Shown one piece after another: positions 1-64,000 of a DNA stretch of 64,000 bases (position 1 is its first letter; every line of letters starts with the position of its first letter). The notes beneath the pieces are model-generated. The model was not told the DNA's origin. It was given only the letters and a program-made list of their open reading frames with translations, and searched no databases. Position numbers and translations under genes: made by a program. The stretch lies in NCBI GenBank assembly GCA_016214905.1, contig JACRMQ010000007.1, positions 819,695 through 883,694 of the forward strand. The letters run 5' to 3'. The DNA comes from Ignavibacteriales bacterium (GTDB taxonomy: Bacteria > Bacteroidota > Ignavibacteria > UBA10030 > SZUA-254).

Positions 1-78
1 AACACCTTTACCGCGTTTAATATGAATTGGAAAGCGGTTGTATGTATCGAAGAAATAATTGACTTCGTTTTTATCCAT
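1..78 (-). CDS. class III aminotransferase (acetylornithine aminotransferase-like), N-terminal fragment
   Basis: Only the first 26 codons are inside the window; the gene runs off the left edge. The start is the ATG at 76-78. The visible residues contain YNRFPIHIKRGKGV, which resembles the N-terminal segment of acetylornithine/ornithine-type class III aminotransferases, just before the conserved region that binds the substrate. Enzymes of this family are PLP-dependent and act in arginine biosynthesis or related transamination. The match rests on a short stretch with no catalytic lysine in view, so the exact substrate cannot be given. A terminator lies just upstream, separating it from the tRNA. 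Confidence 0.5.
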   Translation of the reverse strand, partial: MDKNEVNYFFDTYNRFPIHIKRGKGV

Positions 79-102
79 AAAAAATACACTGGATTACGAA
101 AT

Positions 103-127
103 AAAAAACCTGATCGTAAAGATCAGG
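103..127 (-). terminator. rho-independent terminator after tRNA-Arg/GIY-YIG remnant
   Basis: On the minus strand a perfect 7-bp stem (CCTGATC/GATCAGG) with a 5-nt loop is followed by six T. It would end transcription coming from the tRNA-Arg and the GIY-YIG remnant. Confidence 0.8.
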
Positions 128-162
128 CGGTTAACTACTGAGTGCGCCCAGTTATGGTACAC

Positions 163-333
163 TTATTTATACGTTAAAATAGAAGGTCGTCTGGATTTTG
201 TAGAAATAACTTTCCCGGAATTATGCTCTGCAAATCGCTTTGCAAGGTTTGAAGTCATCCCAACATATCTTTTATTATCTGACAGACTTCGAAGAACATA
301 AACAGTAACCGATGAATCAGACAGAATCTTCAT
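163..333 (-). pseudogene. truncated GIY-YIG endonuclease-domain protein
   Basis: This 56-codon frame (ATG at 331-333) carries the start of a UvrC/YhbQ-type GIY-YIG domain: VYVLRSLSDNKRYVGMTSNL, then KRFAEHNSGK and KSRRP. Complete small GIY-YIG proteins are about 80-100 residues and carry a conserved glutamate in the missing C-terminal part. I looked for a continuation past the stop and found none. It begins 6 nt after the tRNA 3' end without a clear ribosome-binding site. Read as a decayed remnant; a very short functional protein is less likely. Confidence 0.55.
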
Positions 334-339
334 ACTTAG

Positions 340-413
340 TGCGCCCAGAGGGAGTCGAACCCCCAACCCTCAGATCCGAAGTCTGATGCTCTATCCAGTT
401 GAGCTATGGGCGC
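340..413 (-). tRNA. tRNA-Arg (anticodon TCG)
   Basis: The minus strand folds as a cloverleaf. The 7-bp acceptor stem is GCGCCCA/TGGGCGC with discriminator A. The D arm is GCTC...GAGC. The anticodon arm has loop CTTCGGA, giving anticodon TCG, which reads CGA (Arg). The T arm contains GGTTCGACT. CCA is not encoded. The 5' 43 nt belong to the 44-bp repeat that bounds the integrative element, so the 3' half is chromosomal and everything upstream of nucleotide 1 is element DNA. Confidence 0.93.
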
Positions 414-414
414 G
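371..414. repeat. left attachment repeat (44 bp, tRNA side)
   Basis: 44 bp identical to 11550-11593. It covers tRNA-Arg nucleotides 1-43 plus one upstream base, including the whole anticodon loop. Identity ends sharply on both sides (t/a before, t/g after). Confidence 0.92.
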
Positions 415-891
415 TTATTTTGGGCACTTTTTCTTACTTAAATCAATAATTATTGACAGACTGTCTACTACTTTATAGACATTTTAGTCATCAATCAATG
501 TGGAAAGAACTGTAAACTATTGTTATTGATTATTAATTAACAGACGTAAGATACAAAATTATAGACTGAATTTCAATAAAACTATCAGGTAAATATTTGA
601 CTTCATTGATATTATTTAAGACGAAACCTAACATATTAATATTTCCGCATCGCTTCATGTCCTGCAACAGAAACATTTCTACCTTCATCATAAATCCGGT
701 CACACAATTTCAAACAGTTAAAGTTGACCTACCCCCAGAGCCAAAAGTAGTGGGGGTGGGTATTCTATCTATTGGTCGTCATAAAATTTTACAGATTTTA
801 AATGTTTGAAGTAGTACTTTTTGCTTTAAAATCCTTATAATTATATTGTACGTTGAAGTATATTGAAAACATTTACATAAAAGGATGTAGC
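415..891. other. non-coding left end of the element
   Basis: No convincing gene. It holds GACAG-A-CTGTC (455-465) and CTGTCTACTA (461-470), the latter repeated next to the right attachment repeat. It also holds a strong GC-rich hairpin at 727-761 (10-bp arms ACCTACCCCC/GGGGGTGGGT, 15-nt loop) that has no T-run after it. Any promoter now driving the tRNA-Arg must lie here, but I could not name a clear -35/-10 pair. Confidence 0.6.
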
Positions 892-1542
892 ATGAGTTAT
901 ATTTGCCTTTATGATGATTTGATAGAAGAGGGAGAAAAACTATATGGATTATGGAAATTCAGATTAATAACTGATCCCGTTGAAACGAGAGATTGGAAGA
1001 TACAAAACAAAAAGGATGTGAGCCCAAATAGTAATAAGAATAAAATCGATGATGTTGTTGTGAAAGAGCTATATAATACAAAAGGTAAAATAGTTGCATT
1101 ACGTTCTCTTAATAAAATACAACACTTATTGTTGAAACAAGAATTAGGAGATTTGGAAGATAGTTATATAGATGAGGATGAATACAGAATACGAAAAAGT
1201 TTAATAAAACAATTGCAACAACTATTTAAAATATTGGGAGACAAAAATAAGAGTTCATTGGATGGGAGGGAAAATGAAAAGACAATCGAACAACAGAAAC
1301 GAACGCCGGATGTCGAGACCTATAATGATAAAGATCGGACGATAGAGATTCAAAACGAAAAGATTAAGGTATTCATGAAGAAGGTACGTAATAAGAACAA
1401 GCCTCCTTTGGAGGAGTTAAGGAGCTTGGCGGATAATTGCAGATTTAAAAATGGAAAGATCAACTATTCAGAAATGGGGAAACAACTTGGGTATTCTAAT
1501 CACACTGTGAGGAAGTGGTGCGATAGTGATAATATAAAATAA
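892..1542 (+). CDS. hypothetical protein with C-terminal HTH
   Basis: Start chosen at the internal ATG (MSYICLYDDL) because AAAGGATG lies just upstream; a longer frame from 853 has no such site. The 216-residue protein is rich in K, N and E. It has a charged middle and ends in a helix-turn-helix-like segment, SEMGKQLGYSNHTVRKW, of the kind that selects DNA sites in phage and plasmid regulators or terminase small subunits. No enzymatic domain is visible. As the first gene from the left end, ahead of the nuclease-like and RepA-like genes, it may regulate or help initiate replication or excision of the element. The function is inferred only from this HTH. Confidence 0.6.
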   Translation: MSYICLYDDLIEEGEKLYGLWKFRLITDPVETRDWKIQNKKDVSPNSNKNKIDDVVVKELYNTKGKIVALRSLNKIQHLLLKQELGDLEDSYIDEDEYRIRKSLIKQLQQLFKILGDKNKSSLDGRENEKTIEQQKRTPDVETYNDKDRTIEIQNEKIKVFMKKVRNKNKPPLEELRSLADNCRFKNGKINYSEMGKQLGYSNHTVRKWCDSDNIK

Positions 1543-1614
1543 TTGGAATTCGTTTCCATTTACAGACTTCCATATTTTTGGAATTGGAAGTGGCATCCAA
1601 TTAGTCTATGTGTG

Positions 1615-1656
1615 AGCTCATAGCGGTCTCAGGAAGAGACGTGAATGAGCTTTTTT
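1615..1656 (+). terminator. branched hairpin terminator
   Basis: Outer stem AGCTCAT/ATGAGCT encloses an inner stem GTCTC/GAGAC, followed by six T. It lies between the HTH gene and the next gene, so readthrough into 1678 is probably partial or 1678 has its own promoter. Confidence 0.7.
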
Positions 1657-1677
1657 ATTTTATAGAAAGATAATTGG

Positions 1678-2169
1678 ATGCAACCTATTTATTCAAGCTA
1701 CGAATTACAAGAATATGTAGCCCTTGAAATAGCCCGCTTATATTCGATAGAATATAGTGAGCCATTCTTTGTAGTAGTAGGCTCTTATAGCAATTTCGAT
1801 ATTGTATCGTCGAGTAAGAAGATTACTATTGAATTGAAATGTGAAACTTCACCCCTTCGGACTGGAAATGTCTGCATTGAGTTTTGGAATACTAGTTTAG
1901 ATAAACCATCGGGTATTCTGGGTACAAAGGCAACGATTTGGGTGCATATCGTGCTAGAGAAAGAGGGTCTGATAGCGTATGAATATGATATTCACACTTT
2001 ACGCAAGGTTGTCATTGAGCAAGGCGTTATAAGAAGTAACGGAAGGAATTCTCTTTGTAAAATAATTTCTCTTGAAGTTTTTAGAAAATTTGCTAAGCGA
2101 TCTTTTCAATTTCAATCTCGCTTCAAAAATGATATTGAAAACCAAGGGAGGGTAGAATTAAATGTTTGA
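1678..2169 (+). CDS. PD-(D/E)XK nuclease-fold-like protein
   Basis: 163 residues. The segment SNFDIVSS, then ITIELKCE, then GNVCIEFWN matches the layout of small PD-(D/E)XK nuclease-fold proteins: an acidic residue on one strand, E-x-K on the next, and a following strand with a conserved E. These cut or process DNA in restriction, repair and phage resolvases. It overlaps the RepA-like gene by 8 bp, so the two are probably translated together, pointing to a role in element replication or resolution. The assignment rests on motif spacing only. Confidence 0.55.
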   Translation: MQPIYSSYELQEYVALEIARLYSIEYSEPFFVVVGSYSNFDIVSSSKKITIELKCETSPLRTGNVCIEFWNTSLDKPSGILGTKATIWVHIVLEKEGLIAYEYDIHTLRKVVIEQGVIRSNGRNSLCKIISLEVFRKFAKRSFQFQSRFKNDIENQGRVELNV

Positions 2170-3535
2170 ATCTCTTCCTCAATATGATCTCGAAAGTAGA
2201 TTAATTGTTTCGCTAATACAAGGCGGTGATGCAGCCATTAAAAATATTCCAATTAATTTTAGGGCAACAGTTTTCATCTGCAATTCATTCCAGGAAATAT
2301 TTAGAATTATTGAACTGTTACAAAAAGATCATCTTCAAGTAAACTTTAAGGAGATTGCAAAAAAAGGTAATCAGAAACTCTCGGATGAAATCGAGGATAT
2401 TATGAAGCAAATACCAACTGATTTAAATTTTGCAGATGATGAAATAAATCAAGTTGGACGTGAACTAATAAGGCGAGCAGAAAATTCATCTGCTTCAACC
2501 ATTGATAGTAAGATAGAAATAGTTCCAAATTCCGATATAGTTATCATGAGGGGTTCTAAACTATTGTCAATGAATATTAAAAAAGCGGATGATTTGATTG
2601 AAGGTATTCTACGTTCGAAATCACTCAATTTTATCGCTGGTGAAGAAAATAGTGGTAAATCAATGTTAGCAATGAATTTAGCAATTGATGTTTCTATTGG
2701 AGCTCCTACATTTTTATCTTGGGATTTAAAAATTCATGGTAAGGTTATTTACATTAACAATGAGATGTATATAGAAGATTTCGCTAGTAGGTTCAAGGTA
2801 ATGAATAGTCAACTTCAAAGAGGTGGTAATGTTGATAACTTTATCTTCTTGAATGTCTCAACATCGCTTTTTGATGTTTGGGAGGAACTAATACAAATTT
2901 GTGAAAAAGAAAAGCCATGTCTCATAATTTTAGATTGTTTATATTTCGCACATAATCAAGATGAGAATGACAGTAGCAAGATGAAAGCCTTAATTCGAAA
3001 GCTTCAGTCGCTCAGAGATCGATATAATTTATGTGTTCTAATTTTACATCATACTAAAAAAGGTGCGCGAAATGATAGGTTACATAATGATCTTATGCGA
3101 GGGGCAGGTGTTTTTGGAGCAGCAGCCGATACCGTTATCATGATGAAGCGTTCCCAGACTGAAGAAGGGAAGCGTATACTCAAACCAACCAAGCTTAGAC
3201 ATTCATCCGATGTTAATAGGGAAGCGAGGCTTCTTTCGCTCAACTCAGAAACATTGTGGTTCAGAGATGAAGGCGTTGCGAATGAAGCTGACCACCTACA
3301 AAACTCCAATCAGATAACAGCAGCCGAGACTATTGATTTTACTGAAATATTTGAAGGCAAGGATGAACTCAAGTTGAAAGAAATTGTAGCCATCTGTGAA
3401 CCTGATGGTTTTGATAAAAGAACAATTCAAAGATTGTTAGATGCTGCCGTTAGAAATGGTAAACTGTACAAACTCCGGCATGGCGTTTATTCATTGAATA
3501 AACCGTCCGATGTGGACAATCCAATAAAACCCTAG
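2162..3535 (+). CDS. RepA-like AAA_25 replicative ATPase
   Basis: 457 residues. The N-terminus (LPQYDLESRLIVSLI) resembles the DnaB N-terminal domain. Residues about 150-340 form a RecA-fold ATPase: Walker A GEENSGKS (160-167), Walker B LIILD (254-258), and HHTKK (296-300), the sensor typical of RepA/AAA_25 hexameric helicases of plasmids and satellites. The C-terminus (about 400-450) is winged-helix-like, with RTIQRLLDAAVRNGKLYKLRHG. It probably unwinds DNA at the element origin. The stop overlaps a following non-coding stretch that begins with a terminator. Confidence 0.8.
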   Translation: MFESLPQYDLESRLIVSLIQGGDAAIKNIPINFRATVFICNSFQEIFRIIELLQKDHLQVNFKEIAKKGNQKLSDEIEDIMKQIPTDLNFADDEINQVGRELIRRAENSSASTIDSKIEIVPNSDIVIMRGSKLLSMNIKKADDLIEGILRSKSLNFIAGEENSGKSMLAMNLAIDVSIGAPTFLSWDLKIHGKVIYINNEMYIEDFASRFKVMNSQLQRGGNVDNFIFLNVSTSLFDVWEELIQICEKEKPCLIILDCLYFAHNQDENDSSKMKALIRKLQSLRDRYNLCVLILHHTKKGARNDRLHNDLMRGAGVFGAAADTVIMMKRSQTEEGKRILKPTKLRHSSDVNREARLLSLNSETLWFRDEGVANEADHLQNSNQITAAETIDFTEIFEGKDELKLKEIVAICEPDGFDKRTIQRLLDAAVRNGKLYKLRHGVYSLNKPSDVDNPIKP

Positions 3536-3587
3536 TGAATGCATGTCATTGTCGATTTGAAATGATGTATGGACGAATAATAATGAC

Positions 3588-3632
3588 ATGGACATTGTTT
3601 TGTTATGGAATTCATCGAATGTCCATTTTTAT
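3588..3632 (+). terminator. terminator after the RepA-like gene
   Basis: A perfect 9-bp stem ATGGACATT/AATGTCCAT with a long (21-nt) loop is followed by a T-rich tract. It sits about 50 bp after the stop codon at 3535. Confidence 0.65.
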
Positions 3633-4150
3633 TTCTGAAATGGGTGGAAGGATTTATTATCCGAATAATATAAATATAATAGACTATTATATGGACTGTA
3701 TATCATTTAATAATATGTATCAATAAGGATGGTTTCTCTGTTATTGATACAAAAACCAAAAGCAGACGAATATTATTTCCATAGTGACTTCCTCCAGAGG
3801 AGTTGTTAGTTGGGGATAGTGATGAAACGTAAACATCTTTAACTAGATTGATCAAGGCGAGTTTCTTCATCGACCGACTAAGGAGTAATGTGAACCCAAA
3901 AGTATAATTATAATTCAATTTGATACATGATCTGAAGGATGGTCAAATTTTAGCTTTCATTATTAAAAAATGATGATTATAGCTTGAATATGGTAAGTGA
4001 CCGAAATCACCCATATGTGGAGAGCGACTGATTTTTTTGACAAAGAAGCAAGAATTCTGTATTTTAAGTTCATTAGGGACAGTAGACATTTAAGCGAATT
4101 AATTAGAATAAGACGAGAAAGTATACCTTAATCTCAAGGAATAAATATAT
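3633..4150. other. AT-rich non-coding region downstream of the RepA-like gene
   Basis: No credible gene. It contains a perfect 10-bp inverted repeat, GTATCAATAA/TTATTGATAC, at 3717-3750 with a 14-nt loop and no T-run. It also has CTCC-AGA-GGAG at about 3791-3801. Long AT-rich stretches beside a replication ATPase are a possible origin; nothing proves it. The promoter of the protease gene at 4151 should also be here. Confidence 0.5.
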
Positions 4151-5329
4151 ATGGGATATTATTCTGAATACCTTTTGAAAAATCTAACCTTTCAACAGCT
4201 GAATGATGAAAGGAAGAAACAACTTAAGGAAATCTCAAAAGAACGTGGTGGTCGAGATATAATTGTAATAGCAGCAGATTTAAATAAACCGAATGCACCA
4301 ACATCGATAAACTATAGTGATTTATTACCAGTAACAGATCAACTCTCGAATTTGAAAGGATCTTTAATTGATGTTGTTCTTGAAACACCTGGAGGATATG
4401 GAGAAGTTGCTGAAGACATTGTAAAATTATTACATGAGAAATATAACGATGTCGCCATTATCATTCCTGGATATGCGAAAAGTGCAGGAACGATCATAGC
4501 AATGGCTGGTGATGAAATATTGATGGATGGGATGTCATCGCTCGGACCTATTGATGCACAAATAACTTGGCAAGGGAAGGTTTTTTCGGCAGAGGCTCTG
4601 CTAGAGGGTATCAAGAAGATTAAAGAAGAAGTGACAGAAACTGGTTCTTTAAACAAAGCATACATACCTATTCTACAAGGGATTTCACCTGGGGAACTTC
4701 AAAATGCACAAAACGCTCTTGATTTTGCAAAGGTCTTAGTCGGAGACTGGTTATATAAGTACAAATTCAAAAAATGGGCTAAACACTCGTCAACTGGTCA
4801 ACCGGTGACAGATGCAGAAAAACGGAATAGGGCTAATGAAATTGCTTCTCATTTATGCAAACATTCAAATTGGTTAACGCACGGAAGATCTATCAAGATA
4901 GCTGATTTGAAGAGTATGAAACTTGAAATTATAGATTACTCATGCCAACCCAAATTAGCAGAAGCTATTAGAAGATATTATGCCCTTTTACAGATGACGT
5001 TTGTTACTAATATTTATAAAGTTTTTGAAACTCCAGATTCTCAAATTTTTAGGTTTACACAGCAGAATATACCCCCCCAGAACTTGGGTGGATTTCCAAG
5101 TATCCCAAAGGGGCCTGTAGAAAGCATGGATATTGATATTAATTGTGGAAACTGCAAAACCGATAATCACCTTCAAATCAATTTTAAAAATAATCTTGCT
5201 TTAAGACCAGGAAGAATCATTTTCCCTAGAGACAATCAACTGAAATGTAAAAATTGTGGGAAAGAATCAGATTTAGGTGATTTGAGGAGAAATGTTGAAG
5301 CACAAACTAAACAAAAAATAATCGATTGA
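4151..5329 (+). CDS. ClpP-class (SDH_sah/SppA-like) serine protease with C-terminal zinc ribbon
   Basis: 392 residues. The ClpP/crotonase-fold protease region has VVLETPGGYGEVAEDIV (oxyanion-side glycine motif) and GYAKSAGTIIAMAGDEI with nucleophile Ser111, followed by SSLGPIDAQ. This is the pattern of the serine dehydrogenase proteinase / SppA-like family. The C-terminus adds a zinc ribbon with Cys332, Cys335, Cys366 and Cys369. There is no signal peptide or transmembrane segment, so it is probably cytoplasmic, unlike typical membrane SppA. Its stop nearly touches the ribosome-binding site of the next small gene. The substrate is unknown; a role as a defence protease is inference from location in the island. 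Confidence 0.8.
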   Translation: MGYYSEYLLKNLTFQQLNDERKKQLKEISKERGGRDIIVIAADLNKPNAPTSINYSDLLPVTDQLSNLKGSLIDVVLETPGGYGEVAEDIVKLLHEKYNDVAIIIPGYAKSAGTIIAMAGDEILMDGMSSLGPIDAQITWQGKVFSAEALLEGIKKIKEEVTETGSLNKAYIPILQGISPGELQNAQNALDFAKVLVGDWLYKYKFKKWAKHSSTGQPVTDAEKRNRANEIASHLCKHSNWLTHGRSIKIADLKSMKLEIIDYSCQPKLAEAIRRYYALLQMTFVTNIYKVFETPDSQIFRFTQQNIPPQNLGGFPSIPKGPVESMDIDINCGNCKTDNHLQINFKNNLALRPGRIIFPRDNQLKCKNCGKESDLGDLRRNVEAQTKQKIID

Positions 5330-5340
5330 GGAAAGTTAAC

Positions 5341-5517
5341 ATGGAACAATTAGCATCTAATGTAATTTTCGAATATTTCTATACTCAGGATCACGAATAT
5401 GATAAAACTATACGAGACTGCAATGAAATCATTGACGAAATAGATGAGATTGCTGAACTCAGAAAAGTTATTCTGGAAACCACAGAACACGAGGAAGTGA
5501 CTTATACTTCAACCTAA
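5341..5517 (+). CDS. small acidic protein paired with the serine protease
   Basis: 58 residues from the ATG at 5341, preceded by TGAGGAAAG that overlaps the stop of the protease gene, so the two are translationally linked. The protein is strongly acidic and helical in character (IRDCNEIIDEIDEIAELRK). It matches no family I recognise. Tight coupling suggests an adaptor, inhibitor or regulatory partner of the protease. Confidence 0.6.
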   Translation: MEQLASNVIFEYFYTQDHEYDKTIRDCNEIIDEIDEIAELRKVILETTEHEEVTYTST

Positions 5518-5698
5518 TAGGATTTATTTGGAAGAGAGTGAATTACCGGTTCGGGTTTAGAGGGTTGATAGCTCGAAACTGGAGAATAAAAAATACTAAG
5601 AAATTTGTTACCCTCGTTCCACGCTGGGAGTGTAGGAGTTAAACAGTATTCTTTCTAAATATGCTATTTCTGTCAGATTTTATCCTAACTATTATAGA

Positions 5699-6577
5699 TT
5701 ACAACTCAATCATCATTTGAGATTGGTTAATTACATCATATTTTTGAGGAGCTTCGGATTTCCAAATTTTATTCAAGTTCTGTGTATACTTATAGTTCGT
5801 TCGATATTTAGCAATATTGTCGCTTTTTCTGATGGAAGATATACGCTTTTTTATGAGTGAAACATTTTTTGGGTCGATCTCAACTCCTATTGAATGGCGT
5901 CCTAATTGTTTTGACACCACAAGGGTAGTCCCAGTTCCTGCGAATGGATCAAAAACAACATCATCCACTTTTGTTGACGACAGAATAATTCGAAGAAGTA
6001 ACTGAATAGGGGACTGCTGTTTATGCAGCCTCTGATTGCCTGGGGAACGTAATGGCTCGTCACCAGCAAAATATCCCGAGGTAAGTTCTCTAATATCATC
6101 CCATACGTCAGTTATGAACATACCATTGGGTCGTTTGTATTTTTCTGTAACGAGTAAAATTGGATCAATTCTTAGTTTGTTAAAATGTTTTGGTTTTTTG
6201 CCCTTCGTTGCGAAAGCTATAATTTGATAATGTTTGCCAAACCGATTATTACACGGGACGGCTGAGGTTTTCTTTTTCCAAATAATTAAATTTTGGAATG
6301 TCCAGCCTGTAGAGTTCAGCGTATCTAAAACATACTGTGTATTTTTTTCTCTTTGCATAAAATAAATCGCGCCCCCCTCAGAGGTTTTATTGTAAATCTG
6401 TTCACAAACTTGTCGCATCCAATTCCAATAATCTACGCTTGGCATATCATCATCATGGCTATCGTAGTCTTTACCTTGATTGAAGGGGGGATCTAAAAAT
6501 GAAAGATCTAACTTCAATTCAATTTGTGAATTTAAATATTGGATGCAATCACCAGCTATAATCTCACAGTCAACCAT
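5699..6577 (-). CDS. beta-class N6-adenine/N4-cytosine DNA methyltransferase
   Basis: 292 residues of the N6_N4_Mtase family. The catalytic motif IV, DPPF (29-32, in LSFLDPPFNQGKDY), comes first. The SAM-binding motif I, FAGTGTT (212-218, in VFDPFAGTGTTL), comes last, so this is the beta order. DPPF favours N6-adenine as target. The coding region ends five bases after the upstream partner gene, so both are probably on one transcript. The presence of a nuclease-like partner suggests self-protection in a restriction-modification system rather than an orphan methylase. Confidence 0.88.
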   Translation of the reverse strand: MVDCEIIAGDCIQYLNSQIELKLDLSFLDPPFNQGKDYDSHDDDMPSVDYWNWMRQVCEQIYNKTSEGGAIYFMQREKNTQYVLDTLNSTGWTFQNLIIWKKKTSAVPCNNRFGKHYQIIAFATKGKKPKHFNKLRIDPILLVTEKYKRPNGMFITDVWDDIRELTSGYFAGDEPLRSPGNQRLHKQQSPIQLLLRIILSSTKVDDVVFDPFAGTGTTLVVSKQLGRHSIGVEIDPKNVSLIKKRISSIRKSDNIAKYRTNYKYTQNLNKIWKSEAPQKYDVINQSQMMIEL

Positions 6578-6582
6578 AAATC

Positions 6583-8085
6583 TTATTCCAATACACGTGC
6601 GATATTTAATTTGTAGTGATTTTCTTCCATCACGATAAGCTCCATTTGGAGAAGTCCACTTAACAGAGCCTCTAAATCGAGATCAGTTGTAACAAGAGTG
6701 ATTTTATTCCTAAGGTCATTGAATTCTTCTTTGCGTTCGGATAGCAAAAATAGTATTAATGCAGACAAAAAGCAATCCTTATTTACCAATGTGCGATTTG
6801 AATTTTGCATAAGTCTGGCTGCAATCTGACAAATCCTATTTATCGTTTTCTTTAATTCAATTTCTCTTATTAGGACATATTTCGCAAACAGTTTTTTTAC
6901 TTCTCCACTGGAACGCATGTTGAAAACTTTAGAGAATGTTTGTCCAATGATGTGCTCGATTTTCTCAGCCAGTTTATCTCGCACATCAGAACAGGTACTG
7001 AACGTCCGCAAATAATTGTTTTTCGCATCTCTTCTAACTGCGATGTCTCTGCATACGGTAATTGTTTCGGTGTTTGCTCTCCAATATCCGGTTGGTTTTT
7101 TGAAACCTAAATTCATCTTATTAAGATTTACAGAACTCACGACAACCAATTGATCAGTTATAATGACCTTTGCGTGCAAATCTTCAGCACTTGATCTTAT
7201 TTCAATTCCGCTTGCTAAAAGATTTCTCATAGTGTTCTGCACACGTTCAGCAAAATCCATACTTGAGGGGCTTGTAAGAATTTTGATATCAATGTGTTCA
7301 AATCTGATACGACTTAAGAATGCAGGAATGTCAGGATCAGTAAAGCTCTCAGCAGATATGTAAACGTATTCCTCTGCTTCTGAAATTATTTTCTCGAAAA
7401 AATCTCGAGCTCTACATTCGAAGGGTGCGAGATAGAGCTTGTCTTCAATTTGAATTTCTGATGGGCAAAGGTCTTCTGGGTAACCAAGTATCCAATTATT
7501 AGCTAGCTCCTGATTCTGGATTGTACGAGGAAGTTCAAATATTCTATCAACATTTTCGGGACCTACCTCAATTATCCTTCTTCTAATCGTTCCCTCATAT
7601 CCTTCTATTGAAGTAACAAATAATTCCTTCAGCTCTTCGAATTTATTATTAAATTGTGTTATAACCTCTTGGTCGTTAAATATCAAACAAGCATCAACTT
7701 CAGGATTTTCAGTTAGATTTGCCGATAAAGCTATTGCACGATTATTTGTGACAATGAATTTTCCGTGAAAAGAATACCAAACATTGACTGCGGTGGTTGT
7801 TCTCTCTGGGTCACCGACGTTCCATCTGCAGAAACTAACCTGACCACCGTGAGCGATAAAGTTTTCAAATAATGCTGTCACTTGTTGACGAATATCCCTG
7901 TTAATACTGTCATAGGGGAGAGTAATAATTTCCACCGATAGACCATGATCTAACTTATCGTTTAAAAGGTTAAAAAGTGCTGTGTTGTGTAACTGAAATA
8001 CAGCAATTCGAATATACTCAGTTGCACCGCTAAGTTCTTGGATTACTCTATCGAGTACATCAACACCAATCTTGAATTCTTTCAT
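6583..8085 (-). CDS. two-HKD phospholipase-D-superfamily protein, candidate restriction nuclease
   Basis: 500 residues from the ATG at 8083-8085, chosen because AGAGA precedes it; longer starts at 8121 (ATG) or 8145 (TTG) have no ribosome-binding site. Two PLD catalytic motifs occur in one chain. The first is FHGKFIVTNN...SANLT (His about 107), in which the usual Asp is Asn. The second is LHAKVIITD...SSVNLN (His about 304), which is complete. The last 150 residues look helical and could bind DNA. PLD-family nucleases such as BfiI act in restriction. Here the methyltransferase partner is next door, so a restriction or defence nuclease is the best reading. Confidence 0.75.
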   Translation of the reverse strand: MKEFKIGVDVLDRVIQELSGATEYIRIAVFQLHNTALFNLLNDKLDHGLSVEIITLPYDSINRDIRQQVTALFENFIAHGGQVSFCRWNVGDPERTTTAVNVWYSFHGKFIVTNNRAIALSANLTENPEVDACLIFNDQEVITQFNNKFEELKELFVTSIEGYEGTIRRRIIEVGPENVDRIFELPRTIQNQELANNWILGYPEDLCPSEIQIEDKLYLAPFECRARDFFEKIISEAEEYVYISAESFTDPDIPAFLSRIRFEHIDIKILTSPSSMDFAERVQNTMRNLLASGIEIRSSAEDLHAKVIITDQLVVVSSVNLNKMNLGFKKPTGYWRANTETITVCRDIAVRRDAKNNYLRTFSTCSDVRDKLAEKIEHIIGQTFSKVFNMRSSGEVKKLFAKYVLIREIELKKTINRICQIAARLMQNSNRTLVNKDCFLSALILFLLSERKEEFNDLRNKITLVTTDLDLEALLSGLLQMELIVMEENHYKLNIARVLE

Positions 8086-8165
8086 ATTTTCTCTAATTAA
8101 TATTTGTTCGTATGTTAACATACAATTTCTAAAGTTTTTATACAACTTATTTGATCAGAAAATTA

Positions 8166-8193
8166 AAACCCCAACCATTTCTGATTGGGGTTT
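8166..8193 (-). terminator. terminator downstream of the pentapeptide-repeat gene
   Basis: Perfect 9-bp stem AAACCCCAA/TTGGGGTTT with a 10-nt loop. On the minus strand it runs into TTTAATTTTC. It separates the pentapeptide gene from the PLD gene, which then needs its own promoter between about 8086 and 8165. Confidence 0.8.
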
Positions 8194-8267
8194 ATTTTCT
8201 CCACTACCACTCGGGAAACTGATTGCGTGGCTCTCATGGAGTAGTTAAGTTCTGATCTCCCATATAT

Positions 8268-9878
8268 TCACCGTCTGAAACGCCTACGAATTGCCAACAG
8301 AAACAAAGACAGTAAAATTGCACTTATTATAGACTGAACTATTGATACAGTTCTACTTAAGAGCGTAACTTCAAGGGGATCAAATTTTTGAAAAGTACTA
8401 GCGTGTAGACTTAGTACTAAAGCCTTAGCATAATCATTTATAGGTATTGAAAAATTTGAATTTAAAGATATTTTATATTGAATAAACTCTTTTTGATTAT
8501 TCAATGATCCTTCGACAGGAATTGTAAATCCAGTGAGAAGATATATACAGGGAAACAGAAGAAGAAATAGAAGCATCCATCCAAATGTTCTAATATATCT
8601 TTCACCGTAAAAACTCGTTAATTTATATAATGCTATCAAGCTAAAAATATTTTGTCTTAACCATCGGCAGATTGCATTACTTTTTCGAGCGATTTGGCGT
8701 CTTTGCATCTCCATTGCACCGATGAAAAAATCACCAGCGATATGGTATGCTTTCATATCTTCGTAACTGCTCTGTAATCCTCTGTTCAATTGCTCTATAT
8801 TTATGAGAGTAATTTTATTATTGCCTTTGAACTTTTCCTCGTCATACACCATATGTTTTCGAGTACCCTTAATGAGCCATTGATGTCCAAAAAAACGAAT
8901 TCTCTGAATGTTAGTTCCCATGAAAAGAAAGCGCTTCAAATCAACATTTTTAAAGATTACATATTTAGCCTCTTCTAAAAACACATTCCTAAAATTAAAT
9001 TCTCCTTTGGGATGAATGTTTCTGAGATTAAATTCCCCCATTATCTTAATTTCACTAAAATCTGCATTTCCGAAAAATTCAGTACATTCAAATTTGGTAT
9101 CACCGCTAAAAGATATCCCTTTTATGTCTACTTTGTTTTTGAATATAGTATAGGAGAAATTTGTTTTATGGAGAAATTTTGCTTCAGAGAACTTAACATC
9201 TTTATAAAATATTGTTCCAGCGAAATCAACATAGTTAGTAAATTCAGAATTCAATAAAGATATTTCGCCATAGAATAATGCATTTCTAAATCTAATTGGA
9301 GAATTGCTCTTTATTTCTTCGAATTTAGTTTGACCCCAAAAGGAAGCATTATTTAGCTCAAAATCATTTTTTTCAATCTTCATGTTCTTAAATTGTACAC
9401 CATGATGGAATTCTGCTCGATGGAAATAGGTTGTATTTTCAAAAGATGAGTATCTAAACTCAACAACACCAAAAAATTTTGAAGACATGAAGAATGTAAA
9501 CCCATAAAAGTGTGCACTTTCGAATGATGTATCTCCCTGAAATTTTGCATGATTAAATGATGCCTTTTTATGGAAATATGTCCCATAAAATTTTGCATCA
9601 CCACAAAATTGTGAGTAATCAAAATTGATGTCATGATGAATAGATATGTCTGATAATGTAAAATTAGGAGGGAATATAAAATATTTAAAATCTATAATCT
9701 CCGTTTTGATATTATCGTTTAATAACTTTAATTCTTCAAACAGTTTTTCATTAAATAAAGCGATAGGTTTTTCCATGCAATGGAATATGCATTTTTGTTC
9801 TTCGTTATTCCAAATCTCGCGATTACAAAAGAATGCACCCGCATCACTAGCTTTTACTTGACATGTTGGCATAATCAT
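8268..9878 (-). CDS. pentapeptide-repeat protein with C-terminal pore-like membrane domain
   Basis: 536 residues. The N-terminus has a Cys/His cluster (Cys6, Cys18, Cys30, His33, Cys34) that could bind zinc. Residues about 70-330 are phenylalanine-centred pentapeptide repeats (units such as AKFQG, AHFYG, SKFFG, AEFHH), expected to fold as a right-handed quadrilateral beta-helix. The C-terminus has a transmembrane helix (about 432-452), then a segment ALVLSLHASTFQKFDPLE that resembles a degenerate ion-channel pore loop, then a second helix (about 505-530) and RRRFRR. That order is TM-pore-TM, as in two-helix channels. A pore-forming effector is possible; this is inference. No transmembrane helix lies at the N-terminus. 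Confidence 0.75.
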   Translation of the reverse strand: MIMPTCQVKASDAGAFFCNREIWNNEEQKCIFHCMEKPIALFNEKLFEELKLLNDNIKTEIIDFKYFIFPPNFTLSDISIHHDINFDYSQFCGDAKFYGTYFHKKASFNHAKFQGDTSFESAHFYGFTFFMSSKFFGVVEFRYSSFENTTYFHRAEFHHGVQFKNMKIEKNDFELNNASFWGQTKFEEIKSNSPIRFRNALFYGEISLLNSEFTNYVDFAGTIFYKDVKFSEAKFLHKTNFSYTIFKNKVDIKGISFSGDTKFECTEFFGNADFSEIKIMGEFNLRNIHPKGEFNFRNVFLEEAKYVIFKNVDLKRFLFMGTNIQRIRFFGHQWLIKGTRKHMVYDEEKFKGNNKITLINIEQLNRGLQSSYEDMKAYHIAGDFFIGAMEMQRRQIARKSNAICRWLRQNIFSLIALYKLTSFYGERYIRTFGWMLLFLLLFPCIYLLTGFTIPVEGSLNNQKEFIQYKISLNSNFSIPINDYAKALVLSLHASTFQKFDPLEVTLLSRTVSIVQSIISAILLSLFLLAIRRRFRR

Positions 9879-9987
9879 TTTAATTATTTATTAATGGAAT
9901 AGAAGAAGGTAGTACAAAGTATGAATAAAATCAAGTATATACATTAATGCAGCGGCAGAACAAATTGGATTAAAGCATATTATGTTT

Positions 9988-10380
9988 TTACTTAACATTT
10001 CCCCACTCGTGCTTACATGATTTACATCGCCATTTCGGACTATTCGGAGATATAATGCAGCCTCCTAACATATCCCCATCCCCGATAATCTTTTGAGCAA
10101 ATTCAGAGGGAATTAAACCATAGAAAATTTCTGCCACTTTCTTAGAGTGACATTTAGGACAATCAGATTTTCGTGCCTCATTTTTAACTTTCTCTAAAAA
10201 TATTTTCCATACTAATCCCATTGCAGCGGTACTGGTTGGGAAATATGTATCAGGGGTTATAATGTCTTCAGGTTGTGTATCTAGCATTTCATTGATAATA
10301 TCAGAATAATCTGATTTTACGACCTCTTCAATATCCCTAACGTATTTAGTATAATTTTTGGTGAATTCAATAGCATCCAT
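9988..10380 (-). CDS. small zinc-ribbon protein
   Basis: 130 residues, start at ATG 10378-10380 with GGAGATATT just upstream. The C-terminal half holds two Cys pairs, CPKC and CKSC, about 45 residues apart, in the form KWRCKSCKHEWGN. This is a zinc-ribbon pattern common in small DNA- or protein-binding factors. The N-terminal half is acidic and helical. It lies between the integrase and the pentapeptide gene on the same strand, 109 bp from the latter. Function unknown. Confidence 0.65.
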   Translation of the reverse strand: MDAIEFTKNYTKYVRDIEEVVKSDYSDIINEMLDTQPEDIITPDTYFPTSTAAMGLVWKIFLEKVKNEARKSDCPKCHSKKVAEIFYGLIPSEFAQKIIGDGDMLGGCIISPNSPKWRCKSCKHEWGNVK

Positions 10381-10435
10381 AATATCTCCATTTATAATTT
10401 GGTCTAAGGTACGGTTCTAATTAGTCAATCTCAAG

Positions 10436-11470
10436 TCATGGGTTTAATTCAAGTTGTATTTTATTTATACTTGAATGAAGTTCACTTGATGCCAGGTGAG
10501 AATAGATTTCAGTGACTTTCACGCTAGAATGTCCTAATAGTTTCTGGACTTCATAAATGTTCACACCACCTTGGACTAGCCAAGTTGCGAAAGTATGTCT
10601 TAAGGAGTGGAAGTGTAGCCTCTCATCTAATTTCAGCAATCTGATATATTTTTTAAACTTATGCGAAACATAATTGGGATGGAAGCGCTTCCCCTGATTA
10701 TCAAAGACATATTTACTTATCGGTTTATTTGAAATTTTCTGTAGTAACAATTTAGCAATAAGACTGTTCATCGGAACTGCTCTGCTATTACCTGATTTGG
10801 TCGCAAAATTATCACTATTAGTAACAGTTACCAATTGTTTCTCGAAGTTAACATTTTCCCAAGTAAGATTAAGAATTTCTCCTAAACGCATTCCTGTAAG
10901 GGATGCAAATAAAAACAATTCCTTAAAAACCTGCTCTTTGACTACATGTAACAGTTTTTGGAAATCATCTTTTGAAAGATGGATTAGCAGCTTACTTGGT
11001 ATTTTGAGCTGTGTGGATTTGACAAAAGGATTATCATTAATCAATTGCCACTTGAGTGCAACATTAAAGGCGGCTTTAAGAGAACGAAAATCAATATTCA
11101 CTGTGGTAGGTGAACATTTTTCAAGTCTGATTTTCTTAAATATTTCAACGTCTCGGACTGTATAAGAAGTTAACAATCTATTTTCGCAGATTGAACTGAA
11201 AGCCCTGAATGCCGGTAAATAAATCCTTTTTAAGGTGCTCTGTCGGATTGTATGCGCTTGCAAATCACAGTAGGTTTTAACGAATTGGTCAAATGTTTGT
11301 GATGAATTAGCTGCAACAATTTTATCCTTAAAATCATTTAAAGCCTTTAAGGCTAGATTTTTATTTTTGGTTTGGGCTGAAGTCCATCGTTTCCGACCTT
11401 CAACTATATGTCCTATATACCAGAAACCATTTGAACGTTTATACAGATAGAATTTTTGTGACGAAATCAT
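10436..11470 (-). CDS. tyrosine recombinase (integrase)
   Basis: 344 residues from the ATG at 11468-11470, which has AAAGGAG at ideal distance; the GTG six bases earlier is too close to it. It has the catalytic set of a phage-type integrase: Arg195 (TGMRLGE), Lys225, His288 and Arg291 (HSLRH), His314 (LGHSS), nucleophile Tyr323 (EIYSH). The N-terminal 60 residues are a short arm-type DNA-binding region, followed by a SAM-like core-binding domain (about 55-150). It lies about 80 bp inside the right attachment repeat and should catalyse integration and excision at tRNA-Arg. Confidence 0.93.
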   Translation of the reverse strand: MISSQKFYLYKRSNGFWYIGHIVEGRKRWTSAQTKNKNLALKALNDFKDKIVAANSSQTFDQFVKTYCDLQAHTIRQSTLKRIYLPAFRAFSSICENRLLTSYTVRDVEIFKKIRLEKCSPTTVNIDFRSLKAAFNVALKWQLINDNPFVKSTQLKIPSKLLIHLSKDDFQKLLHVVKEQVFKELFLFASLTGMRLGEILNLTWENVNFEKQLVTVTNSDNFATKSGNSRAVPMNSLIAKLLLQKISNKPISKYVFDNQGKRFHPNYVSHKFKKYIRLLKLDERLHFHSLRHTFATWLVQGGVNIYEVQKLLGHSSVKVTEIYSHLASSELHSSINKIQLELNP

Positions 11471-11549
11471 AGACACTCCTTTTTGTCTACAATCCTGTCT
11501 ACTATGATATGATAACTATTGAAATATGTAGGTAAGTCTTAAATTTGAA

Positions 11550-11593
11550 CAGATCCGAAGTCTGATGCTCTATCCAGTTGAGCTATGGGCGCG
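11550..11593. repeat. right attachment repeat (44 bp)
   Basis: Identical to 371-414, but here it lacks the tRNA 3' half, so it is a fragment and not a functional tRNA. It marks the right end of the element; the DNA beyond 11593 is the original upstream side of tRNA-Arg. Confidence 0.92.
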
Positions 11594-12005
11594 GGAAATT
11601 GTTTTAATTGTAGATCAAAGATACAAAAATTTTGAGTTTATCTCAAATAAAAAAGCTCATTATGAGAAAGCAGAGATAAATATTATTTCTGTAATAATTA
11701 TTGCATGAACCAGATTTTAAGATGGAATCTCCCTAATATATGTAATAATGAATCGATGTGTGTCTGGTTACCCCCTAGAAATCACGACTCTCCCACGTGG
11801 TTTCACTCCGATAGGCACACATCTTTTTATATAAACCTTTCTCTGTTTTACTTTTACTTCCGGGTATAATTAAGCAAATTAATGATTTATCGGGTTATGA
11901 ATTGAGTTTGAATCCTTGCCACTTAGGAAAATATTTTGTATGTTCACAATTATTAAAATCGGGATATTCAATAGATTAATATTCAACATAATCTTGAGGA
12001 GTAAT
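11594..12005 (+). promoter_or_regulatory. repeated non-coding leader, copy A
   Basis: No gene. Three blocks recur before the gene at 14816: AAAAATTTTGAGTTTATCTC near 11628; a structured block with TGTCTGGTTACC and the stem GAAATCAC/GTGGTTTC (11778-11804, 11-nt loop); and TCCTTGCCACTTAG (11913-11926) followed by ATTTTGTATGTT. An outer stem GATGTGTGTC/GGCACACATC (11755-11764 with 11814-11823) closes the structured block and is followed by TTTTT, so this copy could also terminate or attenuate transcription. The last block has the spacing of an FCB-type promoter (TTG then ATTTTG), but that is a guess. Confidence 0.6.
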
Positions 12006-14297
12006 ATGAGATTGTACCTTTGCATTGTCATTCTGACTTTTTCCTTCAATCCGGATCAACTTATTGCTGGAACTGATTTGGTGTCAGTATACGATTCTCT
12101 TCGCACAAGCAAACTTGAGGAAAATAAAGCCGCCCCAATATCAGATGTCCTAATTATGCGCGGAGGCCAGGAAATTTACTTTGCAAACGGTACATTTCGG
12201 CTACTTACACCTGTGCATGGGAAAGTGTTTGGTGCAGTTTTCACGGGACAAGGGACATTCACAATTTTACCTCCATCTTCCACGGAAAGATCTGAATTTG
12301 AACGTCAGTTTGAATGGAGGTTAACCGATGGCAAATATTTTTTTAAATTCGATCGGGCAGTTCTGTGGTTCCAGGATACTTTGCTGGGCGAAATGGGTCT
12401 TAGAAATATTTCCGGGCAAAAAGAAATTGAAAGAATAGAAAACGAAACGCTTGATCGCAGCTTCAAATATATCTCGGATAAATACAATGAAAATGTACTT
12501 CACCATATAATTACTGAATTACTGGAAGAAAATCCTAAGCCCTATTTATTCACACATTTTAGTTCATCTGACAAAAAAGAAATCTTCTTTAGCTATGACC
12601 TGAGAAGATTTGAAGAGGTTAACATTTTTAAACCGCCCCTAGAAGCCTTAACGGGATCACTCTTTGCACTTCAACTTGTTAATTCCTTTCATACTTTTGG
12701 CGAATACCAAAATTTCAAGGAGTATGAACTTGCTCAAGAGGATAAACGTGAATTTGATTTGATCAAGAATGATGTTGAATTATCGATAGAAAAAGGAGGT
12801 CAAACAAGTGCGCGGGCAATATTAAATTTCCATTCTATGGAGAAAAACCGGAAAACAATGAGTTTAATTCTCGATAGTAAATTGATTATCGATTCAGTTC
12901 TTGATTCAGATGGTCAAAAGCTTAGTGTTCACCAGCTTGATGAGAATATCTTCAGATTAATTGGTTTGCCGGAACAAGATTCGACTGATTATACAATAAA
13001 CATTTACTATCATGGAGACTTATTACAACCATTTCGGGGGTTTGGTAGATTCTCTAAATTAACGGGAAGCTTCTACATGTTGTCTACAAGCACCCTTTGG
13101 TACCCGAATCAATTGTTATCCGATGAAACGCTATTTGATGTTACATACAGGTATCCAAAGAATATGTGCCTGGTAGGAGCAGGAAGAAAAGAATCTGAAT
13201 CGGAAGAAAGAGATTTAAGGATTACACGCTATACTATAACGGTACCTACTCTCATTAACTCATTCAGCCTTGGTTTTTATGAGGAAACAAAATTTCAATT
13301 AAGCGATAAAGAACCAATGATATCAGTATTTGATGTCGGTGGGGGTGAACCGCAAAGAGTGGCTGAGGATGTGTCAAACGCTATAAGATTGTTCTCTCAT
13401 CTATTTGGCGGTTGTCCCTATCCCGATCTTAGAGTGACAGCAGGACCATCAGTTCATGGCCAGGCATTTCAAGATTTTATACATTTACCGTGGTTTGAAG
13501 AATACGTGGGGAAACAGTCCGCAGTTATTGAAATTACCCGAGCGCATGAGGTGGCGCACGCATGGTGGGGCCATGGGGTGAAGTCAAAAAGCTACCATGA
13601 CTATTGGCTATCTGAAGCATTGGCCCATTATTCAGCTCTTATGTACGCACCCTTTGTGTTGAAAAATGATAAAGCTTTATTTGATAAACTTGGAGAATGG
13701 AGGGAAAATATTGCCAACCTCAGAGAATATGCGCTTGGTTCAGGACCGAAACTTGGCTCAATCTGGTTAGGATATAGGGCGGCATCCATAAAGACACCGA
13801 ATGATTACACAATTTCCACATACATGAAGGGTGCTTTAGCAATTCACATGCTAAGGATGATGCTGGTCGATCTATCTTCAATGAATGAAGATGTATTTAA
13901 ATCAATGCTAAAAGATTTCTATCAATCGAATATCGGCAAGGAGCTTACGACTAATGATTTTAGAAAATTTGTAGAAAAATACTTCAAAGCAGATATGCAA
14001 TGGTTTTTTGATCAATGGGTCTATGGGACAGAAATTCCGACATTGAAATGCACGAAAACAATTAATAAATCGCCAAACGGAAAATATGTGCTGACAATAT
14101 CGGTTGAGCAGAAGGACGTTACAAATCCATTTATTGTTTATCTCCCATTTGAGTTAAAATATGACAATGGTCAGACAGCCCGAGCAAGATTATTTATTAA
14201 CAAAATGATGAATAATTTTACATATGAACTCGATCTTGAACCGGACGAGGTGACATTCAATATAATGGAATCTGTACTTTGTTCACTTGAAGAATAA
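12006..14297 (+). CDS. secreted M1-family (gluzincin) metallopeptidase-like protein
   Basis: 763 residues from the ATG at 12006, preceded by GAGGAG; translation from here gives a signal peptide (MRLYLCIVILTFSFNPDQL). The longer frame from 11916 would have no signal at its N-terminus. Zinc site HEVAHAWWGH (about 514) with the second glutamate in WLSEALAHY, which is the HEXXH-x18-E pattern of M1. The GAMEN exopeptidase motif is absent; HGQAFQDFIHLPW takes its place, as in other M1-like FCB proteins. It probably acts in the periplasm or outside. It has no T9SS sorting tail, unlike the large secreted proteins elsewhere in the window. Confidence 0.82.
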   Translation: MRLYLCIVILTFSFNPDQLIAGTDLVSVYDSLRTSKLEENKAAPISDVLIMRGGQEIYFANGTFRLLTPVHGKVFGAVFTGQGTFTILPPSSTERSEFERQFEWRLTDGKYFFKFDRAVLWFQDTLLGEMGLRNISGQKEIERIENETLDRSFKYISDKYNENVLHHIITELLEENPKPYLFTHFSSSDKKEIFFSYDLRRFEEVNIFKPPLEALTGSLFALQLVNSFHTFGEYQNFKEYELAQEDKREFDLIKNDVELSIEKGGQTSARAILNFHSMEKNRKTMSLILDSKLIIDSVLDSDGQKLSVHQLDENIFRLIGLPEQDSTDYTINIYYHGDLLQPFRGFGRFSKLTGSFYMLSTSTLWYPNQLLSDETLFDVTYRYPKNMCLVGAGRKESESEERDLRITRYTITVPTLINSFSLGFYEETKFQLSDKEPMISVFDVGGGEPQRVAEDVSNAIRLFSHLFGGCPYPDLRVTAGPSVHGQAFQDFIHLPWFEEYVGKQSAVIEITRAHEVAHAWWGHGVKSKSYHDYWLSEALAHYSALMYAPFVLKNDKALFDKLGEWRENIANLREYALGSGPKLGSIWLGYRAASIKTPNDYTISTYMKGALAIHMLRMMLVDLSSMNEDVFKSMLKDFYQSNIGKELTTNDFRKFVEKYFKADMQWFFDQWVYGTEIPTLKCTKTINKSPNGKYVLTISVEQKDVTNPFIVYLPFELKYDNGQTARARLFINKMMNNFTYELDLEPDEVTFNIMESVLCSLEE

Positions 14298-14378
14298 GAT
14301 GTTCATAAATTTGAGCAAACTACAATCGAAGCCTCCACGAGGATCTCTGATGCGGTTAAGAAGTTTGCTGATGCGTAA
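14298..14378 (+). pseudogene. remnant of a small gene related to the 61-aa gene at 17029
   Basis: Directly after the metallopeptidase stop, in the same frame, an open stretch ends in SDAVKKFADA and a stop. The 61-aa protein at 17029-17214 ends in YDAIKKFAEE. The last 31 nt of the two stretches agree at about 23 positions by eye. The remnant has no start codon. If homologous, it is the decayed 3' end of a paralogue that once followed the metallopeptidase; chance similarity over such a short stretch is possible. Confidence 0.4.
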
Positions 14379-14815
14379 CCTATATAAGTTGGATATCGAA
14401 TGATTATAAAACAAAAAATTTTAAGTTTATCTCGAATGAAATAATTATATGTCGGCAAGATCTACATACCGATTATTGCTAACATAATACTTTAATACGG
14501 TATCTTGCTTGGTACAACTATGTTCTTATTAATGTATTAATTATTCGATTTGTGTCTGGTTACCTTTAGAAATCACGCCCCTCCCACGTGGTTTCACCCC
14601 CAAGCGCACATCCTTATAATCTATTCCTGCCCAAACTCTGATTATAGTTTATTTCCTTGCCACTTAGATAGAAATTTTGTATGTTTCGAGTCAGAATCAT
14701 AACTCCGGGATGTAGAGTTTTTCCCTAATATTGAAATTGAATATGTTGCGATAATTATTTATCGAGGAACAAAAAGCAATAAACAAAATTAGATCAACAA
14801 ATATCGGGAAATCAT
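14379..14815 (+). promoter_or_regulatory. repeated non-coding leader, copy B
   Basis: No gene. It carries the same three blocks as copy A: AAAAATTTTAAGTTTATCTC near 14414; TGTGTCTGGTTACC (14551-14564) with stem GAAATCAC/GTGGTTTC (14569-14595) and loop GCCCCTCCCAC; and TCCTTGCCACTTAG (14654-14667). The inner stem and the loop end CTCCCAC are the same in both copies. The outer stem is weaker and lacks the T-run. Spacing between blocks differs from copy A by about 50 nt, so the blocks rather than the whole region are conserved. Confidence 0.6.
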
Positions 14816-16978
14816 ATGCTAGTATCATTACGACAACTTATAAAAGAAACCAATCGACAATTCAAAAGCTCGGACCCTAATAAAAGAGTGAGTAAATCTT
14901 CTTCTATTACAGATCTATCTATCTCACCCGAAGATAAATCATTACTAAAATCTGCTACGGCTGGTAATGTTGTGAGGAGTGATCTAAACCTAGCGAAAAG
15001 AAAAGAAATGATATTTGCCAAAGGTTTTGAACCCGGGGATTTTGCTTATGACAGAGCCATTGGGAAGAATGATTCCTTGTACAGTAATTTTGCCGAGTTG
15101 ATTGCGTTTACAAAAAGAAAAGTGGGTCGGATTGTAATTAAAGAAGATAATAAAAAAAGTGGCTACGCAACCGGCTTTATGGTCTCTAATCGTTTGATGT
15201 TGACCAACTGGCACGTTTTTAAAAATAAGGAGATGGCAGACGAAAGTGAACTCCATTTTTTTTATGAATATGATGCGCAGGGGCATCCGTTAACACCTGT
15301 TATATTCAGATTTGATACGTCTCACTTTTTTAACAACGAAGAATTAGATTATTGTTTTGTAGCAGTACAACCCTCAGACGTTACGAAAAAATATTCGTTG
15401 GATAGTGTAGGTTATTTATATCTTGATAAAACCTTGGGTAAAATCGGGGATGTGAATGTTGAGCGACTTAATATTATACATCACCCGCAAGGCGACTATA
15501 AGCAAATATCAATTAGAGAAAATACTTTTACTGGGATTAATGCGATAAAAATATTTTATATAACTGATACAGCACGAGGAAGCAGTGGCAGCCCAGTATT
15601 CAACGACCAATGGCAGGTTGTTGGTTTGCATCATAAGAGTATCGCAAAGATGACCGATGATGAGAAAGATTATTTAGATAAGGATGATAATATTATACCG
15701 GTTATAGATGGAAAGATAGATGAATCCAGGATAGTGTGGAAACAAAATGAGGGAATTAGAATAAGCGTGATATTAAATCACTTGCTGCAGATGAACCCAA
15801 ATAACGAAATAATATCTACCCTGGCAATTCCTCCACCATTAGAAAATTTACACTTTGCGATAAATGATGTTGACACTATTCCTGAAAATAAAGGAGATAA
15901 TATTATGGATAACAATTCAAATAATAATATCAATATCAATGTACCAACAAGTGCATTAAGTACCGATCACTCAATTGAAATAAGTTTATCGAGCAAGAAT
16001 GTTTATTCCGGTACCAACTTGAAAACTTCAACAACACAAACCGGAAAGACGAATGAATTATTGCTTGAAGTTGCGAAAGCAGAAAAAGAGCAAGATGCGG
16101 ATTTCAGTAAATGCAAAGGTTATCTTCCAAAGTTTTTAGGGGTAGAAATAAGGTTACCGCGTCCTAAAAAAATCGTGGAAAAACAAATTGCCCGTTTGAA
16201 AGATAATGGAATAGAACTAAAATATTATAAACATAGTGTAATATTTAACGCTGTATCTAAAATGCCGTTTATCAGCGGTGTAAATGTTGAGGGTGACGCT
16301 ACTAAAAGGTTGGATGACAGTAAGCGGAGCGATTATTGGTTGAGAGATAAGCGAATTGATTTAGAATGTCAACTGACCGATAAATTTTATTCGGGTTCAA
16401 ATTTCGATAAGGGGCATATGGCTCGATTCGAAGATGCGAACTGGGGCAACACAGAAGCAGATGCACTTAGGAATGGCATCTATACTTGCTTTTATACCAA
16501 CGCATGTCCGCAGGTGGTAGATCTTAACCGTGCAGGGGGATTATGGGGTAAATTAGAAAAAGCGGTTTTAGAAAAAGGGATAAAAAAAGAACGAAGGAAG
16601 CAAGCAAAAATGAGTGTCTTTAACGGACCTATTTTTAATGAAGATAAAGATCGGATATTTAAAGGTGTTATAATACCGATGGAATATTATAAAATAATAT
16701 TATGGTTGAACGATGATAATAAACTAAAAGCTACCGCCTTTAAATTATCGCAGGAAACGTTAGTGGATGATATTAAATTTGATGAGAGTATGCGTATTGA
16801 GGAAGAAGCGTTGGATATTGATAAAGATGTAGTGTTTAAAAATTATCAATGTAGTATTAAAAGTCTGGCATCACTGACTAATATAGATTTCAAACAATTA
16901 GAGCAATATGATACTTTTAAATCTAATAATGGCGGTGAAGAAATATTTATTGATAATGAAGAAACGATGTTGCTGTAA
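14816..16978 (+). CDS. trypsin-like protease fused to DNA/RNA non-specific endonuclease
   Basis: 720 residues, no signal peptide or transmembrane helix. Residues about 100-280 are a trypsin-like (Trypsin_2/V8-type) domain with the catalytic triad His133 (LTNWHVF), Asp178 (ELDYCF) and Ser257 (RGSSGSP). A low-complexity Asn-rich linker (about 363-385) follows. Residues about 430-690 are a beta-beta-alpha-metal endonuclease (NUC1/NucA family) with DKGHMAR (His about 533) and the downstream NRAGGLWGKLE that completes the metal site. Both active sites look intact. Proteolysis and nucleic-acid cleavage in one cytoplasmic chain suggest a suicide or defence effector. Leader B precedes it; two small genes follow. 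Confidence 0.85.
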   Translation: MLVSLRQLIKETNRQFKSSDPNKRVSKSSSITDLSISPEDKSLLKSATAGNVVRSDLNLAKRKEMIFAKGFEPGDFAYDRAIGKNDSLYSNFAELIAFTKRKVGRIVIKEDNKKSGYATGFMVSNRLMLTNWHVFKNKEMADESELHFFYEYDAQGHPLTPVIFRFDTSHFFNNEELDYCFVAVQPSDVTKKYSLDSVGYLYLDKTLGKIGDVNVERLNIIHHPQGDYKQISIRENTFTGINAIKIFYITDTARGSSGSPVFNDQWQVVGLHHKSIAKMTDDEKDYLDKDDNIIPVIDGKIDESRIVWKQNEGIRISVILNHLLQMNPNNEIISTLAIPPPLENLHFAINDVDTIPENKGDNIMDNNSNNNININVPTSALSTDHSIEISLSSKNVYSGTNLKTSTTQTGKTNELLLEVAKAEKEQDADFSKCKGYLPKFLGVEIRLPRPKKIVEKQIARLKDNGIELKYYKHSVIFNAVSKMPFISGVNVEGDATKRLDDSKRSDYWLRDKRIDLECQLTDKFYSGSNFDKGHMARFEDANWGNTEADALRNGIYTCFYTNACPQVVDLNRAGGLWGKLEKAVLEKGIKKERRKQAKMSVFNGPIFNEDKDRIFKGVIIPMEYYKIILWLNDDNKLKATAFKLSQETLVDDIKFDESMRIEEEALDIDKDVVFKNYQCSIKSLASLTNIDFKQLEQYDTFKSNNGGEEIFIDNEETMLL

Positions 16979-17028
16979 CGAAAAATTAATCATAAGAAAC
17001 ACAAACAGTAATCTACAAAGGAAATATT

Positions 17029-17214
17029 ATGGAAGAAACAAAACAAAATGTTGAACCGGTAATCGGTGAATTTAAAGGTAAACCGACAATTAGAATCCCG
17101 ATCGTTGACAATCCGTCACCCGATACAGCGTGGCATTGGTTTACGTTCGGCAAAAGCAAAGCGAAAGCGGTTGTTAAATTTTATGATGCTATAAAAAAGT
17201 TTGCAGAAGAATAA
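17029..17214 (+). CDS. small conserved-looking protein after the protease-nuclease gene
   Basis: 61 residues with AAAGGAAAT upstream. The N-terminal half is polar and the C-terminal half helical (TFGKSKAKAVVKFYDAIKKF). It lies 50 bp after the protease-nuclease and appears to share its C-terminus with the remnant at 14298-14378. No family recognised. A role as inhibitor or partner of the upstream enzyme is inferred from position alone. Confidence 0.6.
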   Translation: MEETKQNVEPVIGEFKGKPTIRIPIVDNPSPDTAWHWFTFGKSKAKAVVKFYDAIKKFAEE

Positions 17215-17231
17215 CAAACAGGAGAATAAAG

Positions 17232-17360
17232 ATGAGTAAAGGTCAGGACAGTCAGAAAACTACTAAGAAAGAACCGGCAAAGACCATGAAAGAAAAGAAA
17301 GCCGCGAAGAGAATCAAGAAAGAAGAAAAAAGAATTCACGGGCTGCAATTGCCTGCATGA
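17232..17360 (+). CDS. 42-residue lysine-rich protein
   Basis: ATG at 17232 with CAGGAGAATAAAG upstream, a good ribosome-binding site, 17 bp after the preceding stop. The product is very basic, with about 15 lysines (stretch KEKKAAKRIKKEEKR) and ends in HGLQLPA. The composition suggests binding to nucleic acid or ribosomes. It is too short to place in a family. Confidence 0.5.
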   Translation: MSKGQDSQKTTKKEPAKTMKEKKAAKRIKKEEKRIHGLQLPA

Positions 17361-17390
17361 ATATATTTTTCCTTAGCAATTGACAATAAA

Positions 17391-17418
17391 AAACCTCAAT
17401 CATTTCTGATTGAGGTTT
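17391..17418 (-). terminator. strong bidirectional terminator
   Basis: Perfect 12-bp stem AAACCTCAATCA/TGATTGAGGTTT with loop TTTC. The minus strand runs into TTTTTTATTG. It lies between convergent genes and can serve both. Confidence 0.88.
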
Positions 17419-17441
17419 ATAATTATGTCATATTTTTAGTC

Positions 17442-17972
17442 TTACGGTCTATCAGGTGGAAGAGGTAACTCAGATGATCCCTTACTTTTACTCTGACTGC
17501 CACTTACAATCAGAGCTATTACGCCGGCTGCTACAGCGGTCCCACCAATTACATAATATAACCACGTGCTTTTAGGTGTTATGTTTGTTACACGCACTTC
17601 GAAATAATATCCCTCACCCTGAAAACCCTGCGGGTAATCGCGCCTGAAATACCACCTTATGGATCTTCCGGTACCGGCAAAAAAACCATCACCGATATCT
17701 CCTTCGGTTGTTACAGGTGTCGCGCTGAACGATGGATCGTTCTCGCGCTTCATTATGATTTGCACATTGTATTTTTCTTCGGGGTTTCCGATAAGATCGT
17801 AGGTAACGATGATCGCTTCGTTTTTAATCGACCATTGCACGTTTGTTCCCTGAGGTTCGGCAGCCGTTTTTGACTGCGCGAATGATTCGAACTTCAAAAG
17901 CAATACTATTAATATCGGCAGCAACCCGAGGACTAACGGCTTTTTAAATTTTTCTAATCGTTGAAATATCAT
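17442..17972 (-). CDS. membrane-anchored Ig-like domain protein
   Basis: 176 residues. N-terminal hydrophobic segment (about 11-32, ending SFAQ) is a signal peptide or anchor. Residues about 40-130 look like one beta-sandwich domain with SIRWYFRRDYPQGFQGEGYYF. A second hydrophobic helix (about 137-160, YYVIGGTAVAAGVIALIV) precedes a serine/lysine/proline-rich tail. It is 7 bp downstream of the 3608-aa gene and probably co-transcribed with it, so it may help anchor or assemble that surface protein. No function is known. Confidence 0.6.
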   Translation of the reverse strand: MIFQRLEKFKKPLVLGLLPILIVLLLKFESFAQSKTAAEPQGTNVQWSIKNEAIIVTYDLIGNPEEKYNVQIIMKRENDPSFSATPVTTEGDIGDGFFAGTGRSIRWYFRRDYPQGFQGEGYYFEVRVTNITPKSTWLYYVIGGTAVAAGVIALIVSGSQSKSKGSSELPLPPDRP

Positions 17973-17979
17973 AAAGTTC

Positions 17980-20900
17980 CTACTTTATCATTATCATTTT
18001 CTTTGTTTGAAGAATTGTTGCACCCTCGAGCAAGCGGTAGAAATAAACGCCAGACGATGTTATCGATCCCGAGGCATCGGTTCCATCCCATACGAATGTG
18101 TGAATGCCTGCCGTGTACGCCCCTTCTGCAATTGTTTTCACAAGCTGTCCAAGAGAGTTATAAATATTCAATTTTACGTTCGCGTCGCGCGGAAGTTTTA
18201 CGCTGAGCGATGTGGAACTGTTAAACGGATTCGGGAAGTTCTGAACCAACTCAAATTCCTTCGGCAAAACTTTATCGATTTCGCTTTCGATATATTCTTC
18301 AGTGCCTATTACAATTTTAAACTGCATCTTTTCAATCACACTGAGGAACGAATATGTAGGTTGCTTCCTGAGATCGAACGGTGTGCTGTTCCATAGATTG
18401 ATCAAAATAACTCGATAATCTCCCGGGATGTTATCTATTCCGTCGAATCCGATTTTACCAAGAGATTTCCGTGGGTTAGCAACTTCGAAATCCCATGTTT
18501 GTCCCTGACCGATTTCCGGTCTGAAATCAGAACTGAACCTTTGGAACGTTTCATCCCATACGGGCCGCGGGAAATATAGGAATCCCTGATCTAAAAAGAG
18601 AGGAGGTTTTCTTCCATCCAACATATCCATACCTTGTTTGGCAATCGGCGCGATGCCTAAATAATTTTCCGTATCATGGTTGAGATCGGATTCGTAATTC
18701 AACTTTACACTCCAGAGTGTTGGAATGATTTTCGGTGTCACATTGATTCTGCCGAACGGGTATGGAAATTTCAGCGATGTGAGGTTTGAACTATTAAAGA
18801 AGTAATAACCTTTAAATGGTTCCAATGCGAGTTTTTCGATGTATGAGCCGGTGTACGAATATAACTTTGTTGAAGCGGGCAGACTGTTTGCATCAATCAC
18901 AGATTGCCACGCAATATTCTTGTCGAAAGGATTTCCGATTATATTCCATCCGCTGTGAATCTGAATATTATAAGAAGCATCGGAGTTGAGTGTTGGTGTT
19001 AACATATCGAATTGCGGCAGATAAAATTCACCTTTCTTCAGCAGCCAGTATCCTTCTCCCGTTTTTAAGTAAGAATTCAGAGATAATTCGATGAGATAAT
19101 TTTCAGCATTTCCGTTATCGGAGAACATTCTCCAATCGATTCTGGGGACACCGAACGGATAAATCCCGACTCTCAGTGTATCAACAATACCCGGCACACT
19201 GAATAACCGGTATTGGATTGAAGAAAGCGGTTCGGGTGCGAATGGAATGGTGGTAGAAAGACGAACTGTGGCGGGCAATCTACCGGAAACTATTGAGAAG
19301 ATATTGCTTTCTCCAACAATAGCGTTGTTCAGGAACGATTCCACTCTCAACCGGCAACTATCGATCGATGTTGTTGCAAGCGTATCGGGCAATGTGACTG
19401 ACGTTAATCCATTGTTAATTAAATTTTCCTTTATCAGTCGGAATGATTTTCCGCTGTCGATAGACAATTTGATATTTATATTACCTGTCAACGTGGGACT
19501 GCTGGTCCATGAAATCGGATATGTAAATGTGGTTGCCCATGTAACGGGTGGAGTTACTACGGCAATCGTAGCACCAACAGTTGTGAATCTTCTCGGAAGT
19601 GTAAAGCGGCTCTCATCGATTCCCGATTTTACACTGACACGCCAGAAGTAAAGACGAGCATTGGCAAGTGAAGATATTTGAACTGATGTATCGATGATAC
19701 CGCGCTGATTCAAAATGAATTTTGTCGTATCAGTAAAAGTTGAATCGGTAGAGATTTGAAGATTATAAGAATTAGCTCCTCCATAAATCATCCAACTCAG
19801 ATTTGGTGACGTAGAAATATCTATCGCGCCATCTGCAATTCCAGTGAGAATGGGAGGCGGGATATAATGACTGAACAACGCCTCTTGAGTAATCGGTTCA
19901 TTCATTATCACTCCCGATGGATTTAATTTCCCGGTATATGATCCATTGCCTGTCCCGAGCCATTCATAGAAAACATAATCCGTATCTGCCACGGCAGATA
20001 TTTGAACCGTATCTCCTCCCTTGTGCCAATCGCTCGGTGGATTAACTGTCCCGCCAGCTTCAGTCATCATCGTCAAGTAGTACTGGGTTGAAAATGTTGC
20101 CGTGTAAATTGTATCGGTGGATGGAGTAACATAATGGGAGGAATCACCGAAGTCGTTCCAACTCTGGAATAGATAGCGTATTCCTGCAATATCCGATTGT
20201 GGAGATGGTGCGGAAAGGCGGTGACTGGTACCTCGCAGCCATGATATTACTTTTGGTGTCGTGTATGTTGAATCATCGACCATGATTCTTCTTCCTGAAG
20301 GGAGAGTTGTGAGAGAAATTTGTACTGCTCTGCCGAAATTAGCTGTTACATTCACGGAACCTGTAATAATTATTTTTGCCGGATTATCAGTGCTTGAAAT
20401 AGCCCCACTCCAATTTGTGAAAACATAACCTGCGGCCGGGGTTGCGAACAAGGTAACAGTATCTCCGATGAAATAATATTTTTTACCGGATGGATTTGTT
20501 GTGCCGGAATTTACAGGTAAAATATTCATCGTTAAAGCATATTGCGGCGAGAAGAATGCCGTAAAAATAGTGTCTGTAGTTGGGAAGACAGTGTGTGCTT
20601 GAGTGCCGCTATCGCTCCAGCTTACCCATGCCCATTGCTTATCGGGTAGAGCGTCGGGTTGAGGAGATGGCGCGCCGAGTGTCAGTTGCGATCCCGGATC
20701 AACAAAGCGAGTTTGAGTTGCAGTGTATGTTGTTCCATTGTATATGAAAGACCTTCCGGTTGGATTTGTTCCAATAGTGATTTGAACAGGTCTCCGGGTG
20801 AAGTTTGCTGTTTCCGTTATTGGGGAATTCATAGTAACTGCAGAGGGATTGATTGCACCGCTGTAAGATCCGCTGCCTAACCCGGCCCAGGTTGTGAAAT

Positions 20901-23900
20901 TGTAACCGGTGATCGGGATTGCGGTTATCTGCACGCTTTGTGAACGATTGAACCATCCGCTTGCGGGGGTAACAGTGCCGCCAGCGTTCGCATTCATTGT
21001 TAAGTAATATTGAGTAATAAATGTCGCCGTGAATGTTGTATCAGACAGCGGTATGACAGTGTGATTTTTAGCTCCACTGTCGCTCCAAGTATTCCATGTG
21101 TAGCGAATTCCTGTGGCACCCTGCTGTGTATCTACCACGGTAATCGTGTGCGAACTACCCGTTGCCCAATTAAAAAGATGTGGACTCTGGTAAAGTGTGT
21201 CATCAACAATTATCGTAAGTGCCGCAGGTGATGTTGCGATATTGACGTTCGCAAGATACCGTTTGAATGAGGCCGTCTCTGAAATTGGCGAAAGCATAGA
21301 GATGTTCACAGGATTCAGTGTGTCGGAATATGAACCGATTCCTACTCCTGTCCATCTGTCAAATTGATATCCGAGAGAAGGAAGAGCACGGATCGATATC
21401 AACCTGCCGCTATCCTGCCAACTGGTAGCCGGAATTACAGAACCGCCTGTTAGGGCACTCATAGTTAAATAATATTGTGGTCTGTAAAATGCGGTAAAAG
21501 TAGAATCTCGGGTTATTACAACCTGATGTCTTTTTGTTCCTCCGTCGCTCCAGTTCACATACAATGAACGTGTATCAATTTTCGTGTTTTGAGTATCGGT
21601 TGCGGCTATACTGTGGATTGAACCATAAGGCCACGAAAACACCTGTGGTGATGTGTATGGAAGATTATCAATGACTACGGACAAACTATCAGGTACAGTC
21701 AGTATGGTCACAGAGATCATGTTGATCGCGAAGATAGCGCGAATGGTATGATTCGACGACAACTGAGTAAATGTATAAGTTGTATCATTACCCACATATA
21801 AACTATCTACTAAAACGCTATCGACATGATAGTTGGCGCCCGGGCGGATTGAATATCTCTGCGTACTTCCATAAGGTAATGTTATCGTTCCTGATGGAGA
21901 GATCGTACCATTAGTACCGGCGGTTGAAACGATAGTATAGTTATTGATTGCGAACGTCGCGGATATGGTATGGTTCGCTTTGATATTTCTAAAAGTATAA
22001 GAAGGAATAGCTCCAACATTTACCGCATCTACCAAAACGGATGTAGTATGATAGCCAGTATCAGGTAGAATGGATACAACTAGACTATCATCATAACTGA
22101 CAATTGTCGGTCCGAGCGGATTCAACGTGCCGTTCAAACCGCTTGTTGCAGATATAACAAATTTATTTATAGAAAATGTTACACTGATAGTGTGAGTACT
22201 GATAATATTTGTGAAAGTATAAAAGCCCGGTGTTCCGTAATATACTCCGTCAATGAACACACTGTCAATATGATAACCAGTATCAGGGAGGAATGTAAAA
22301 GTACGACTTGAACCGTAACTCACATTCACATCACCGGATGGTGAGATGGCACCATACAGACCGGCCGTTGCCGTTATGATTAATTGATTCGGTGCGAACT
22401 TCGCTGATATCGTGTGGTTTGATGTTATATTATTGAAAGTGTAACTTGTTAATGAATCAACTAGAATTCCATCTACAAATACACTGTCGACATAATATCC
22501 GGTATCAGGGATTATGGTAAATGAGAGCGTTGATCCGTAATCAACTGCAATCGGTCCGGATGGATTTATTGAACCATGTGGTCCCGCTGAAGCGGTTATA
22601 GTATATCCGTTGATTGTAAAGCTTGCAACTATGGTGTGTGGAGCTGTGACATTCAAAAATGTGTAGGATGTTCGTACACCAACAGAACTGCCGTCTACTA
22701 CAACATCGGAAATATTATACAATGTATCAGGTGTTATGGTGAATGATTGACTCGAACCGTACACCACCTTCACGTCACCGGAAGGTGAAATTGTTCCATG
22801 AAGCCCAGCAGTAGAAGTAATAATCATTGTATCGAGTGCGAACGCGGCAGACTGAGTCATCGGGCTACCAATTGTAATCAATGTTGAATCGAGATTGCCA
22901 CTATAAGAGCCTGTACCCGTTCCCGTCCATCCTTTAAAAATATAACCTTTATTTGGAATCGCTTTTATTAAAACTGCCGCACCGCTATCCTGGTAACCGA
23001 TTAAAGGTGAGACGGTTCCGCCGGTGCCTGCTGTCATTGTCAATAAAAATTGGGTGATAAAATTGGCAGTGAATGTTGTATCGGTCAATGGGAAAACAGT
23101 ATGTGTTGCGGTTCCGCCATCGCTCCAATTGTTCCAAACGTATTGAATTCCGGGACCGCCCGGTTGTGTTGTTGCCGCGATTCTTATTGTATGATTTGTG
23201 CCAGGTTGTTCTGTGAATGTTTGTTTAACTAAATATGTTGTGCCATCATAAACAAACGATCTGCCCTGCGGGTTTGTTTGAACGGTAACTGAAACCGGAT
23301 TCCGTGTAAAACTGGCAGTCTCCGTAATAGGTTGGTTCATCGTTACAGATGCCGGATTTGTCCGTCCGCTGTAACCACCTGCTGTTCCGCTCCAAATATT
23401 GAAGCTGTAATTTGGATCTGGATATGCCGTAATTGTAACTATTTGTCCGTGGTTAAACCATCCGCTTTGTGGAGTAACAGTACCACCGTCATTTGCAACC
23501 ATAGTAAGGTAACGTTGAGTAATAAAGTTAACGGTATACGTTGTATTTACCAACGGCGAAATTATACTTGTTAGTGTTGTGCCATTCGTCCACGAATTCC
23601 AGAGGTAACGTGTTCCGGTTGTTCCGGGTTGAATTGAGTCGGTTGATATGATATGGCTTTCTCCGGCAATCCAATTAAATATTTGGGTTGTTGAATATGA
23701 AATTCCATCTACCGTGAAGCTCATTCCTATCGGATTGGATTGCACCGTAACGGTAATGTTATTTGGCGTGAATGAAGCATCGATGGTGTGGTCGGCAGTG
23801 ACATTTGTGAAAGTGTATCTGTTCGTACTATCGATTGAAACAGGGACTCCATCAACGGTAACAAAATTTATATGATATCCCAGATCGGGAGTAATCAAGA

Positions 23901-26900
23901 ACGAACTATTTGATCCGTAATTTGCCGCAACAGATCCGCTCGGTGATATAGAACCGTGCGAACCTGCAGTCGCGGTTATTGTGTAAGTATTGATGCCAAA
24001 TGACACGGAGATGGAATGGTTGCTCCGCACATTTATGAATGAGTATGATGTTGGTACACCTGCCGAAATTCCATCCACTAATAAATCAAGAATGTGATAA
24101 CCGATATCGGGTGTAATCGTAAAAGATTGGTCTGATCCGAAAAGAACTTTAACGTTTCCGATGGGTGATATTAAACCGTGAGCACCAGCCGTTGCTGTAA
24201 TTGTCAGAGTGTCAATGGCAAACGAGGCACTGATCGAATGATTTGTCACAACATTTGTAAAGGTATAATTTGTTTGCGCGCCAATAGGACTGCCGTCAAT
24301 TAAAACATTTACAACGTGATAACCGGTATCGGGTGTAATAGTGAAGAGTTGATTCGTTGCGTAACCGACTAGTACATTCCCCGATGGAGTGATCGTTCCA
24401 TTCGCACCGGCAGAAGCAGTGATTGTCAGCGAATCGGGCACAAACGTAACAGAAATCGTATGGTTCGCGGTAACATTTGTGAATGTATAAGATGTTGACG
24501 ATGGATTTTGTACCCCATCGACAGAAAAATTTAATACATGATAACCTACTGAAGGAATGAACGTAAACGTTTGATTACTTCCATAAAGCACAGGAACTGT
24601 TCCAGAGGGACTAATCGTACCGTTTGCTCCGGCAGATGCTGTAATAGTAAGTGTATCGATAGCGAACGTTGCGTTTATCGTGTGGTTATCTGTAACATTC
24701 GTGAATGTATAGGATGAAACCTTACCGACTGTTGATCCATCTACTAAAACATCAAAAATATGGTACCCGATTTCGGGTGTAATATAAAAAATTTGATTTG
24801 CTCCGTAATTTAGATTCACTGTTCCCGATGGTGAGATAGAGCCATGTGAACCGGCTGTTGCTGTTATTGTATATTGACTAAGCGTGAACGGATTGCTGGT
24901 GACTGCAGAATATGATTGATGCGTTGCCTCTAATGTTTTAACTCCCGGCATATCGATACTGAGATCATTAAAAATTACATTTCCCGACGAATTTGTTGTG
25001 CGTTGCTTGGTACCATTTAAAGTCCCTGTCCCGGTTTTTTTAGAGATAGTTATCGTATCACCTAATATTGAAATAGGGTTACCGGCATTATCTGAAATTT
25101 GTATTCTAACACTAGGTGATATAATTGCACCGGCAGCACCGTCTGTTGGTTGTTGAAGATAGACTAATCTCGATGCCATTCCCGCAAGAACCGTTAAAGT
25201 TCCTGAGTTAACGGAAGTCAAGCCGATTTTTTCTACATGGATTTGAGCAGTACCGGTTAGTCGCGCCGTAAACGTGGCACAATTGCACGCACTCGAAAAT
25301 ACGAGATCCGATTGCTTTATGCTATCAACGATAAACTGCAATGACCATACGGCTGATGAATCGTTCGCGACAAAATTATCATAGAGATCACGATTAACTG
25401 CATAAGCAGTTAATGTATTCTGGGAAACAATTGATTGGGCAGTAATTATACTTCCATTTCCATCGGGTGCGCTTTCTACGATTATTTTTGTCGCCGTTGC
25501 GGGATTAACATTGAATGAATTGCTTTGTACGGGAGTGAATAATGTCCTTGTTGCGGTGAGTTGTTTTGCTCCGGCCTTCTGCATGCTGAGGTCACTGAAT
25601 GTAGCTGTACCGCTTGCATCTGTTATCTTCGATGTTGTCCCGAGTAAAGGTCCGATCCCTGACGTTAGTGTAAGCGTGATCGTTTCGCCTGCTGTTGGAA
25701 CGGTATTATCGTAACTGTCACGGAGTTGAACCGTGATTGCGGGACTGATTGTTGCTCCGGCAACCACATTGGATGGTGGTTGCTGTAAGAAAGCAATTGC
25801 AACAGGTGTGTCGGCTGAAATTGAAAAAGCATCGCTGACTGCCGGTATCAACGATCCGCTCTGTGCAGAAAGATTTTTTGTTCCTGATTTGTTGATCGAT
25901 AAATCACTAAACCTTGCCAAACCGCTGTTATTCGTTAATTGAGTCAAAGTACCGCTGAGAGTTCCGGTACCGTTACTTAAACTTAGTGTGATCGCAACAT
26001 TTTCGATTGAGACATCATTTCCGAGATTATCTTTAAGTTGAACTGTCACTGCGGGGGATATTATCGATCCTGCCACTGTTGCCGAAGGTTGTCGCGTGAA
26101 GGAGAGATGGTGGACACTGCCTGCCACAACAGTAAGTGTTCCGGATGAAACCGGTGTCAGTATTCCCGAGGTAGCTTTAATATTCGCACTTCCCGCGCCG
26201 TGTCCCGTAAATGTTGCTGCTCGGTTTCCATCGAAAGGAACGAGATCGGTCCCAATGACACTTCCTGTGACATTGTCGAGTGACCAAGATCCAATAGAAT
26301 TTGAAATAAAATTGTTGTAAACATCTCTGGTGATAGCATATACGCTTAACGAACTCCCTGATATAATTGTCTGTGCCGGAATAATTACACCGCTTCCATC
26401 TGCCATAGTCTCAACAGATATCTTATTTGCCGCTGCAGGTGATATTATAAAAGGTGAACTTATTGCTCCGGTAATACCAAAGCTTGTTGCAGTGATACTC
26501 TTTGTGCCAATCAATCGAATATTCAAATCACTGAACGTCGCTACTCCGTTCGCGTCTGTTGTGCGGGTTTTAGTTCCTCGGAGTGTGTCTGTCCCGCTTG
26601 AAACCTCCAGCGATATCGAAATGCCGGATGCGGTGACATCATTCTCATACGGATCTTTCAGTTGAACCGTGACAGCTGGAGAAATTGTTCCTCCGGCTAT
26701 CGTATTTGTTGGTTGTTGAACGAATACCAGATGATCAGATGATCCGTGAGTGATAGAGAATGTACTGCTTGTGGCATCGGTTAAACTCCCGCTGGACGCA
26801 TTAATATTTTTTGATCCAATAAGATCTATCCAAAGATCGTTGAATGATGCAACTCCGTTTGCATCAGTTGTCCGTGATTTTGTGCCGCTGAGAATCCCGC

Positions 26901-28806
26901 TGCCGCTTGATAGCGATATGGTAACAACAATTCCGGACTCTGCTACGTTGTTATCGTAGGCATCTTTTAATTGGACAGTGATACTCGGTGAGATAAAAGA
27001 GCCTGCAGTTGTTGATGTCGGTTGCTGTACAAATACAAGATGATTAGCTGATGTTGAAGTAACGGAAATCGTACCGCTCGGTGTGCTATCTTTTCCGGAA
27101 GACGATGCTTGTATTTTTGTCGATCCGCTCAGATGCCCTGTAAATGTAGAACTTTTTTGGTTTGATGCCGGGACAAGATCTGAGGTTGAAACTCCACCGG
27201 TAATATTTTTTAAAGACCAACTAGAAGGAATATTCTGTACAAAATTATCATATAAATCACGCTCGATAGAATATGCTGTAATAGAATTTCCAGCGGTTAA
27301 ATCCTGTGCCGGAACAATTGTCCCACTTCCATCCGCGGCTGTTTCAACACTAACTTTTATACCTGTATTGGCAGAAACATTGATACTGTCGGAATTTACC
27401 GGCGTGAGAGATCCCGACGCAAAATGTAATGCAATCGTTTCTGCGATATTATATGAGAGATTGGAGAATGCGACGATTCCTCCCGATGCTGTTACAGATG
27501 ATGTTCCCTGAAGTACTCCGATTCCGCCTTGCGCGGTTGCGACAACTATACTGCTATTATCGGAGGTGACAATATTCCCATAGGTATCTTCAATATGGAT
27601 TACTGGTTGACCGGGAAAAATTATCCCGGCAGTTGCATTGCTGGACGGTTGGGTTTGAATTGTTAGCCGGTTAGCTATTGCGGAAGTTACAGTAAATGTG
27701 TTGCTTGTTCCGGATTCACTACCACTGGTTTTTATTGCTGTAAGGGATATGGTATTTGAAGCATTTGTGATAGTTACTGAATGTGAAGACAATATTCCAT
27801 TCACGAAAGGTACCGTTGTCCCCCCGCCTGATGAAATTGTTCCGTTCGAAGTAATATCAACAGTGCCGTTGAAATCTGTTACGGTATTGTTGTAAGAATC
27901 TCTTGCGGTAATTTTAATTGCAAAAGGTGTCCCCGCTATTTGTTGTCCAATTGTACCGCCACTTTGTTTTTCTATGAGGAAATTATTGAGAATGCCATGA
28001 CTAATTGTAATAGAGAAATTTTTTGTAACAGTCGCAGATATATTGTCTGTCACCCTGACGGTGAAATTCGAAGTTTGACTAGTTGTTGGTGTACCACTTA
28101 TTATACCTGATGAAGAAAATGATAAACCTGTAGGCAAAGATCCGCTACTGATAATCCAGTTATAAGGAGGTGTACCATTGAATGCATTAAGTGTATCTGT
28201 GTAAAGTGCACCCGGTATCCCATTCGGTCTTGGTGACGTACTGGAAATACCTAAGGGTGATAATGATCCGTTATTTAATTGACTTAGGTGTCCGGTTGAA
28301 TCTGTTATGTTTACGTTGAGATCAGAAATCTCGTATGCATTTACCTTGGTGATGGGAAGCGCGCTGGAATTCTTCCAAATGATGTTGGCTTTCTGGTCAG
28401 AAAAAGCAACGCTACTGGTGATCCGAAATCTTCCTATTCTTAATCCGGGAGGGGTTGATATAATTGTTCCGTTACCGACACCGGGTGGGGTTCGTGGCGC
28501 AATCTGTAATTCATTTCCAACGATTGAAAGTGAAGTGGGCTGTTGAGATGAATTTAATTGAGACGATCCGGTATTGATCGTAAATGTTAAAGTGCCTGAG
28601 CTTATCGCGGTATTAAACCTCATTATTGGTGAGATTGTTGCTAATTCTAACTCAGTTATACCTGTACGCTCCATAAAAACATCAAATTCATAAGTTGTAT
28701 CGTTAACCAGCGTATCATTCTTTAAAATCAAATTATAAGTTGGTGTCTGTGCCAACGAAAAACTCGCGGTCAATAGTGTCAGCAGTAAAATAAATTTCGT
28801 TTTCAT
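17980..28806 (-). CDS. giant repeat adhesin with T9SS sorting domain
   Basis: 3608 residues, GAGG-type site before the ATG, signal peptide 1-19 (ending SLAQ). In order: a cohesin-like beta domain (about 20-165), a putative cadherin-like He_PIG domain (about 185-265), a run of invasin-like Big_1 domains (about 270-1310; recurring FVQQPT...[10 protein letters not shown]), and about ten 75-residue divergent InlB B-type repeats (SHGSISPSG...SYTFTN) mixed with longer modules (GGTVTP...GYNFTTW) to about 2980. A fibronectin-like region and finally the T9SS sorting domain ([10 protein letters not shown]...GVYFYRL, last 90 residues) follow. It should be exported by T9SS and displayed on the surface for adhesion or gliding. 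Confidence 0.9.
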
Positions 28807-28852
28807 AATTTTTATACCTCGATAATAATATCCGAAGGTTCCGTTTTCTTAT

Positions 28853-30931
28853 TTAGCTTGGTACCTGTGAACTTTTAAACATATTGTTATCCGGACTCAT
28901 GAAATCGTCCGAATCTATAAAACCATCTAAACTGTGATCGGCATCTCGGTAACCACTCTTGAACATGTTGTTGTCCGGACCCATGAAATCATCACTGTCT
29001 ATAAATCCATCGTGTGAAGAATCACCGCTGTACATTCCGTATTTCCCGCCACTTAATGCTGCAGCCGAGCCACCGTAAAATTGTGAAATATTCGTTGTAA
29101 AATCATATAGTGCGCTCGATGCCGTTAAATTTACTGGGAATGAGGACATTATCGATAGATGGTTTCGATGATGCAAGATAATATAATAATTTCCGATTAA
29201 AACTGTTGGGAATGCAAGAAGTGAAATTCCGTCCGATTCCACTATTGTTCCATCCGATTTTACGAATCCTGCTCGTATAGCTACCCGTGTGGAAGATTGA
29301 GGTCCGGTTCTCAACTCAACAAGAATCCAATCAACTACACCGCTCGGAATTGACGATGAAAATTCTGGTCCATTGTAGTTCCATGGTGAACGATTATATG
29401 GTTGGGTGTTGGGAAGAATTGTGTTAAGCAGCGTCGTCATGGCGCCCGAATTGTACGCTCCTTGCAAAAAGATCTTCGAGTTGACAACCGGGATATCTGC
29501 TTCGAAAGTCACACGAATATTATGGTCGGTGTTAATATTATCAAAAATATAAATTGCAAGCGAACCAACAAACAGTCCGTCTACGAAAACACTATCAATG
29601 TGATATCCAAAATCAGCGATCATAGAATATGATTGAGAACTCCCATAATTAAAAACTAACGAGCCGGCCGGAGAAATAGTTCCGTTCGCATCTGCTACTG
29701 CATTGATTGTATATGAGTTGATTGAGAAAAATGCCTCTATTGAATGATTATCTGTTATGTTGATAAATGTATAACTGGAGATTGAATCTGTTCGGATACC
29801 ATCTACTGTGATACTGTCTGTGTGATAACCTGTATCTGGTGTTATAAAAAATGTTTGAACGGAACCGTACAGCAGTTGGATAACACCGTTCGGTGTAATT
29901 GTTCCATGGTTTGCCGCGCTTGCATTGATAATGAGTGGATTAAGCTGAAATGTATCTCCGATTGCGGTTGTCAACGAATCGGCTGATGCAAACAAAACCT
30001 TTTTACCGAATGAATTAATCTGTAAATCAGCGAATATTGTTTGTCCGGTTGAATCGCTGGTTTTGGTTGAGGTTCCTATGAGTGTTCCTTGAGTTGGTGG
30101 AATAGTCAAAGTTATCTCTCTCCCCGATGAATATACATAGTTCCCGAACGTGTCTGTAATCCTAACAATTGGAGAAGGAGACAGAATTGTTCCAGCAATA
30201 CCATTAGTTGGTTGTTGTAAAAAGATAAGATTGGATGCCGCTCCAGAGACAACTGTAATGTTTCCGGAAGGTATACCTGCAACATCATTGGCTGTAGCAT
30301 GAATTTTTCCACTGCCGGTTAGATGTCCTGTGAATATTGCAGCGGAACTGTCACCATTTATCACAAGATCACTCGTTTGAACATCACCCGATAATGTTTC
30401 CACAGTCCAGGTTGCACCACGTATATTTGCGACGAAATTATTGAGCGTATCTCGAGTAATGGAATAAAGTGTAATATTTTCACCTGCAGTTATTGATTGC
30501 GATGGGATTATGATCCCGGTTCCATCGATAGCCGACTCGACTTGTAATACTACCGGCGTTCCTGCCTGAACAATAAATGTATTGCTCGTACCTACAGCAG
30601 TTCCGGATGTTTGTGTAACAGTGAATTCGAATAATCCGATATTCGAAAATTTTACTTCATGGGATGCCAGTACGCCCGCTATGAATGGATCTGTAATTCC
30701 GTTTCCATCAAGTAAATTTCCGGTACTGGAAACATCAACTGTCCCCATAAATGAATCAACAATTCCATTCACACTGTCTCTTGCAACAATTTCTATAAAG
30801 AAAGATACGCCGGCTGTTTGTTTCGGAATTTCGCTTTCGCCGACGAGTGCAATAGAAAAATGGTGAACCTGAGCAATTATTAAACTTGTTGACAGAATTA
30901 TCAGTATTATTATTTTGAAAGTTATTTCCAT
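28853..30931 (-). CDS. surface repeat protein with dockerin-like C-terminus
   Basis: 692 residues with a signal peptide (ending SLIIAQ). It shares repeats with the giant downstream protein: Big_1-like domains (about 20-330) and two InlB B-type repeats (about 335-480). Residues about 490-630 form a module common in FCB secreted proteins (YNSGAMTTLL, WNYNGPEF, VVDWILVELRTGP, HHRNHLSIMSS). The C-terminus has two dockerin-like calcium loops (GDSSHDGFIDSDD and DADHSLDGFIDSDD), each followed by FM-PDNNMFKS. There is no T9SS sorting tail. It lies 46 bp upstream of the giant adhesin, and the dockerin-like tail may dock to the cohesin-like N-terminus of that protein. Confidence 0.8.
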   Translation of the reverse strand: MEITFKIIILIILSTSLIIAQVHHFSIALVGESEIPKQTAGVSFFIEIVARDSVNGIVDSFMGTVDVSSTGNLLDGNGITDPFIAGVLASHEVKFSNIGLFEFTVTQTSGTAVGTSNTFIVQAGTPVVLQVESAIDGTGIIIPSQSITAGENITLYSITRDTLNNFVANIRGATWTVETLSGDVQTSDLVINGDSSAAIFTGHLTGSGKIHATANDVAGIPSGNITVVSGAASNLIFLQQPTNGIAGTILSPSPIVRITDTFGNYVYSSGREITLTIPPTQGTLIGTSTKTSDSTGQTIFADLQINSFGKKVLFASADSLTTAIGDTFQLNPLIINASAANHGTITPNGVIQLLYGSVQTFFITPDTGYHTDSITVDGIRTDSISSYTFINITDNHSIEAFFSINSYTINAVADANGTISPAGSLVFNYGSSQSYSMIADFGYHIDSVFVDGLFVGSLAIYIFDNINTDHNIRVTFEADIPVVNSKIFLQGAYNSGAMTTLLNTILPNTQPYNRSPWNYNGPEFSSSIPSGVVDWILVELRTGPQSSTRVAIRAGFVKSDGTIVESDGISLLAFPTVLIGNYYIILHHRNHLSIMSSFPVNLTASSALYDFTTNISQFYGGSAAALSGGKYGMYSGDSSHDGFIDSDDFMGPDNNMFKSGYRDADHSLDGFIDSDDFMSPDNNMFKSSQVPS

Positions 30932-30969
30932 GAAATCAGATTTAATGCATCATGTTTAATTAAATAAAA

Positions 30970-31338
30970 TTATATTTTAACATCTTCAAGAATTGCCCTA
31001 ATCCGTTTCAACCATCCTTTTACATCGAAAGGTTTTTGGATGTAATCGATAGCACCATACTTCATCGCTATTACAGACGATTCGACTGATGGATAACCGG
31101 TTATCACTATAACTTTTGCTTTATCATCTATTCGACGTATTTCTCGTAAAACTTCTAAACCGCTCATGCTTGCCAATCCGAGATCGAGAAGTACTAGATC
31201 AATTTTATGTTTTTGAAATATTGTTATGCCTTGAGGCCCGTCTGCGGTTGCAAATAATTTATAACCTGCATCCATTAAGATTGAGCGTTGCAACGCTAGT
31301 TGAACCTCATCGTCTTCTATCATTAATATTGTGTGCAT
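30970..31338 (-). CDS. single-domain response regulator (CheY-like)
   Basis: 122 residues: a complete receiver domain with the acidic pair in IEDDEV, phospho-acceptor Asp (LVLLDLG, about residue 52), Thr in VITGYPS and Lys in IQKPFD. There is no output domain, so it acts by protein-protein contact. It lies between the exopolysaccharide glycosyltransferases and the surface-protein genes on the same strand. No histidine kinase is adjacent. Confidence 0.92.
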   Translation of the reverse strand: MHTILMIEDDEVQLALQRSILMDAGYKLFATADGPQGITIFQKHKIDLVLLDLGLASMSGLEVLREIRRIDDKAKVIVITGYPSVESSVIAMKYGAIDYIQKPFDVKGWLKRIRAILEDVKI

Positions 31339-31403
31339 ATGTATCTTTCAATGCTTAGGTAAATAATTGCTTAATGAATGGATTGAAAGGAACGATAAAA
31401 ATT

Positions 31404-32597
31404 TTATTCCCTTTCGGTGCGTATCCATTCTGAAGTTGAATTTTTTATAAAACGTTTCGAATATAAAACTAACTTCCACACAGCATATCTTGGAATATGC
31501 AACAGTGTAATGTAAAGATCTTTATCTGCTCGTGCTGAAATTAATCCTACAAAAACATGCACCATACCAAGAAATGCAACGATTATCCAGATCATAAAAA
31601 AAGTAAAGGCATCTTGTGCATCAAATATCAACAGCATTAAGTGGATAAAGCAAATCAATAAGACACCGCCAAATAAATTTACAAAAGGTGGAGTAATTAA
31701 ATCGAGAAACAGGTCACAATATCTAAAAGATAATGATTTTACAGCTTTTTTTAGGAGGGGGAATGAATATCGTTTAATTATCGGGAATCGCCCTTTTTCC
31801 CATCTGGTTCGCTGTGTTTCAGCATTTTTTGGCAGTAATGGCATCAAAGCATAAATTGTGGTTTCTGGAGCGAAATCGACGCTTATTCCGTTTAATAACA
31901 AGATTATTCCATACTCCAAATCTTCTGTGAGAGAATAGGTATTCCAGGGAACTGTTCTTAGAGTGTCAGATTTTAAGCACATTCCGTTACCCCGAATCCC
32001 TGCAGTACCATTGAACAATTTACGCCCCAGCGGTCGGGTAAAGTTATACAAAGTAAATCCTAACCTTGTAATCTCGGAGCTCCATGCGCCGGGTTGAGGA
32101 GCTACCATATCGCTTACCTGCACTGCTTGTGCCCCGTTCTCCAAATAATAATTAATTACTTGAAGATAATTCGATGAGACAACAGTATCTGCATCTACAA
32201 TTGCTATTGCGTCAAATGTATAAGGCGGATTCAGTATTATATCGAAACACCATCTAAGTGCATACCCTTTTCCGCGTTTTAAATCGTCGCTGCGCTTAAA
32301 TACAGTTACACCTAAACTAGAAGCGATTTCAAATGTATGGTCTGTGCAATTATCGGCAACGACAATAATATTGAATAAGTCGGGTGGGTAATCAATTTTT
32401 AACAAACTTTCTATAGTTGGTCTTATAGAATTTTCTTCGTTATGTGCCGGTATAACAATGGCAAATCGTCTGGAAATTTTCGTTGTAAAATTTTTATTCT
32501 TTTTTGTAAAGAGCGACAATAAGCTTAATACGGCAAGATAAAACATAAAACCACCGAATATCGAAATCAAAATTATGTTTATTATTAATAATGCCAT
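31404..32597 (-). CDS. membrane glycosyltransferase family 2
   Basis: 397 residues. N-terminal membrane helix (1-28), then a GT2 domain with FAIVIPAHNEE, VDADT (metal-binding DxD), LTEDLEYG and QRTRWEKGR, which is the Q-x-x-R-W motif of processive or membrane-bound GT2 enzymes such as cellulose or hyaluronan synthase relatives. Two to three C-terminal helices follow. It probably adds sugars to a polyprenyl-linked intermediate on the cytoplasmic face. Only 3 bp separate it from the GNAT gene upstream, so they are co-transcribed. Confidence 0.88.
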   Translation of the reverse strand: MALLIINIILISIFGGFMFYLAVLSLLSLFTKKNKNFTTKISRRFAIVIPAHNEENSIRPTIESLLKIDYPPDLFNIIVVADNCTDHTFEIASSLGVTVFKRSDDLKRGKGYALRWCFDIILNPPYTFDAIAIVDADTVVSSNYLQVINYYLENGAQAVQVSDMVAPQPGAWSSEITRLGFTLYNFTRPLGRKLFNGTAGIRGNGMCLKSDTLRTVPWNTYSLTEDLEYGIILLLNGISVDFAPETTIYALMPLLPKNAETQRTRWEKGRFPIIKRYSFPLLKKAVKSLSFRYCDLFLDLITPPFVNLFGGVLLICFIHLMLLIFDAQDAFTFFMIWIIVAFLGMVHVFVGLISARADKDLYITLLHIPRYAVWKLVLYSKRFIKNSTSEWIRTERE

Positions 32598-32600
32598 ATA

Positions 32601-33806
32601 TCATTCTAGGAATGAACGGATGCGTCGTGAATAAAAGTAGGAATATCTTTGGATATATCTGAATAAATTGTATATGCGAAGTGTATGATGGAGGTGATAT
32701 AATATTTTAGAAAATATGTAATCATTGAAAATGAATATTTCATCGAATTGCTGATAATGATTTGTCCAATTTCTCTTCGAGTAAAGATCTCCCCAAAGTA
32801 AGTCGATACTGCTTTTATTTTCTTCAAAATATTTTTTGAAAGAATGAAGTTTTAATATGTTGCCAGGGCTGTATTTACGATATTCATCGTCGAAGCTGCT
32901 TTTTAAACCTGTAATTTTATTATTATGATCGATTGCGAAATCATAAGCAATTGCTTTGCCGTCTAAAAAAAGAAACCACAACCGAAGCCAGCCATTAACC
33001 GATGCTTGCTCGGCTATTTGTTTATAAAAATTTTTAAAAACCTTTTCATTTATCCGAACACCTCGAGACCATTTCCAGCTTCTCCGTTCGATAGATAAAA
33101 TATCGTCATACCATTTGTCGAATTCCGGTGATGACGTCATCTCCTTTATCTCTATTTCCCCGAGCTTCATCAGCTTTCGTTCCGCACTGACGATGTTATT
33201 ATAAAGATTATTCATTAGCCCTTTGTTGTACTGATCCCATGAATTTACTATGTAAATGGTAGCTCCTGAAAAAACATTTCGTTGGTGATATCTATAAAAT
33301 GTTTTCCCGGCGATATTGGCCACGGAGCTGATCGTTATGCTATCGTGCGGTATTGGATTTAGGCGCGCGTAACTCCATTCACGGTTCCGGAACTTTAAAT
33401 ATTCAATAATTGCATCAACAACGATCGGGGAGTTTGCCGATGTTGAGATAATATCCAACATACCCGAGCAATTAGTCGGGGAGTATGCATGGCTCATCAT
33501 TGAGATAAACTCGATCGAGTTCCAACCAAAACCGAAAATATTATGCCGTATTTTCATTAATGGTGCGATTCCAATAAGCTCATCGTTCTTAACCACCATG
33601 AGAACAAAAAGTTTAAGTTTATCATTTTTATGGCATTGCCACCAAGTAATCAACCATTCGTATGAGATGAACAGAGATGGAGTTGCTGAATGTAGAACTA
33701 AATTATTCCAATCATCCCGCCAGTTTTTTAAATCGTCAATGTTATCGATGAGTTTTATATTCGGCGTTTCTCGGCGGACGGTTGTATTTTGAGTCTCTTC
33801 TACCAT
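32601..33806 (-). CDS. GNAT/FemAB-like acyltransferase 1 (CelD/Acetyltransf_6 family)
   Basis: 401 residues. It has the family signature YEWLITWWQCH near residue 45, a second GNAT core with SPGNILKLHSFKKYF, and a C-terminal DLLWGDLYSKRNW. The LWG...W ending is shared with the paralogue at 37109 and not with the other three. FemAB/CelD-type proteins transfer acyl or aminoacyl groups, and exopolysaccharide loci often carry them. The acceptor here is presumably a sugar of the repeat unit. Confidence 0.8.
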   Translation of the reverse strand: MVEETQNTTVRRETPNIKLIDNIDDLKNWRDDWNNLVLHSATPSLFISYEWLITWWQCHKNDKLKLFVLMVVKNDELIGIAPLMKIRHNIFGFGWNSIEFISMMSHAYSPTNCSGMLDIISTSANSPIVVDAIIEYLKFRNREWSYARLNPIPHDSITISSVANIAGKTFYRYHQRNVFSGATIYIVNSWDQYNKGLMNNLYNNIVSAERKLMKLGEIEIKEMTSSPEFDKWYDDILSIERRSWKWSRGVRINEKVFKNFYKQIAEQASVNGWLRLWFLFLDGKAIAYDFAIDHNNKITGLKSSFDDEYRKYSPGNILKLHSFKKYFEENKSSIDLLWGDLYSKRNWTNHYQQFDEIFIFNDYIFSKILYHLHHTLRIYNLFRYIQRYSYFYSRRIRSFLE

Positions 33807-33825
33807 TATTGAAAATAATAATTAT

Positions 33826-34989
33826 CTATTGTAATATTTTCCTGAAGATGATTTTAAATGGTCTGATTAATAATTTGTCGAGAATAATTTCGTAGATAGT
33901 TCTGCGAAGCCATTGGAGAATATTTAATAATATTATTTTGATACTCGTTTTTCCCTTTTTCCAGATTTCAAATTTTGCAAATGATGTTGCTGCGCCACCC
34001 AATCGGATTTTGTATTGTTCATCCCCACCTTGAAAATCAAAATACTTATATCCCTCCGAGATAGCATCCTTAATAGCAAAACTGAGGAGTACTTTGCCCG
34101 GACTTTGATTTCCGAGCGGATGATGTCGGTCCATGCCACTGAGATAAAAGCAGCATGTGTCGTTCATAAAATATATTTGAACTGCAGCAAATCGTTTTTC
34201 GTCTTTCTTGAAAAAATATAACCGCGCGTTCGTTTCAAGTTGATGTTGCGTTGTAAGAGTTCTGTGGAATTCTTTAAAGCGGGAAGACGAGTAATAGCCG
34301 GCAATTCCTTTCTCTTCCCAAACTACCGTATGCAATTTCACGAAGTCACTGAAGTCTTGATCGGTGATATTTTCACCTTTAAGAACTTCGAGTTCCACTT
34401 TATCTTTGTTGAGAGCACGCATCCGCCGTTGAAGGAGATGATTCTCGTTTGGTGAAATAGATTCAAGATATTTATCCCACGAATTGGGCAGTGGCATCAT
34501 AATCCTGGTAATACAATCAGGAGCGTATTTCGTTTTTATACCAACATTTTTCATTTTGCCAATTAAACTTAACATCGAATTTGATTTCGGAGAAAATCGA
34601 AACATCGAAATTAATTCGCATTCATTAGCTCGCAGTTGATTAATGCAGAATTCCTTAAATGCTTCAATAATTTTTGAATCGAAATTTGGATTAATCAGAG
34701 GCGCATACTCGCCATATGTTTCGTAAATTCCAATAAACCGCATTCTTTTAAGTTTTGTGACACCTAAACTTAAATATTCAAGATGAAACGGAATCAGACC
34801 AACGAGTTTATTGTCCTCCCAAAAAGTTACGATCCGGAGCTCATAGTTCGGTTGATAATATATTTTCCACCATTCGTAATTCCATCTATAAGATTGGAAA
34901 ATAGTGCCGTTCGCTTCGCTGTGAAGAGTTGTCCACTTTTGTTGCAATTCTTGAAAATCTTTGACGGTATTGATTAACTTTATTATCAC
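33826..34989 (-). CDS. GNAT/FemAB-like acyltransferase 2
   Basis: 387 residues from a GTG start (GAGGATATAAA before it) that overlaps the stop of the upstream gene in a GTGA junction, so translation is coupled. It has the signature YRWNYEWWKIYY, QSPGKVLLSF and DFQGGDEQYKIRLG. The GDExYK ending places it with the paralogues at 35747 and 41545. Expected to act on a polysaccharide precursor in the cytoplasm. No transmembrane helix is obvious. Confidence 0.78.
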   Translation of the reverse strand: MIIKLINTVKDFQELQQKWTTLHSEANGTIFQSYRWNYEWWKIYYQPNYELRIVTFWEDNKLVGLIPFHLEYLSLGVTKLKRMRFIGIYETYGEYAPLINPNFDSKIIEAFKEFCINQLRANECELISMFRFSPKSNSMLSLIGKMKNVGIKTKYAPDCITRIMMPLPNSWDKYLESISPNENHLLQRRMRALNKDKVELEVLKGENITDQDFSDFVKLHTVVWEEKGIAGYYSSSRFKEFHRTLTTQHQLETNARLYFFKKDEKRFAAVQIYFMNDTCCFYLSGMDRHHPLGNQSPGKVLLSFAIKDAISEGYKYFDFQGGDEQYKIRLGGAATSFAKFEIWKKGKTSIKIILLNILQWLRRTIYEIILDKLLIRPFKIIFRKILQ

Positions 34990-35750
34990 TTTATATCCTC
35001 GAGGATTCTCTTACTAGCAGGATGGCAGTAGATGATGGCATTCCACCATCGTTGTCGGATATTTTTAACAACCACATCCATATCGAGCGTTCTGATGTTT
35101 GAGACTAATTTATTGATTTTTTCGATATCTGCAAGATTATCGATTGCTCTGTTCAGTATTATGATTCCTTTCGGTGTCAGTAAATTTTTGAATTTCCGGA
35201 TTAACTTTAATTGATCGATGAAGTTGATTTGGTTTTCATTATTATAAACATCATCTATAATTATGTCGAATATCCTGTTTTCATTACCGAACAGTTCGAA
35301 TATTTTACTCGCCGATATGTTCCTGATTTCTATGTTCGAGATATTATCCACAAAAAAATACTTTTTTGCAATCTCGATGATGATAGGGTCTCGTTCAATA
35401 ACCGTAATAGATTTTGGTTTAAGTCTTTTTTGAATTAATGCTAAAGAAGAACCGCCCCCCAACCCTAACAAGAGAATGTCGGGTTCAGGTGTAAGAGAAT
35501 ATGGAATTCGAGACATTCTTCCCCAGTATTCTCTGTTCAACTCACCGAAATTTATTCCGGTGGTGATATATGAATGTGTTGCGCCGTCGATAGTAAGAGA
35601 ACGTTCGGCACCAAGATCAGATACCCGAATATTTCCTGAAATGGGGGATTGAGTTTCCAAAAGAATAACAGGTTTAAAAAAACGAGTGCGAAGACGATGA
35701 ATAATTCGATTAATCCGCAATCTGGAAAAATATTTTACAAAATTTGTCAT
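34986..35750 (-). CDS. spermidine-synthase-like SAM-binding protein
   Basis: 254 residues with the Rossmann fold of the spermidine synthase/methyltransferase superfamily: LLLGLGGGSSLALIQ (nucleotide loop), ITVIERDPIIIEIA (acidic ribose-binding strand), and DIIIDDVYNNENQ (active-site region). Such proteins in polysaccharide loci may be methyltransferases or aminopropyltransferases; the substrate cannot be told from sequence. It overlaps genes on both sides by 4 bp, between two GNAT proteins, so it works with them. Confidence 0.8.
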   Translation of the reverse strand: MTNFVKYFSRLRINRIIHRLRTRFFKPVILLETQSPISGNIRVSDLGAERSLTIDGATHSYITTGINFGELNREYWGRMSRIPYSLTPEPDILLLGLGGGSSLALIQKRLKPKSITVIERDPIIIEIAKKYFFVDNISNIEIRNISASKIFELFGNENRIFDIIIDDVYNNENQINFIDQLKLIRKFKNLLTPKGIIILNRAIDNLADIEKINKLVSNIRTLDMDVVVKNIRQRWWNAIIYCHPASKRILEDIK

Positions 35751-37099
35751 TGATTCATCTCGTTAATATTTTTCCGTTTTTCAACCGGAGAATGACGACC
35801 GATGAAATTCAATCCAAGTCGTGTAAGATTACACATAATCATGAATATATATTTAGTTCGATCGGTTATGGACCTCGGTTTAGTGAGCAAGAACCTTCGG
35901 TATTCATAATACTCTTTTTTAACACGATTGCGGCATTTTCCGCCGAGTTCATAAAGGAGGTAGAGCCAAAATCCGGGTGATCTGCTAATTCTATTCGGTT
36001 TAATGCGTAATAGATAATTTTTTCGAAACGTGGCTTCCCATTCCGAAAATTTGTACGGTTCGTCGCCCCGCATATAATCGAACACTTCCATATTTTCTTT
36101 AATGCCGTCTGCCATAACGATACTTCTCAAAAATAGTCCCGGGCTGAAACGCATAACGTCTTCCGTACCATATGCGTTGCTTTGATACATGTACATTCGT
36201 TTCTTAAAATAAAATCCATAACTCGTCGCGACCGGTTCGTTATTTATCCGGAGGATATAAATCCGGAGCCATCCATTATGTGCGAATTTTTTTGAGAATT
36301 CGAGGTGGAATTCCTTATGCATTGAACTGTCGAATGCACTCGGATGTCCGAGACTTTTCCATCGTTTGCCATGGATGTCGGAAAATTCATCTATCGCTTT
36401 TTGTAAATTATCCGTTTCACGGGTGTAAAGATCAATCGATGTGTGATAATTACTCTGAAGTTTTTTGACTTTACGTTTAAAGTTATGTCTACTAGTTGAT
36501 CCCATATTCTCGATGAGCAAGTCCGGAGAATTTGGAAGAGATACTTGCGGACAGATGTTCCCCTGGTATTTGATTAATTTCAATCTATATTTTTCAGTGA
36601 ACCGGGGAAAATGTTGAACTGTTTGTGTTTCTTCGTTTACATCTTCTATGTCGAAAAGATTCCATGCGGAACCGGAAGATGCAAGATAGTTAGCGAATCG
36701 TTCGAAGAGATAATCTTCATGGCCCGGCAGGATGATGAAATTTACATAATCGCTCAAACCTCTTCCTAAAAATTGCAATCGCTTTGCGACCGGAATGCCG
36801 GCTATCTTTACCGTTTCTAAAAATAAGGGAGCAATTCCTTCAATCTTATCGTCGCAATAAAATACCAATATGTGAAGTTTGAAATTTGGTTTGACAAAAT
36901 ATTTCCACCAAGTGCGAAGCCATTCATAACTTTGATAAATTGTTACATCCGATTCGTTGAAAAGTTTTGTCCAATCATTTTCAAGGGCGTCGAAGTCAGT
37001 GGTGCTGCCGACTATTCGCATCTGTCTCTTTATATGTATTGAATCCGGTTTCTGAGATTGAACCGGCGATTGGGTCGGATGCTCAATTTTTGAAATCAT
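35747..37099 (-). CDS. GNAT/FemAB-like acyltransferase 3
   Basis: 450 residues, longest of the five. It has YEWLRTWWKYF, then FSPGLFLRSI and MRGDEPYKFSEW. The first 30 residues are a Pro/Gln-rich extension absent from the others. The C-terminal 70 residues are basic (KEYYEYRRF). The RGDExYKF ending matches the paralogue at 41545. Presumed acyl or aminoacyl transfer to a sugar. Four-base overlap with the spermidine-synthase-like gene downstream. Confidence 0.78.
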   Translation of the reverse strand: MISKIEHPTQSPVQSQKPDSIHIKRQMRIVGSTTDFDALENDWTKLFNESDVTIYQSYEWLRTWWKYFVKPNFKLHILVFYCDDKIEGIAPLFLETVKIAGIPVAKRLQFLGRGLSDYVNFIILPGHEDYLFERFANYLASSGSAWNLFDIEDVNEETQTVQHFPRFTEKYRLKLIKYQGNICPQVSLPNSPDLLIENMGSTSRHNFKRKVKKLQSNYHTSIDLYTRETDNLQKAIDEFSDIHGKRWKSLGHPSAFDSSMHKEFHLEFSKKFAHNGWLRIYILRINNEPVATSYGFYFKKRMYMYQSNAYGTEDVMRFSPGLFLRSIVMADGIKENMEVFDYMRGDEPYKFSEWEATFRKNYLLRIKPNRISRSPGFWLYLLYELGGKCRNRVKKEYYEYRRFLLTKPRSITDRTKYIFMIMCNLTRLGLNFIGRHSPVEKRKNINEMNQ

Positions 37100-37108
37100 T
37101 GATTTAAG

Positions 37109-38323
37109 TTACTGCCCCTTTCTGTTTAGTTGATCCATACGGGTTAACTCTGAATTTTTTAAAAAGATTTTGAACTTTCTGAGCAATCTATCTCGATATT
37201 CCTGAAAAATTCGTCTTACAGTAAAAAAGTGCATTTTAACCAGTACAAGAAACAGGAATCGCGAAAACCAGTCTTTGTTGAAAATTACAATTTCGATGTA
37301 TGGTTTCGTTATAGGGAGCCAATGCTGTTTGGCAGTTGTCATTCCCCATAACATATTTATGGAATTATATTTTTGTTCGAAGGCATATTCAATTTCTTTC
37401 GCAAGCAGTATATTGCCGGGACTATATAAATGATATTTTGAGTCGTAACTGCCTTTTAAACTTACGACTGAATTATTGAATAAAATATTATAATCATACG
37501 CGATATATTTGCCTGCTACACTCAGTAGCCATAATTGAATCGTTACATCACCAACACAATTACCGGGAAGCCGGTAAAAGAAGTCACGGAACGCGGTTGA
37601 ATTAATGCTGATCCCGACATCCCACTTCCAACTCCTTTTTTCAATATCCAAAAGTGTTGCCATGTGATATTGGAGATCACTTTTCGTTGTGTACAATTGA
37701 ATGTCTATTTTACCAACTGCATTTAATTTTTTTTGTGCGGCATTTAGTTGTTTCCTGAAATTTCTTGAAAGAGATTTGAAATAGTCGGGCCATGAATCGC
37801 TAATCCTGAGAATTACGTTATCAAAGACAACTTTCGCGTCATTAATGAAACCTAATGCGCGAGAGGCAATTTTTACATGCTCGATGTTTGGCGAATCACC
37901 TGAAATCGGATTGAGGTGAATGAAATGCCAATGAAAATTATCTTTTAAAAATTGAATTATCGCTTTAAATAAATCATCATTGCTGTTCGGAGTAATAAAA
38001 TCGAACGCCGCTGTAATGCTCGAAGGTGAATCAGCGTAACGCGACATTGAGAGAAATCTTATTTCCCGGATATTTAGAAATAGAAATCTATCTTTCACCA
38101 GCATGAACGGTGCAATGCCTATAATATTACCTTCCTTTTTGATAACTAAGACAATTAATTCTTTATCATCATCTTTCATGCAATGCCACCACGTTGTCAA
38201 CCATTCGTAAGTTAAACAAGGTGAATCTGTCCCTACCTGTTTAACAAGTCTATCCCAATCAGTACGAATTGCTGTAAGCTGCTCAAGAGATTTTAGCGCT
38301 TCTATTTGATAAATGTTCGACAT
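37109..38323 (-). CDS. GNAT/FemAB-like acyltransferase 4
   Basis: 404 residues. It has YEWLTTWWHCMKDD, YSPGNILLAKEIEYAF and NMLWGMTTAKQHW. With the protein at 32601 it forms the LWG...W subgroup, and the two are alike across their length (for example WDVGISINSTAF here and WSRGVRINEKVF there), so one is probably a recent duplicate. C-terminus is basic and amphipathic. Nine bases separate it from GNAT 3. Confidence 0.78.
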   Translation of the reverse strand: MSNIYQIEALKSLEQLTAIRTDWDRLVKQVGTDSPCLTYEWLTTWWHCMKDDDKELIVLVIKKEGNIIGIAPFMLVKDRFLFLNIREIRFLSMSRYADSPSSITAAFDFITPNSNDDLFKAIIQFLKDNFHWHFIHLNPISGDSPNIEHVKIASRALGFINDAKVVFDNVILRISDSWPDYFKSLSRNFRKQLNAAQKKLNAVGKIDIQLYTTKSDLQYHMATLLDIEKRSWKWDVGISINSTAFRDFFYRLPGNCVGDVTIQLWLLSVAGKYIAYDYNILFNNSVVSLKGSYDSKYHLYSPGNILLAKEIEYAFEQKYNSINMLWGMTTAKQHWLPITKPYIEIVIFNKDWFSRFLFLVLVKMHFFTVRRIFQEYRDRLLRKFKIFLKNSELTRMDQLNRKGQ

Positions 38324-38377
38324 TTAAAGTTCTATTGAAATGATTCGCTTATGATAATTGTGACGATAATAATGTTT

Positions 38378-39595
38378 TCATTTATCTGTTCGACTTAATT
38401 GAAAAATTTTTTCGCATCTATGTTTAATGAATTTCATTGTTTTGCTGAGAAAGGGAAGCGGGTCGTTCCAACGGAAATAAAAAAAATGTTGGTAATGTGC
38501 TATACTGGTTATCCATTTCATCCAACCCAGCTTACCGTTTTTATGCATTTCTCTGAATGCTAAGAAATCGCTTGCAAGCCTGATTATCCGAACACCTCGT
38601 TTGTAATCGATTTCCGGCAATGGTTTGCCGAGGAGGTGATTATAAACGAGGAGAGGCCAATCCAATCCTGATAATGGAAGTAACTCCGTTGTACCGGTGA
38701 AACGTGGATTACATTCGATAAATTTAAATGAACCATCGCGTGCATCTTTGATAAATTCCACAGTTCCGATTCCCTTCAAACCTACACTTTTAATAAACCG
38801 TAATCCGAGATCTGCAACTACCTGATTCCAGTTGGAAATATTGTATGTCCCAAGCCCGAATAAATTAGGATACTGACGAAACCGGAGTTTAGTAAAATGA
38901 AATAGCGGTTCCCCGTTTCTATCGATGTAAGTATAATAACTGTGGTATGCATCTGTAGCAGTGGGAATCAATTCAGTCACCATCATTTTTAAATTAAATT
39001 TGTCGGCTTCTCTGAACTTATCAAATAATTCTTTTTCCGAGTTAATGACAAATAATTTTAATGATGGAAAATGATTTGCAAAAATATGAGACTCGCGCGG
39101 TTTTAAAGCGCACGGATATTTTATTACATTCGTCAATGTTCGAAGATCATCAATTGAATTAACAGGCCAAGTTCCCGGTATATCTAATTTGTGCTTACAA
39201 ACCAGATCGTAAGTTTTTAACTTATCTAATAAAACAAGAGTGAGATTGTCGTCGCCTTCAATTATATTATAAAACTTTTCAAGCTGTTTCCGGTGATGCG
39301 CTATTAAAGTTAAACCTTCGTCGCAACAAGGGATCAATATGGGGCGATCATGAATCTTATGTCCGTCATTGATTAGCCAATAGTACCAGCCATTAATATT
39401 ATTATTATCCGCCGGAAGATGTACGCCTGTGCAATAACGGGAGGAATATGCATCACTTTGAGGGTCATCGAGAACGAATGTTCGGGCATTTACACGTGCC
39501 AGAGACCGCCCAATGGAAAGCGCGATGATGCCGCCGCCAAGCAGAATCACCGGTGTAACATCGGTTTTCGATTTATATCGTGATAATTCCTTCAT
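38378..39595 (-). CDS. ATP-grasp ligase-like protein
   Basis: 405 residues. An N-terminal Rossmann-like preATP-grasp domain (VILLGGGIIALSIGRSLA) is followed by an ATP-grasp fold with YPCALKPRES and FIECNPRFTGTTELLP, the metal-binding Glu/Asn pair. ATP-grasp enzymes join a carboxylate to an amine through an acyl phosphate. With five GNAT-type transferases nearby, ligation of an amino acid or similar acid to a sugar is plausible. It has its own 54-bp spacer from the GNAT 4 gene. Confidence 0.82.
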   Translation of the reverse strand: MKELSRYKSKTDVTPVILLGGGIIALSIGRSLARVNARTFVLDDPQSDAYSSRYCTGVHLPADNNNINGWYYWLINDGHKIHDRPILIPCCDEGLTLIAHHRKQLEKFYNIIEGDDNLTLVLLDKLKTYDLVCKHKLDIPGTWPVNSIDDLRTLTNVIKYPCALKPRESHIFANHFPSLKLFVINSEKELFDKFREADKFNLKMMVTELIPTATDAYHSYYTYIDRNGEPLFHFTKLRFRQYPNLFGLGTYNISNWNQVVADLGLRFIKSVGLKGIGTVEFIKDARDGSFKFIECNPRFTGTTELLPLSGLDWPLLVYNHLLGKPLPEIDYKRGVRIIRLASDFLAFREMHKNGKLGWMKWITSIAHYQHFFYFRWNDPLPFLSKTMKFIKHRCEKIFQLSRTDK

Positions 39596-39676
39596 GGTCT
39601 CATTTTGAGATTCTGCTGAATAAATATTTACATCTTGTATAGAGTGAATGCATGATGTTCTGTATTTGTAAATGCT

Positions 39677-40441
39677 TCATTCATGTTTAGAATAAATTTT
39701 ATCATTAGAGCGAACTGTATTCAATGATATATCTACTGTGCCGCCATTTAAAAGTATGCGGATTGCTCTAATAAAACTGAACTGCATAAATAGATCAGTT
39801 GAAATCGGTTCAATTGGTTCTTGATCGATGCTATCAAGCGAATGCGATCTTGTTATAATCCTTAATATCTCGTGATGATTTAAGTTGAGAGATGCCAGCT
39901 CATTTGCAGAATTCGAATAAGGAACCGAGAGCGCAATATCTTCTGGCTGAATGTCCGTTAGTTTATCAATTGCGCGTGAATTTAAATAATTCAATGATTT
40001 ATTACGATATTTTTCAGTCAGAAGAGGAGAGTCATGAACATTTTCCATGAATAGGATTGGACAAGTAACTATATCCGGTATGAAGGGAAATCTTGCCAAA
40101 TCTTCATTGGTCGTGATTATAATCCATGGTTTTATAATTCCAATAATATTCCGTATTTGAGCAGGAGAATATGTCTGGTTAATCGGTATTGCTACGCCCC
40201 CGCTGCGAATCGTGGCAAAGATTGCAGTGACCTCAGCAGTCAGGTTTTTCATCAACAACATAACTTTACCGCTCTTGTGTAATCCTTCTAAGATTAAAAT
40301 ATCGGAAAGGATGTCGATGTTATTAACAAGGTCAGAATATGTCACCGTTGTGTCATCTGATATCAATGCGGTTTTTTCACCGCATCGTGCTGATATTTCG
40401 GCTAACTTCTTATGTGCCAAAGACATTTTATTATTAACCAT
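39677..40441 (-). CDS. truncated, degenerate AMP-binding (acyl-CoA synthetase-like) protein
   Basis: 254 residues, about half the length of acyl-CoA synthetases. The N-terminal region fits the family (TALISDDTTVTYSDLVNN, VAIPINQTYSPAQIRNII). Where a functional enzyme has the Ser/Thr/Gly-rich ATP loop (T-S-G-T-T-G-x-P-K-G), this one has SVPYSNSANELASLN, and the C-terminal adenylation and lid domains are missing. It is therefore unlikely to make acyl-AMP and may be a remnant or a substrate-binding relic. It overlaps the upstream glycosyltransferase by 8 bp. Confidence 0.7.
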   Translation of the reverse strand: MVNNKMSLAHKKLAEISARCGEKTALISDDTTVTYSDLVNNIDILSDILILEGLHKSGKVMLLMKNLTAEVTAIFATIRSGGVAIPINQTYSPAQIRNIIGIIKPWIIITTNEDLARFPFIPDIVTCPILFMENVHDSPLLTEKYRNKSLNYLNSRAIDKLTDIQPEDIALSVPYSNSANELASLNLNHHEILRIITRSHSLDSIDQEPIEPISTDLFMQFSFIRAIRILLNGGTVDISLNTVRSNDKIYSKHE

Positions 40442-41513
40442 TATGTTTGCGTTTATTTTTTTCGGATATCACAATCTCCGCGATTTGTTTTACACTGTCA
40501 ACAAATTGCTCGAGCGTGTGATATTTTTCTAAATATTCTCTTGCAGCTTTTCCCATCCGTTCTGCTCGTTCCGGATCGTTCCAGAGAGATAAAATTGCTT
40601 CGCGGAGCGCATTCGGATTTTGCGTGGGCACGAATATCCCCGTGATACCATCTTGAACCACATCAACCTGCCCCTCTGTTCGAGAACATATAACGGCTTT
40701 TCCCATTGCCATAGATTCAAGGATGCATGTCAATCCGTTATCTGTGTCGGTTGGAAGAACCGGAACAACAACAAACCGGGATTTAGAATACAATTCTCTA
40801 AGTTCCAAATAATTTTTTTTGCCTATAGTTACATTGATCGGAATATCATTTATATCGTACAGCGCTTTCACTGTATCATACAATTTACCGCGTGTTATTC
40901 CCGTTGCTATGTGGCACGGGATGTCGATCCCACGCAACGCTTCGATGAGAGTCGGGTAATCTCTCATTTCCGAACCCGCCGCACAAATCATTGTCGTTTC
41001 TATATTCATCGGACGATAAAAACGCTGATCGGCAAACTTTCGGATGAATGCGATTTTGGATTCAAGTATATTTAATTTTTTTATGGCGAATTCTTTTTGA
41101 ACAGTTGACCACATCAAAATTCGATCGATATGAGATTGAGAAAATTTCAATAATTTTGATTTTTTAGGATTAGAAATCCAGCTGCTCAAAGTAATGTGCG
41201 GAACCGATCTGCCTGTTAATTTCAATAGAATACCGAACGGATAACCTAACCGTTCAGCCCATGTAACGACTATATCGTATCTATGACAAATAAAAAATGC
41301 TTCGAGAATCTGAGAGAGGAGAGTGGGTAGAAACTTATATATCAAACGCCTCCACGCCGGCGCCTTTGAGAGGAATTTTTCGTCGAGCATGTCTGAATTC
41401 ATCGCCGTGCTGTAATATGAGGAACGCGGGTGACGGTCCGCTTCCTCCTCGCGTATGAGTTTCTCGCGATCCGGTCTGTTAAGTCCTGTGGATACTAATG
41501 TTAATACTTTCAT
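40434..41513 (-). CDS. glycosyltransferase family 4 (GT1-type fold)
   Basis: 359 residues with a GT-B fold. The N-terminal part is short and ends near residue 150. The C-terminal nucleotide-sugar domain has YSKSRFVVVPVLPTDTDNGL, CILESMAMGKAVICSRTEG (the E-x7-E family signature), and GIFVPTQNPNALREAI. It probably adds one sugar of the repeat unit in the cytoplasm. Upstream spacing is 31 bp to the GNAT gene at 41545. Confidence 0.88.
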   Translation of the reverse strand: MKVLTLVSTGLNRPDREKLIREEEADRHPRSSYYSTAMNSDMLDEKFLSKAPAWRRLIYKFLPTLLSQILEAFFICHRYDIVVTWAERLGYPFGILLKLTGRSVPHITLSSWISNPKKSKLLKFSQSHIDRILMWSTVQKEFAIKKLNILESKIAFIRKFADQRFYRPMNIETTMICAAGSEMRDYPTLIEALRGIDIPCHIATGITRGKLYDTVKALYDINDIPINVTIGKKNYLELRELYSKSRFVVVPVLPTDTDNGLTCILESMAMGKAVICSRTEGQVDVVQDGITGIFVPTQNPNALREAILSLWNDPERAERMGKAAREYLEKYHTLEQFVDSVKQIAEIVISEKNKRKHNG

Positions 41514-41544
41514 GTCGAAATAATGTATTTGTTGAAAAATTTAA

Positions 41545-42861
41545 TTAATCGGTTTCAGGATGAAAAATAGTTTTTAATTTTTTCACCAGCATCGGTGCTC
41601 TGAATTTCAAATAAGTAAAGATGAAAAGTGGAAATTTTTTACTCTGATGTTGAATCTTCACTAATTCAATTTCTTTGTGTAGAAGGAATCTGATAAAGGA
41701 GATGAATTTTAACAGATTCAGAAAAGGAGATTGCAGAGCGTTCTCGGAATCCGGCAATTTGATTCTCAGATTATAATTATGTGTTAATGTGCTCGTAAAT
41801 TCGAATTTATACGCTTCGTCACCGCGGAGAAGATCGATGGTCGCGATATTTTCGCGGATTCCGTCGTCCACCATCTCGATCAATAATGCAAGTCCGGGTC
41901 TCCGTTTCGCCGCGGGGGTAGATTCATCGAATCCTGTCAGGTAATCATAGAGTCGATTGTTGAATCGGAATGCGAGTCGTCCCGCTACACAATGCTCACC
42001 ATCATCTGCTGTTTTGAACCAGAGCCAGTTGTTCCGGTAAAATTTTAAAATTACCTCGTCAAAAAAGTTTTTATAATTTTTATTCGCGAAGAATCCCGGA
42101 TATCCTATCTTATTCCACCGGTTTTGATGTAATTTGATTAGAGATGAGATTGATATATCGTATTCTTCATGAGACAAAGCACTGCGAACCGAAAAAATCG
42201 TACCTTCTCTGCCTGCCTTCCAAGATTGAGAAAGTCGTCTCTTAATGCTCGGATTTTTTTCATTTAGAAATTTTTCGACGGATGGCGGAGTTGTTACATA
42301 GGGACAAACATCCGCGTGCGAAATTTTATTGCTTAATCCTTTCCGTTGCAGTTCGGGAAGCAGGTGTTTGTACGTATTACTGTCTTCTCTGATATTCAAC
42401 AAAGATATTTCGTCATAAATTTGAGAATTTTCTGTGAGATAATTTGATAATGCTTCCGAAAATATTTTTTCATATTGAGGTTTTATCAGGACATCGAGAT
42501 AATCGCTAGGACCGTCATCCAAAAAAATACCGAACGACTTATTGAATGCGTTCCCGCCACCTAACAGACACAGGCGGCGATAAAATATCTTTCCGAATAA
42601 TGAATCTGCCTGGACGTAGAATGGCGCTATACCAACAATTTCGTTGCCATGATAAAAAATCAAAATATACAAAAAATCGTTTTTCGGATTGTTATAATTT
42701 TTCCACCATGAATAGAGCCACGAATGAGTTTGATAAATATGAGCATTTGAATTTTCCGCAAATTTATTCCATTCTAATTCGAAATCGGAAAAATCAGTCC
42801 ATTTGTCGATTAATACAACCTTTAAATTAGATGGAGATATTTCACTGTGATTATTTGTCAT
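41545..42861 (-). CDS. GNAT/FemAB-like acyltransferase 5
   Basis: 438 residues. It has HSWLYSWWKNYNNP, RRPGLALLIEMVDDGIRENI and LLRGDEAYKFEF. The GDExYKF ending places it with GNAT 3. It is the first of the five from the promoter side, and lies next to the deacetylase, which would free an amino group on a sugar for acylation. C-terminal tail basic. No signal peptide. Confidence 0.78.
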   Translation of the reverse strand: MTNNHSEISPSNLKVVLIDKWTDFSDFELEWNKFAENSNAHIYQTHSWLYSWWKNYNNPKNDFLYILIFYHGNEIVGIAPFYVQADSLFGKIFYRRLCLLGGGNAFNKSFGIFLDDGPSDYLDVLIKPQYEKIFSEALSNYLTENSQIYDEISLLNIREDSNTYKHLLPELQRKGLSNKISHADVCPYVTTPPSVEKFLNEKNPSIKRRLSQSWKAGREGTIFSVRSALSHEEYDISISSLIKLHQNRWNKIGYPGFFANKNYKNFFDEVILKFYRNNWLWFKTADDGEHCVAGRLAFRFNNRLYDYLTGFDESTPAAKRRPGLALLIEMVDDGIRENIATIDLLRGDEAYKFEFTSTLTHNYNLRIKLPDSENALQSPFLNLLKFISFIRFLLHKEIELVKIQHQSKKFPLFIFTYLKFRAPMLVKKLKTIFHPETD

Positions 42862-42886
42862 TTAGAGTCAATTTTTAATGAACTTA

Positions 42887-43738
42887 TTATCGATCAAGAA
42901 TACCGGAATAAGGGTTATTATTTTTCGATTGCGGAATTATTTTTGTTTTTATTTTTCGCTTTACCCAATCGATATATTGATATGGTGTTAACATTCTAAA
43001 TGCGAACTTACTCATGGACATGCCGCCTGACATTAGCATTCGTCTGATTTCAAAGAGATCCTGTCCGAATGCCGGTGGTCCCGTGTATGTTCCGCATCCG
43101 AAATCATAACCGGCATCGGATACCATCTTTTTAACAGATTCGTTCGTTAAGCCGTAAGGATATGCAAATGTTTTTACCGGTGCATTCAGTAATATTTCTA
43201 ACTTCATCCGAGATTGGGAAATCTCTTCCCAAGCATTCACATGGGAAATAACCGGTAATTGCGGATGCGATAAAGAATGAGATCCTATTTCGAAACCGGA
43301 TGCTTGTAATTCGATTATTTGCCGGTCGTTCAGTAATTGTAACGGAGGGATGCCGAGCGGTGTATCCCAGACACTTGTTTTAATTTTTCTATCTCCCATA
43401 ATAAATAGCACACCCTTCATGCCAAATTCACGCATTACCGGAAGTACATTTGTGTAAATTTCTTCATATCCATCATCGAATGTTATGATGATCGGTTTCT
43501 GGGGAAGGTTTAATTCACCGTTCAGGAAGAGACGGTAATCTTCAAAAGTGATCGTTGTAAAACCCCAACGGTCGAGAAATCTCATCTGACTGCGAAATAA
43601 ATCTAACAGTAAACTGATATCTTTAAATTTTCGACTGAAATAATAATTTTCAGTTATCAGATGATACATTAGTACCTTGATTTTGTGTGGATTACCCTGA
43701 CCCGGCATTTTTACCTCTAGATCGTTATCGCTTGCCAT
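42887..43738 (-). CDS. polysaccharide deacetylase (NodB fold, CE4)
   Basis: 283 residues. ITFDDGYEEI (metal and catalytic Asp pair), GSHSLSHPQL (metal-binding H-S-x-x-H) and TFAYPYGLTNESV are the CE4 motifs 1-3. CE4 enzymes remove N-acetyl groups from amino sugars. In this operon it may expose amines later modified by the GNAT proteins. No signal peptide, so it may act before export. Confidence 0.88.
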   Translation of the reverse strand: MASDNDLEVKMPGQGNPHKIKVLMYHLITENYYFSRKFKDISLLLDLFRSQMRFLDRWGFTTITFEDYRLFLNGELNLPQKPIIITFDDGYEEIYTNVLPVMREFGMKGVLFIMGDRKIKTSVWDTPLGIPPLQLLNDRQIIELQASGFEIGSHSLSHPQLPVISHVNAWEEISQSRMKLEILLNAPVKTFAYPYGLTNESVKKMVSDAGYDFGCGTYTGPPAFGQDLFEIRRMLMSGGMSMSKFAFRMLTPYQYIDWVKRKIKTKIIPQSKNNNPYSGILDR

Positions 43739-43794
43739 AATTACATCCCTTCAAGGTGCCATTTCCAGCAGTTGTGAAAAAAGTTATCATTATT

Positions 43795-44364
43795 TTAACT
43801 TGCATTGTCTTGTTTATTTAATTCGAGCAAAAGGCGGGCAGGTACGCCGCCAACCAGAGTATGTGGAGCCACATCTTTTGTTACGATTGCGCCAGCCGCG
43901 ATGATTGCGCCGGTTCCAATGCGTACTCCTTTTAGAATAATTGAACGGCACCCTATCCAAACTCCGTCTTCTATTATAACAGGTTTATCTTCCATGGCTA
44001 TGCCGGGGATTGCGTGTTGATCCGTATCCATTATTATGACATCCCACGAGATTTTACAGTCCTTACCGATATCGACTTGTTTATGAGAAACAATCAGAGA
44101 ATTTCGGTTTATATATGTTCCATTTCCAATTTTAACAATAGCATTTTTACCGATCTCAATTCGAATCCCGGAGTAGAACTGACAATTTTCCGAATATATT
44201 TCTCCACCGTCGTTATATATTTTCGGGGATGGATGCCCGCCACTTACAACTAAGATTCCGGATTTTGAAAATTTACGTGAAAACCATAATCCGCGGAGAT
44301 GTCCGATCAAAGAATGCTTTTTCAGACGCCGCTTGTATCTTTTTATAAAATCGTTTATTTTCAT
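43795..44364 (-). CDS. hexapeptide-repeat O-acetyltransferase
   Basis: 189 residues from the ATG at 44362-44364; an earlier TTG would make it overlap the upstream glycosyltransferase. Left-handed beta-helix hexapeptides appear as VKIGNGTYINRNSLI, PVIIEDGVWIGCRSIIL, VRIGTGAIIAAGAIV and APHTLVGGVPARLL. It is close to the maltose/galactoside O-acetyltransferase family and would acetylate a sugar hydroxyl of the polymer. Confidence 0.85.
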   Translation of the reverse strand: MKINDFIKRYKRRLKKHSLIGHLRGLWFSRKFSKSGILVVSGGHPSPKIYNDGGEIYSENCQFYSGIRIEIGKNAIVKIGNGTYINRNSLIVSHKQVDIGKDCKISWDVIIMDTDQHAIPGIAMEDKPVIIEDGVWIGCRSIILKGVRIGTGAIIAAGAIVTKDVAPHTLVGGVPARLLLELNKQDNAS

Positions 44365-44374
44365 TGCCGATCCG

Positions 44375-45595
44375 TTATGGTTGATGAGTGAAATCGGATT
44401 TATTTTTATTTTTACTGACAAGCGTATGTAATGTGCGTTCTAAATTATCGCCTATCACAGACCACTCATAATGAGATTTCATCAGTTCAAATCCTTTTTC
44501 GGTCAAAGTGTGCTGTAAAGATTTGTTGTTCAGTAGCGCGATAACAGAGTCTGCGAACGCATGTGGTTCATTGCCGATTAAGACCGATTCATTATCAACA
44601 ACATCAATCCCCTCGCAACCTATACTTGTTGTAACTATTGGTATTCGCATTGCCATCGCTTCTAAAACTTTTAAGCGTGTGCCGCTTCCCATCCGGAGCG
44701 GAACAATGTATGCGCTTGAACGGTTGATGAAAGGTCGAACGTCGTCCACAAAACCGGTGATAATTACATTGTGAGATGCACGGCTTAACAAATTTTTAGG
44801 AGGACGGTTGCCGACTATGTACAGTTTAATGTCGGGTATTGCTTTTTGAATTAACGGAAAAGTTGTATCAAGAAAATGAAGCATTCCGTCGTAATTGGGA
44901 ACGTATGACATAGCTCCTGTGAAAACTAACGAATGTGGTTCGCGTGTTTCATTTGTCGGTGTAAAGTATTCAGCATCCACTCCGTTCGGAATGACATACT
45001 TCTGAATCTCCGGTACTTCCTGATCTAATATTGTTTTATCATTTTCAGATGTAACAAGGAGAGCGTTCTGCCGGCGAATTGCGATCATCTCTTCGTGATA
45101 GAATTTTTTATATTCACTTTTATAATAGAATTGTCTCAGCGGTGAATGGGCGTTGAGCCACATGCGTCTGAAAATTTCGTACTCAACATTGTGTGCGTCC
45201 ATAATCTTAACCGCATTTGTTTTCATTTCATATGATGCGGTGTGAGAAAATTCTGTAAGGGCGATATCATAATTATCATTATGGCATAATTCATCTAACT
45301 TATGTTGCATGAGGGAGTGCCGCGCCATCATATAAAAAAAACTATGTTTGCTGAGGACTGAATATAGCTGCCCTATTCTCTTATATCTTCTTGTCCATGG
45401 TTTCTCGATAACATGAATATCTTTTACACGATCTCCGAAATGTGATTCCAATTCTTTTTTATTTTGTTCATTCCCAAATGTTAGAACAGTGACTTCATGA
45501 TTCCGGGCGAGTAACCGCAATATATGATAAACTCGTAATGCCCCGCCAAAATTTGGAGGTACAGGGGAATATGGCATTAAGTGCAAAATTTTCAT
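44375..45595 (-). CDS. glycosyltransferase (TIGR03087-like, exopolysaccharide system associated)
   Basis: 406 residues. The N-terminus MKILHLMPYSPVPPNFGGAL followed by RVYHILRLLA is typical of the sugar transferases that accompany exosortase-type polysaccharide loci. The C-terminal GT-B domain has VVFTGAMSYVPNYDGMLHF-like and MGSGTRLKVLEAMAMRIPI motifs. The gene overlaps the flippase gene by one base, so both are translated together. Substrate sugar unknown. Confidence 0.85.
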   Translation of the reverse strand: MKILHLMPYSPVPPNFGGALRVYHILRLLARNHEVTVLTFGNEQNKKELESHFGDRVKDIHVIEKPWTRRYKRIGQLYSVLSKHSFFYMMARHSLMQHKLDELCHNDNYDIALTEFSHTASYEMKTNAVKIMDAHNVEYEIFRRMWLNAHSPLRQFYYKSEYKKFYHEEMIAIRRQNALLVTSENDKTILDQEVPEIQKYVIPNGVDAEYFTPTNETREPHSLVFTGAMSYVPNYDGMLHFLDTTFPLIQKAIPDIKLYIVGNRPPKNLLSRASHNVIITGFVDDVRPFINRSSAYIVPLRMGSGTRLKVLEAMAMRIPIVTTSIGCEGIDVVDNESVLIGNEPHAFADSVIALLNNKSLQHTLTEKGFELMKSHYEWSVIGDNLERTLHTLVSKNKNKSDFTHQP

Positions 45596-47088
45596 TATTG
45601 TTTACCTTTTGATGGTAGGAAAACTTGTTTTATGTTTTTTAGTGAGATGTAATTCTTAAAGAATTCTAACTCATCCGGTTCAAGTGTTTTCAACAGAAGA
45701 AGAGATGCTATATATATTATTGAAGCTAGAATTCCCTGTAAAATCCAAGGGAGTAAAATAAGTTGCATTAACTTGATACTGATCGCCATTATAATTCCAC
45801 TGGAGACAGCTTTTAGAGTAATGCTGATTTTGCTGTTTTCAAATGTATTTTTTGGAATGAGAAGTAAAGCACAAACCATAACAAAAAATTCGGTGATGAT
45901 TGTAGCAATTGCCGAACCGATACCACCATTGTGGTAAACATTTTGAGTGTAAGGAATGATCAGATAATTTAATGCGACATTGATGATGACAGCAAACAAA
46001 GCAACGATTGACCATTGCCGTTGTTTATCCGATGCGAGAATGGCGGTGCCAAGTATCATATCGATGTAAACAAGAAGAATCCCTATTGAAAATATTTGCA
46101 GGATTAAGACCGAAGGAGCATATCCTTCCAGTCCGTAAAATAATTGAGTAATATTTTTTGCAAAATAATATAATCCGATCGTTACCGGTATTCCCGCGAT
46201 TACGATAAAATCTATGCTCTTGATTGTTGTTACGGCAAGTGTATCTTTGCTTTTCCAGAGTCGGGAGAGGACCGGAAATACCGCTATGCTGAATATGCTT
46301 GGGATGAACATTAGTACATCAAAAAAACGATAAGCGGCGCCATACCAACCGACTACTGATGCCGGAGTTAAGAAAGAAAGCATTATCGCGTCTACGCGAT
46401 AATAAATAATTCCGAAAATTGACCAAAGAAAATATGGAATTCCTTTCTTAATTAATTTCACAGACTCATTATATTGATAAGCCGGCAGAGGGGTGATCAA
46501 TTTTCGTGCATATTTTGCGTGGATGAAAAAGTTTATAAATGTGCCGAGAGTATAAACAATTCCTATCACAAAGACACCCGCGCCCGATAACAATAAACTC
46601 ACCGTAAAAAATGTAATGAATATTTGCTCTGATATTGAACCAAGAGACGGATATCTCATCTGCTCTGTCCCCTGAAAATAACTCCATAATACTTTTCTCA
46701 TCCCCTCCCAGAGCATGTTGAGTATAAATAGTAGGAGCAGCATATTGACGATTTGCGGGTAACCTGCGATCATTATGAATATAACAAGCACAACCACAGA
46801 AATTATCCAAAAAATAAATCGGATGCCCATGCCATTCACCACAATTGAGGCAGCAAGATCGGGAGATCTTGATATTTCTTTTGCTATTGAATATCTGCCG
46901 CCAAAATCGATGAACACAATAAATATTCCGATTATTGAATTGGCTAAATACAGATATCCGTAATTTGCGCTTCCGAGATAACGTGGAAGGAAGAGCATCA
47001 GCACGAAACTCATAGTCCATGTTATTGCCTGTGAGCCCATAAGAACAGCGGCGTTTTTCGTAACCGATTTGGCAACTTCTATGCTCAT
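45595..47088 (-). CDS. Wzx-type polysaccharide flippase (MATE/MviN-like)
   Basis: 497 residues with about 12-14 hydrophobic helices, beginning SVTKNAAVLMGSQAITWTMS as in the Polysacc_synt family. It would move the lipid-linked repeat unit across the inner membrane. It stands next to the polymerase/ligase and WecG-type genes, the order expected of a Wzx/Wzy pathway. C-terminus is basic (LKNIKQVFLPSKGK). Confidence 0.9.
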   Translation of the reverse strand: MSIEVAKSVTKNAAVLMGSQAITWTMSFVLMLFLPRYLGSANYGYLYLANSIIGIFIVFIDFGGRYSIAKEISRSPDLAASIVVNGMGIRFIFWIISVVVLVIFIMIAGYPQIVNMLLLLFILNMLWEGMRKVLWSYFQGTEQMRYPSLGSISEQIFITFFTVSLLLSGAGVFVIGIVYTLGTFINFFIHAKYARKLITPLPAYQYNESVKLIKKGIPYFLWSIFGIIYYRVDAIMLSFLTPASVVGWYGAAYRFFDVLMFIPSIFSIAVFPVLSRLWKSKDTLAVTTIKSIDFIVIAGIPVTIGLYYFAKNITQLFYGLEGYAPSVLILQIFSIGILLVYIDMILGTAILASDKQRQWSIVALFAVIINVALNYLIIPYTQNVYHNGGIGSAIATIITEFFVMVCALLLIPKNTFENSKISITLKAVSSGIIMAISIKLMQLILLPWILQGILASIIYIASLLLLKTLEPDELEFFKNYISLKNIKQVFLPSKGKQ

Positions 47089-47163
47089 ATTCCGGTTTCT
47101 TTTTGGATATGGTTTTTCGGGAAAATATATTTAATAAAAATATTTAACATCATTTATTCAGAA

Positions 47164-47919
47164 TTAATTATGATTATGTCTAAAAATTCTTGTGTAAAGA
47201 ACAAGTGCCGCAAAATGAGGCAATGCGAGCATCCGTTTCCATCTCCAAGGTTCGCGAATTAAGCGATACAGCCATTCCATTCCTACTTTCTGCATCAGTA
47301 AAGGTGCGCGGGGCGAGACGCCTGCTATAAAATCGAATGTGCCGCCGATACCTATCGCGATTGGAACTTGCAATTTTTTCTGGTTGCGCGCTATCCAAAT
47401 ATCCTGGTTAGGAGCGCCGTATGCCACGAGAAGAATATGCGGTTTGGCGTCAGTTATTTTTGAACAGATATCATCTTCGTCTTCAATTCTGGGTGAACCA
47501 GAGAAAGTGCCAACAATCTTTATCCCCGGATATTTGGTTCGTAGAATATTAGCGGCTTGTTCTGCAACTCCATCTGCCGCGCCGAGAAAAAATATTCTCC
47601 AATCGTTGTCACGAGCCAGCTCGGAAATTCGCTCAACTGTATCAACACCGGTAACTCGCTCCGGTATTTGTTTCCCTAACAATTTAGAAGCCAAAACTAT
47701 CCCTATGCCATCGGGAAGAGAAAGTTTCGCCTCGTTCAGAATATTCCGGAACAAAATATTCTTTTGAGCTTTCATCACAAATTCCGGATTTACTGTAACT
47801 ATTTGATGATAGCCGCCATCCGAAATTGCCGACTTCACGAAGTTCAGTGTATCTTTCATTGTTACACGATCGACCCGTACATCTAATATCTTTACCGAAG
47901 TAAAATTATGATTCATCAT
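47164..47919 (-). CDS. WecG/TagA/CpsF-family glycosyltransferase (GT26)
   Basis: 251 residues with the family's ordered motifs: TVNPEFVMKAQ, LPDGIGIVLASKLLG, ERVTGVDTVERI, FFLGAADGVAE, LLVAYGAPNQDIWI and VGGTF-type GIGGTFDFIAG, ending WLYRLIREPWRWKRM. These enzymes transfer a UDP-linked (often N-acetylmannosamine-type) sugar to a polyprenyl-linked acceptor. It fits as the second step after the WecA-like initiator at 54973. It overlaps the polymerase gene by four bases. Confidence 0.92.
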   Translation of the reverse strand: MMNHNFTSVKILDVRVDRVTMKDTLNFVKSAISDGGYHQIVTVNPEFVMKAQKNILFRNILNEAKLSLPDGIGIVLASKLLGKQIPERVTGVDTVERISELARDNDWRIFFLGAADGVAEQAANILRTKYPGIKIVGTFSGSPRIEDEDDICSKITDAKPHILLVAYGAPNQDIWIARNQKKLQVPIAIGIGGTFDFIAGVSPRAPLLMQKVGMEWLYRLIREPWRWKRMLALPHFAALVLYTRIFRHNHN

Positions 47920-49457
47920 TTAACAGCCGGTGTATTTAAAATTTTTGTGGAATCTTCTGTTATATCTAACCTTACTAAGGTAGATAACAAACCCATAATC
48001 ATCCCGAGGTAAACCATATTTCTGTAAAAAGTTAATTGCAAATCAACAAACGAGACAACGATTTGTCCGACGATCGCGATTATAGCAACGGCACAAAGGG
48101 CTTTCAAGTATGGATCCTTTAAACGCATGAAAGTGTATGTCGCACTCAGAACGTACGAATTTATGAAAAGCCAGAATAAGAAAAATCCAATGACACCCAT
48201 CTTCACCATCAGCCAATAAATCTCGTTGTGTGGTATATATTCTCGGAGAGGAAAAGGAATCTTGGGCAACGCTACAGGTTGATCATATTTATTACCGAAA
48301 CCGATACCAATAATAGGAGATCTCCTGACTGTTTGAGCAAGATTATAATTTTCAAAATCTCGGTAAAGGTTTGAATAGTATCTGTCGCCTGCAGCTTCCT
48401 CGTCGGAGGAGAACGAAGATTTAACAAGTTGAGCCGGTAGAGCGATACTGCTTTCGCTGTTCCAAAAGATCGCCAAATAAAATATGCCGACTACAGCAAC
48501 GGGAAACATCCTCTTGAATAGTTTTACCCGTTGAATTTTTGGTAAAAGAATTATAAATGTGATCAGGGCAAATCCAAACGCGGCATATGTTGCACGTCGC
48601 TGAGATAAAATGAAAATTCCCAACAGAGGTAATAACAACCAATATAGGATTTTCTTTTGATTATCATCACTCTTGAATAAAATCATACCGAACAATAGGA
48701 TAAAAAGGGAGACGAAGAACAAAGGATCTTCGTGATTCGTAAGTTCAGTTCTGGATCCGAAACTAAATCCCAATCTCAGGGCGCGAATAACGCCTTGCAT
48801 TGCTTTAAAAGTGAGCGCGCCGATGACAACCCAGATCAGCAGCCGCAGTTGTTCCCGCGATTGGATAATTTGCGGGATAAAAAAATAAATAACTCCCATG
48901 TAGAACAATGCCCTTAATTCCCATAGGGCAGGTAAAAAATCTCCACCTCTTGCTAAACCATAAACCGCAGAAATAATAAGCCAGCCGAAAAAAAGAAGAG
49001 CTGTAAACCAAACCGGCACACGATTCAATTGCACATTCTTGCCGAGAACGATCATTATTATCCAAACCGTTCCAATCAGTAACAATTGGAGTTCAAGCGG
49101 ATTCAGAACGGCAGCATCGATTCTCGAAAAAAGCGGAAGCGCTTTTAAATTTCCAAAATACTCTGTTCCGATTATAGTTATCCCGTAACCTCGCGGCGGA
49201 AATTGGTCAAATAACAACACCATGCCAATGAATAATATGAATCCCCAATCAACTCGGTATAATGTAATCATCACCGCCAAAACGAGAAATATCACGGCCA
49301 CAGTCGCGAATACGCTTCCACCGCTGCTCAAAAATATGATCGATAGAATTAATGAAAGAATGATAATGAGAATGGTGCTTCTGTGTGTGTTAAATTTCGC
49401 AGCTAACCAAGCGAATTTAAATTTCTGAATAATTTTATTTTCCGGTTCGATTTGCAT
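47916..49457 (-). CDS. O-antigen polymerase/ligase-like membrane protein (Wzy/WaaL)
   Basis: 513 residues with about 12 hydrophobic helices and the Wzy_C-type periplasmic loop. That loop ends near PIIGIGFGNKYDQP and REYIPHNEIYWLMVKMGVIG, the P-H-N-x-x-x motif of the family. It likely polymerises repeat units in the periplasm. Its SD overlaps the end of the small membrane protein gene upstream, so both are coupled. Confidence 0.85.
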   Translation of the reverse strand: MQIEPENKIIQKFKFAWLAAKFNTHRSTILIIILSLILSIIFLSSGGSVFATVAVIFLVLAVMITLYRVDWGFILFIGMVLLFDQFPPRGYGITIIGTEYFGNLKALPLFSRIDAAVLNPLELQLLLIGTVWIIMIVLGKNVQLNRVPVWFTALLFFGWLIISAVYGLARGGDFLPALWELRALFYMGVIYFFIPQIIQSREQLRLLIWVVIGALTFKAMQGVIRALRLGFSFGSRTELTNHEDPLFFVSLFILLFGMILFKSDDNQKKILYWLLLPLLGIFILSQRRATYAAFGFALITFIILLPKIQRVKLFKRMFPVAVVGIFYLAIFWNSESSIALPAQLVKSSFSSDEEAAGDRYYSNLYRDFENYNLAQTVRRSPIIGIGFGNKYDQPVALPKIPFPLREYIPHNEIYWLMVKMGVIGFFLFWLFINSYVLSATYTFMRLKDPYLKALCAVAIIAIVGQIVVSFVDLQLTFYRNMVYLGMIMGLLSTLVRLDITEDSTKILNTPAVK

Positions 49458-49461
49458 ATTC

Positions 49462-49641
49462 CTACCTTAAAAATGTAGCGTCCGGTATTTGAAGCGAATA
49501 CATCACATAAACAACAACCGCCACTTGAAGCATGGCGATTATTACGATTAAGATATGTTGTCTCCAATGATGTTGACGGATATGTTTTCCGATTATTACA
49601 ACTATCATCAGGAGACCTAGTGTTCCGATAACTGCTATCAT
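49462..49641 (-). CDS. 59-residue two-helix membrane protein
   Basis: A short frame from the ATG at 49639-49641 to the stop at 49462. Two hydrophobic helices (about 2-17 and 31-48) flank the His/Arg-rich loop KHIRQHHWRQH. The stop lies in AAGGTAGGA, the ribosome-binding site of the polymerase gene, and the start is 12 bp after the kinase-like gene, so it fits the operon without gaps. It has no clear ribosome-binding site of its own and could rely on coupling. Unknown family; possibly helps the polymerase. Confidence 0.5.
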   Translation of the reverse strand: MIAVIGTLGLLMIVVIIGKHIRQHHWRQHILIVIIAMLQVAVVVYVMYSLQIPDATFLR

Positions 49642-49653
49642 CTGTAAAACTGG

Positions 49654-50460
49654 TTAGTGATGTTCTTGAGGGAGATCGAATCTGTTCAACACGAAACCGA
49701 GCACTTGTCGTTCATTGATGCGCTGAAATATTGCATCCACTTCTTCCTTCTTAGTTTTTCCCGAGTGAACTACTACAACCAATCCGTGCAGTTGATTAGC
49801 AAAAAGTGTTGGCACGCAGACAGAGTTGATTGCCGGCATATCTACGATTATAAGTTCATAGTGCTGTTCAAGCGAATAGATTAAATCTCTGAATGCGGCG
49901 AGCTGATCAAGCCCCAGCATCGCCCGCGATGAAACGGGAGATGTGTCTTCGTGTATGGAATTATTTGCAAATAGATTTTCATGAGGGATAATTGTGCTGC
50001 CAGCCGTCAGCACATCTAAATTTTCTATCATTGTTCGTGACACATTGATCTCGGAAGATATCAAACCCTCTGTCAATCCCGGAGCTAAAGGAACTCCAAA
50101 AATCCTGTGGAGGTTCGGATTAGCCACATTGAGATCGACCAAAATAGTTTTTTTCTGGGACCCCATGGCGAACGAAACTGCCATGTTGCAACTGATCAAA
50201 GTTTTTCCTTCACCCAGTTTTGCGCTTGTTATGCCGAGAGTTAAATTAACGTTTTGATTATCGCGCGAGAGTAGAAAATAATTAAATGAATTGTAATATT
50301 TGTATTTTATTACAGATTCATCTATGAATTTCCCTGTTTCGGGATTGGTCACAACCGTTTTTATGAGACGAATTATTTTTTCATTTTTTTCATGACTCTC
50401 TGATTCGCCAATGTTTGGGTTAGCACCAGTGTGAGTCTGTTTTGATCCTGGATCTATCAT
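49654..50460 (-). CDS. tyrosine-kinase-like ATPase (CpsD/CapB family) of the exopolysaccharide locus
   Basis: 268 residues. Walker A AKLGEGKTLI, Walker A' region ILVDLNVANPNLHRIFG (usually IDADLRRP) and Walker B LIIVDMPAINSV, as in BY-kinases. There is no C-terminal tyrosine cluster; the chain ends NRFDLPQEHH. It would pair with the Wzz-like protein next door to set chain length. The altered A' motif suggests weakened or changed kinase activity. Confidence 0.82.
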   Translation of the reverse strand: MIDPGSKQTHTGANPNIGESESHEKNEKIIRLIKTVVTNPETGKFIDESVIKYKYYNSFNYFLLSRDNQNVNLTLGITSAKLGEGKTLISCNMAVSFAMGSQKKTILVDLNVANPNLHRIFGVPLAPGLTEGLISSEINVSRTMIENLDVLTAGSTIIPHENLFANNSIHEDTSPVSSRAMLGLDQLAAFRDLIYSLEQHYELIIVDMPAINSVCVPTLFANQLHGLVVVVHSGKTKKEEVDAIFQRINERQVLGFVLNRFDLPQEHH

Positions 50461-50518
50461 TTATTATCTATTATTTATTAATATTTTTAGTCAATCAGCC
50501 GGAACGAAGTGTGTATTA

Positions 50519-51868
50519 TCACTTTCGTTCCTCTTTGATGCCTTCGCCTATGAAAGCTATAATCGGCTTTTGATATACTTCAATATCTTTTGGAGCTCTA
50601 ATCGTTGTATCGAGTAATTCTGCAAGTATAACCGAAAGAAATCCAAAAAAGATACTAACGCCCAATCCACCGAATACAATCATCGGACGATTGGGTTTTG
50701 TCGGGGTTATCGGTACTATTGGCGGATCTATTATAACAAATTGATTTGCACTCTTTAGACTCAGATCGCGAGAAGTACGGGCTTGCTCAAGCTTGACTTT
50801 CATCTCATCATACAATTTCCTGTAAATTGTGTAATCCGACTCCTTATCTCCACCCATTTGCTCGCTAATCGACGATTCCCTGATACCATCAATAATTTGT
50901 GTCTTGCGCGTTTCAAGTTCTGTTCGTGATGAATTGATCCTCTTGATTTCAGAATCAATTGAAGTTTTCATCCTTTCCAAGAGTTCCGGCAACTGTGATT
51001 CGATTTTTTGCACTTCGGGATATTGAGGAGTGTAACGCCTGAGGTAATCATCGTATTTTGACAACAGGGTGCGGAGTTCCAGCGCGAAAGGTATATCAAG
51101 ACCCTGCAATTCATAAAGCGAATTTCGGCTTTCCTCAGTTTTCAAATTTAAAGATGAAGTACGAAGGGTATTGAATGCCTGGTGATTTGTTCTTAATTTG
51201 ACGTCGAAATCTGCTATTTGTTTTTCAATGGTTTCCAATTGGCCATACAAAGTGCGACTCTCTGTCGGTAAAGAGCTAATTCGCCGGCCGATTATAGAAA
51301 CAACTTGCCGCTGACTCAATTCAAACTTTTCTTTTATTTCAGCAAGTTTATTTTCGAAAAATTGAACTGACTGTTCCCCTCGCTGATTTTCAACTCCCAT
51401 TAAAGTTTCAATGAAAAGCTTCGATAGAAGTTCAACAGCACGCTTCGCTCTTTGTGGATCGTCGTCCGTAAATGTAATTCTGAACGAGTCGGAACCGCGC
51501 TTCTCAGTTTCAATTAAGTTCGTAAGTGCATTTACAAGTTTTTGTCTTTTTTCTTCAGTCTGGGCTTTCTCTCCATACCCGAGGCTATCTATCAATTTCA
51601 GAAGCATAGTTCTGCTGTAGAGGATTTCATTGAATGTTCTAAGGCGGTCTTCAGACGCCATCGCTCTTGAAATTTCGTAGCCAAGCAAGAGGTTGGGGAT
51701 TTCATCCCGTTGAACAAGTATTGTTGATGAAGATTCGAACTTTTGCGGAAGAAGCAGAGCACCGACTATGCTGATACTTGTGATGATAATTATTGGGATA
51801 TAGAAAAATTTTCTCCTTCTTCGAAAGAGAGAAAATATTTCGTGTAATGTAAATTGTGCAGAACGCAA
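50519..51868 (-). CDS. Wzz/GNVR-type chain-length determinant
   Basis: 449 residues from a TTG start with AAAGGA upstream. There is a membrane helix near 20-38 and another at about 405-428, with a long periplasmic coiled-coil between them. The Pro-rich motif PTKPNRP before the second helix is the Wzz/GNVR hallmark. No fused kinase domain; that activity is supplied by the next gene. It is the first gene of the minus-strand operon, 52 bp from its sigma-54 promoter. Confidence 0.9.
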   Translation of the reverse strand: MRSAQFTLHEIFSLFRRRRKFFYIPIIIITSISIVGALLLPQKFESSSTILVQRDEIPNLLLGYEISRAMASEDRLRTFNEILYSRTMLLKLIDSLGYGEKAQTEEKRQKLVNALTNLIETEKRGSDSFRITFTDDDPQRAKRAVELLSKLFIETLMGVENQRGEQSVQFFENKLAEIKEKFELSQRQVVSIIGRRISSLPTESRTLYGQLETIEKQIADFDVKLRTNHQAFNTLRTSSLNLKTEESRNSLYELQGLDIPFALELRTLLSKYDDYLRRYTPQYPEVQKIESQLPELLERMKTSIDSEIKRINSSRTELETRKTQIIDGIRESSISEQMGGDKESDYTIYRKLYDEMKVKLEQARTSRDLSLKSANQFVIIDPPIVPITPTKPNRPMIVFGGLGVSIFFGFLSVILAELLDTTIRAPKDIEVYQKPIIAFIGEGIKEERK

Positions 51869-51919
51869 TTTGATTTCCTTTAAGTGATGAAAATAATTTC
51901 AGGTAGCGCGTTTATTAAA

Positions 51920-51935
51920 GGCAACTAACATGCCA
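51920..51935 (-). promoter_or_regulatory. sigma-54 (-24/-12) promoter of the Wzz operon
   Basis: Minus strand TGGCATGTTAGTTGCC. GG and GC are 10 nt apart, as required by sigma-54 (consensus TGGCAC-N5-TTGCA). Predicted start near 51909, about 40 bp before the TTG start codon of the Wzz-like gene. Confidence 0.8.
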
Positions 51936-52276
51936 TTAATGATCGTTTATAATTAAGTAAATTCGTGAAAATATTTGTTGTGGCAGATCACTTTTCTCAA
52001 ACAATTCTCATAATTTTATTGTTCCAACCATGAAGTGGGAACTATTTACACGCTAAATTTAAAAATGCTCAATGCCAGCAAAACTCGAGTTATTCTTGTG
52101 TGTAAATTATTTACTTTTATCCATTATTCAATCATTTGGTCTACGAAAAATAAAAGAATCTTAACCGGATGAGCTCTAATTTCAAATCGGTGACCGATAT
52201 CAACATTTATCAGATCTATAATTCGCACATTGTGGTGCCTTTAGGGATCAATTTTCGATATCATAATTGAATCCTA

Positions 52277-52292
52277 TGGCATAGGATTTGCC
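52277..52292 (+). promoter_or_regulatory. sigma-54 (-24/-12) promoter of the Wza operon
   Basis: Plus strand TGGCATAGGATTTGCC, with exact GG-N10-GC spacing and the same TGGCAT and TTGCC ends as the promoter at 51920. Predicted start near 52303, leaving about an 80-nt leader. Confidence 0.8.
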
Positions 52293-52384
52293 AATTAGAA
52301 TAGGCATCTACCAACTCCTCCTGTTAATTGATTTCTGAAACATCTCGTAAGGAGGAAAAATTTTCAACTAATTTATAAAGATTT

Positions 52385-53092
52385 ATGATAAAACGAATAA
52401 TATTATTTGGCATATCTGGTTTGTTTGTGATGATTATAGGGTGTTCACCTTCAGAAGAAATAGCGAAAGATAATCTGACACAAATTATCCGATCGGGTAG
52501 CCGTTCGATGCAAGTTGAAGCGCAATCGAGCGGTTATGTTATTAGGCAATCCGATCAGGTGCAAATTGCAGTTTGGGGATATCCTGAATTTAATTGTCAA
52601 GGACCCGTTAAAGAAAATGGTGCGGTCACTGTTCCTCTTTTAGGAGAGGTTGTCGCAGCGGGATTGACAAAAGAACAATTCACGGAACAATTGAAACAAA
52701 AACTTTCGGTATACATCCAGGGAGAAATTCAATTATCTGCAACGATCACAAGCGCGATTCCCCAAAAGATTGCCGTTCTTGGTGCAATAACAAATCAGAA
52801 TAATTATCCTATTACAACGGATGTGACATTAATCGAAGTTCTTTCTGCCGCAGGCGGTACAACCATCGATTCTGATTTGAGGCATATCAGGATCATTCGC
52901 AATGGTATGAGCGATCAACCGATCGATGTTGATCTAACAGCTTATATAGAGAACGGAAATATTGAAGCTATTCCGATGGTTCGCCCAGGTGATACAGTAT
53001 TTATACCCAAAAAATCGAACGTCATAAGGGAATTATCCGATTTTATGCGTGACGCCATATTTATTTTCGGTTTCTTCCGAATATTTAATTAA
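52385..53092 (+). CDS. Wza-like polysaccharide export lipoprotein (Poly_export/SLBB)
   Basis: 235 residues. The lipoprotein signal ends MIIGC, giving Cys20 as lipidation site. Poly_export domain (about 50-130, YVIRQSDQVQIAVWGYPEF and VPLLGEVVAAGLT) and SLBB domain (about 135-200, IAVLGAITNQNNYPI) follow. It should form the outer-membrane or periplasmic channel for the polymer. GGAGG (52351-52355) lies 29 nt before the ATG with no closer start in frame, so translation may start weakly or use a nearer AAAG. Confidence 0.9.
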   Translation: MIKRIILFGISGLFVMIIGCSPSEEIAKDNLTQIIRSGSRSMQVEAQSSGYVIRQSDQVQIAVWGYPEFNCQGPVKENGAVTVPLLGEVVAAGLTKEQFTEQLKQKLSVYIQGEIQLSATITSAIPQKIAVLGAITNQNNYPITTDVTLIEVLSAAGGTTIDSDLRHIRIIRNGMSDQPIDVDLTAYIENGNIEAIPMVRPGDTVFIPKKSNVIRELSDFMRDAIFIFGFFRIFN

Positions 53093-53104
53093 CCGAGTGC
53101 CGAA

Positions 53105-54049
53105 ATGAACAGTTCAAAAAGGATAATTTCATTCATATTCATCCAGTCAATGATTGGATGTTTATTCATTAACAGTCTGGATGCTCAAACGTTGTATTTT
53201 AATTCCAGACATGCACTTATCGGGGCTCGTGCAGCTTCGTTAGCTGATGCACTTGTTGCCGAAGCATACGATGCGAATACGATGTATTCGAATCCGGCGG
53301 CGCTTGTTCACTTAACAAAATCATCATTGGTTCTCAACCATAATCAAGAAAGATATTTCGATGGTATGACGGAAAATGTTGGCTTACCGGTGCGTACCGG
53401 TTTTTCAGAAGCAATGGTTTTTGGTTTGAGCGTAAGTCATATCGGATATTTAAAAAAGGTTACAACCACCAATATCCATCCATTCCAAATCGGTTATGAT
53501 TTTGCATACGCGAAAGAAATAATGCCGACATTCAGCGTCGGTGCCAGGATCGGTGTCGATTATGGACAGGCAGGAAATACAAATTTGCTGGGTGCTTCAG
53601 CATCTCTGGGTATCTGCTATTCTCCTTCACCCGAAATAACATATGGTGCTGCGTACAACGGCATTGGAACAGGAATTCATTATAATATCAGCGGTGGAAC
53701 AACTGCTATTAGGTCAGAGAAATTACCCCAAAGTTTGCAAGCGGGTGTTGCCATGCGGTACCCTGCAATTCCAAATCAGAATATCGTTACCGTGGCAATC
53801 TCCAACGAAAAAATTTTCGGGCAAACAGGTATTCAATACTCCGGTGGTGTCGAGATATATCCGATACAGTTTCTTGCTATTCGTGGCGGTTATACAGTGA
53901 AGAATCTGGATAAGTCTGCCAGAGTTGGCTTAGGTATACGTTCAGGTTATGGTAATTTTGATATTTCTATTTCACCAAGCCGTTCAACGGACCGGTCGAT
54001 ATTCATCACCGGTTCATTCATTCTTTGGAAAACAGAACAACGCTATTAG
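53105..54049 (+). CDS. PorV-like outer-membrane beta-barrel protein
   Basis: 314 residues with a signal peptide ending LDAQ. Alternating strands such as GARAASLADALVA, NPAALVHLTKSSLVLNHNQ and the C-terminal FITGSFILW fit the PorV/PorQ/UPF0164 barrel family of the FCB group. PorV delivers T9SS cargo for surface attachment, which suits the sorted proteins elsewhere in this window. It starts 12 bp after the Wza-like gene. Confidence 0.75.
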   Translation: MNSSKRIISFIFIQSMIGCLFINSLDAQTLYFNSRHALIGARAASLADALVAEAYDANTMYSNPAALVHLTKSSLVLNHNQERYFDGMTENVGLPVRTGFSEAMVFGLSVSHIGYLKKVTTTNIHPFQIGYDFAYAKEIMPTFSVGARIGVDYGQAGNTNLLGASASLGICYSPSPEITYGAAYNGIGTGIHYNISGGTTAIRSEKLPQSLQAGVAMRYPAIPNQNIVTVAISNEKIFGQTGIQYSGGVEIYPIQFLAIRGGYTVKNLDKSARVGLGIRSGYGNFDISISPSRSTDRSIFITGSFILWKTEQRY

Positions 54050-54063
54050 TGAAAGAAATCTAT

Positions 54064-54882
54064 ATGATTAGTTTGGTTACGCAAGAAGTTCTATCTGCCG
54101 ATAGTCCGTCGGTTGAAGAATTATTAAAAAAGATTGAACCGATAATTTTAGGCGGCCTGGGCTTGATTATTGTTGGCGAAGAGGGGACGGAAAGAGAATA
54201 CATTGCTTCACGAATACATCAGATAAGTGGTCGTGAACAACGTCTTTTCAGAAGATTCGATTGTAATTACAATTATCAATCTTTGTTAGAAAAAATAATA
54301 TTTGGTTCGGAAGATTTAGCGCTGACCGGAGTTGAGATCAATCGCGGTACTCTTGAGAATGTTCATAAAGGTTCAATATATTTTGAAAATATTGAAAAAT
54401 TATCGCCTCGAATGATATCTCGCTTAGTGAGAGAAGTTGAGAATCAACATTTTCGTCGGGTTGGCGGTGTTGAAGATATCCCATTAAACGTTCGGTTTTT
54501 TGCAGGAATGGATTCAAAGATCGTTAATAAATTGAATCCTGAGACCAACGAATTAATACATCGATTATTTCCTATTATCGTTAATTTTCCTCCTTTCAGA
54601 GAAAGAAAGAATGATATACTTTATTATTTAAGAAAATCGATCGAAAAGTATTCTTCTTCTCGTGTGATGAGCGATACGATTACTTCGGAGGAATTTCGCC
54701 AATTTGTACTAACTTATTCATGGCCGGGGAATCTTAAAGAATTTGATAATGTTATGAAAAATACTATATCAACTGCCGGATGGAAGAGTATCCGGATGGA
54801 GCATCTGCCTCCATATCTATATCAGCAATATTTGAGTAATAAACAGGTTTTTGCTATAAATTTTAACGAAGGATTAAATTGA
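54064..54882 (+). CDS. sigma-54-activator-like AAA+ protein with degenerate ATPase motifs
   Basis: 272 residues from the ATG at 54064 with GAAAG before it. The order of family elements is kept but key residues are lost. Walker A GESGTGKE appears as GEEGTERE (the Lys is replaced). The sigma-contacting GAFTGA loop appears as LALTGV. Walker B FLDE appears as YFEN. HRLFPIIVNFPPFRERKNDI and SWPGNLKEF match the later conserved parts. There is no receiver or HTH domain. It probably cannot hydrolyse ATP or bind DNA alone, and may modulate a true activator. Confidence 0.8.
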   Translation: MISLVTQEVLSADSPSVEELLKKIEPIILGGLGLIIVGEEGTEREYIASRIHQISGREQRLFRRFDCNYNYQSLLEKIIFGSEDLALTGVEINRGTLENVHKGSIYFENIEKLSPRMISRLVREVENQHFRRVGGVEDIPLNVRFFAGMDSKIVNKLNPETNELIHRLFPIIVNFPPFRERKNDILYYLRKSIEKYSSSRVMSDTITSEEFRQFVLTYSWPGNLKEFDNVMKNTISTAGWKSIRMEHLPPYLYQQYLSNKQVFAINFNEGLN

Positions 54883-54972
54883 ATTTTAATGGGTAACTCG
54901 GATAAAAATATTTGTGCTTTGAACATTTTTTTTGTAAACTGTTAGGTAAGAAAGGGCTTTGGTGGGATTGTC

Positions 54973-56910
54973 ATGTTATTACCTTTGATATTAATTTTTG
55001 TTATTCCTCTGATTTTATCGCTAGTTGTAACTCCGTATGTTATCGGATTCGCCGAGCATATCGGTGCGATGGATATGCCGAATGATCGGAAGGTACATAA
55101 ATATCCGATACCGCGTCTGGGTGGAATAGCTATCTATATCAGTTTTTTTGCCGGGTTAATCTTTTCGTTGTATCTTCAACCATCAGTTCATCCGTTTGGC
55201 ACCATCACTCCCAATACCGGAATAATGTTGGTAGTTTCTTTATCGATTGTTTTAATCCTGGGAATTTGGGATGATCTAAAACAATTAACGCCGGGCAAAA
55301 AATTTATTGGCCAGGTACTTGCTGCGTCGATTGTTTATTTTGCAGGGTTCCGTATCTCAACAATTACCTCTCCTATGGATTTCGCGTTATTAGATCTCGG
55401 CTTACTTGATTTCCCCGCTACAATTCTCTGGATCGTAGGAGTTACCAACGCTTTCAATCTGATAGACGGTTTAGATGGGCTCGCATCGGGAGTTGCTCTC
55501 ATCGTTGCCATCACTATTTTCCTGATATCATTTATGAAGAATGATATCGGCTCTGCCATGTTGGCGCTATTACTTGCCGGTGCCGTGCTCGGATTTTTAC
55601 GCTACAATTTTAACCGCGCCCGGATTTTTCTGGGGGATTCAGGATCTCTCTTCATCGGGTTTACACTTGCGATTTTATCGATGACAAGTTCCACTAAAGG
55701 ATCAACCGCATTTTCAATTATCGTTCCGTTTCTCACACTTGGTCTACCGATCATGGATACTATGCTTGCCATGACGAGACGTTTCCTTCGCTCAATGTTC
55801 CCTGAACAAAAAGAATACAAGCCGTTCATACGAAAGATGTTAACATTATTCGATCCTGATAAAGGTCATATTCATCATCAATTGATTAACCTCGGCTTAT
55901 CCCATCGTAAAGTTGTGTTACTTCTTTATGTGGTTTCTGTCGTATTCGGTATCGGAGCGTTCGCGGTAACTGTTACAAACACCTTGAGCGCTATACCAAT
56001 TCTGATAGCGATCAGCGTTGCAACTATAGTTGGTGTTAGTCAATTGAAGTATAAAGAGATGGCTGTCTTACGTAACGGCTATCTGCTTCCGATATATAAA
56101 ATGCAATTGATGAATAATACATTTTTCCTCGGTTTCCTCGATATCGCATTTATTATTATTTCTTTCGTATCTGCAACCGCGTTGGCATCAATAGGTCCAT
56201 CTGGTCTGGCATATAATCAGAGTGTTTTTAAAACGATTATGCTAGTTTCGGGAATTCAATTGGTTATTTTTTATTTCAGCGGATTGTATAAAGGAACATT
56301 CCACCAGTGGGGGTTTGGCGATATATTGAAGATTATAAAAGTCGTTTCAATAGCAGTTGCGGCTACGTGGGGTACTTTTGCGCTCTTTCCAAAGATGGGT
56401 TTTCATTTTAGTATCACAATTTTAATTATCGATTTTTATCTTTTGATAACACTCGTTATGGGAACGAGGATATCGTATCAAATCCTGAATTATTTCTCGA
56501 AGCGCGGTGAACGCGGGAAGAAAAATGTCCTGATATACGGCGCCGATATTAAGGGCGGTCTCATGCTTCAGGAAATGGTGGATGACACCAGTTTGCAGAT
56601 TTCACCTGTAGGATTTTTAGATGATGATCCGAGACTCGAAGGTAAAAGATTAAACGGTTATCCGATTTTCGGTGGCCATTGGAAATTAGAGCGCTTAATC
56701 AATACCAAAGGAATATCGGAAGTAATACTGAGTAACGACTCGATCAAGCCGACAATAATGAAGCGCTTAATTGAAATTGCCAGAAATCATAACATCGTTA
56801 TTCGGAAATTTAAAGTTCGCTTCGAAGAAGTGTCAAGAATAGAACAAAAAACACAGGTTTTCGAAAATCGTCCTTCCGTTTCTGAGCGGAATAAAAAGCA
56901 GTCTGTTTAA
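54973..56910 (+). CDS. WecA/MraY-type initiating transferase fused to FlaA1/CapD-like nucleotide-binding region
   Basis: 645 residues. The N-terminal part (about 1-340) is a PNPT-family enzyme with HKYPIPRLGG, GIWDDLKQL, NAFNLIDGLDGLASG, FLGDSGSL and GHIHHQL, covering the catalytic Asp and His motifs, and would load a sugar phosphate on undecaprenyl phosphate. A second membrane block (about 375-500) and a Rossmann segment (KKNVLIYGADIKGG, VGFLDDDPRLEGKRLNGYPI) resemble the N-terminal half of FlaA1/CapD/PglF dehydratases, without their catalytic C-terminus. This fusion is unusual. Confidence 0.88.
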   Translation: MLLPLILIFVIPLILSLVVTPYVIGFAEHIGAMDMPNDRKVHKYPIPRLGGIAIYISFFAGLIFSLYLQPSVHPFGTITPNTGIMLVVSLSIVLILGIWDDLKQLTPGKKFIGQVLAASIVYFAGFRISTITSPMDFALLDLGLLDFPATILWIVGVTNAFNLIDGLDGLASGVALIVAITIFLISFMKNDIGSAMLALLLAGAVLGFLRYNFNRARIFLGDSGSLFIGFTLAILSMTSSTKGSTAFSIIVPFLTLGLPIMDTMLAMTRRFLRSMFPEQKEYKPFIRKMLTLFDPDKGHIHHQLINLGLSHRKVVLLLYVVSVVFGIGAFAVTVTNTLSAIPILIAISVATIVGVSQLKYKEMAVLRNGYLLPIYKMQLMNNTFFLGFLDIAFIIISFVSATALASIGPSGLAYNQSVFKTIMLVSGIQLVIFYFSGLYKGTFHQWGFGDILKIIKVVSIAVAATWGTFALFPKMGFHFSITILIIDFYLLITLVMGTRISYQILNYFSKRGERGKKNVLIYGADIKGGLMLQEMVDDTSLQISPVGFLDDDPRLEGKRLNGYPIFGGHWKLERLINTKGISEVILSNDSIKPTIMKRLIEIARNHNIVIRKFKVRFEEVSRIEQKTQVFENRPSVSERNKKQSV

Positions 56911-57355
56911 TTTTCGCTAACTAAAAATTAGTTGTATTTCGATGTTTAGCAATTCAATGCTATCCATCGAGATATATTTATTCATACCTCATTGCAAATA
57001 TGCAATCTGCTTTACAAAAGATTGCTTAAAAGTATCTTCTTATCTAATTTCTACGAACCTTCCCAATTCAATTGGAAATTTATCTGAATTTTCCTCAATA
57101 TTTTTTTCCACCCTATAGAATCCGATTCTGCGTGTATCTCCCTCATAAGCTGTAATTCTTAAGTTATCTAAAAATTTATCGGATAAATAAACAAGGAAAC
57201 GTCTTTCAAAGATTCTCTATTTCGACAAATTGTTGAATAAAAGAGAAGCCAATTACCACATCTAAATCACAATATATCGTCCGCTGTGACATTTGTCAAA
57301 GTTTCATTGAAATCACATCGCTCATTCAGTACCTTTTAATTGAATGAAATAAGAA
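56911..57355. other. non-coding gap before the first chitinase gene
   Basis: 445 bp. A short hairpin AACTAA-AAA-TTAGTT lies at about 56919-56934 without a good T-run. On the minus strand 57040-57216 is open for 58 codons with no start codon and plausible protein composition (GFYRVEKN, PIELGRFVEIR), possibly a gene remnant. No sigma-54-like site was found before 57356. Confidence 0.4.
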
Positions 57356-60300
57356 ATGAAGAAAATGATGAATGGTATGTTAAATAAAATGATGAAAGTT
57401 GGCAAGATTCGAATGAAACATGTTTTAATGATGGTTTTTATTTTTGTTTTTTCATTATACTCGAACGCATTTGGAGGTGCGAAATCAGATTCAAATCCAA
57501 TAAATATGAAAGTTAATTCCAATCCCACGATATGGATCTCCGGATATATCGCTTCTTGGACACTTCACATGGGCTCAGGTACAGATGGGAATTATGGCAA
57601 TATGCCATATCAGGCAGTTGACCTTGATGCGATGACGCACGTAATAATGTTCGCTGCAGCCATCCAGTCGGATGGTACTTTAGCATATAATAATATTGTT
57701 ACATCACGACGTAAACCATTCAACGATTATGTCCATTCGAAAGGGAAACCTGTTATATTATCTGCCGGTGGAGCTGGGAATACATCGTTTTCTACCGCCA
57801 TCAGTGCAACATATAGATCAAATCTCGTTCACAATTTTATGGAGGCAATTCGTACTTATGAATATGATGGAATTGATATAGATATCGAGCCGGTAAATGC
57901 TTCTGATACAGCGAATATATCTCTATTTATAAAAGAATTATACGACTCATTGCAAACACATCACTCATATCACGATGTTTCAAAGAAACCATATTTAACA
58001 TGCGCTGTCTACAATTTTGCAAGTTTGTGGGGAAGATTAAATCAATACTTCGATCAAATTAATTTGATGAGTTACGATTATTTCGGGACTTGGTTTGGTA
58101 AAAGTTGGCATAATAACGCGCCGTCCGCTCCATCAACCGATACAGATATTTATGGCGTGGTAATGACCACGGTTCAATCGAAAATGCAAAAATTTCTTGA
58201 CGCGGGAATTCCCAAAAATAAATTCGGTGTAGGAATTGATTTCAACGGCTGGGTGTGGAAAGGCGGCTTACTTTCGGATGGATCCGGTAACGGAGTAACT
58301 GCGCCGCGACAAAGATGGTCAACTGCTCCAACGGTTGTGGGTGGTAAAGAAACACAATATTACGTTTTACGGAAAAAGTATATTGATACAGCCACAGTAA
58401 GTTATCATTATGATAATATCTGCAAAGTTCCATACATCGGAATCGACAGTGTTGGAAATTCATCCGATATTTATGTGACATATCAAGATACATCGACGAT
58501 TCGCGAGATAATGAATCTTACAAAAGAAAATGGTATCGGTGGTTTAATACTTTGGGAAGTCGGTGGTGGTTATCTTGGTACAACTGATTTTCCTGTTGCT
58601 CAATATCCCAATTTAATACGTGACCCATTATTACGTGCCGTCAAGGAATCTTTTTTGGGTGGATTGCCGATTGTCGTTGTACCTCCCCAAGCTCCAATAT
58701 TATCAGCACCAGCAAATAACAGCAACAACGTATCTATTAATCCATTGATGCAATGGAACTTTGCAGCCGGAGCGACGAACTATCGTTTACAGATTTCAAG
58801 TGATGTTTCGTTCACAAATTTGATTTTAGATGATTCAACTCTGTCTGCAACATCAAAACAGATTTCGAATCTGAACTATCTATCTTCTTACTATTGGAGA
58901 GCTAATGTTCGTAATACGGCAGGTACAAGTCAATGGTCTGAGACTTGGTCGTTCGTTACCGATTCTGAAAAAATAGTAATTCCACCGCCGCCGCCACCTG
59001 TGGACCCGGTTGAGGAATTAGTATACAATGATTCGTTAAATTCACCATGGAACAACGCATCGTGGAGTTCAACTATAACACTTAAGAGTACTGAAAACAA
59101 ATATCAGGGATTATATTCGATAAAATCAATTCAAAACGCTTGGGGGGCATTGAGGTTTATAAGCGGTACCTGGGAATCGCCGAAGCCGATAACAACTTTG
59201 CCTGATCAGAGATTCAAGTTCAATTTCTATAATACAACCTCAGGTCTCACAATTAAAGTCTATTTTGCGAACATAGCAGGTGGAACTTTTCCACAATTCG
59301 TGTTCAAATCATTACCGGTGAATCAATGGGTGAGCGTAGATTTACCAGCCGATTCAATGAATCCGGGTGGATTAGATGTTCATTACATAGTCGTTCAAAA
59401 TAACACTTCGATTGTTTCAACTTATTTTGTCGATGAAATCTCAATTGCGATCTCAGGAGCCCAGTCCCTTTCTTCAGTGCCGTTGATTGCTCCTGTAAAT
59501 GAATCTATTCTATCTACAAATTCAATCGTTGTCAAATGGGATTCGGTTGTGGGTGCTTCACTCTATCATTTACAAGTATCGAAAGACACTACTTTCTCTT
59601 CAACCATATTTGAAGATTCACTTTGTTCGAATGTATCAAAAGAAATAACCGGACTCGATTGGAATGCGAAATATTATTGGAGGGTGCACGCTTCAAATCA
59701 AATAGTCGCAGGTGAATTTTCCAATGTGTGGAGTTTTACAACACCGGTGTCGAGCGTAAAATTAGTATTGTCGAAAACAAATATAAATTTTGGAAAAATA
59801 GTGATAGGTAAAGCTAAAGTCGATTCGGTTAGAATAAGTAATTCCGGCACCGATACACTCACGATAATAAGCTCTCAACTTTCATCCACATTCGCGGTAA
59901 ATCCTTCGGTTATTCGTGTAAGCCCGGGTGTATCTAATACTGTGTTAGTTACTTTTAATTCGACTAAAAAAGGAACATACCAGGAGAATATTTTTCTTGA
60001 GTACGGCGTTCCAAAGAAATATGATACGATCAAAGTAAGCGGACAATCGGTTTTGCCACCGCGTAGCTTGCGCAATCCTCCGGGGTTAGCTTTTGTTGGT
60101 GTGGTTCCGGGATCACCGGTTGTTGAAAGCTTTTATATACAGAACGACGGTGAAGTTGACCTCGTCATAGATAACATCCATTCAACGATGGGATCGGTCT
60201 CGGTTTATCCGTTAACATTAACTGTAGCTCCGAACGACAGCCAGCAAATTACAGTAACTGCCTCAGTTTCCAATCCGTCAAATGAAACGGGGATGATTAT

Positions 60301-60685
60301 TTTCACCGATAATAGCGTTAAGTCTCCGGATACGATGCAAGTTACCATCAATACAACAACCGGCGTAGAAGAAGAATTAACTCCGGCAGAGTATTCATTG
60401 AACCAGAATTATCCCAACCCGTTTAATCCTTCCACCACTATCAATTATACTTTGCCTGCCGAAAGCAGAGTGAAGCTGACTCTTTATAATCTTTTAGGTC
60501 AGGTGGTGGATGTTTTGGTCAATGAGGTTCAACCATCAGGCGTGTACAATGTTGTTTGGAATGCTAATAATGCGATAACGAACTCTCTTGCTTCTGAAAT
60601 TTACTTTTATAAAATTGAAGCGGTAAAAATAAATAATCCAACCGACATGTTCACCTTCTCACGTAAAATGATTTTGATCAAGTGA
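57356..60685 (+). CDS. secreted GH18 chitinase-like protein with T9SS sorting domain
   Basis: 1109 residues. The signal region is preceded by a long basic stretch; an internal ATG at 57413 (MKHVLMMVFIFVF) may be the true start. GH18 barrel (about 60-430) with the catalytic DGIDIDIE (Glu about 177). It is followed by two fibronectin-III-like domains (about 445-545 and 705-800), a carbohydrate-binding-like domain between them, an abnormal-spindle/HYDIN-type region (about 800-1000) and the T9SS tail (LNQNYPNPFNPSTT). Likely degrades chitin or a related polymer while bound to the surface. Confidence 0.88.
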   Translation: MKKMMNGMLNKMMKVGKIRMKHVLMMVFIFVFSLYSNAFGGAKSDSNPINMKVNSNPTIWISGYIASWTLHMGSGTDGNYGNMPYQAVDLDAMTHVIMFAAAIQSDGTLAYNNIVTSRRKPFNDYVHSKGKPVILSAGGAGNTSFSTAISATYRSNLVHNFMEAIRTYEYDGIDIDIEPVNASDTANISLFIKELYDSLQTHHSYHDVSKKPYLTCAVYNFASLWGRLNQYFDQINLMSYDYFGTWFGKSWHNNAPSAPSTDTDIYGVVMTTVQSKMQKFLDAGIPKNKFGVGIDFNGWVWKGGLLSDGSGNGVTAPRQRWSTAPTVVGGKETQYYVLRKKYIDTATVSYHYDNICKVPYIGIDSVGNSSDIYVTYQDTSTIREIMNLTKENGIGGLILWEVGGGYLGTTDFPVAQYPNLIRDPLLRAVKESFLGGLPIVVVPPQAPILSAPANNSNNVSINPLMQWNFAAGATNYRLQISSDVSFTNLILDDSTLSATSKQISNLNYLSSYYWRANVRNTAGTSQWSETWSFVTDSEKIVIPPPPPPVDPVEELVYNDSLNSPWNNASWSSTITLKSTENKYQGLYSIKSIQNAWGALRFISGTWESPKPITTLPDQRFKFNFYNTTSGLTIKVYFANIAGGTFPQFVFKSLPVNQWVSVDLPADSMNPGGLDVHYIVVQNNTSIVSTYFVDEISIAISGAQSLSSVPLIAPVNESILSTNSIVVKWDSVVGASLYHLQVSKDTTFSSTIFEDSLCSNVSKEITGLDWNAKYYWRVHASNQIVAGEFSNVWSFTTPVSSVKLVLSKTNINFGKIVIGKAKVDSVRISNSGTDTLTIISSQLSSTFAVNPSVIRVSPGVSNTVLVTFNSTKKGTYQENIFLEYGVPKKYDTIKVSGQSVLPPRSLRNPPGLAFVGVVPGSPVVESFYIQNDGEVDLVIDNIHSTMGSVSVYPLTLTVAPNDSQQITVTASVSNPSNETGMIIFTDNSVKSPDTMQVTINTTTGVEEELTPAEYSLNQNYPNPFNPSTTINYTLPAESRVKLTLYNLLGQVVDVLVNEVQPSGVYNVVWNANNAITNSLASEIYFYKIEAVKINNPTDMFTFSRKMILIK

Positions 60686-60719
60686 TTTAGCCGTAATAAA
60701 TTTCCTATCATAATCAATA

Positions 60720-60753
60720 AATGCCTGAGCCACAAAACTCAGGCATTATTTTT
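60720..60753 (+). terminator. terminator between the two GH18 genes
   Basis: 10-bp stem AATGCCTGAG/CTCAGGCATT, 8-nt loop, then ATTTTTAC. It separates the two chitinase genes, so the second has its own promoter within about 60754-60968. Confidence 0.85.
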
Positions 60754-60968
60754 ACGGACTTTCGTAATAAAGTTTGATAATAACACACGAGGAAAAACTT
60801 CCGCTTGGAACCTGAATTGTATTAATTTCTGTTAAGGGATTATAAAGTATTGGAATTCTGCTTTAATTTGATTAGTTTTATTGAAATGCTTTTCTCGTCT
60901 ACTGATAATTTTGAATAAATGAAAAATAAAATCAACAAATATACAATCTATTTCATGGGGATAATTGA

Positions 60969-63785
60969 ATGAAATATATCAATTTCGTTTTCCTCTTACT
61001 GATCTGTATATCCGCGAACGGCTACTCTTCCGGTAACAGCAATCAGAATAGGTTATCAGCAATTCGCTCACCGAATCAGGTAACATCCTCATTATGGGTA
61101 ACCGCATATTTACCATCGTGGGAATTGAATATGGGTGCGGGAACCACTGGCAATTACGGAAATCTACCTGTAACAAATATAGACTGGTCGGCATTTACCC
61201 ACGTCATAATGTTCGCCTGCGGTCCAACTTCGAACGGAACTCTATCTTTTGGGAATTTACTTCCCTCCCGACGTAAACCATTCAACGATATTGCACATGC
61301 AAACGGAACACCTGTATTGCTCGCTGTCGGTGGAGCCGGAGGAGAAGTCTGGGGTGATGCATGCAATCCCGGAACGATAGATATTTTTCTAAAAAATGTT
61401 CTTAACGAATTAGACATAAATCAGTACGATGGTATTGATTTAGACATTGAACCTTTCAGAAATACCGGCACCGTGAACGATACAACCAGGGTTGGTCCGT
61501 TCATTCGCAGATTATACGACTCATTACAAGTAAGAAGACAATACGCAGACCCAGCAAAAAAACCGATTCTCACTACCGCAATACTTTCAGGGTGGGCGGG
61601 TGAATGGTGGGCAAAACACGAATGGATGTTCGATCAAATTAATATCATGACATATGATATGGCACAATCTATGGGATGGGGAGTTGATAGAACCTGGCAT
61701 AATAACGCGGTCTTCTCTCCACCGCCGCCGACCGGAACAAATTTATATTACACTTCAATTCAATCGCGATGGATTGATCAGTTGTATAAAAGAGGTGGAA
61801 AGAATAAGAGTAAATATGGAGTTGGAATTGATTTTAATGGATCGTTATACAAAGGCGGTGTAACAATCGCGAATCCGAATGAAGGAGTATCTGAGCCGAT
61901 GCAAAGATGGCAAACCGCTCCGGCATTCTCCTGGGATTATGATTTTGATCTTATGTATAAAACATATCTTGATACTGCAACATCCGCAGTGAAAAGATAC
62001 GATGCGGTCCATGAAGCAGCATATTTAAAAATTGTAGTCCCACCCCAATATGCAAGCGATCCAACTCAACCATGGTTGGATGAAACATATTTATCTTATA
62101 CCGATTCCAGACAGATAAATCGGATTGTTCAATTTGCGCACGATTCGAGTGCGGGCGGTATAATTATATGGAATATCGGAGAAGGGTATCTGCCAAGTCA
62201 ATATCTTGAACGTGACCGGATGCTTCAAGCAGTAAAAAATGCCGTATTTAAGATAGCACCTCCACCGCCTAAATTTCAACCACGTATCAGAGGAGAAATA
62301 TTTTTCGATAGAGAATCCAACGGTGTGAAGAACAGCTCTGATCCTTTAATGCCCGGATGGAAAGTTAGTTTGTCTGGTCCGGCAGGAGTGCAAACTGTTT
62401 TAACCGATTCATCCGGGAAATACGAATTCGATTCTTTGCAAATGGGAGAATATACAATCACTCTTGAAGTAAAGAATTTGTGGAGCCCGACTTTTCCGCT
62501 TCCTGCCGGTCAAATCACATATACCACTCAATTGCTTAATGATACATCTGTTTCGGTTTGTGATTTCGGTTTATATTCATCAAATGTAAGAAGTGTCCAG
62601 TACGGTTCAGGTTGGAGTGCAGTATCACTACCGCTTAATGTTCCTGATCTACGAACAGGGAGTGTATTTCCTCTTGCATCAAGTACTGCTTTTTCGTATT
62701 TGAGTTCGTATATCCCCGAAGATTTGTTACAGTTCGGAACCGGTTATCTGGTAAAATTTCGTTCAAAACACACACTCTGGACAGCAGGGTATAATATCGA
62801 TGATATCGTGATTCCTGTGAACGAAGGTTGGAACATTATTGGTTCCATTTCAACCCCTATTCCGTTGAGTTCTGTAGGAACCTCTCCGGGTGGAATACTA
62901 ACTTCTCCGATATATTCATTTGATAATGCTGGTTATGATTTTACCGATTCGATTATCCCGGGAAAAGGATACTGGATCAGAGCATCTCAACCGGGCGAAA
63001 TTCATTTATCTAAGTCCGCGAATCAATCTTTCAGTAAATTCAATGATATCAAATCATTCACCGATGTGATGCACTCGATCACGTTTGAATCGGCATCGTT
63101 AGAATCGAGAAAAGTATATTTTTCAAATAATGCTCTTGAAAATAATATCGAGGATAAAACATATTACGAACTTCCATCGATAGAAGGTATGGGAGATTTT
63201 TTCGATGTTCGTTTTTCTGTTGAAGGAAGTTTGAACGGAGGATTAGTCGGTTTTTTTAGTGATGGGGCTACCGCGGAAGAGAAATTACAGATCAGTCTCA
63301 CGGCAGTTCGGTATCCCCTTATTTTGAGATATAAAATCGAAAATGATACGAGATACAGATATGAAATTGAAACACAAGACAAAACGGTATACCCGGTGGA
63401 AGACTATACTGAAATTCAGATCAACAAACCGATAAAGCAACCTGCTCTGTCGTCTGAATTGATATGGTTGAAACGCAAACAAATTAGTTCAACCGATCAA
63501 CAGCCAAAAACTTTCTCGCTGAATCAGAATTATCCGAATCCGTTCAACAACGGAACAGTTATAAAATTCGATCTTCCAAACGATGGTAATGTAACATTGG
63601 ACGTCTATAATATATTAGGTGAAAAAGTTGCGGTTCTCGCGAGCGGTTATTTCGCCTCAGGGGATCATGCAAGAAAATTCGAGGGCGATAATCTTCCAAG
63701 TGGTTTATATCTGTACAAAATATCGTACCGAGATAAGTCTAATTCTTACTACACCGAAACGAAGCGGATGCTTCTGCTAAAATAA
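60969..63785 (+). CDS. second secreted GH18 chitinase-like protein with T9SS sorting domain
   Basis: 938 residues with a signal peptide and GGGGATAATTGA before the ATG. GH18 domain (about 35-425) with DGIDLDIE (Glu about 160). Next comes an SdrD_B/prealbumin-like domain (about 435-530, RGEIFFDRESNGV and GKYEFDSLQMGEY), then a region ending in the T9SS tail (LNQNYPNPFNNGT...GLYLYKI). Its GH18 domain is close to that of the gene before it (SRRKPFND, TWHNNA shared), so the pair arose by duplication and then gained different accessory domains. Confidence 0.88.
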   Translation: MKYINFVFLLLICISANGYSSGNSNQNRLSAIRSPNQVTSSLWVTAYLPSWELNMGAGTTGNYGNLPVTNIDWSAFTHVIMFACGPTSNGTLSFGNLLPSRRKPFNDIAHANGTPVLLAVGGAGGEVWGDACNPGTIDIFLKNVLNELDINQYDGIDLDIEPFRNTGTVNDTTRVGPFIRRLYDSLQVRRQYADPAKKPILTTAILSGWAGEWWAKHEWMFDQINIMTYDMAQSMGWGVDRTWHNNAVFSPPPPTGTNLYYTSIQSRWIDQLYKRGGKNKSKYGVGIDFNGSLYKGGVTIANPNEGVSEPMQRWQTAPAFSWDYDFDLMYKTYLDTATSAVKRYDAVHEAAYLKIVVPPQYASDPTQPWLDETYLSYTDSRQINRIVQFAHDSSAGGIIIWNIGEGYLPSQYLERDRMLQAVKNAVFKIAPPPPKFQPRIRGEIFFDRESNGVKNSSDPLMPGWKVSLSGPAGVQTVLTDSSGKYEFDSLQMGEYTITLEVKNLWSPTFPLPAGQITYTTQLLNDTSVSVCDFGLYSSNVRSVQYGSGWSAVSLPLNVPDLRTGSVFPLASSTAFSYLSSYIPEDLLQFGTGYLVKFRSKHTLWTAGYNIDDIVIPVNEGWNIIGSISTPIPLSSVGTSPGGILTSPIYSFDNAGYDFTDSIIPGKGYWIRASQPGEIHLSKSANQSFSKFNDIKSFTDVMHSITFESASLESRKVYFSNNALENNIEDKTYYELPSIEGMGDFFDVRFSVEGSLNGGLVGFFSDGATAEEKLQISLTAVRYPLILRYKIENDTRYRYEIETQDKTVYPVEDYTEIQINKPIKQPALSSELIWLKRKQISSTDQQPKTFSLNQNYPNPFNNGTVIKFDLPNDGNVTLDVYNILGEKVAVLASGYFASGDHARKFEGDNLPSGLYLYKISYRDKSNSYYTETKRMLLLK

Positions 63786-63788
63786 AAG

Positions 63789-63817
63789 ATCGATTCATCT
63801 AACGATGATCGATTTTT
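63789..63817 (+). terminator. terminator after the second GH18 gene
   Basis: 10-bp stem with one bulged T (ATCGATTCATC/GATGATCGAT), loop TAAC, then TTTTT. It lies 15 bp before the end of the convergent regulator gene. Confidence 0.8.
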
Positions 63818-63831
63818 ACCATACCTTTAAT

Positions 63832-64000
63832 TTATTCCAACTGATAACTCGATAACTTGTTGTGTAAAGTTTTACGGCTGATGCCAAGAATTTTTGCCGC
63901 TTTAGCTTTATTGTTACCTGTGGAAACGAGAGTTTGAAGAAACAGTATCCGTTCCGCTTCATGCGCCGTGCAACCGATCGGTATACTGATGCTTGTCTGA
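63832..64000 (-). CDS. NtrC-family sigma-54 activator, C-terminal Fis-type HTH (partial)
   Basis: The last 55 codons of a gene that starts beyond the right edge. They read HEAERILFLQTLVSTG, then KAKAAKILGISRKTLHNKL and a short tail, the Fis-type HTH that ends NtrC-family bacterial enhancer-binding proteins. Such proteins open sigma-54 promoters, so it is a candidate regulator of the two promoters at 51920 and 52277; that pairing is inference. The ATPase and receiver parts are not in the window. Confidence 0.85.
   Translation of the reverse strand, partial: QTSISIPIGCTAHEAERILFLQTLVSTGNNKAKAAKILGISRKTLHNKLSSYQLE

Follow-up and report, generated by a model that had tools for sequence, protein, structure and literature searches.

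The exopolysaccharide (EPS) genes of this Ignavibacteriales genome diverge from 516 bp of non-coding DNA, bounded by the starts of a wzz-like gene (51868, minus strand) and a wza-like gene (52385, plus strand), and this DNA carries two sigma-54 -24/-12 sites that point apart. Judged from the sequence, the two divergent gene switches are very probably real. We consider it highly likely that 51868-52385 works as one control region, in which RpoN would use both promoters and EpsR, an enhancer-binding protein (EBP) from the edge of the locus, would act on dyads between them and activate both sides jointly by looping. All positions refer to the window, the whole stretch of 64,000 nucleotides that was analysed.

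Two divergent sigma-54 sites with spacing-specific promoter context

The minus-strand site, ATGGCATGTTAGTTGCC (51936-51920), lies 68 bp before the wzz-like ORF start and has a predicted transcription start at ~51909 for the wzz-side operon. Its plus-strand counterpart, ATGGCATAGGATTTGCC (52276-52292), lies 109 bp before the wza-like ORF start, with a predicted start at ~52303 for the wza-side operon. Both have the exact GG-N10-GC spacing that an earlier note on this DNA had claimed, in a TGGCAY-N5-TTGC context. They are the sole perfect TGGCA-N6-TTGC matches in the window. Using a weighted -24/-12 score that, with its thresholds, was devised for the present analysis, we found no region with two sites as good among 5000 dinucleotide shuffles, whereas at least one site at the same score appeared in 1.6% of them. 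The latter frequency is what speaks for a chance origin of both sites in AT-rich DNA. Given the lack of any two-site shuffle, the genome-wide context of the motif and the recurrence of the sites across genera, this explanation is contradicted by conservation and almost certainly wrong.

The assembly (3.3 Mb, 99.6% complete, Ignavibacteria) encodes a single RpoN with all three domains present and about 14 EBPs with a full sigma-54-activator domain. Exact TGGCAY-N5-TTGC matches number eight genome-wide, and seven of these are intergenic, each followed at 20-130 bp by a gene in the right orientation. Insertion of one extra base into the motif (TGGCAY-N6-TTGC) gave 19 matches, of which two are intergenic and none lies before a gene. 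The contrast in upstream-of-gene position is significant (Fisher 9e-6) and persists when ATGGCATGTTAGTTGCC and ATGGCATAGGATTTGCC are left out (1e-4). Because nearly all N5 sites precede genes and no N6 control site does, TGGCAY-N5-TTGC behaves as a spacing-specific promoter signature in this genome. The other exact sites are found before genes for two cytochrome-like proteins, hemN and two proteins without a family match (loci L049, L050, L046, L045 and L051, near position 1501).

Conservation of the promoter pair in relatives

The named relatives, which came from a protein search, are mostly Ignavibacteria MAGs. Their loci share the gene order wzy-tyrK-wzz diverging from wza-porV-(pseudo-EBP)-sugar transferase. 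In the window, the minus-strand genes encode a Wzy-like EPS polymerase (47916-49457), a tyrosine autokinase-like ATPase (49654-50460) and, as the first gene of the block, a Wzz/chain-length determinant (50519-51868; TIGR03007-like, below cut-off). On the plus strand follow a Wza-like polysaccharide export protein with Poly_export and SLBB domains (52385-53092), a PorV/PorQ-like outer-membrane protein (53105-54049; below the curated cut-off), the pseudo-EBP described below and a WecA-like sugar-phosphate transferase (54973-56910).

Of 28 orthologous wzz-wza intergenic regions, drawn from Ignavibacteria and two Latescibacterota MAGs and including some close relatives, 26 had a minus site upstream of wzz, at a distance of 42-107 bp, and 24 had a plus site upstream of wza, at a looser cut (score of at least 0.79). 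Two regions lack a minus site, and three to four lack a good plus site. An initial set of 21 such regions contained 14 strict sites, compared with 0.44 expected and a maximum of 3 in 300 shuffles. The -12 element reads TTGA, TTGT or TTGG in several relatives, and the sister species has TTGTC in its plus site, so the C of this element is less constrained than the remainder of the site.

These alignments also bear on a different reading of the sites. The sequence of the plus site forms an inverted repeat in its own right, and sigma-70-like matches in the AT-rich spacer exceed those in shuffles (9 versus 3.7); TGGCAT...TTGCCA might accordingly be a symmetric operator (TGGCA-N7-TGCCA) to which an ordinary regulator binds, with nearby sigma-70 promoters doing the work. 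However, what stays constant among orthologous sites, GC-rich relatives included, is TGGCAY and TTG at a fixed spacing, with endings that vary between TTGCA, TTGCG and TTGAT; the one-base spacing control lacks promoter context. We rejected the symmetric operator on the ground that its symmetry is not conserved among orthologous sites, and regard it as very unlikely. The earlier proposal of two divergent sigma-54 promoters on an exopolysaccharide locus has strong support from the conservation of the sites within the order, from the genome's RpoN and EBPs, and from the dyad and the co-occurring EBP presented below.

Two Latescibacterota MAGs (L100 and L104) have the same EPS gene arrangement, with both sites in L100 and a good minus site in L104. 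The presence of the locus in genomes labelled as another phylum may reflect either horizontal transfer or mis-binning.

A conserved dyad between the promoters

An unsupervised motif search of the orthologous regions with the promoters masked identified a conserved 17-bp dyad, TGTGTAA-N3-TTACACA, between the two promoters. Its log-likelihood ratio was 122, against 55-57 in shuffled sets, and N3 was the best spacing between the half-sites (98.9 versus 31 in shuffled sets). The stronger copy in the window, GTGGGAACTATTTACACGC (52035-52053, no strand), scores 10.3 with a motif trained without this genus, a value that 0.3% of shuffles reach (P 0.003). Measured from its centre, the minus site is 108 bp and the plus site 232 bp away; dyad-to-promoter distances in the orthologous regions are mostly 70-250 bp. 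Such distances are normal for enhancers of the sigma-54 class. A weaker second copy, GTGTGTAAATTATTTACTT (52098-52116, no strand), scores only 5.7; the 63 bp between the two copies correspond to six helical turns, the same kind of phasing that relatives show. Dyad pairs are spaced 21, 30-33, 41-42 or 61-63 bp apart, which corresponds to helical phase (n=11, Rayleigh p ~4e-4), a result that counts as support and not as proof, since the pairs were selected by score and include related loci. The dyad is a probable activator site upstream of both promoters. No EPS-type dyad scoring at least 9.5 was found near the genome's other exact sigma-54 sites, which are therefore probably served by other EBPs.

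The earlier note had instead pointed to palindromes upstream of each promoter. Both exist, and neither held up as an activator site. GTTCC/GGAAC (52021-52025 with 52038-52042) is broken already in the sister species and partly overlaps the real dyad at 52035-52053 by accident. ATCGGTGACCGAT (52186-52198, no strand) is genus-specific: its counterpart in the sister species is ATCGGTGATCGAT, and a scan of other orthologous regions gave no match to it. In ~370 bp of sequence, palindromes with arms of 6 bp are not rare.

EpsR is the candidate activator

The 3' end of the gene that we call epsR lies at 63832-64000 on the minus strand, and the gene continues past the window (G000:C7:883526-884875; L022:3527-4876). 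All features that we looked for in a functional EBP are present in EpsR: an AAA+ domain with an intact Walker A, a Walker B and GAFTGA, and a Fis-type HTH, whose helix is nearly invariant among orthologues. The N-terminal domain is receiver-like with a weak Pfam match, and aligning G000 with the orthologues revealed, on inspection, none of the phosphorylation residues (the acidic pair, the phospho-Asp and the Lys); in several orthologues the alignment begins only at the AAA+ domain. A receiver without these residues makes input from a histidine kinase unlikely, and EpsR is probably governed by another kind of signal. By analogy with FleQ and VpsR, our guess would be c-di-GMP.

Among 98 genomes of the order, 25 have both EpsR and the locus, two the locus only, two EpsR only and 69 neither, with orthologues defined by a cut of E 1e-100 that was set after the matches had been seen and that splits those of at least 49% identity from those of at most 45%. 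EpsR thus occurs in 25/27 genomes with the locus and 2/71 without it (p ~1e-18 ignoring kinship, a value that is too small as related genomes are not independent). A control EBP group from the same genome tracks the locus differently: it is present in five genomes, of which four have the locus. The epsR gene is near the locus in G000, G001, G003 and G020 and away from it in many other genomes.

This lack of linkage, together with the ~14 EBPs in the genome, would be compatible with real sigma-54 promoters that are activated by another EBP, EpsR merely travelling with the locus or regulating something else there. Against this stand the tight tracking of the locus by EpsR and the distribution of the control group, which leaves the other 23 locus-bearing genomes unexplained; we consider activation by another EBP unlikely. 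Activation by EpsR remains the preferred reading. Since the two divergent sites, the candidate activator site and the activator gene recur together in relatives, the promoter pair looks like an old, dedicated on-switch for polymer making.

We infer the following sequence of events. RNA polymerase carrying the genome's single RpoN would wait in a closed state on both promoters of the region. EpsR, as a dedicated NtrC-type activator, would bind one or two dyads ~110-230 bp upstream and loop over, and its ATPase and GAFTGA loop would open both promoters. The export genes on the wza side and the chain-length and polymerase genes on the wzz side would then be turned on together.

A degenerate EBP homologue in the wza operon

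Third in the wza unit is a gene (54064-54882, plus strand) for a sigma-54-activator AAA+ domain with its lid, here termed the pseudo-EBP. The features that mark EpsR as a functional EBP are missing from it: the window copy lacks GAFTGA, an intact Walker A, the Walker B Asp-Glu and an HTH. All 11 orthologues have lost GAFTGA, and in each of them the Walker B Asp-Glu is changed or missing; one (L091) retains an HTH-like tail as judged by eye. Purifying selection acts on the intact gene (dN/dS of 0.16 relative to the sister species; 0.02-0.07 for its neighbours and EpsR), which is therefore not decaying. The EpsR AAA+ domain is the best own-genome match for 9/11 pseudo-EBP orthologues, by narrow margins, and may be the source of the pseudo-EBP.

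The pseudo-EBP is missing at this position in about half of the loci, which indicates that the switch does not need it. Lacking GAFTGA, it should not activate sigma-54 polymerase. The most economical hypothesis is that it modulates EpsR by entering mixed rings with it; a structural or an unrelated role is just as conceivable. A more specific version, in which the protein is a dedicated brake, an ATPase-dead and sigma-54-blind subunit that poisons EpsR rings and thereby exerts product-linked negative feedback on both promoters, is a tentative idea that we hold to be doubtful. A conserved degenerate EBP inside the operon under control is unusual, and such a brake, if true, would represent a new mode of sigma-54 feedback.

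Relation to known systems

Among described systems, the PEP-box/PrsR circuit of Proteobacteria (PrsK/PrsR), in which a 17-nt upstream motif, sometimes repeated, accompanies a sigma-54 site (Haft 2006, PMC1569441), comes closest; RpoN-dependence of one PEP-box target has been shown for Aquincola pepA (PMC9850573). Both systems combine an upstream motif, a -24/-12 site and a Fis-type EBP, and both are tied to EPS loci with Wza, Wzz and tyrosine-kinase homologues. Compared by description, PEP-box motif 1 is 17 nt long and ends in TTTACA, and the present dyad is 17 bp long and contains TTTACA. In contrast to the PEP-box system, the promoters here drive the EPS genes themselves, divergently, and the lineage lies outside the Proteobacteria, where Haft found the motif. 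A search for exosortase in this genome gave no match to PF09721, and EpsR scored 341 bits against the PrsR model TIGR02915 (cut-off 502.6), no higher than its paralogues. On these two results we rejected membership in the PrsR/PEP-CTERM group; the present circuit works like the PEP-box system and is not classed as one.

Control of the bacterial exterior by sigma-54, EPS included, is put forward as a general rule by Francke 2011 (PMC3162934), and the present locus, with RpoN and an EBP on polysaccharide genes, fits it; the text searched does not mention Bacteroidetes or Chlorobi. The locus, the dyad and the EBP group described here are specific to this lineage. They amount to a concrete control circuit for exopolysaccharide, with promoters, candidate activator sites, an activator and a possible brake, in a largely uncultured lineage, and would extend to Ignavibacteria a mode of EPS gene control by sigma-54 and EBPs that has mostly been described from Proteobacteria. 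The patchy joint presence of locus and EBP suggests that genomes retain or lose the circuit as one module.

TyrR, DhaR, HupR and VpsR are EBP homologues in which GAFTGA is defective (PMC3162934). The pseudo-EBP likewise has no GAFTGA; it differs from them in also having lost the HTH and the Walker B residues, and is therefore unlikely to work as they do, as a conventional regulator that binds DNA. Interactions between paralogous EBPs are exemplified by the pair HrpR/HrpS. The Azotobacter nitrogenase regulators NifA, VnfA and AnfA are another case (PMC9542535). In these examples, two EBP-type AAA+ proteins are tied to one regulon as at the present locus, but the partners are active EBPs whereas the pseudo-EBP is catalytically degenerate.

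Gene content around the control region

The earlier note had placed the whole surface-polymer programme under one regulator type. Only the first gene on each side is linked to the promoters here, and the long minus-strand block may have internal promoters of its own. The minus-strand block reaches ~28.8 kb and includes glycosyltransferases, GNAT proteins, a flippase and a deacetylase. A perfect AGGAGG at 52350-52356, kept in the sister species, is ~30 bp upstream of the wza ATG and hence too distant to serve it; the reading frame showed no other start further upstream. The minus-strand glycosyltransferase block contains, at 32601-42861, genes for an AMP-binding protein and for five proteins of the GNAT type (Acetyltransf_6). 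At its far end (28853-31338, minus strand) are genes for a single-domain receiver and a 692-aa protein, both of which are also near the locus in relatives. The minus strand at 17980-28806 encodes a protein of 3608 aa that has InlB B-like repeats and is probably a giant protein of the cell surface.
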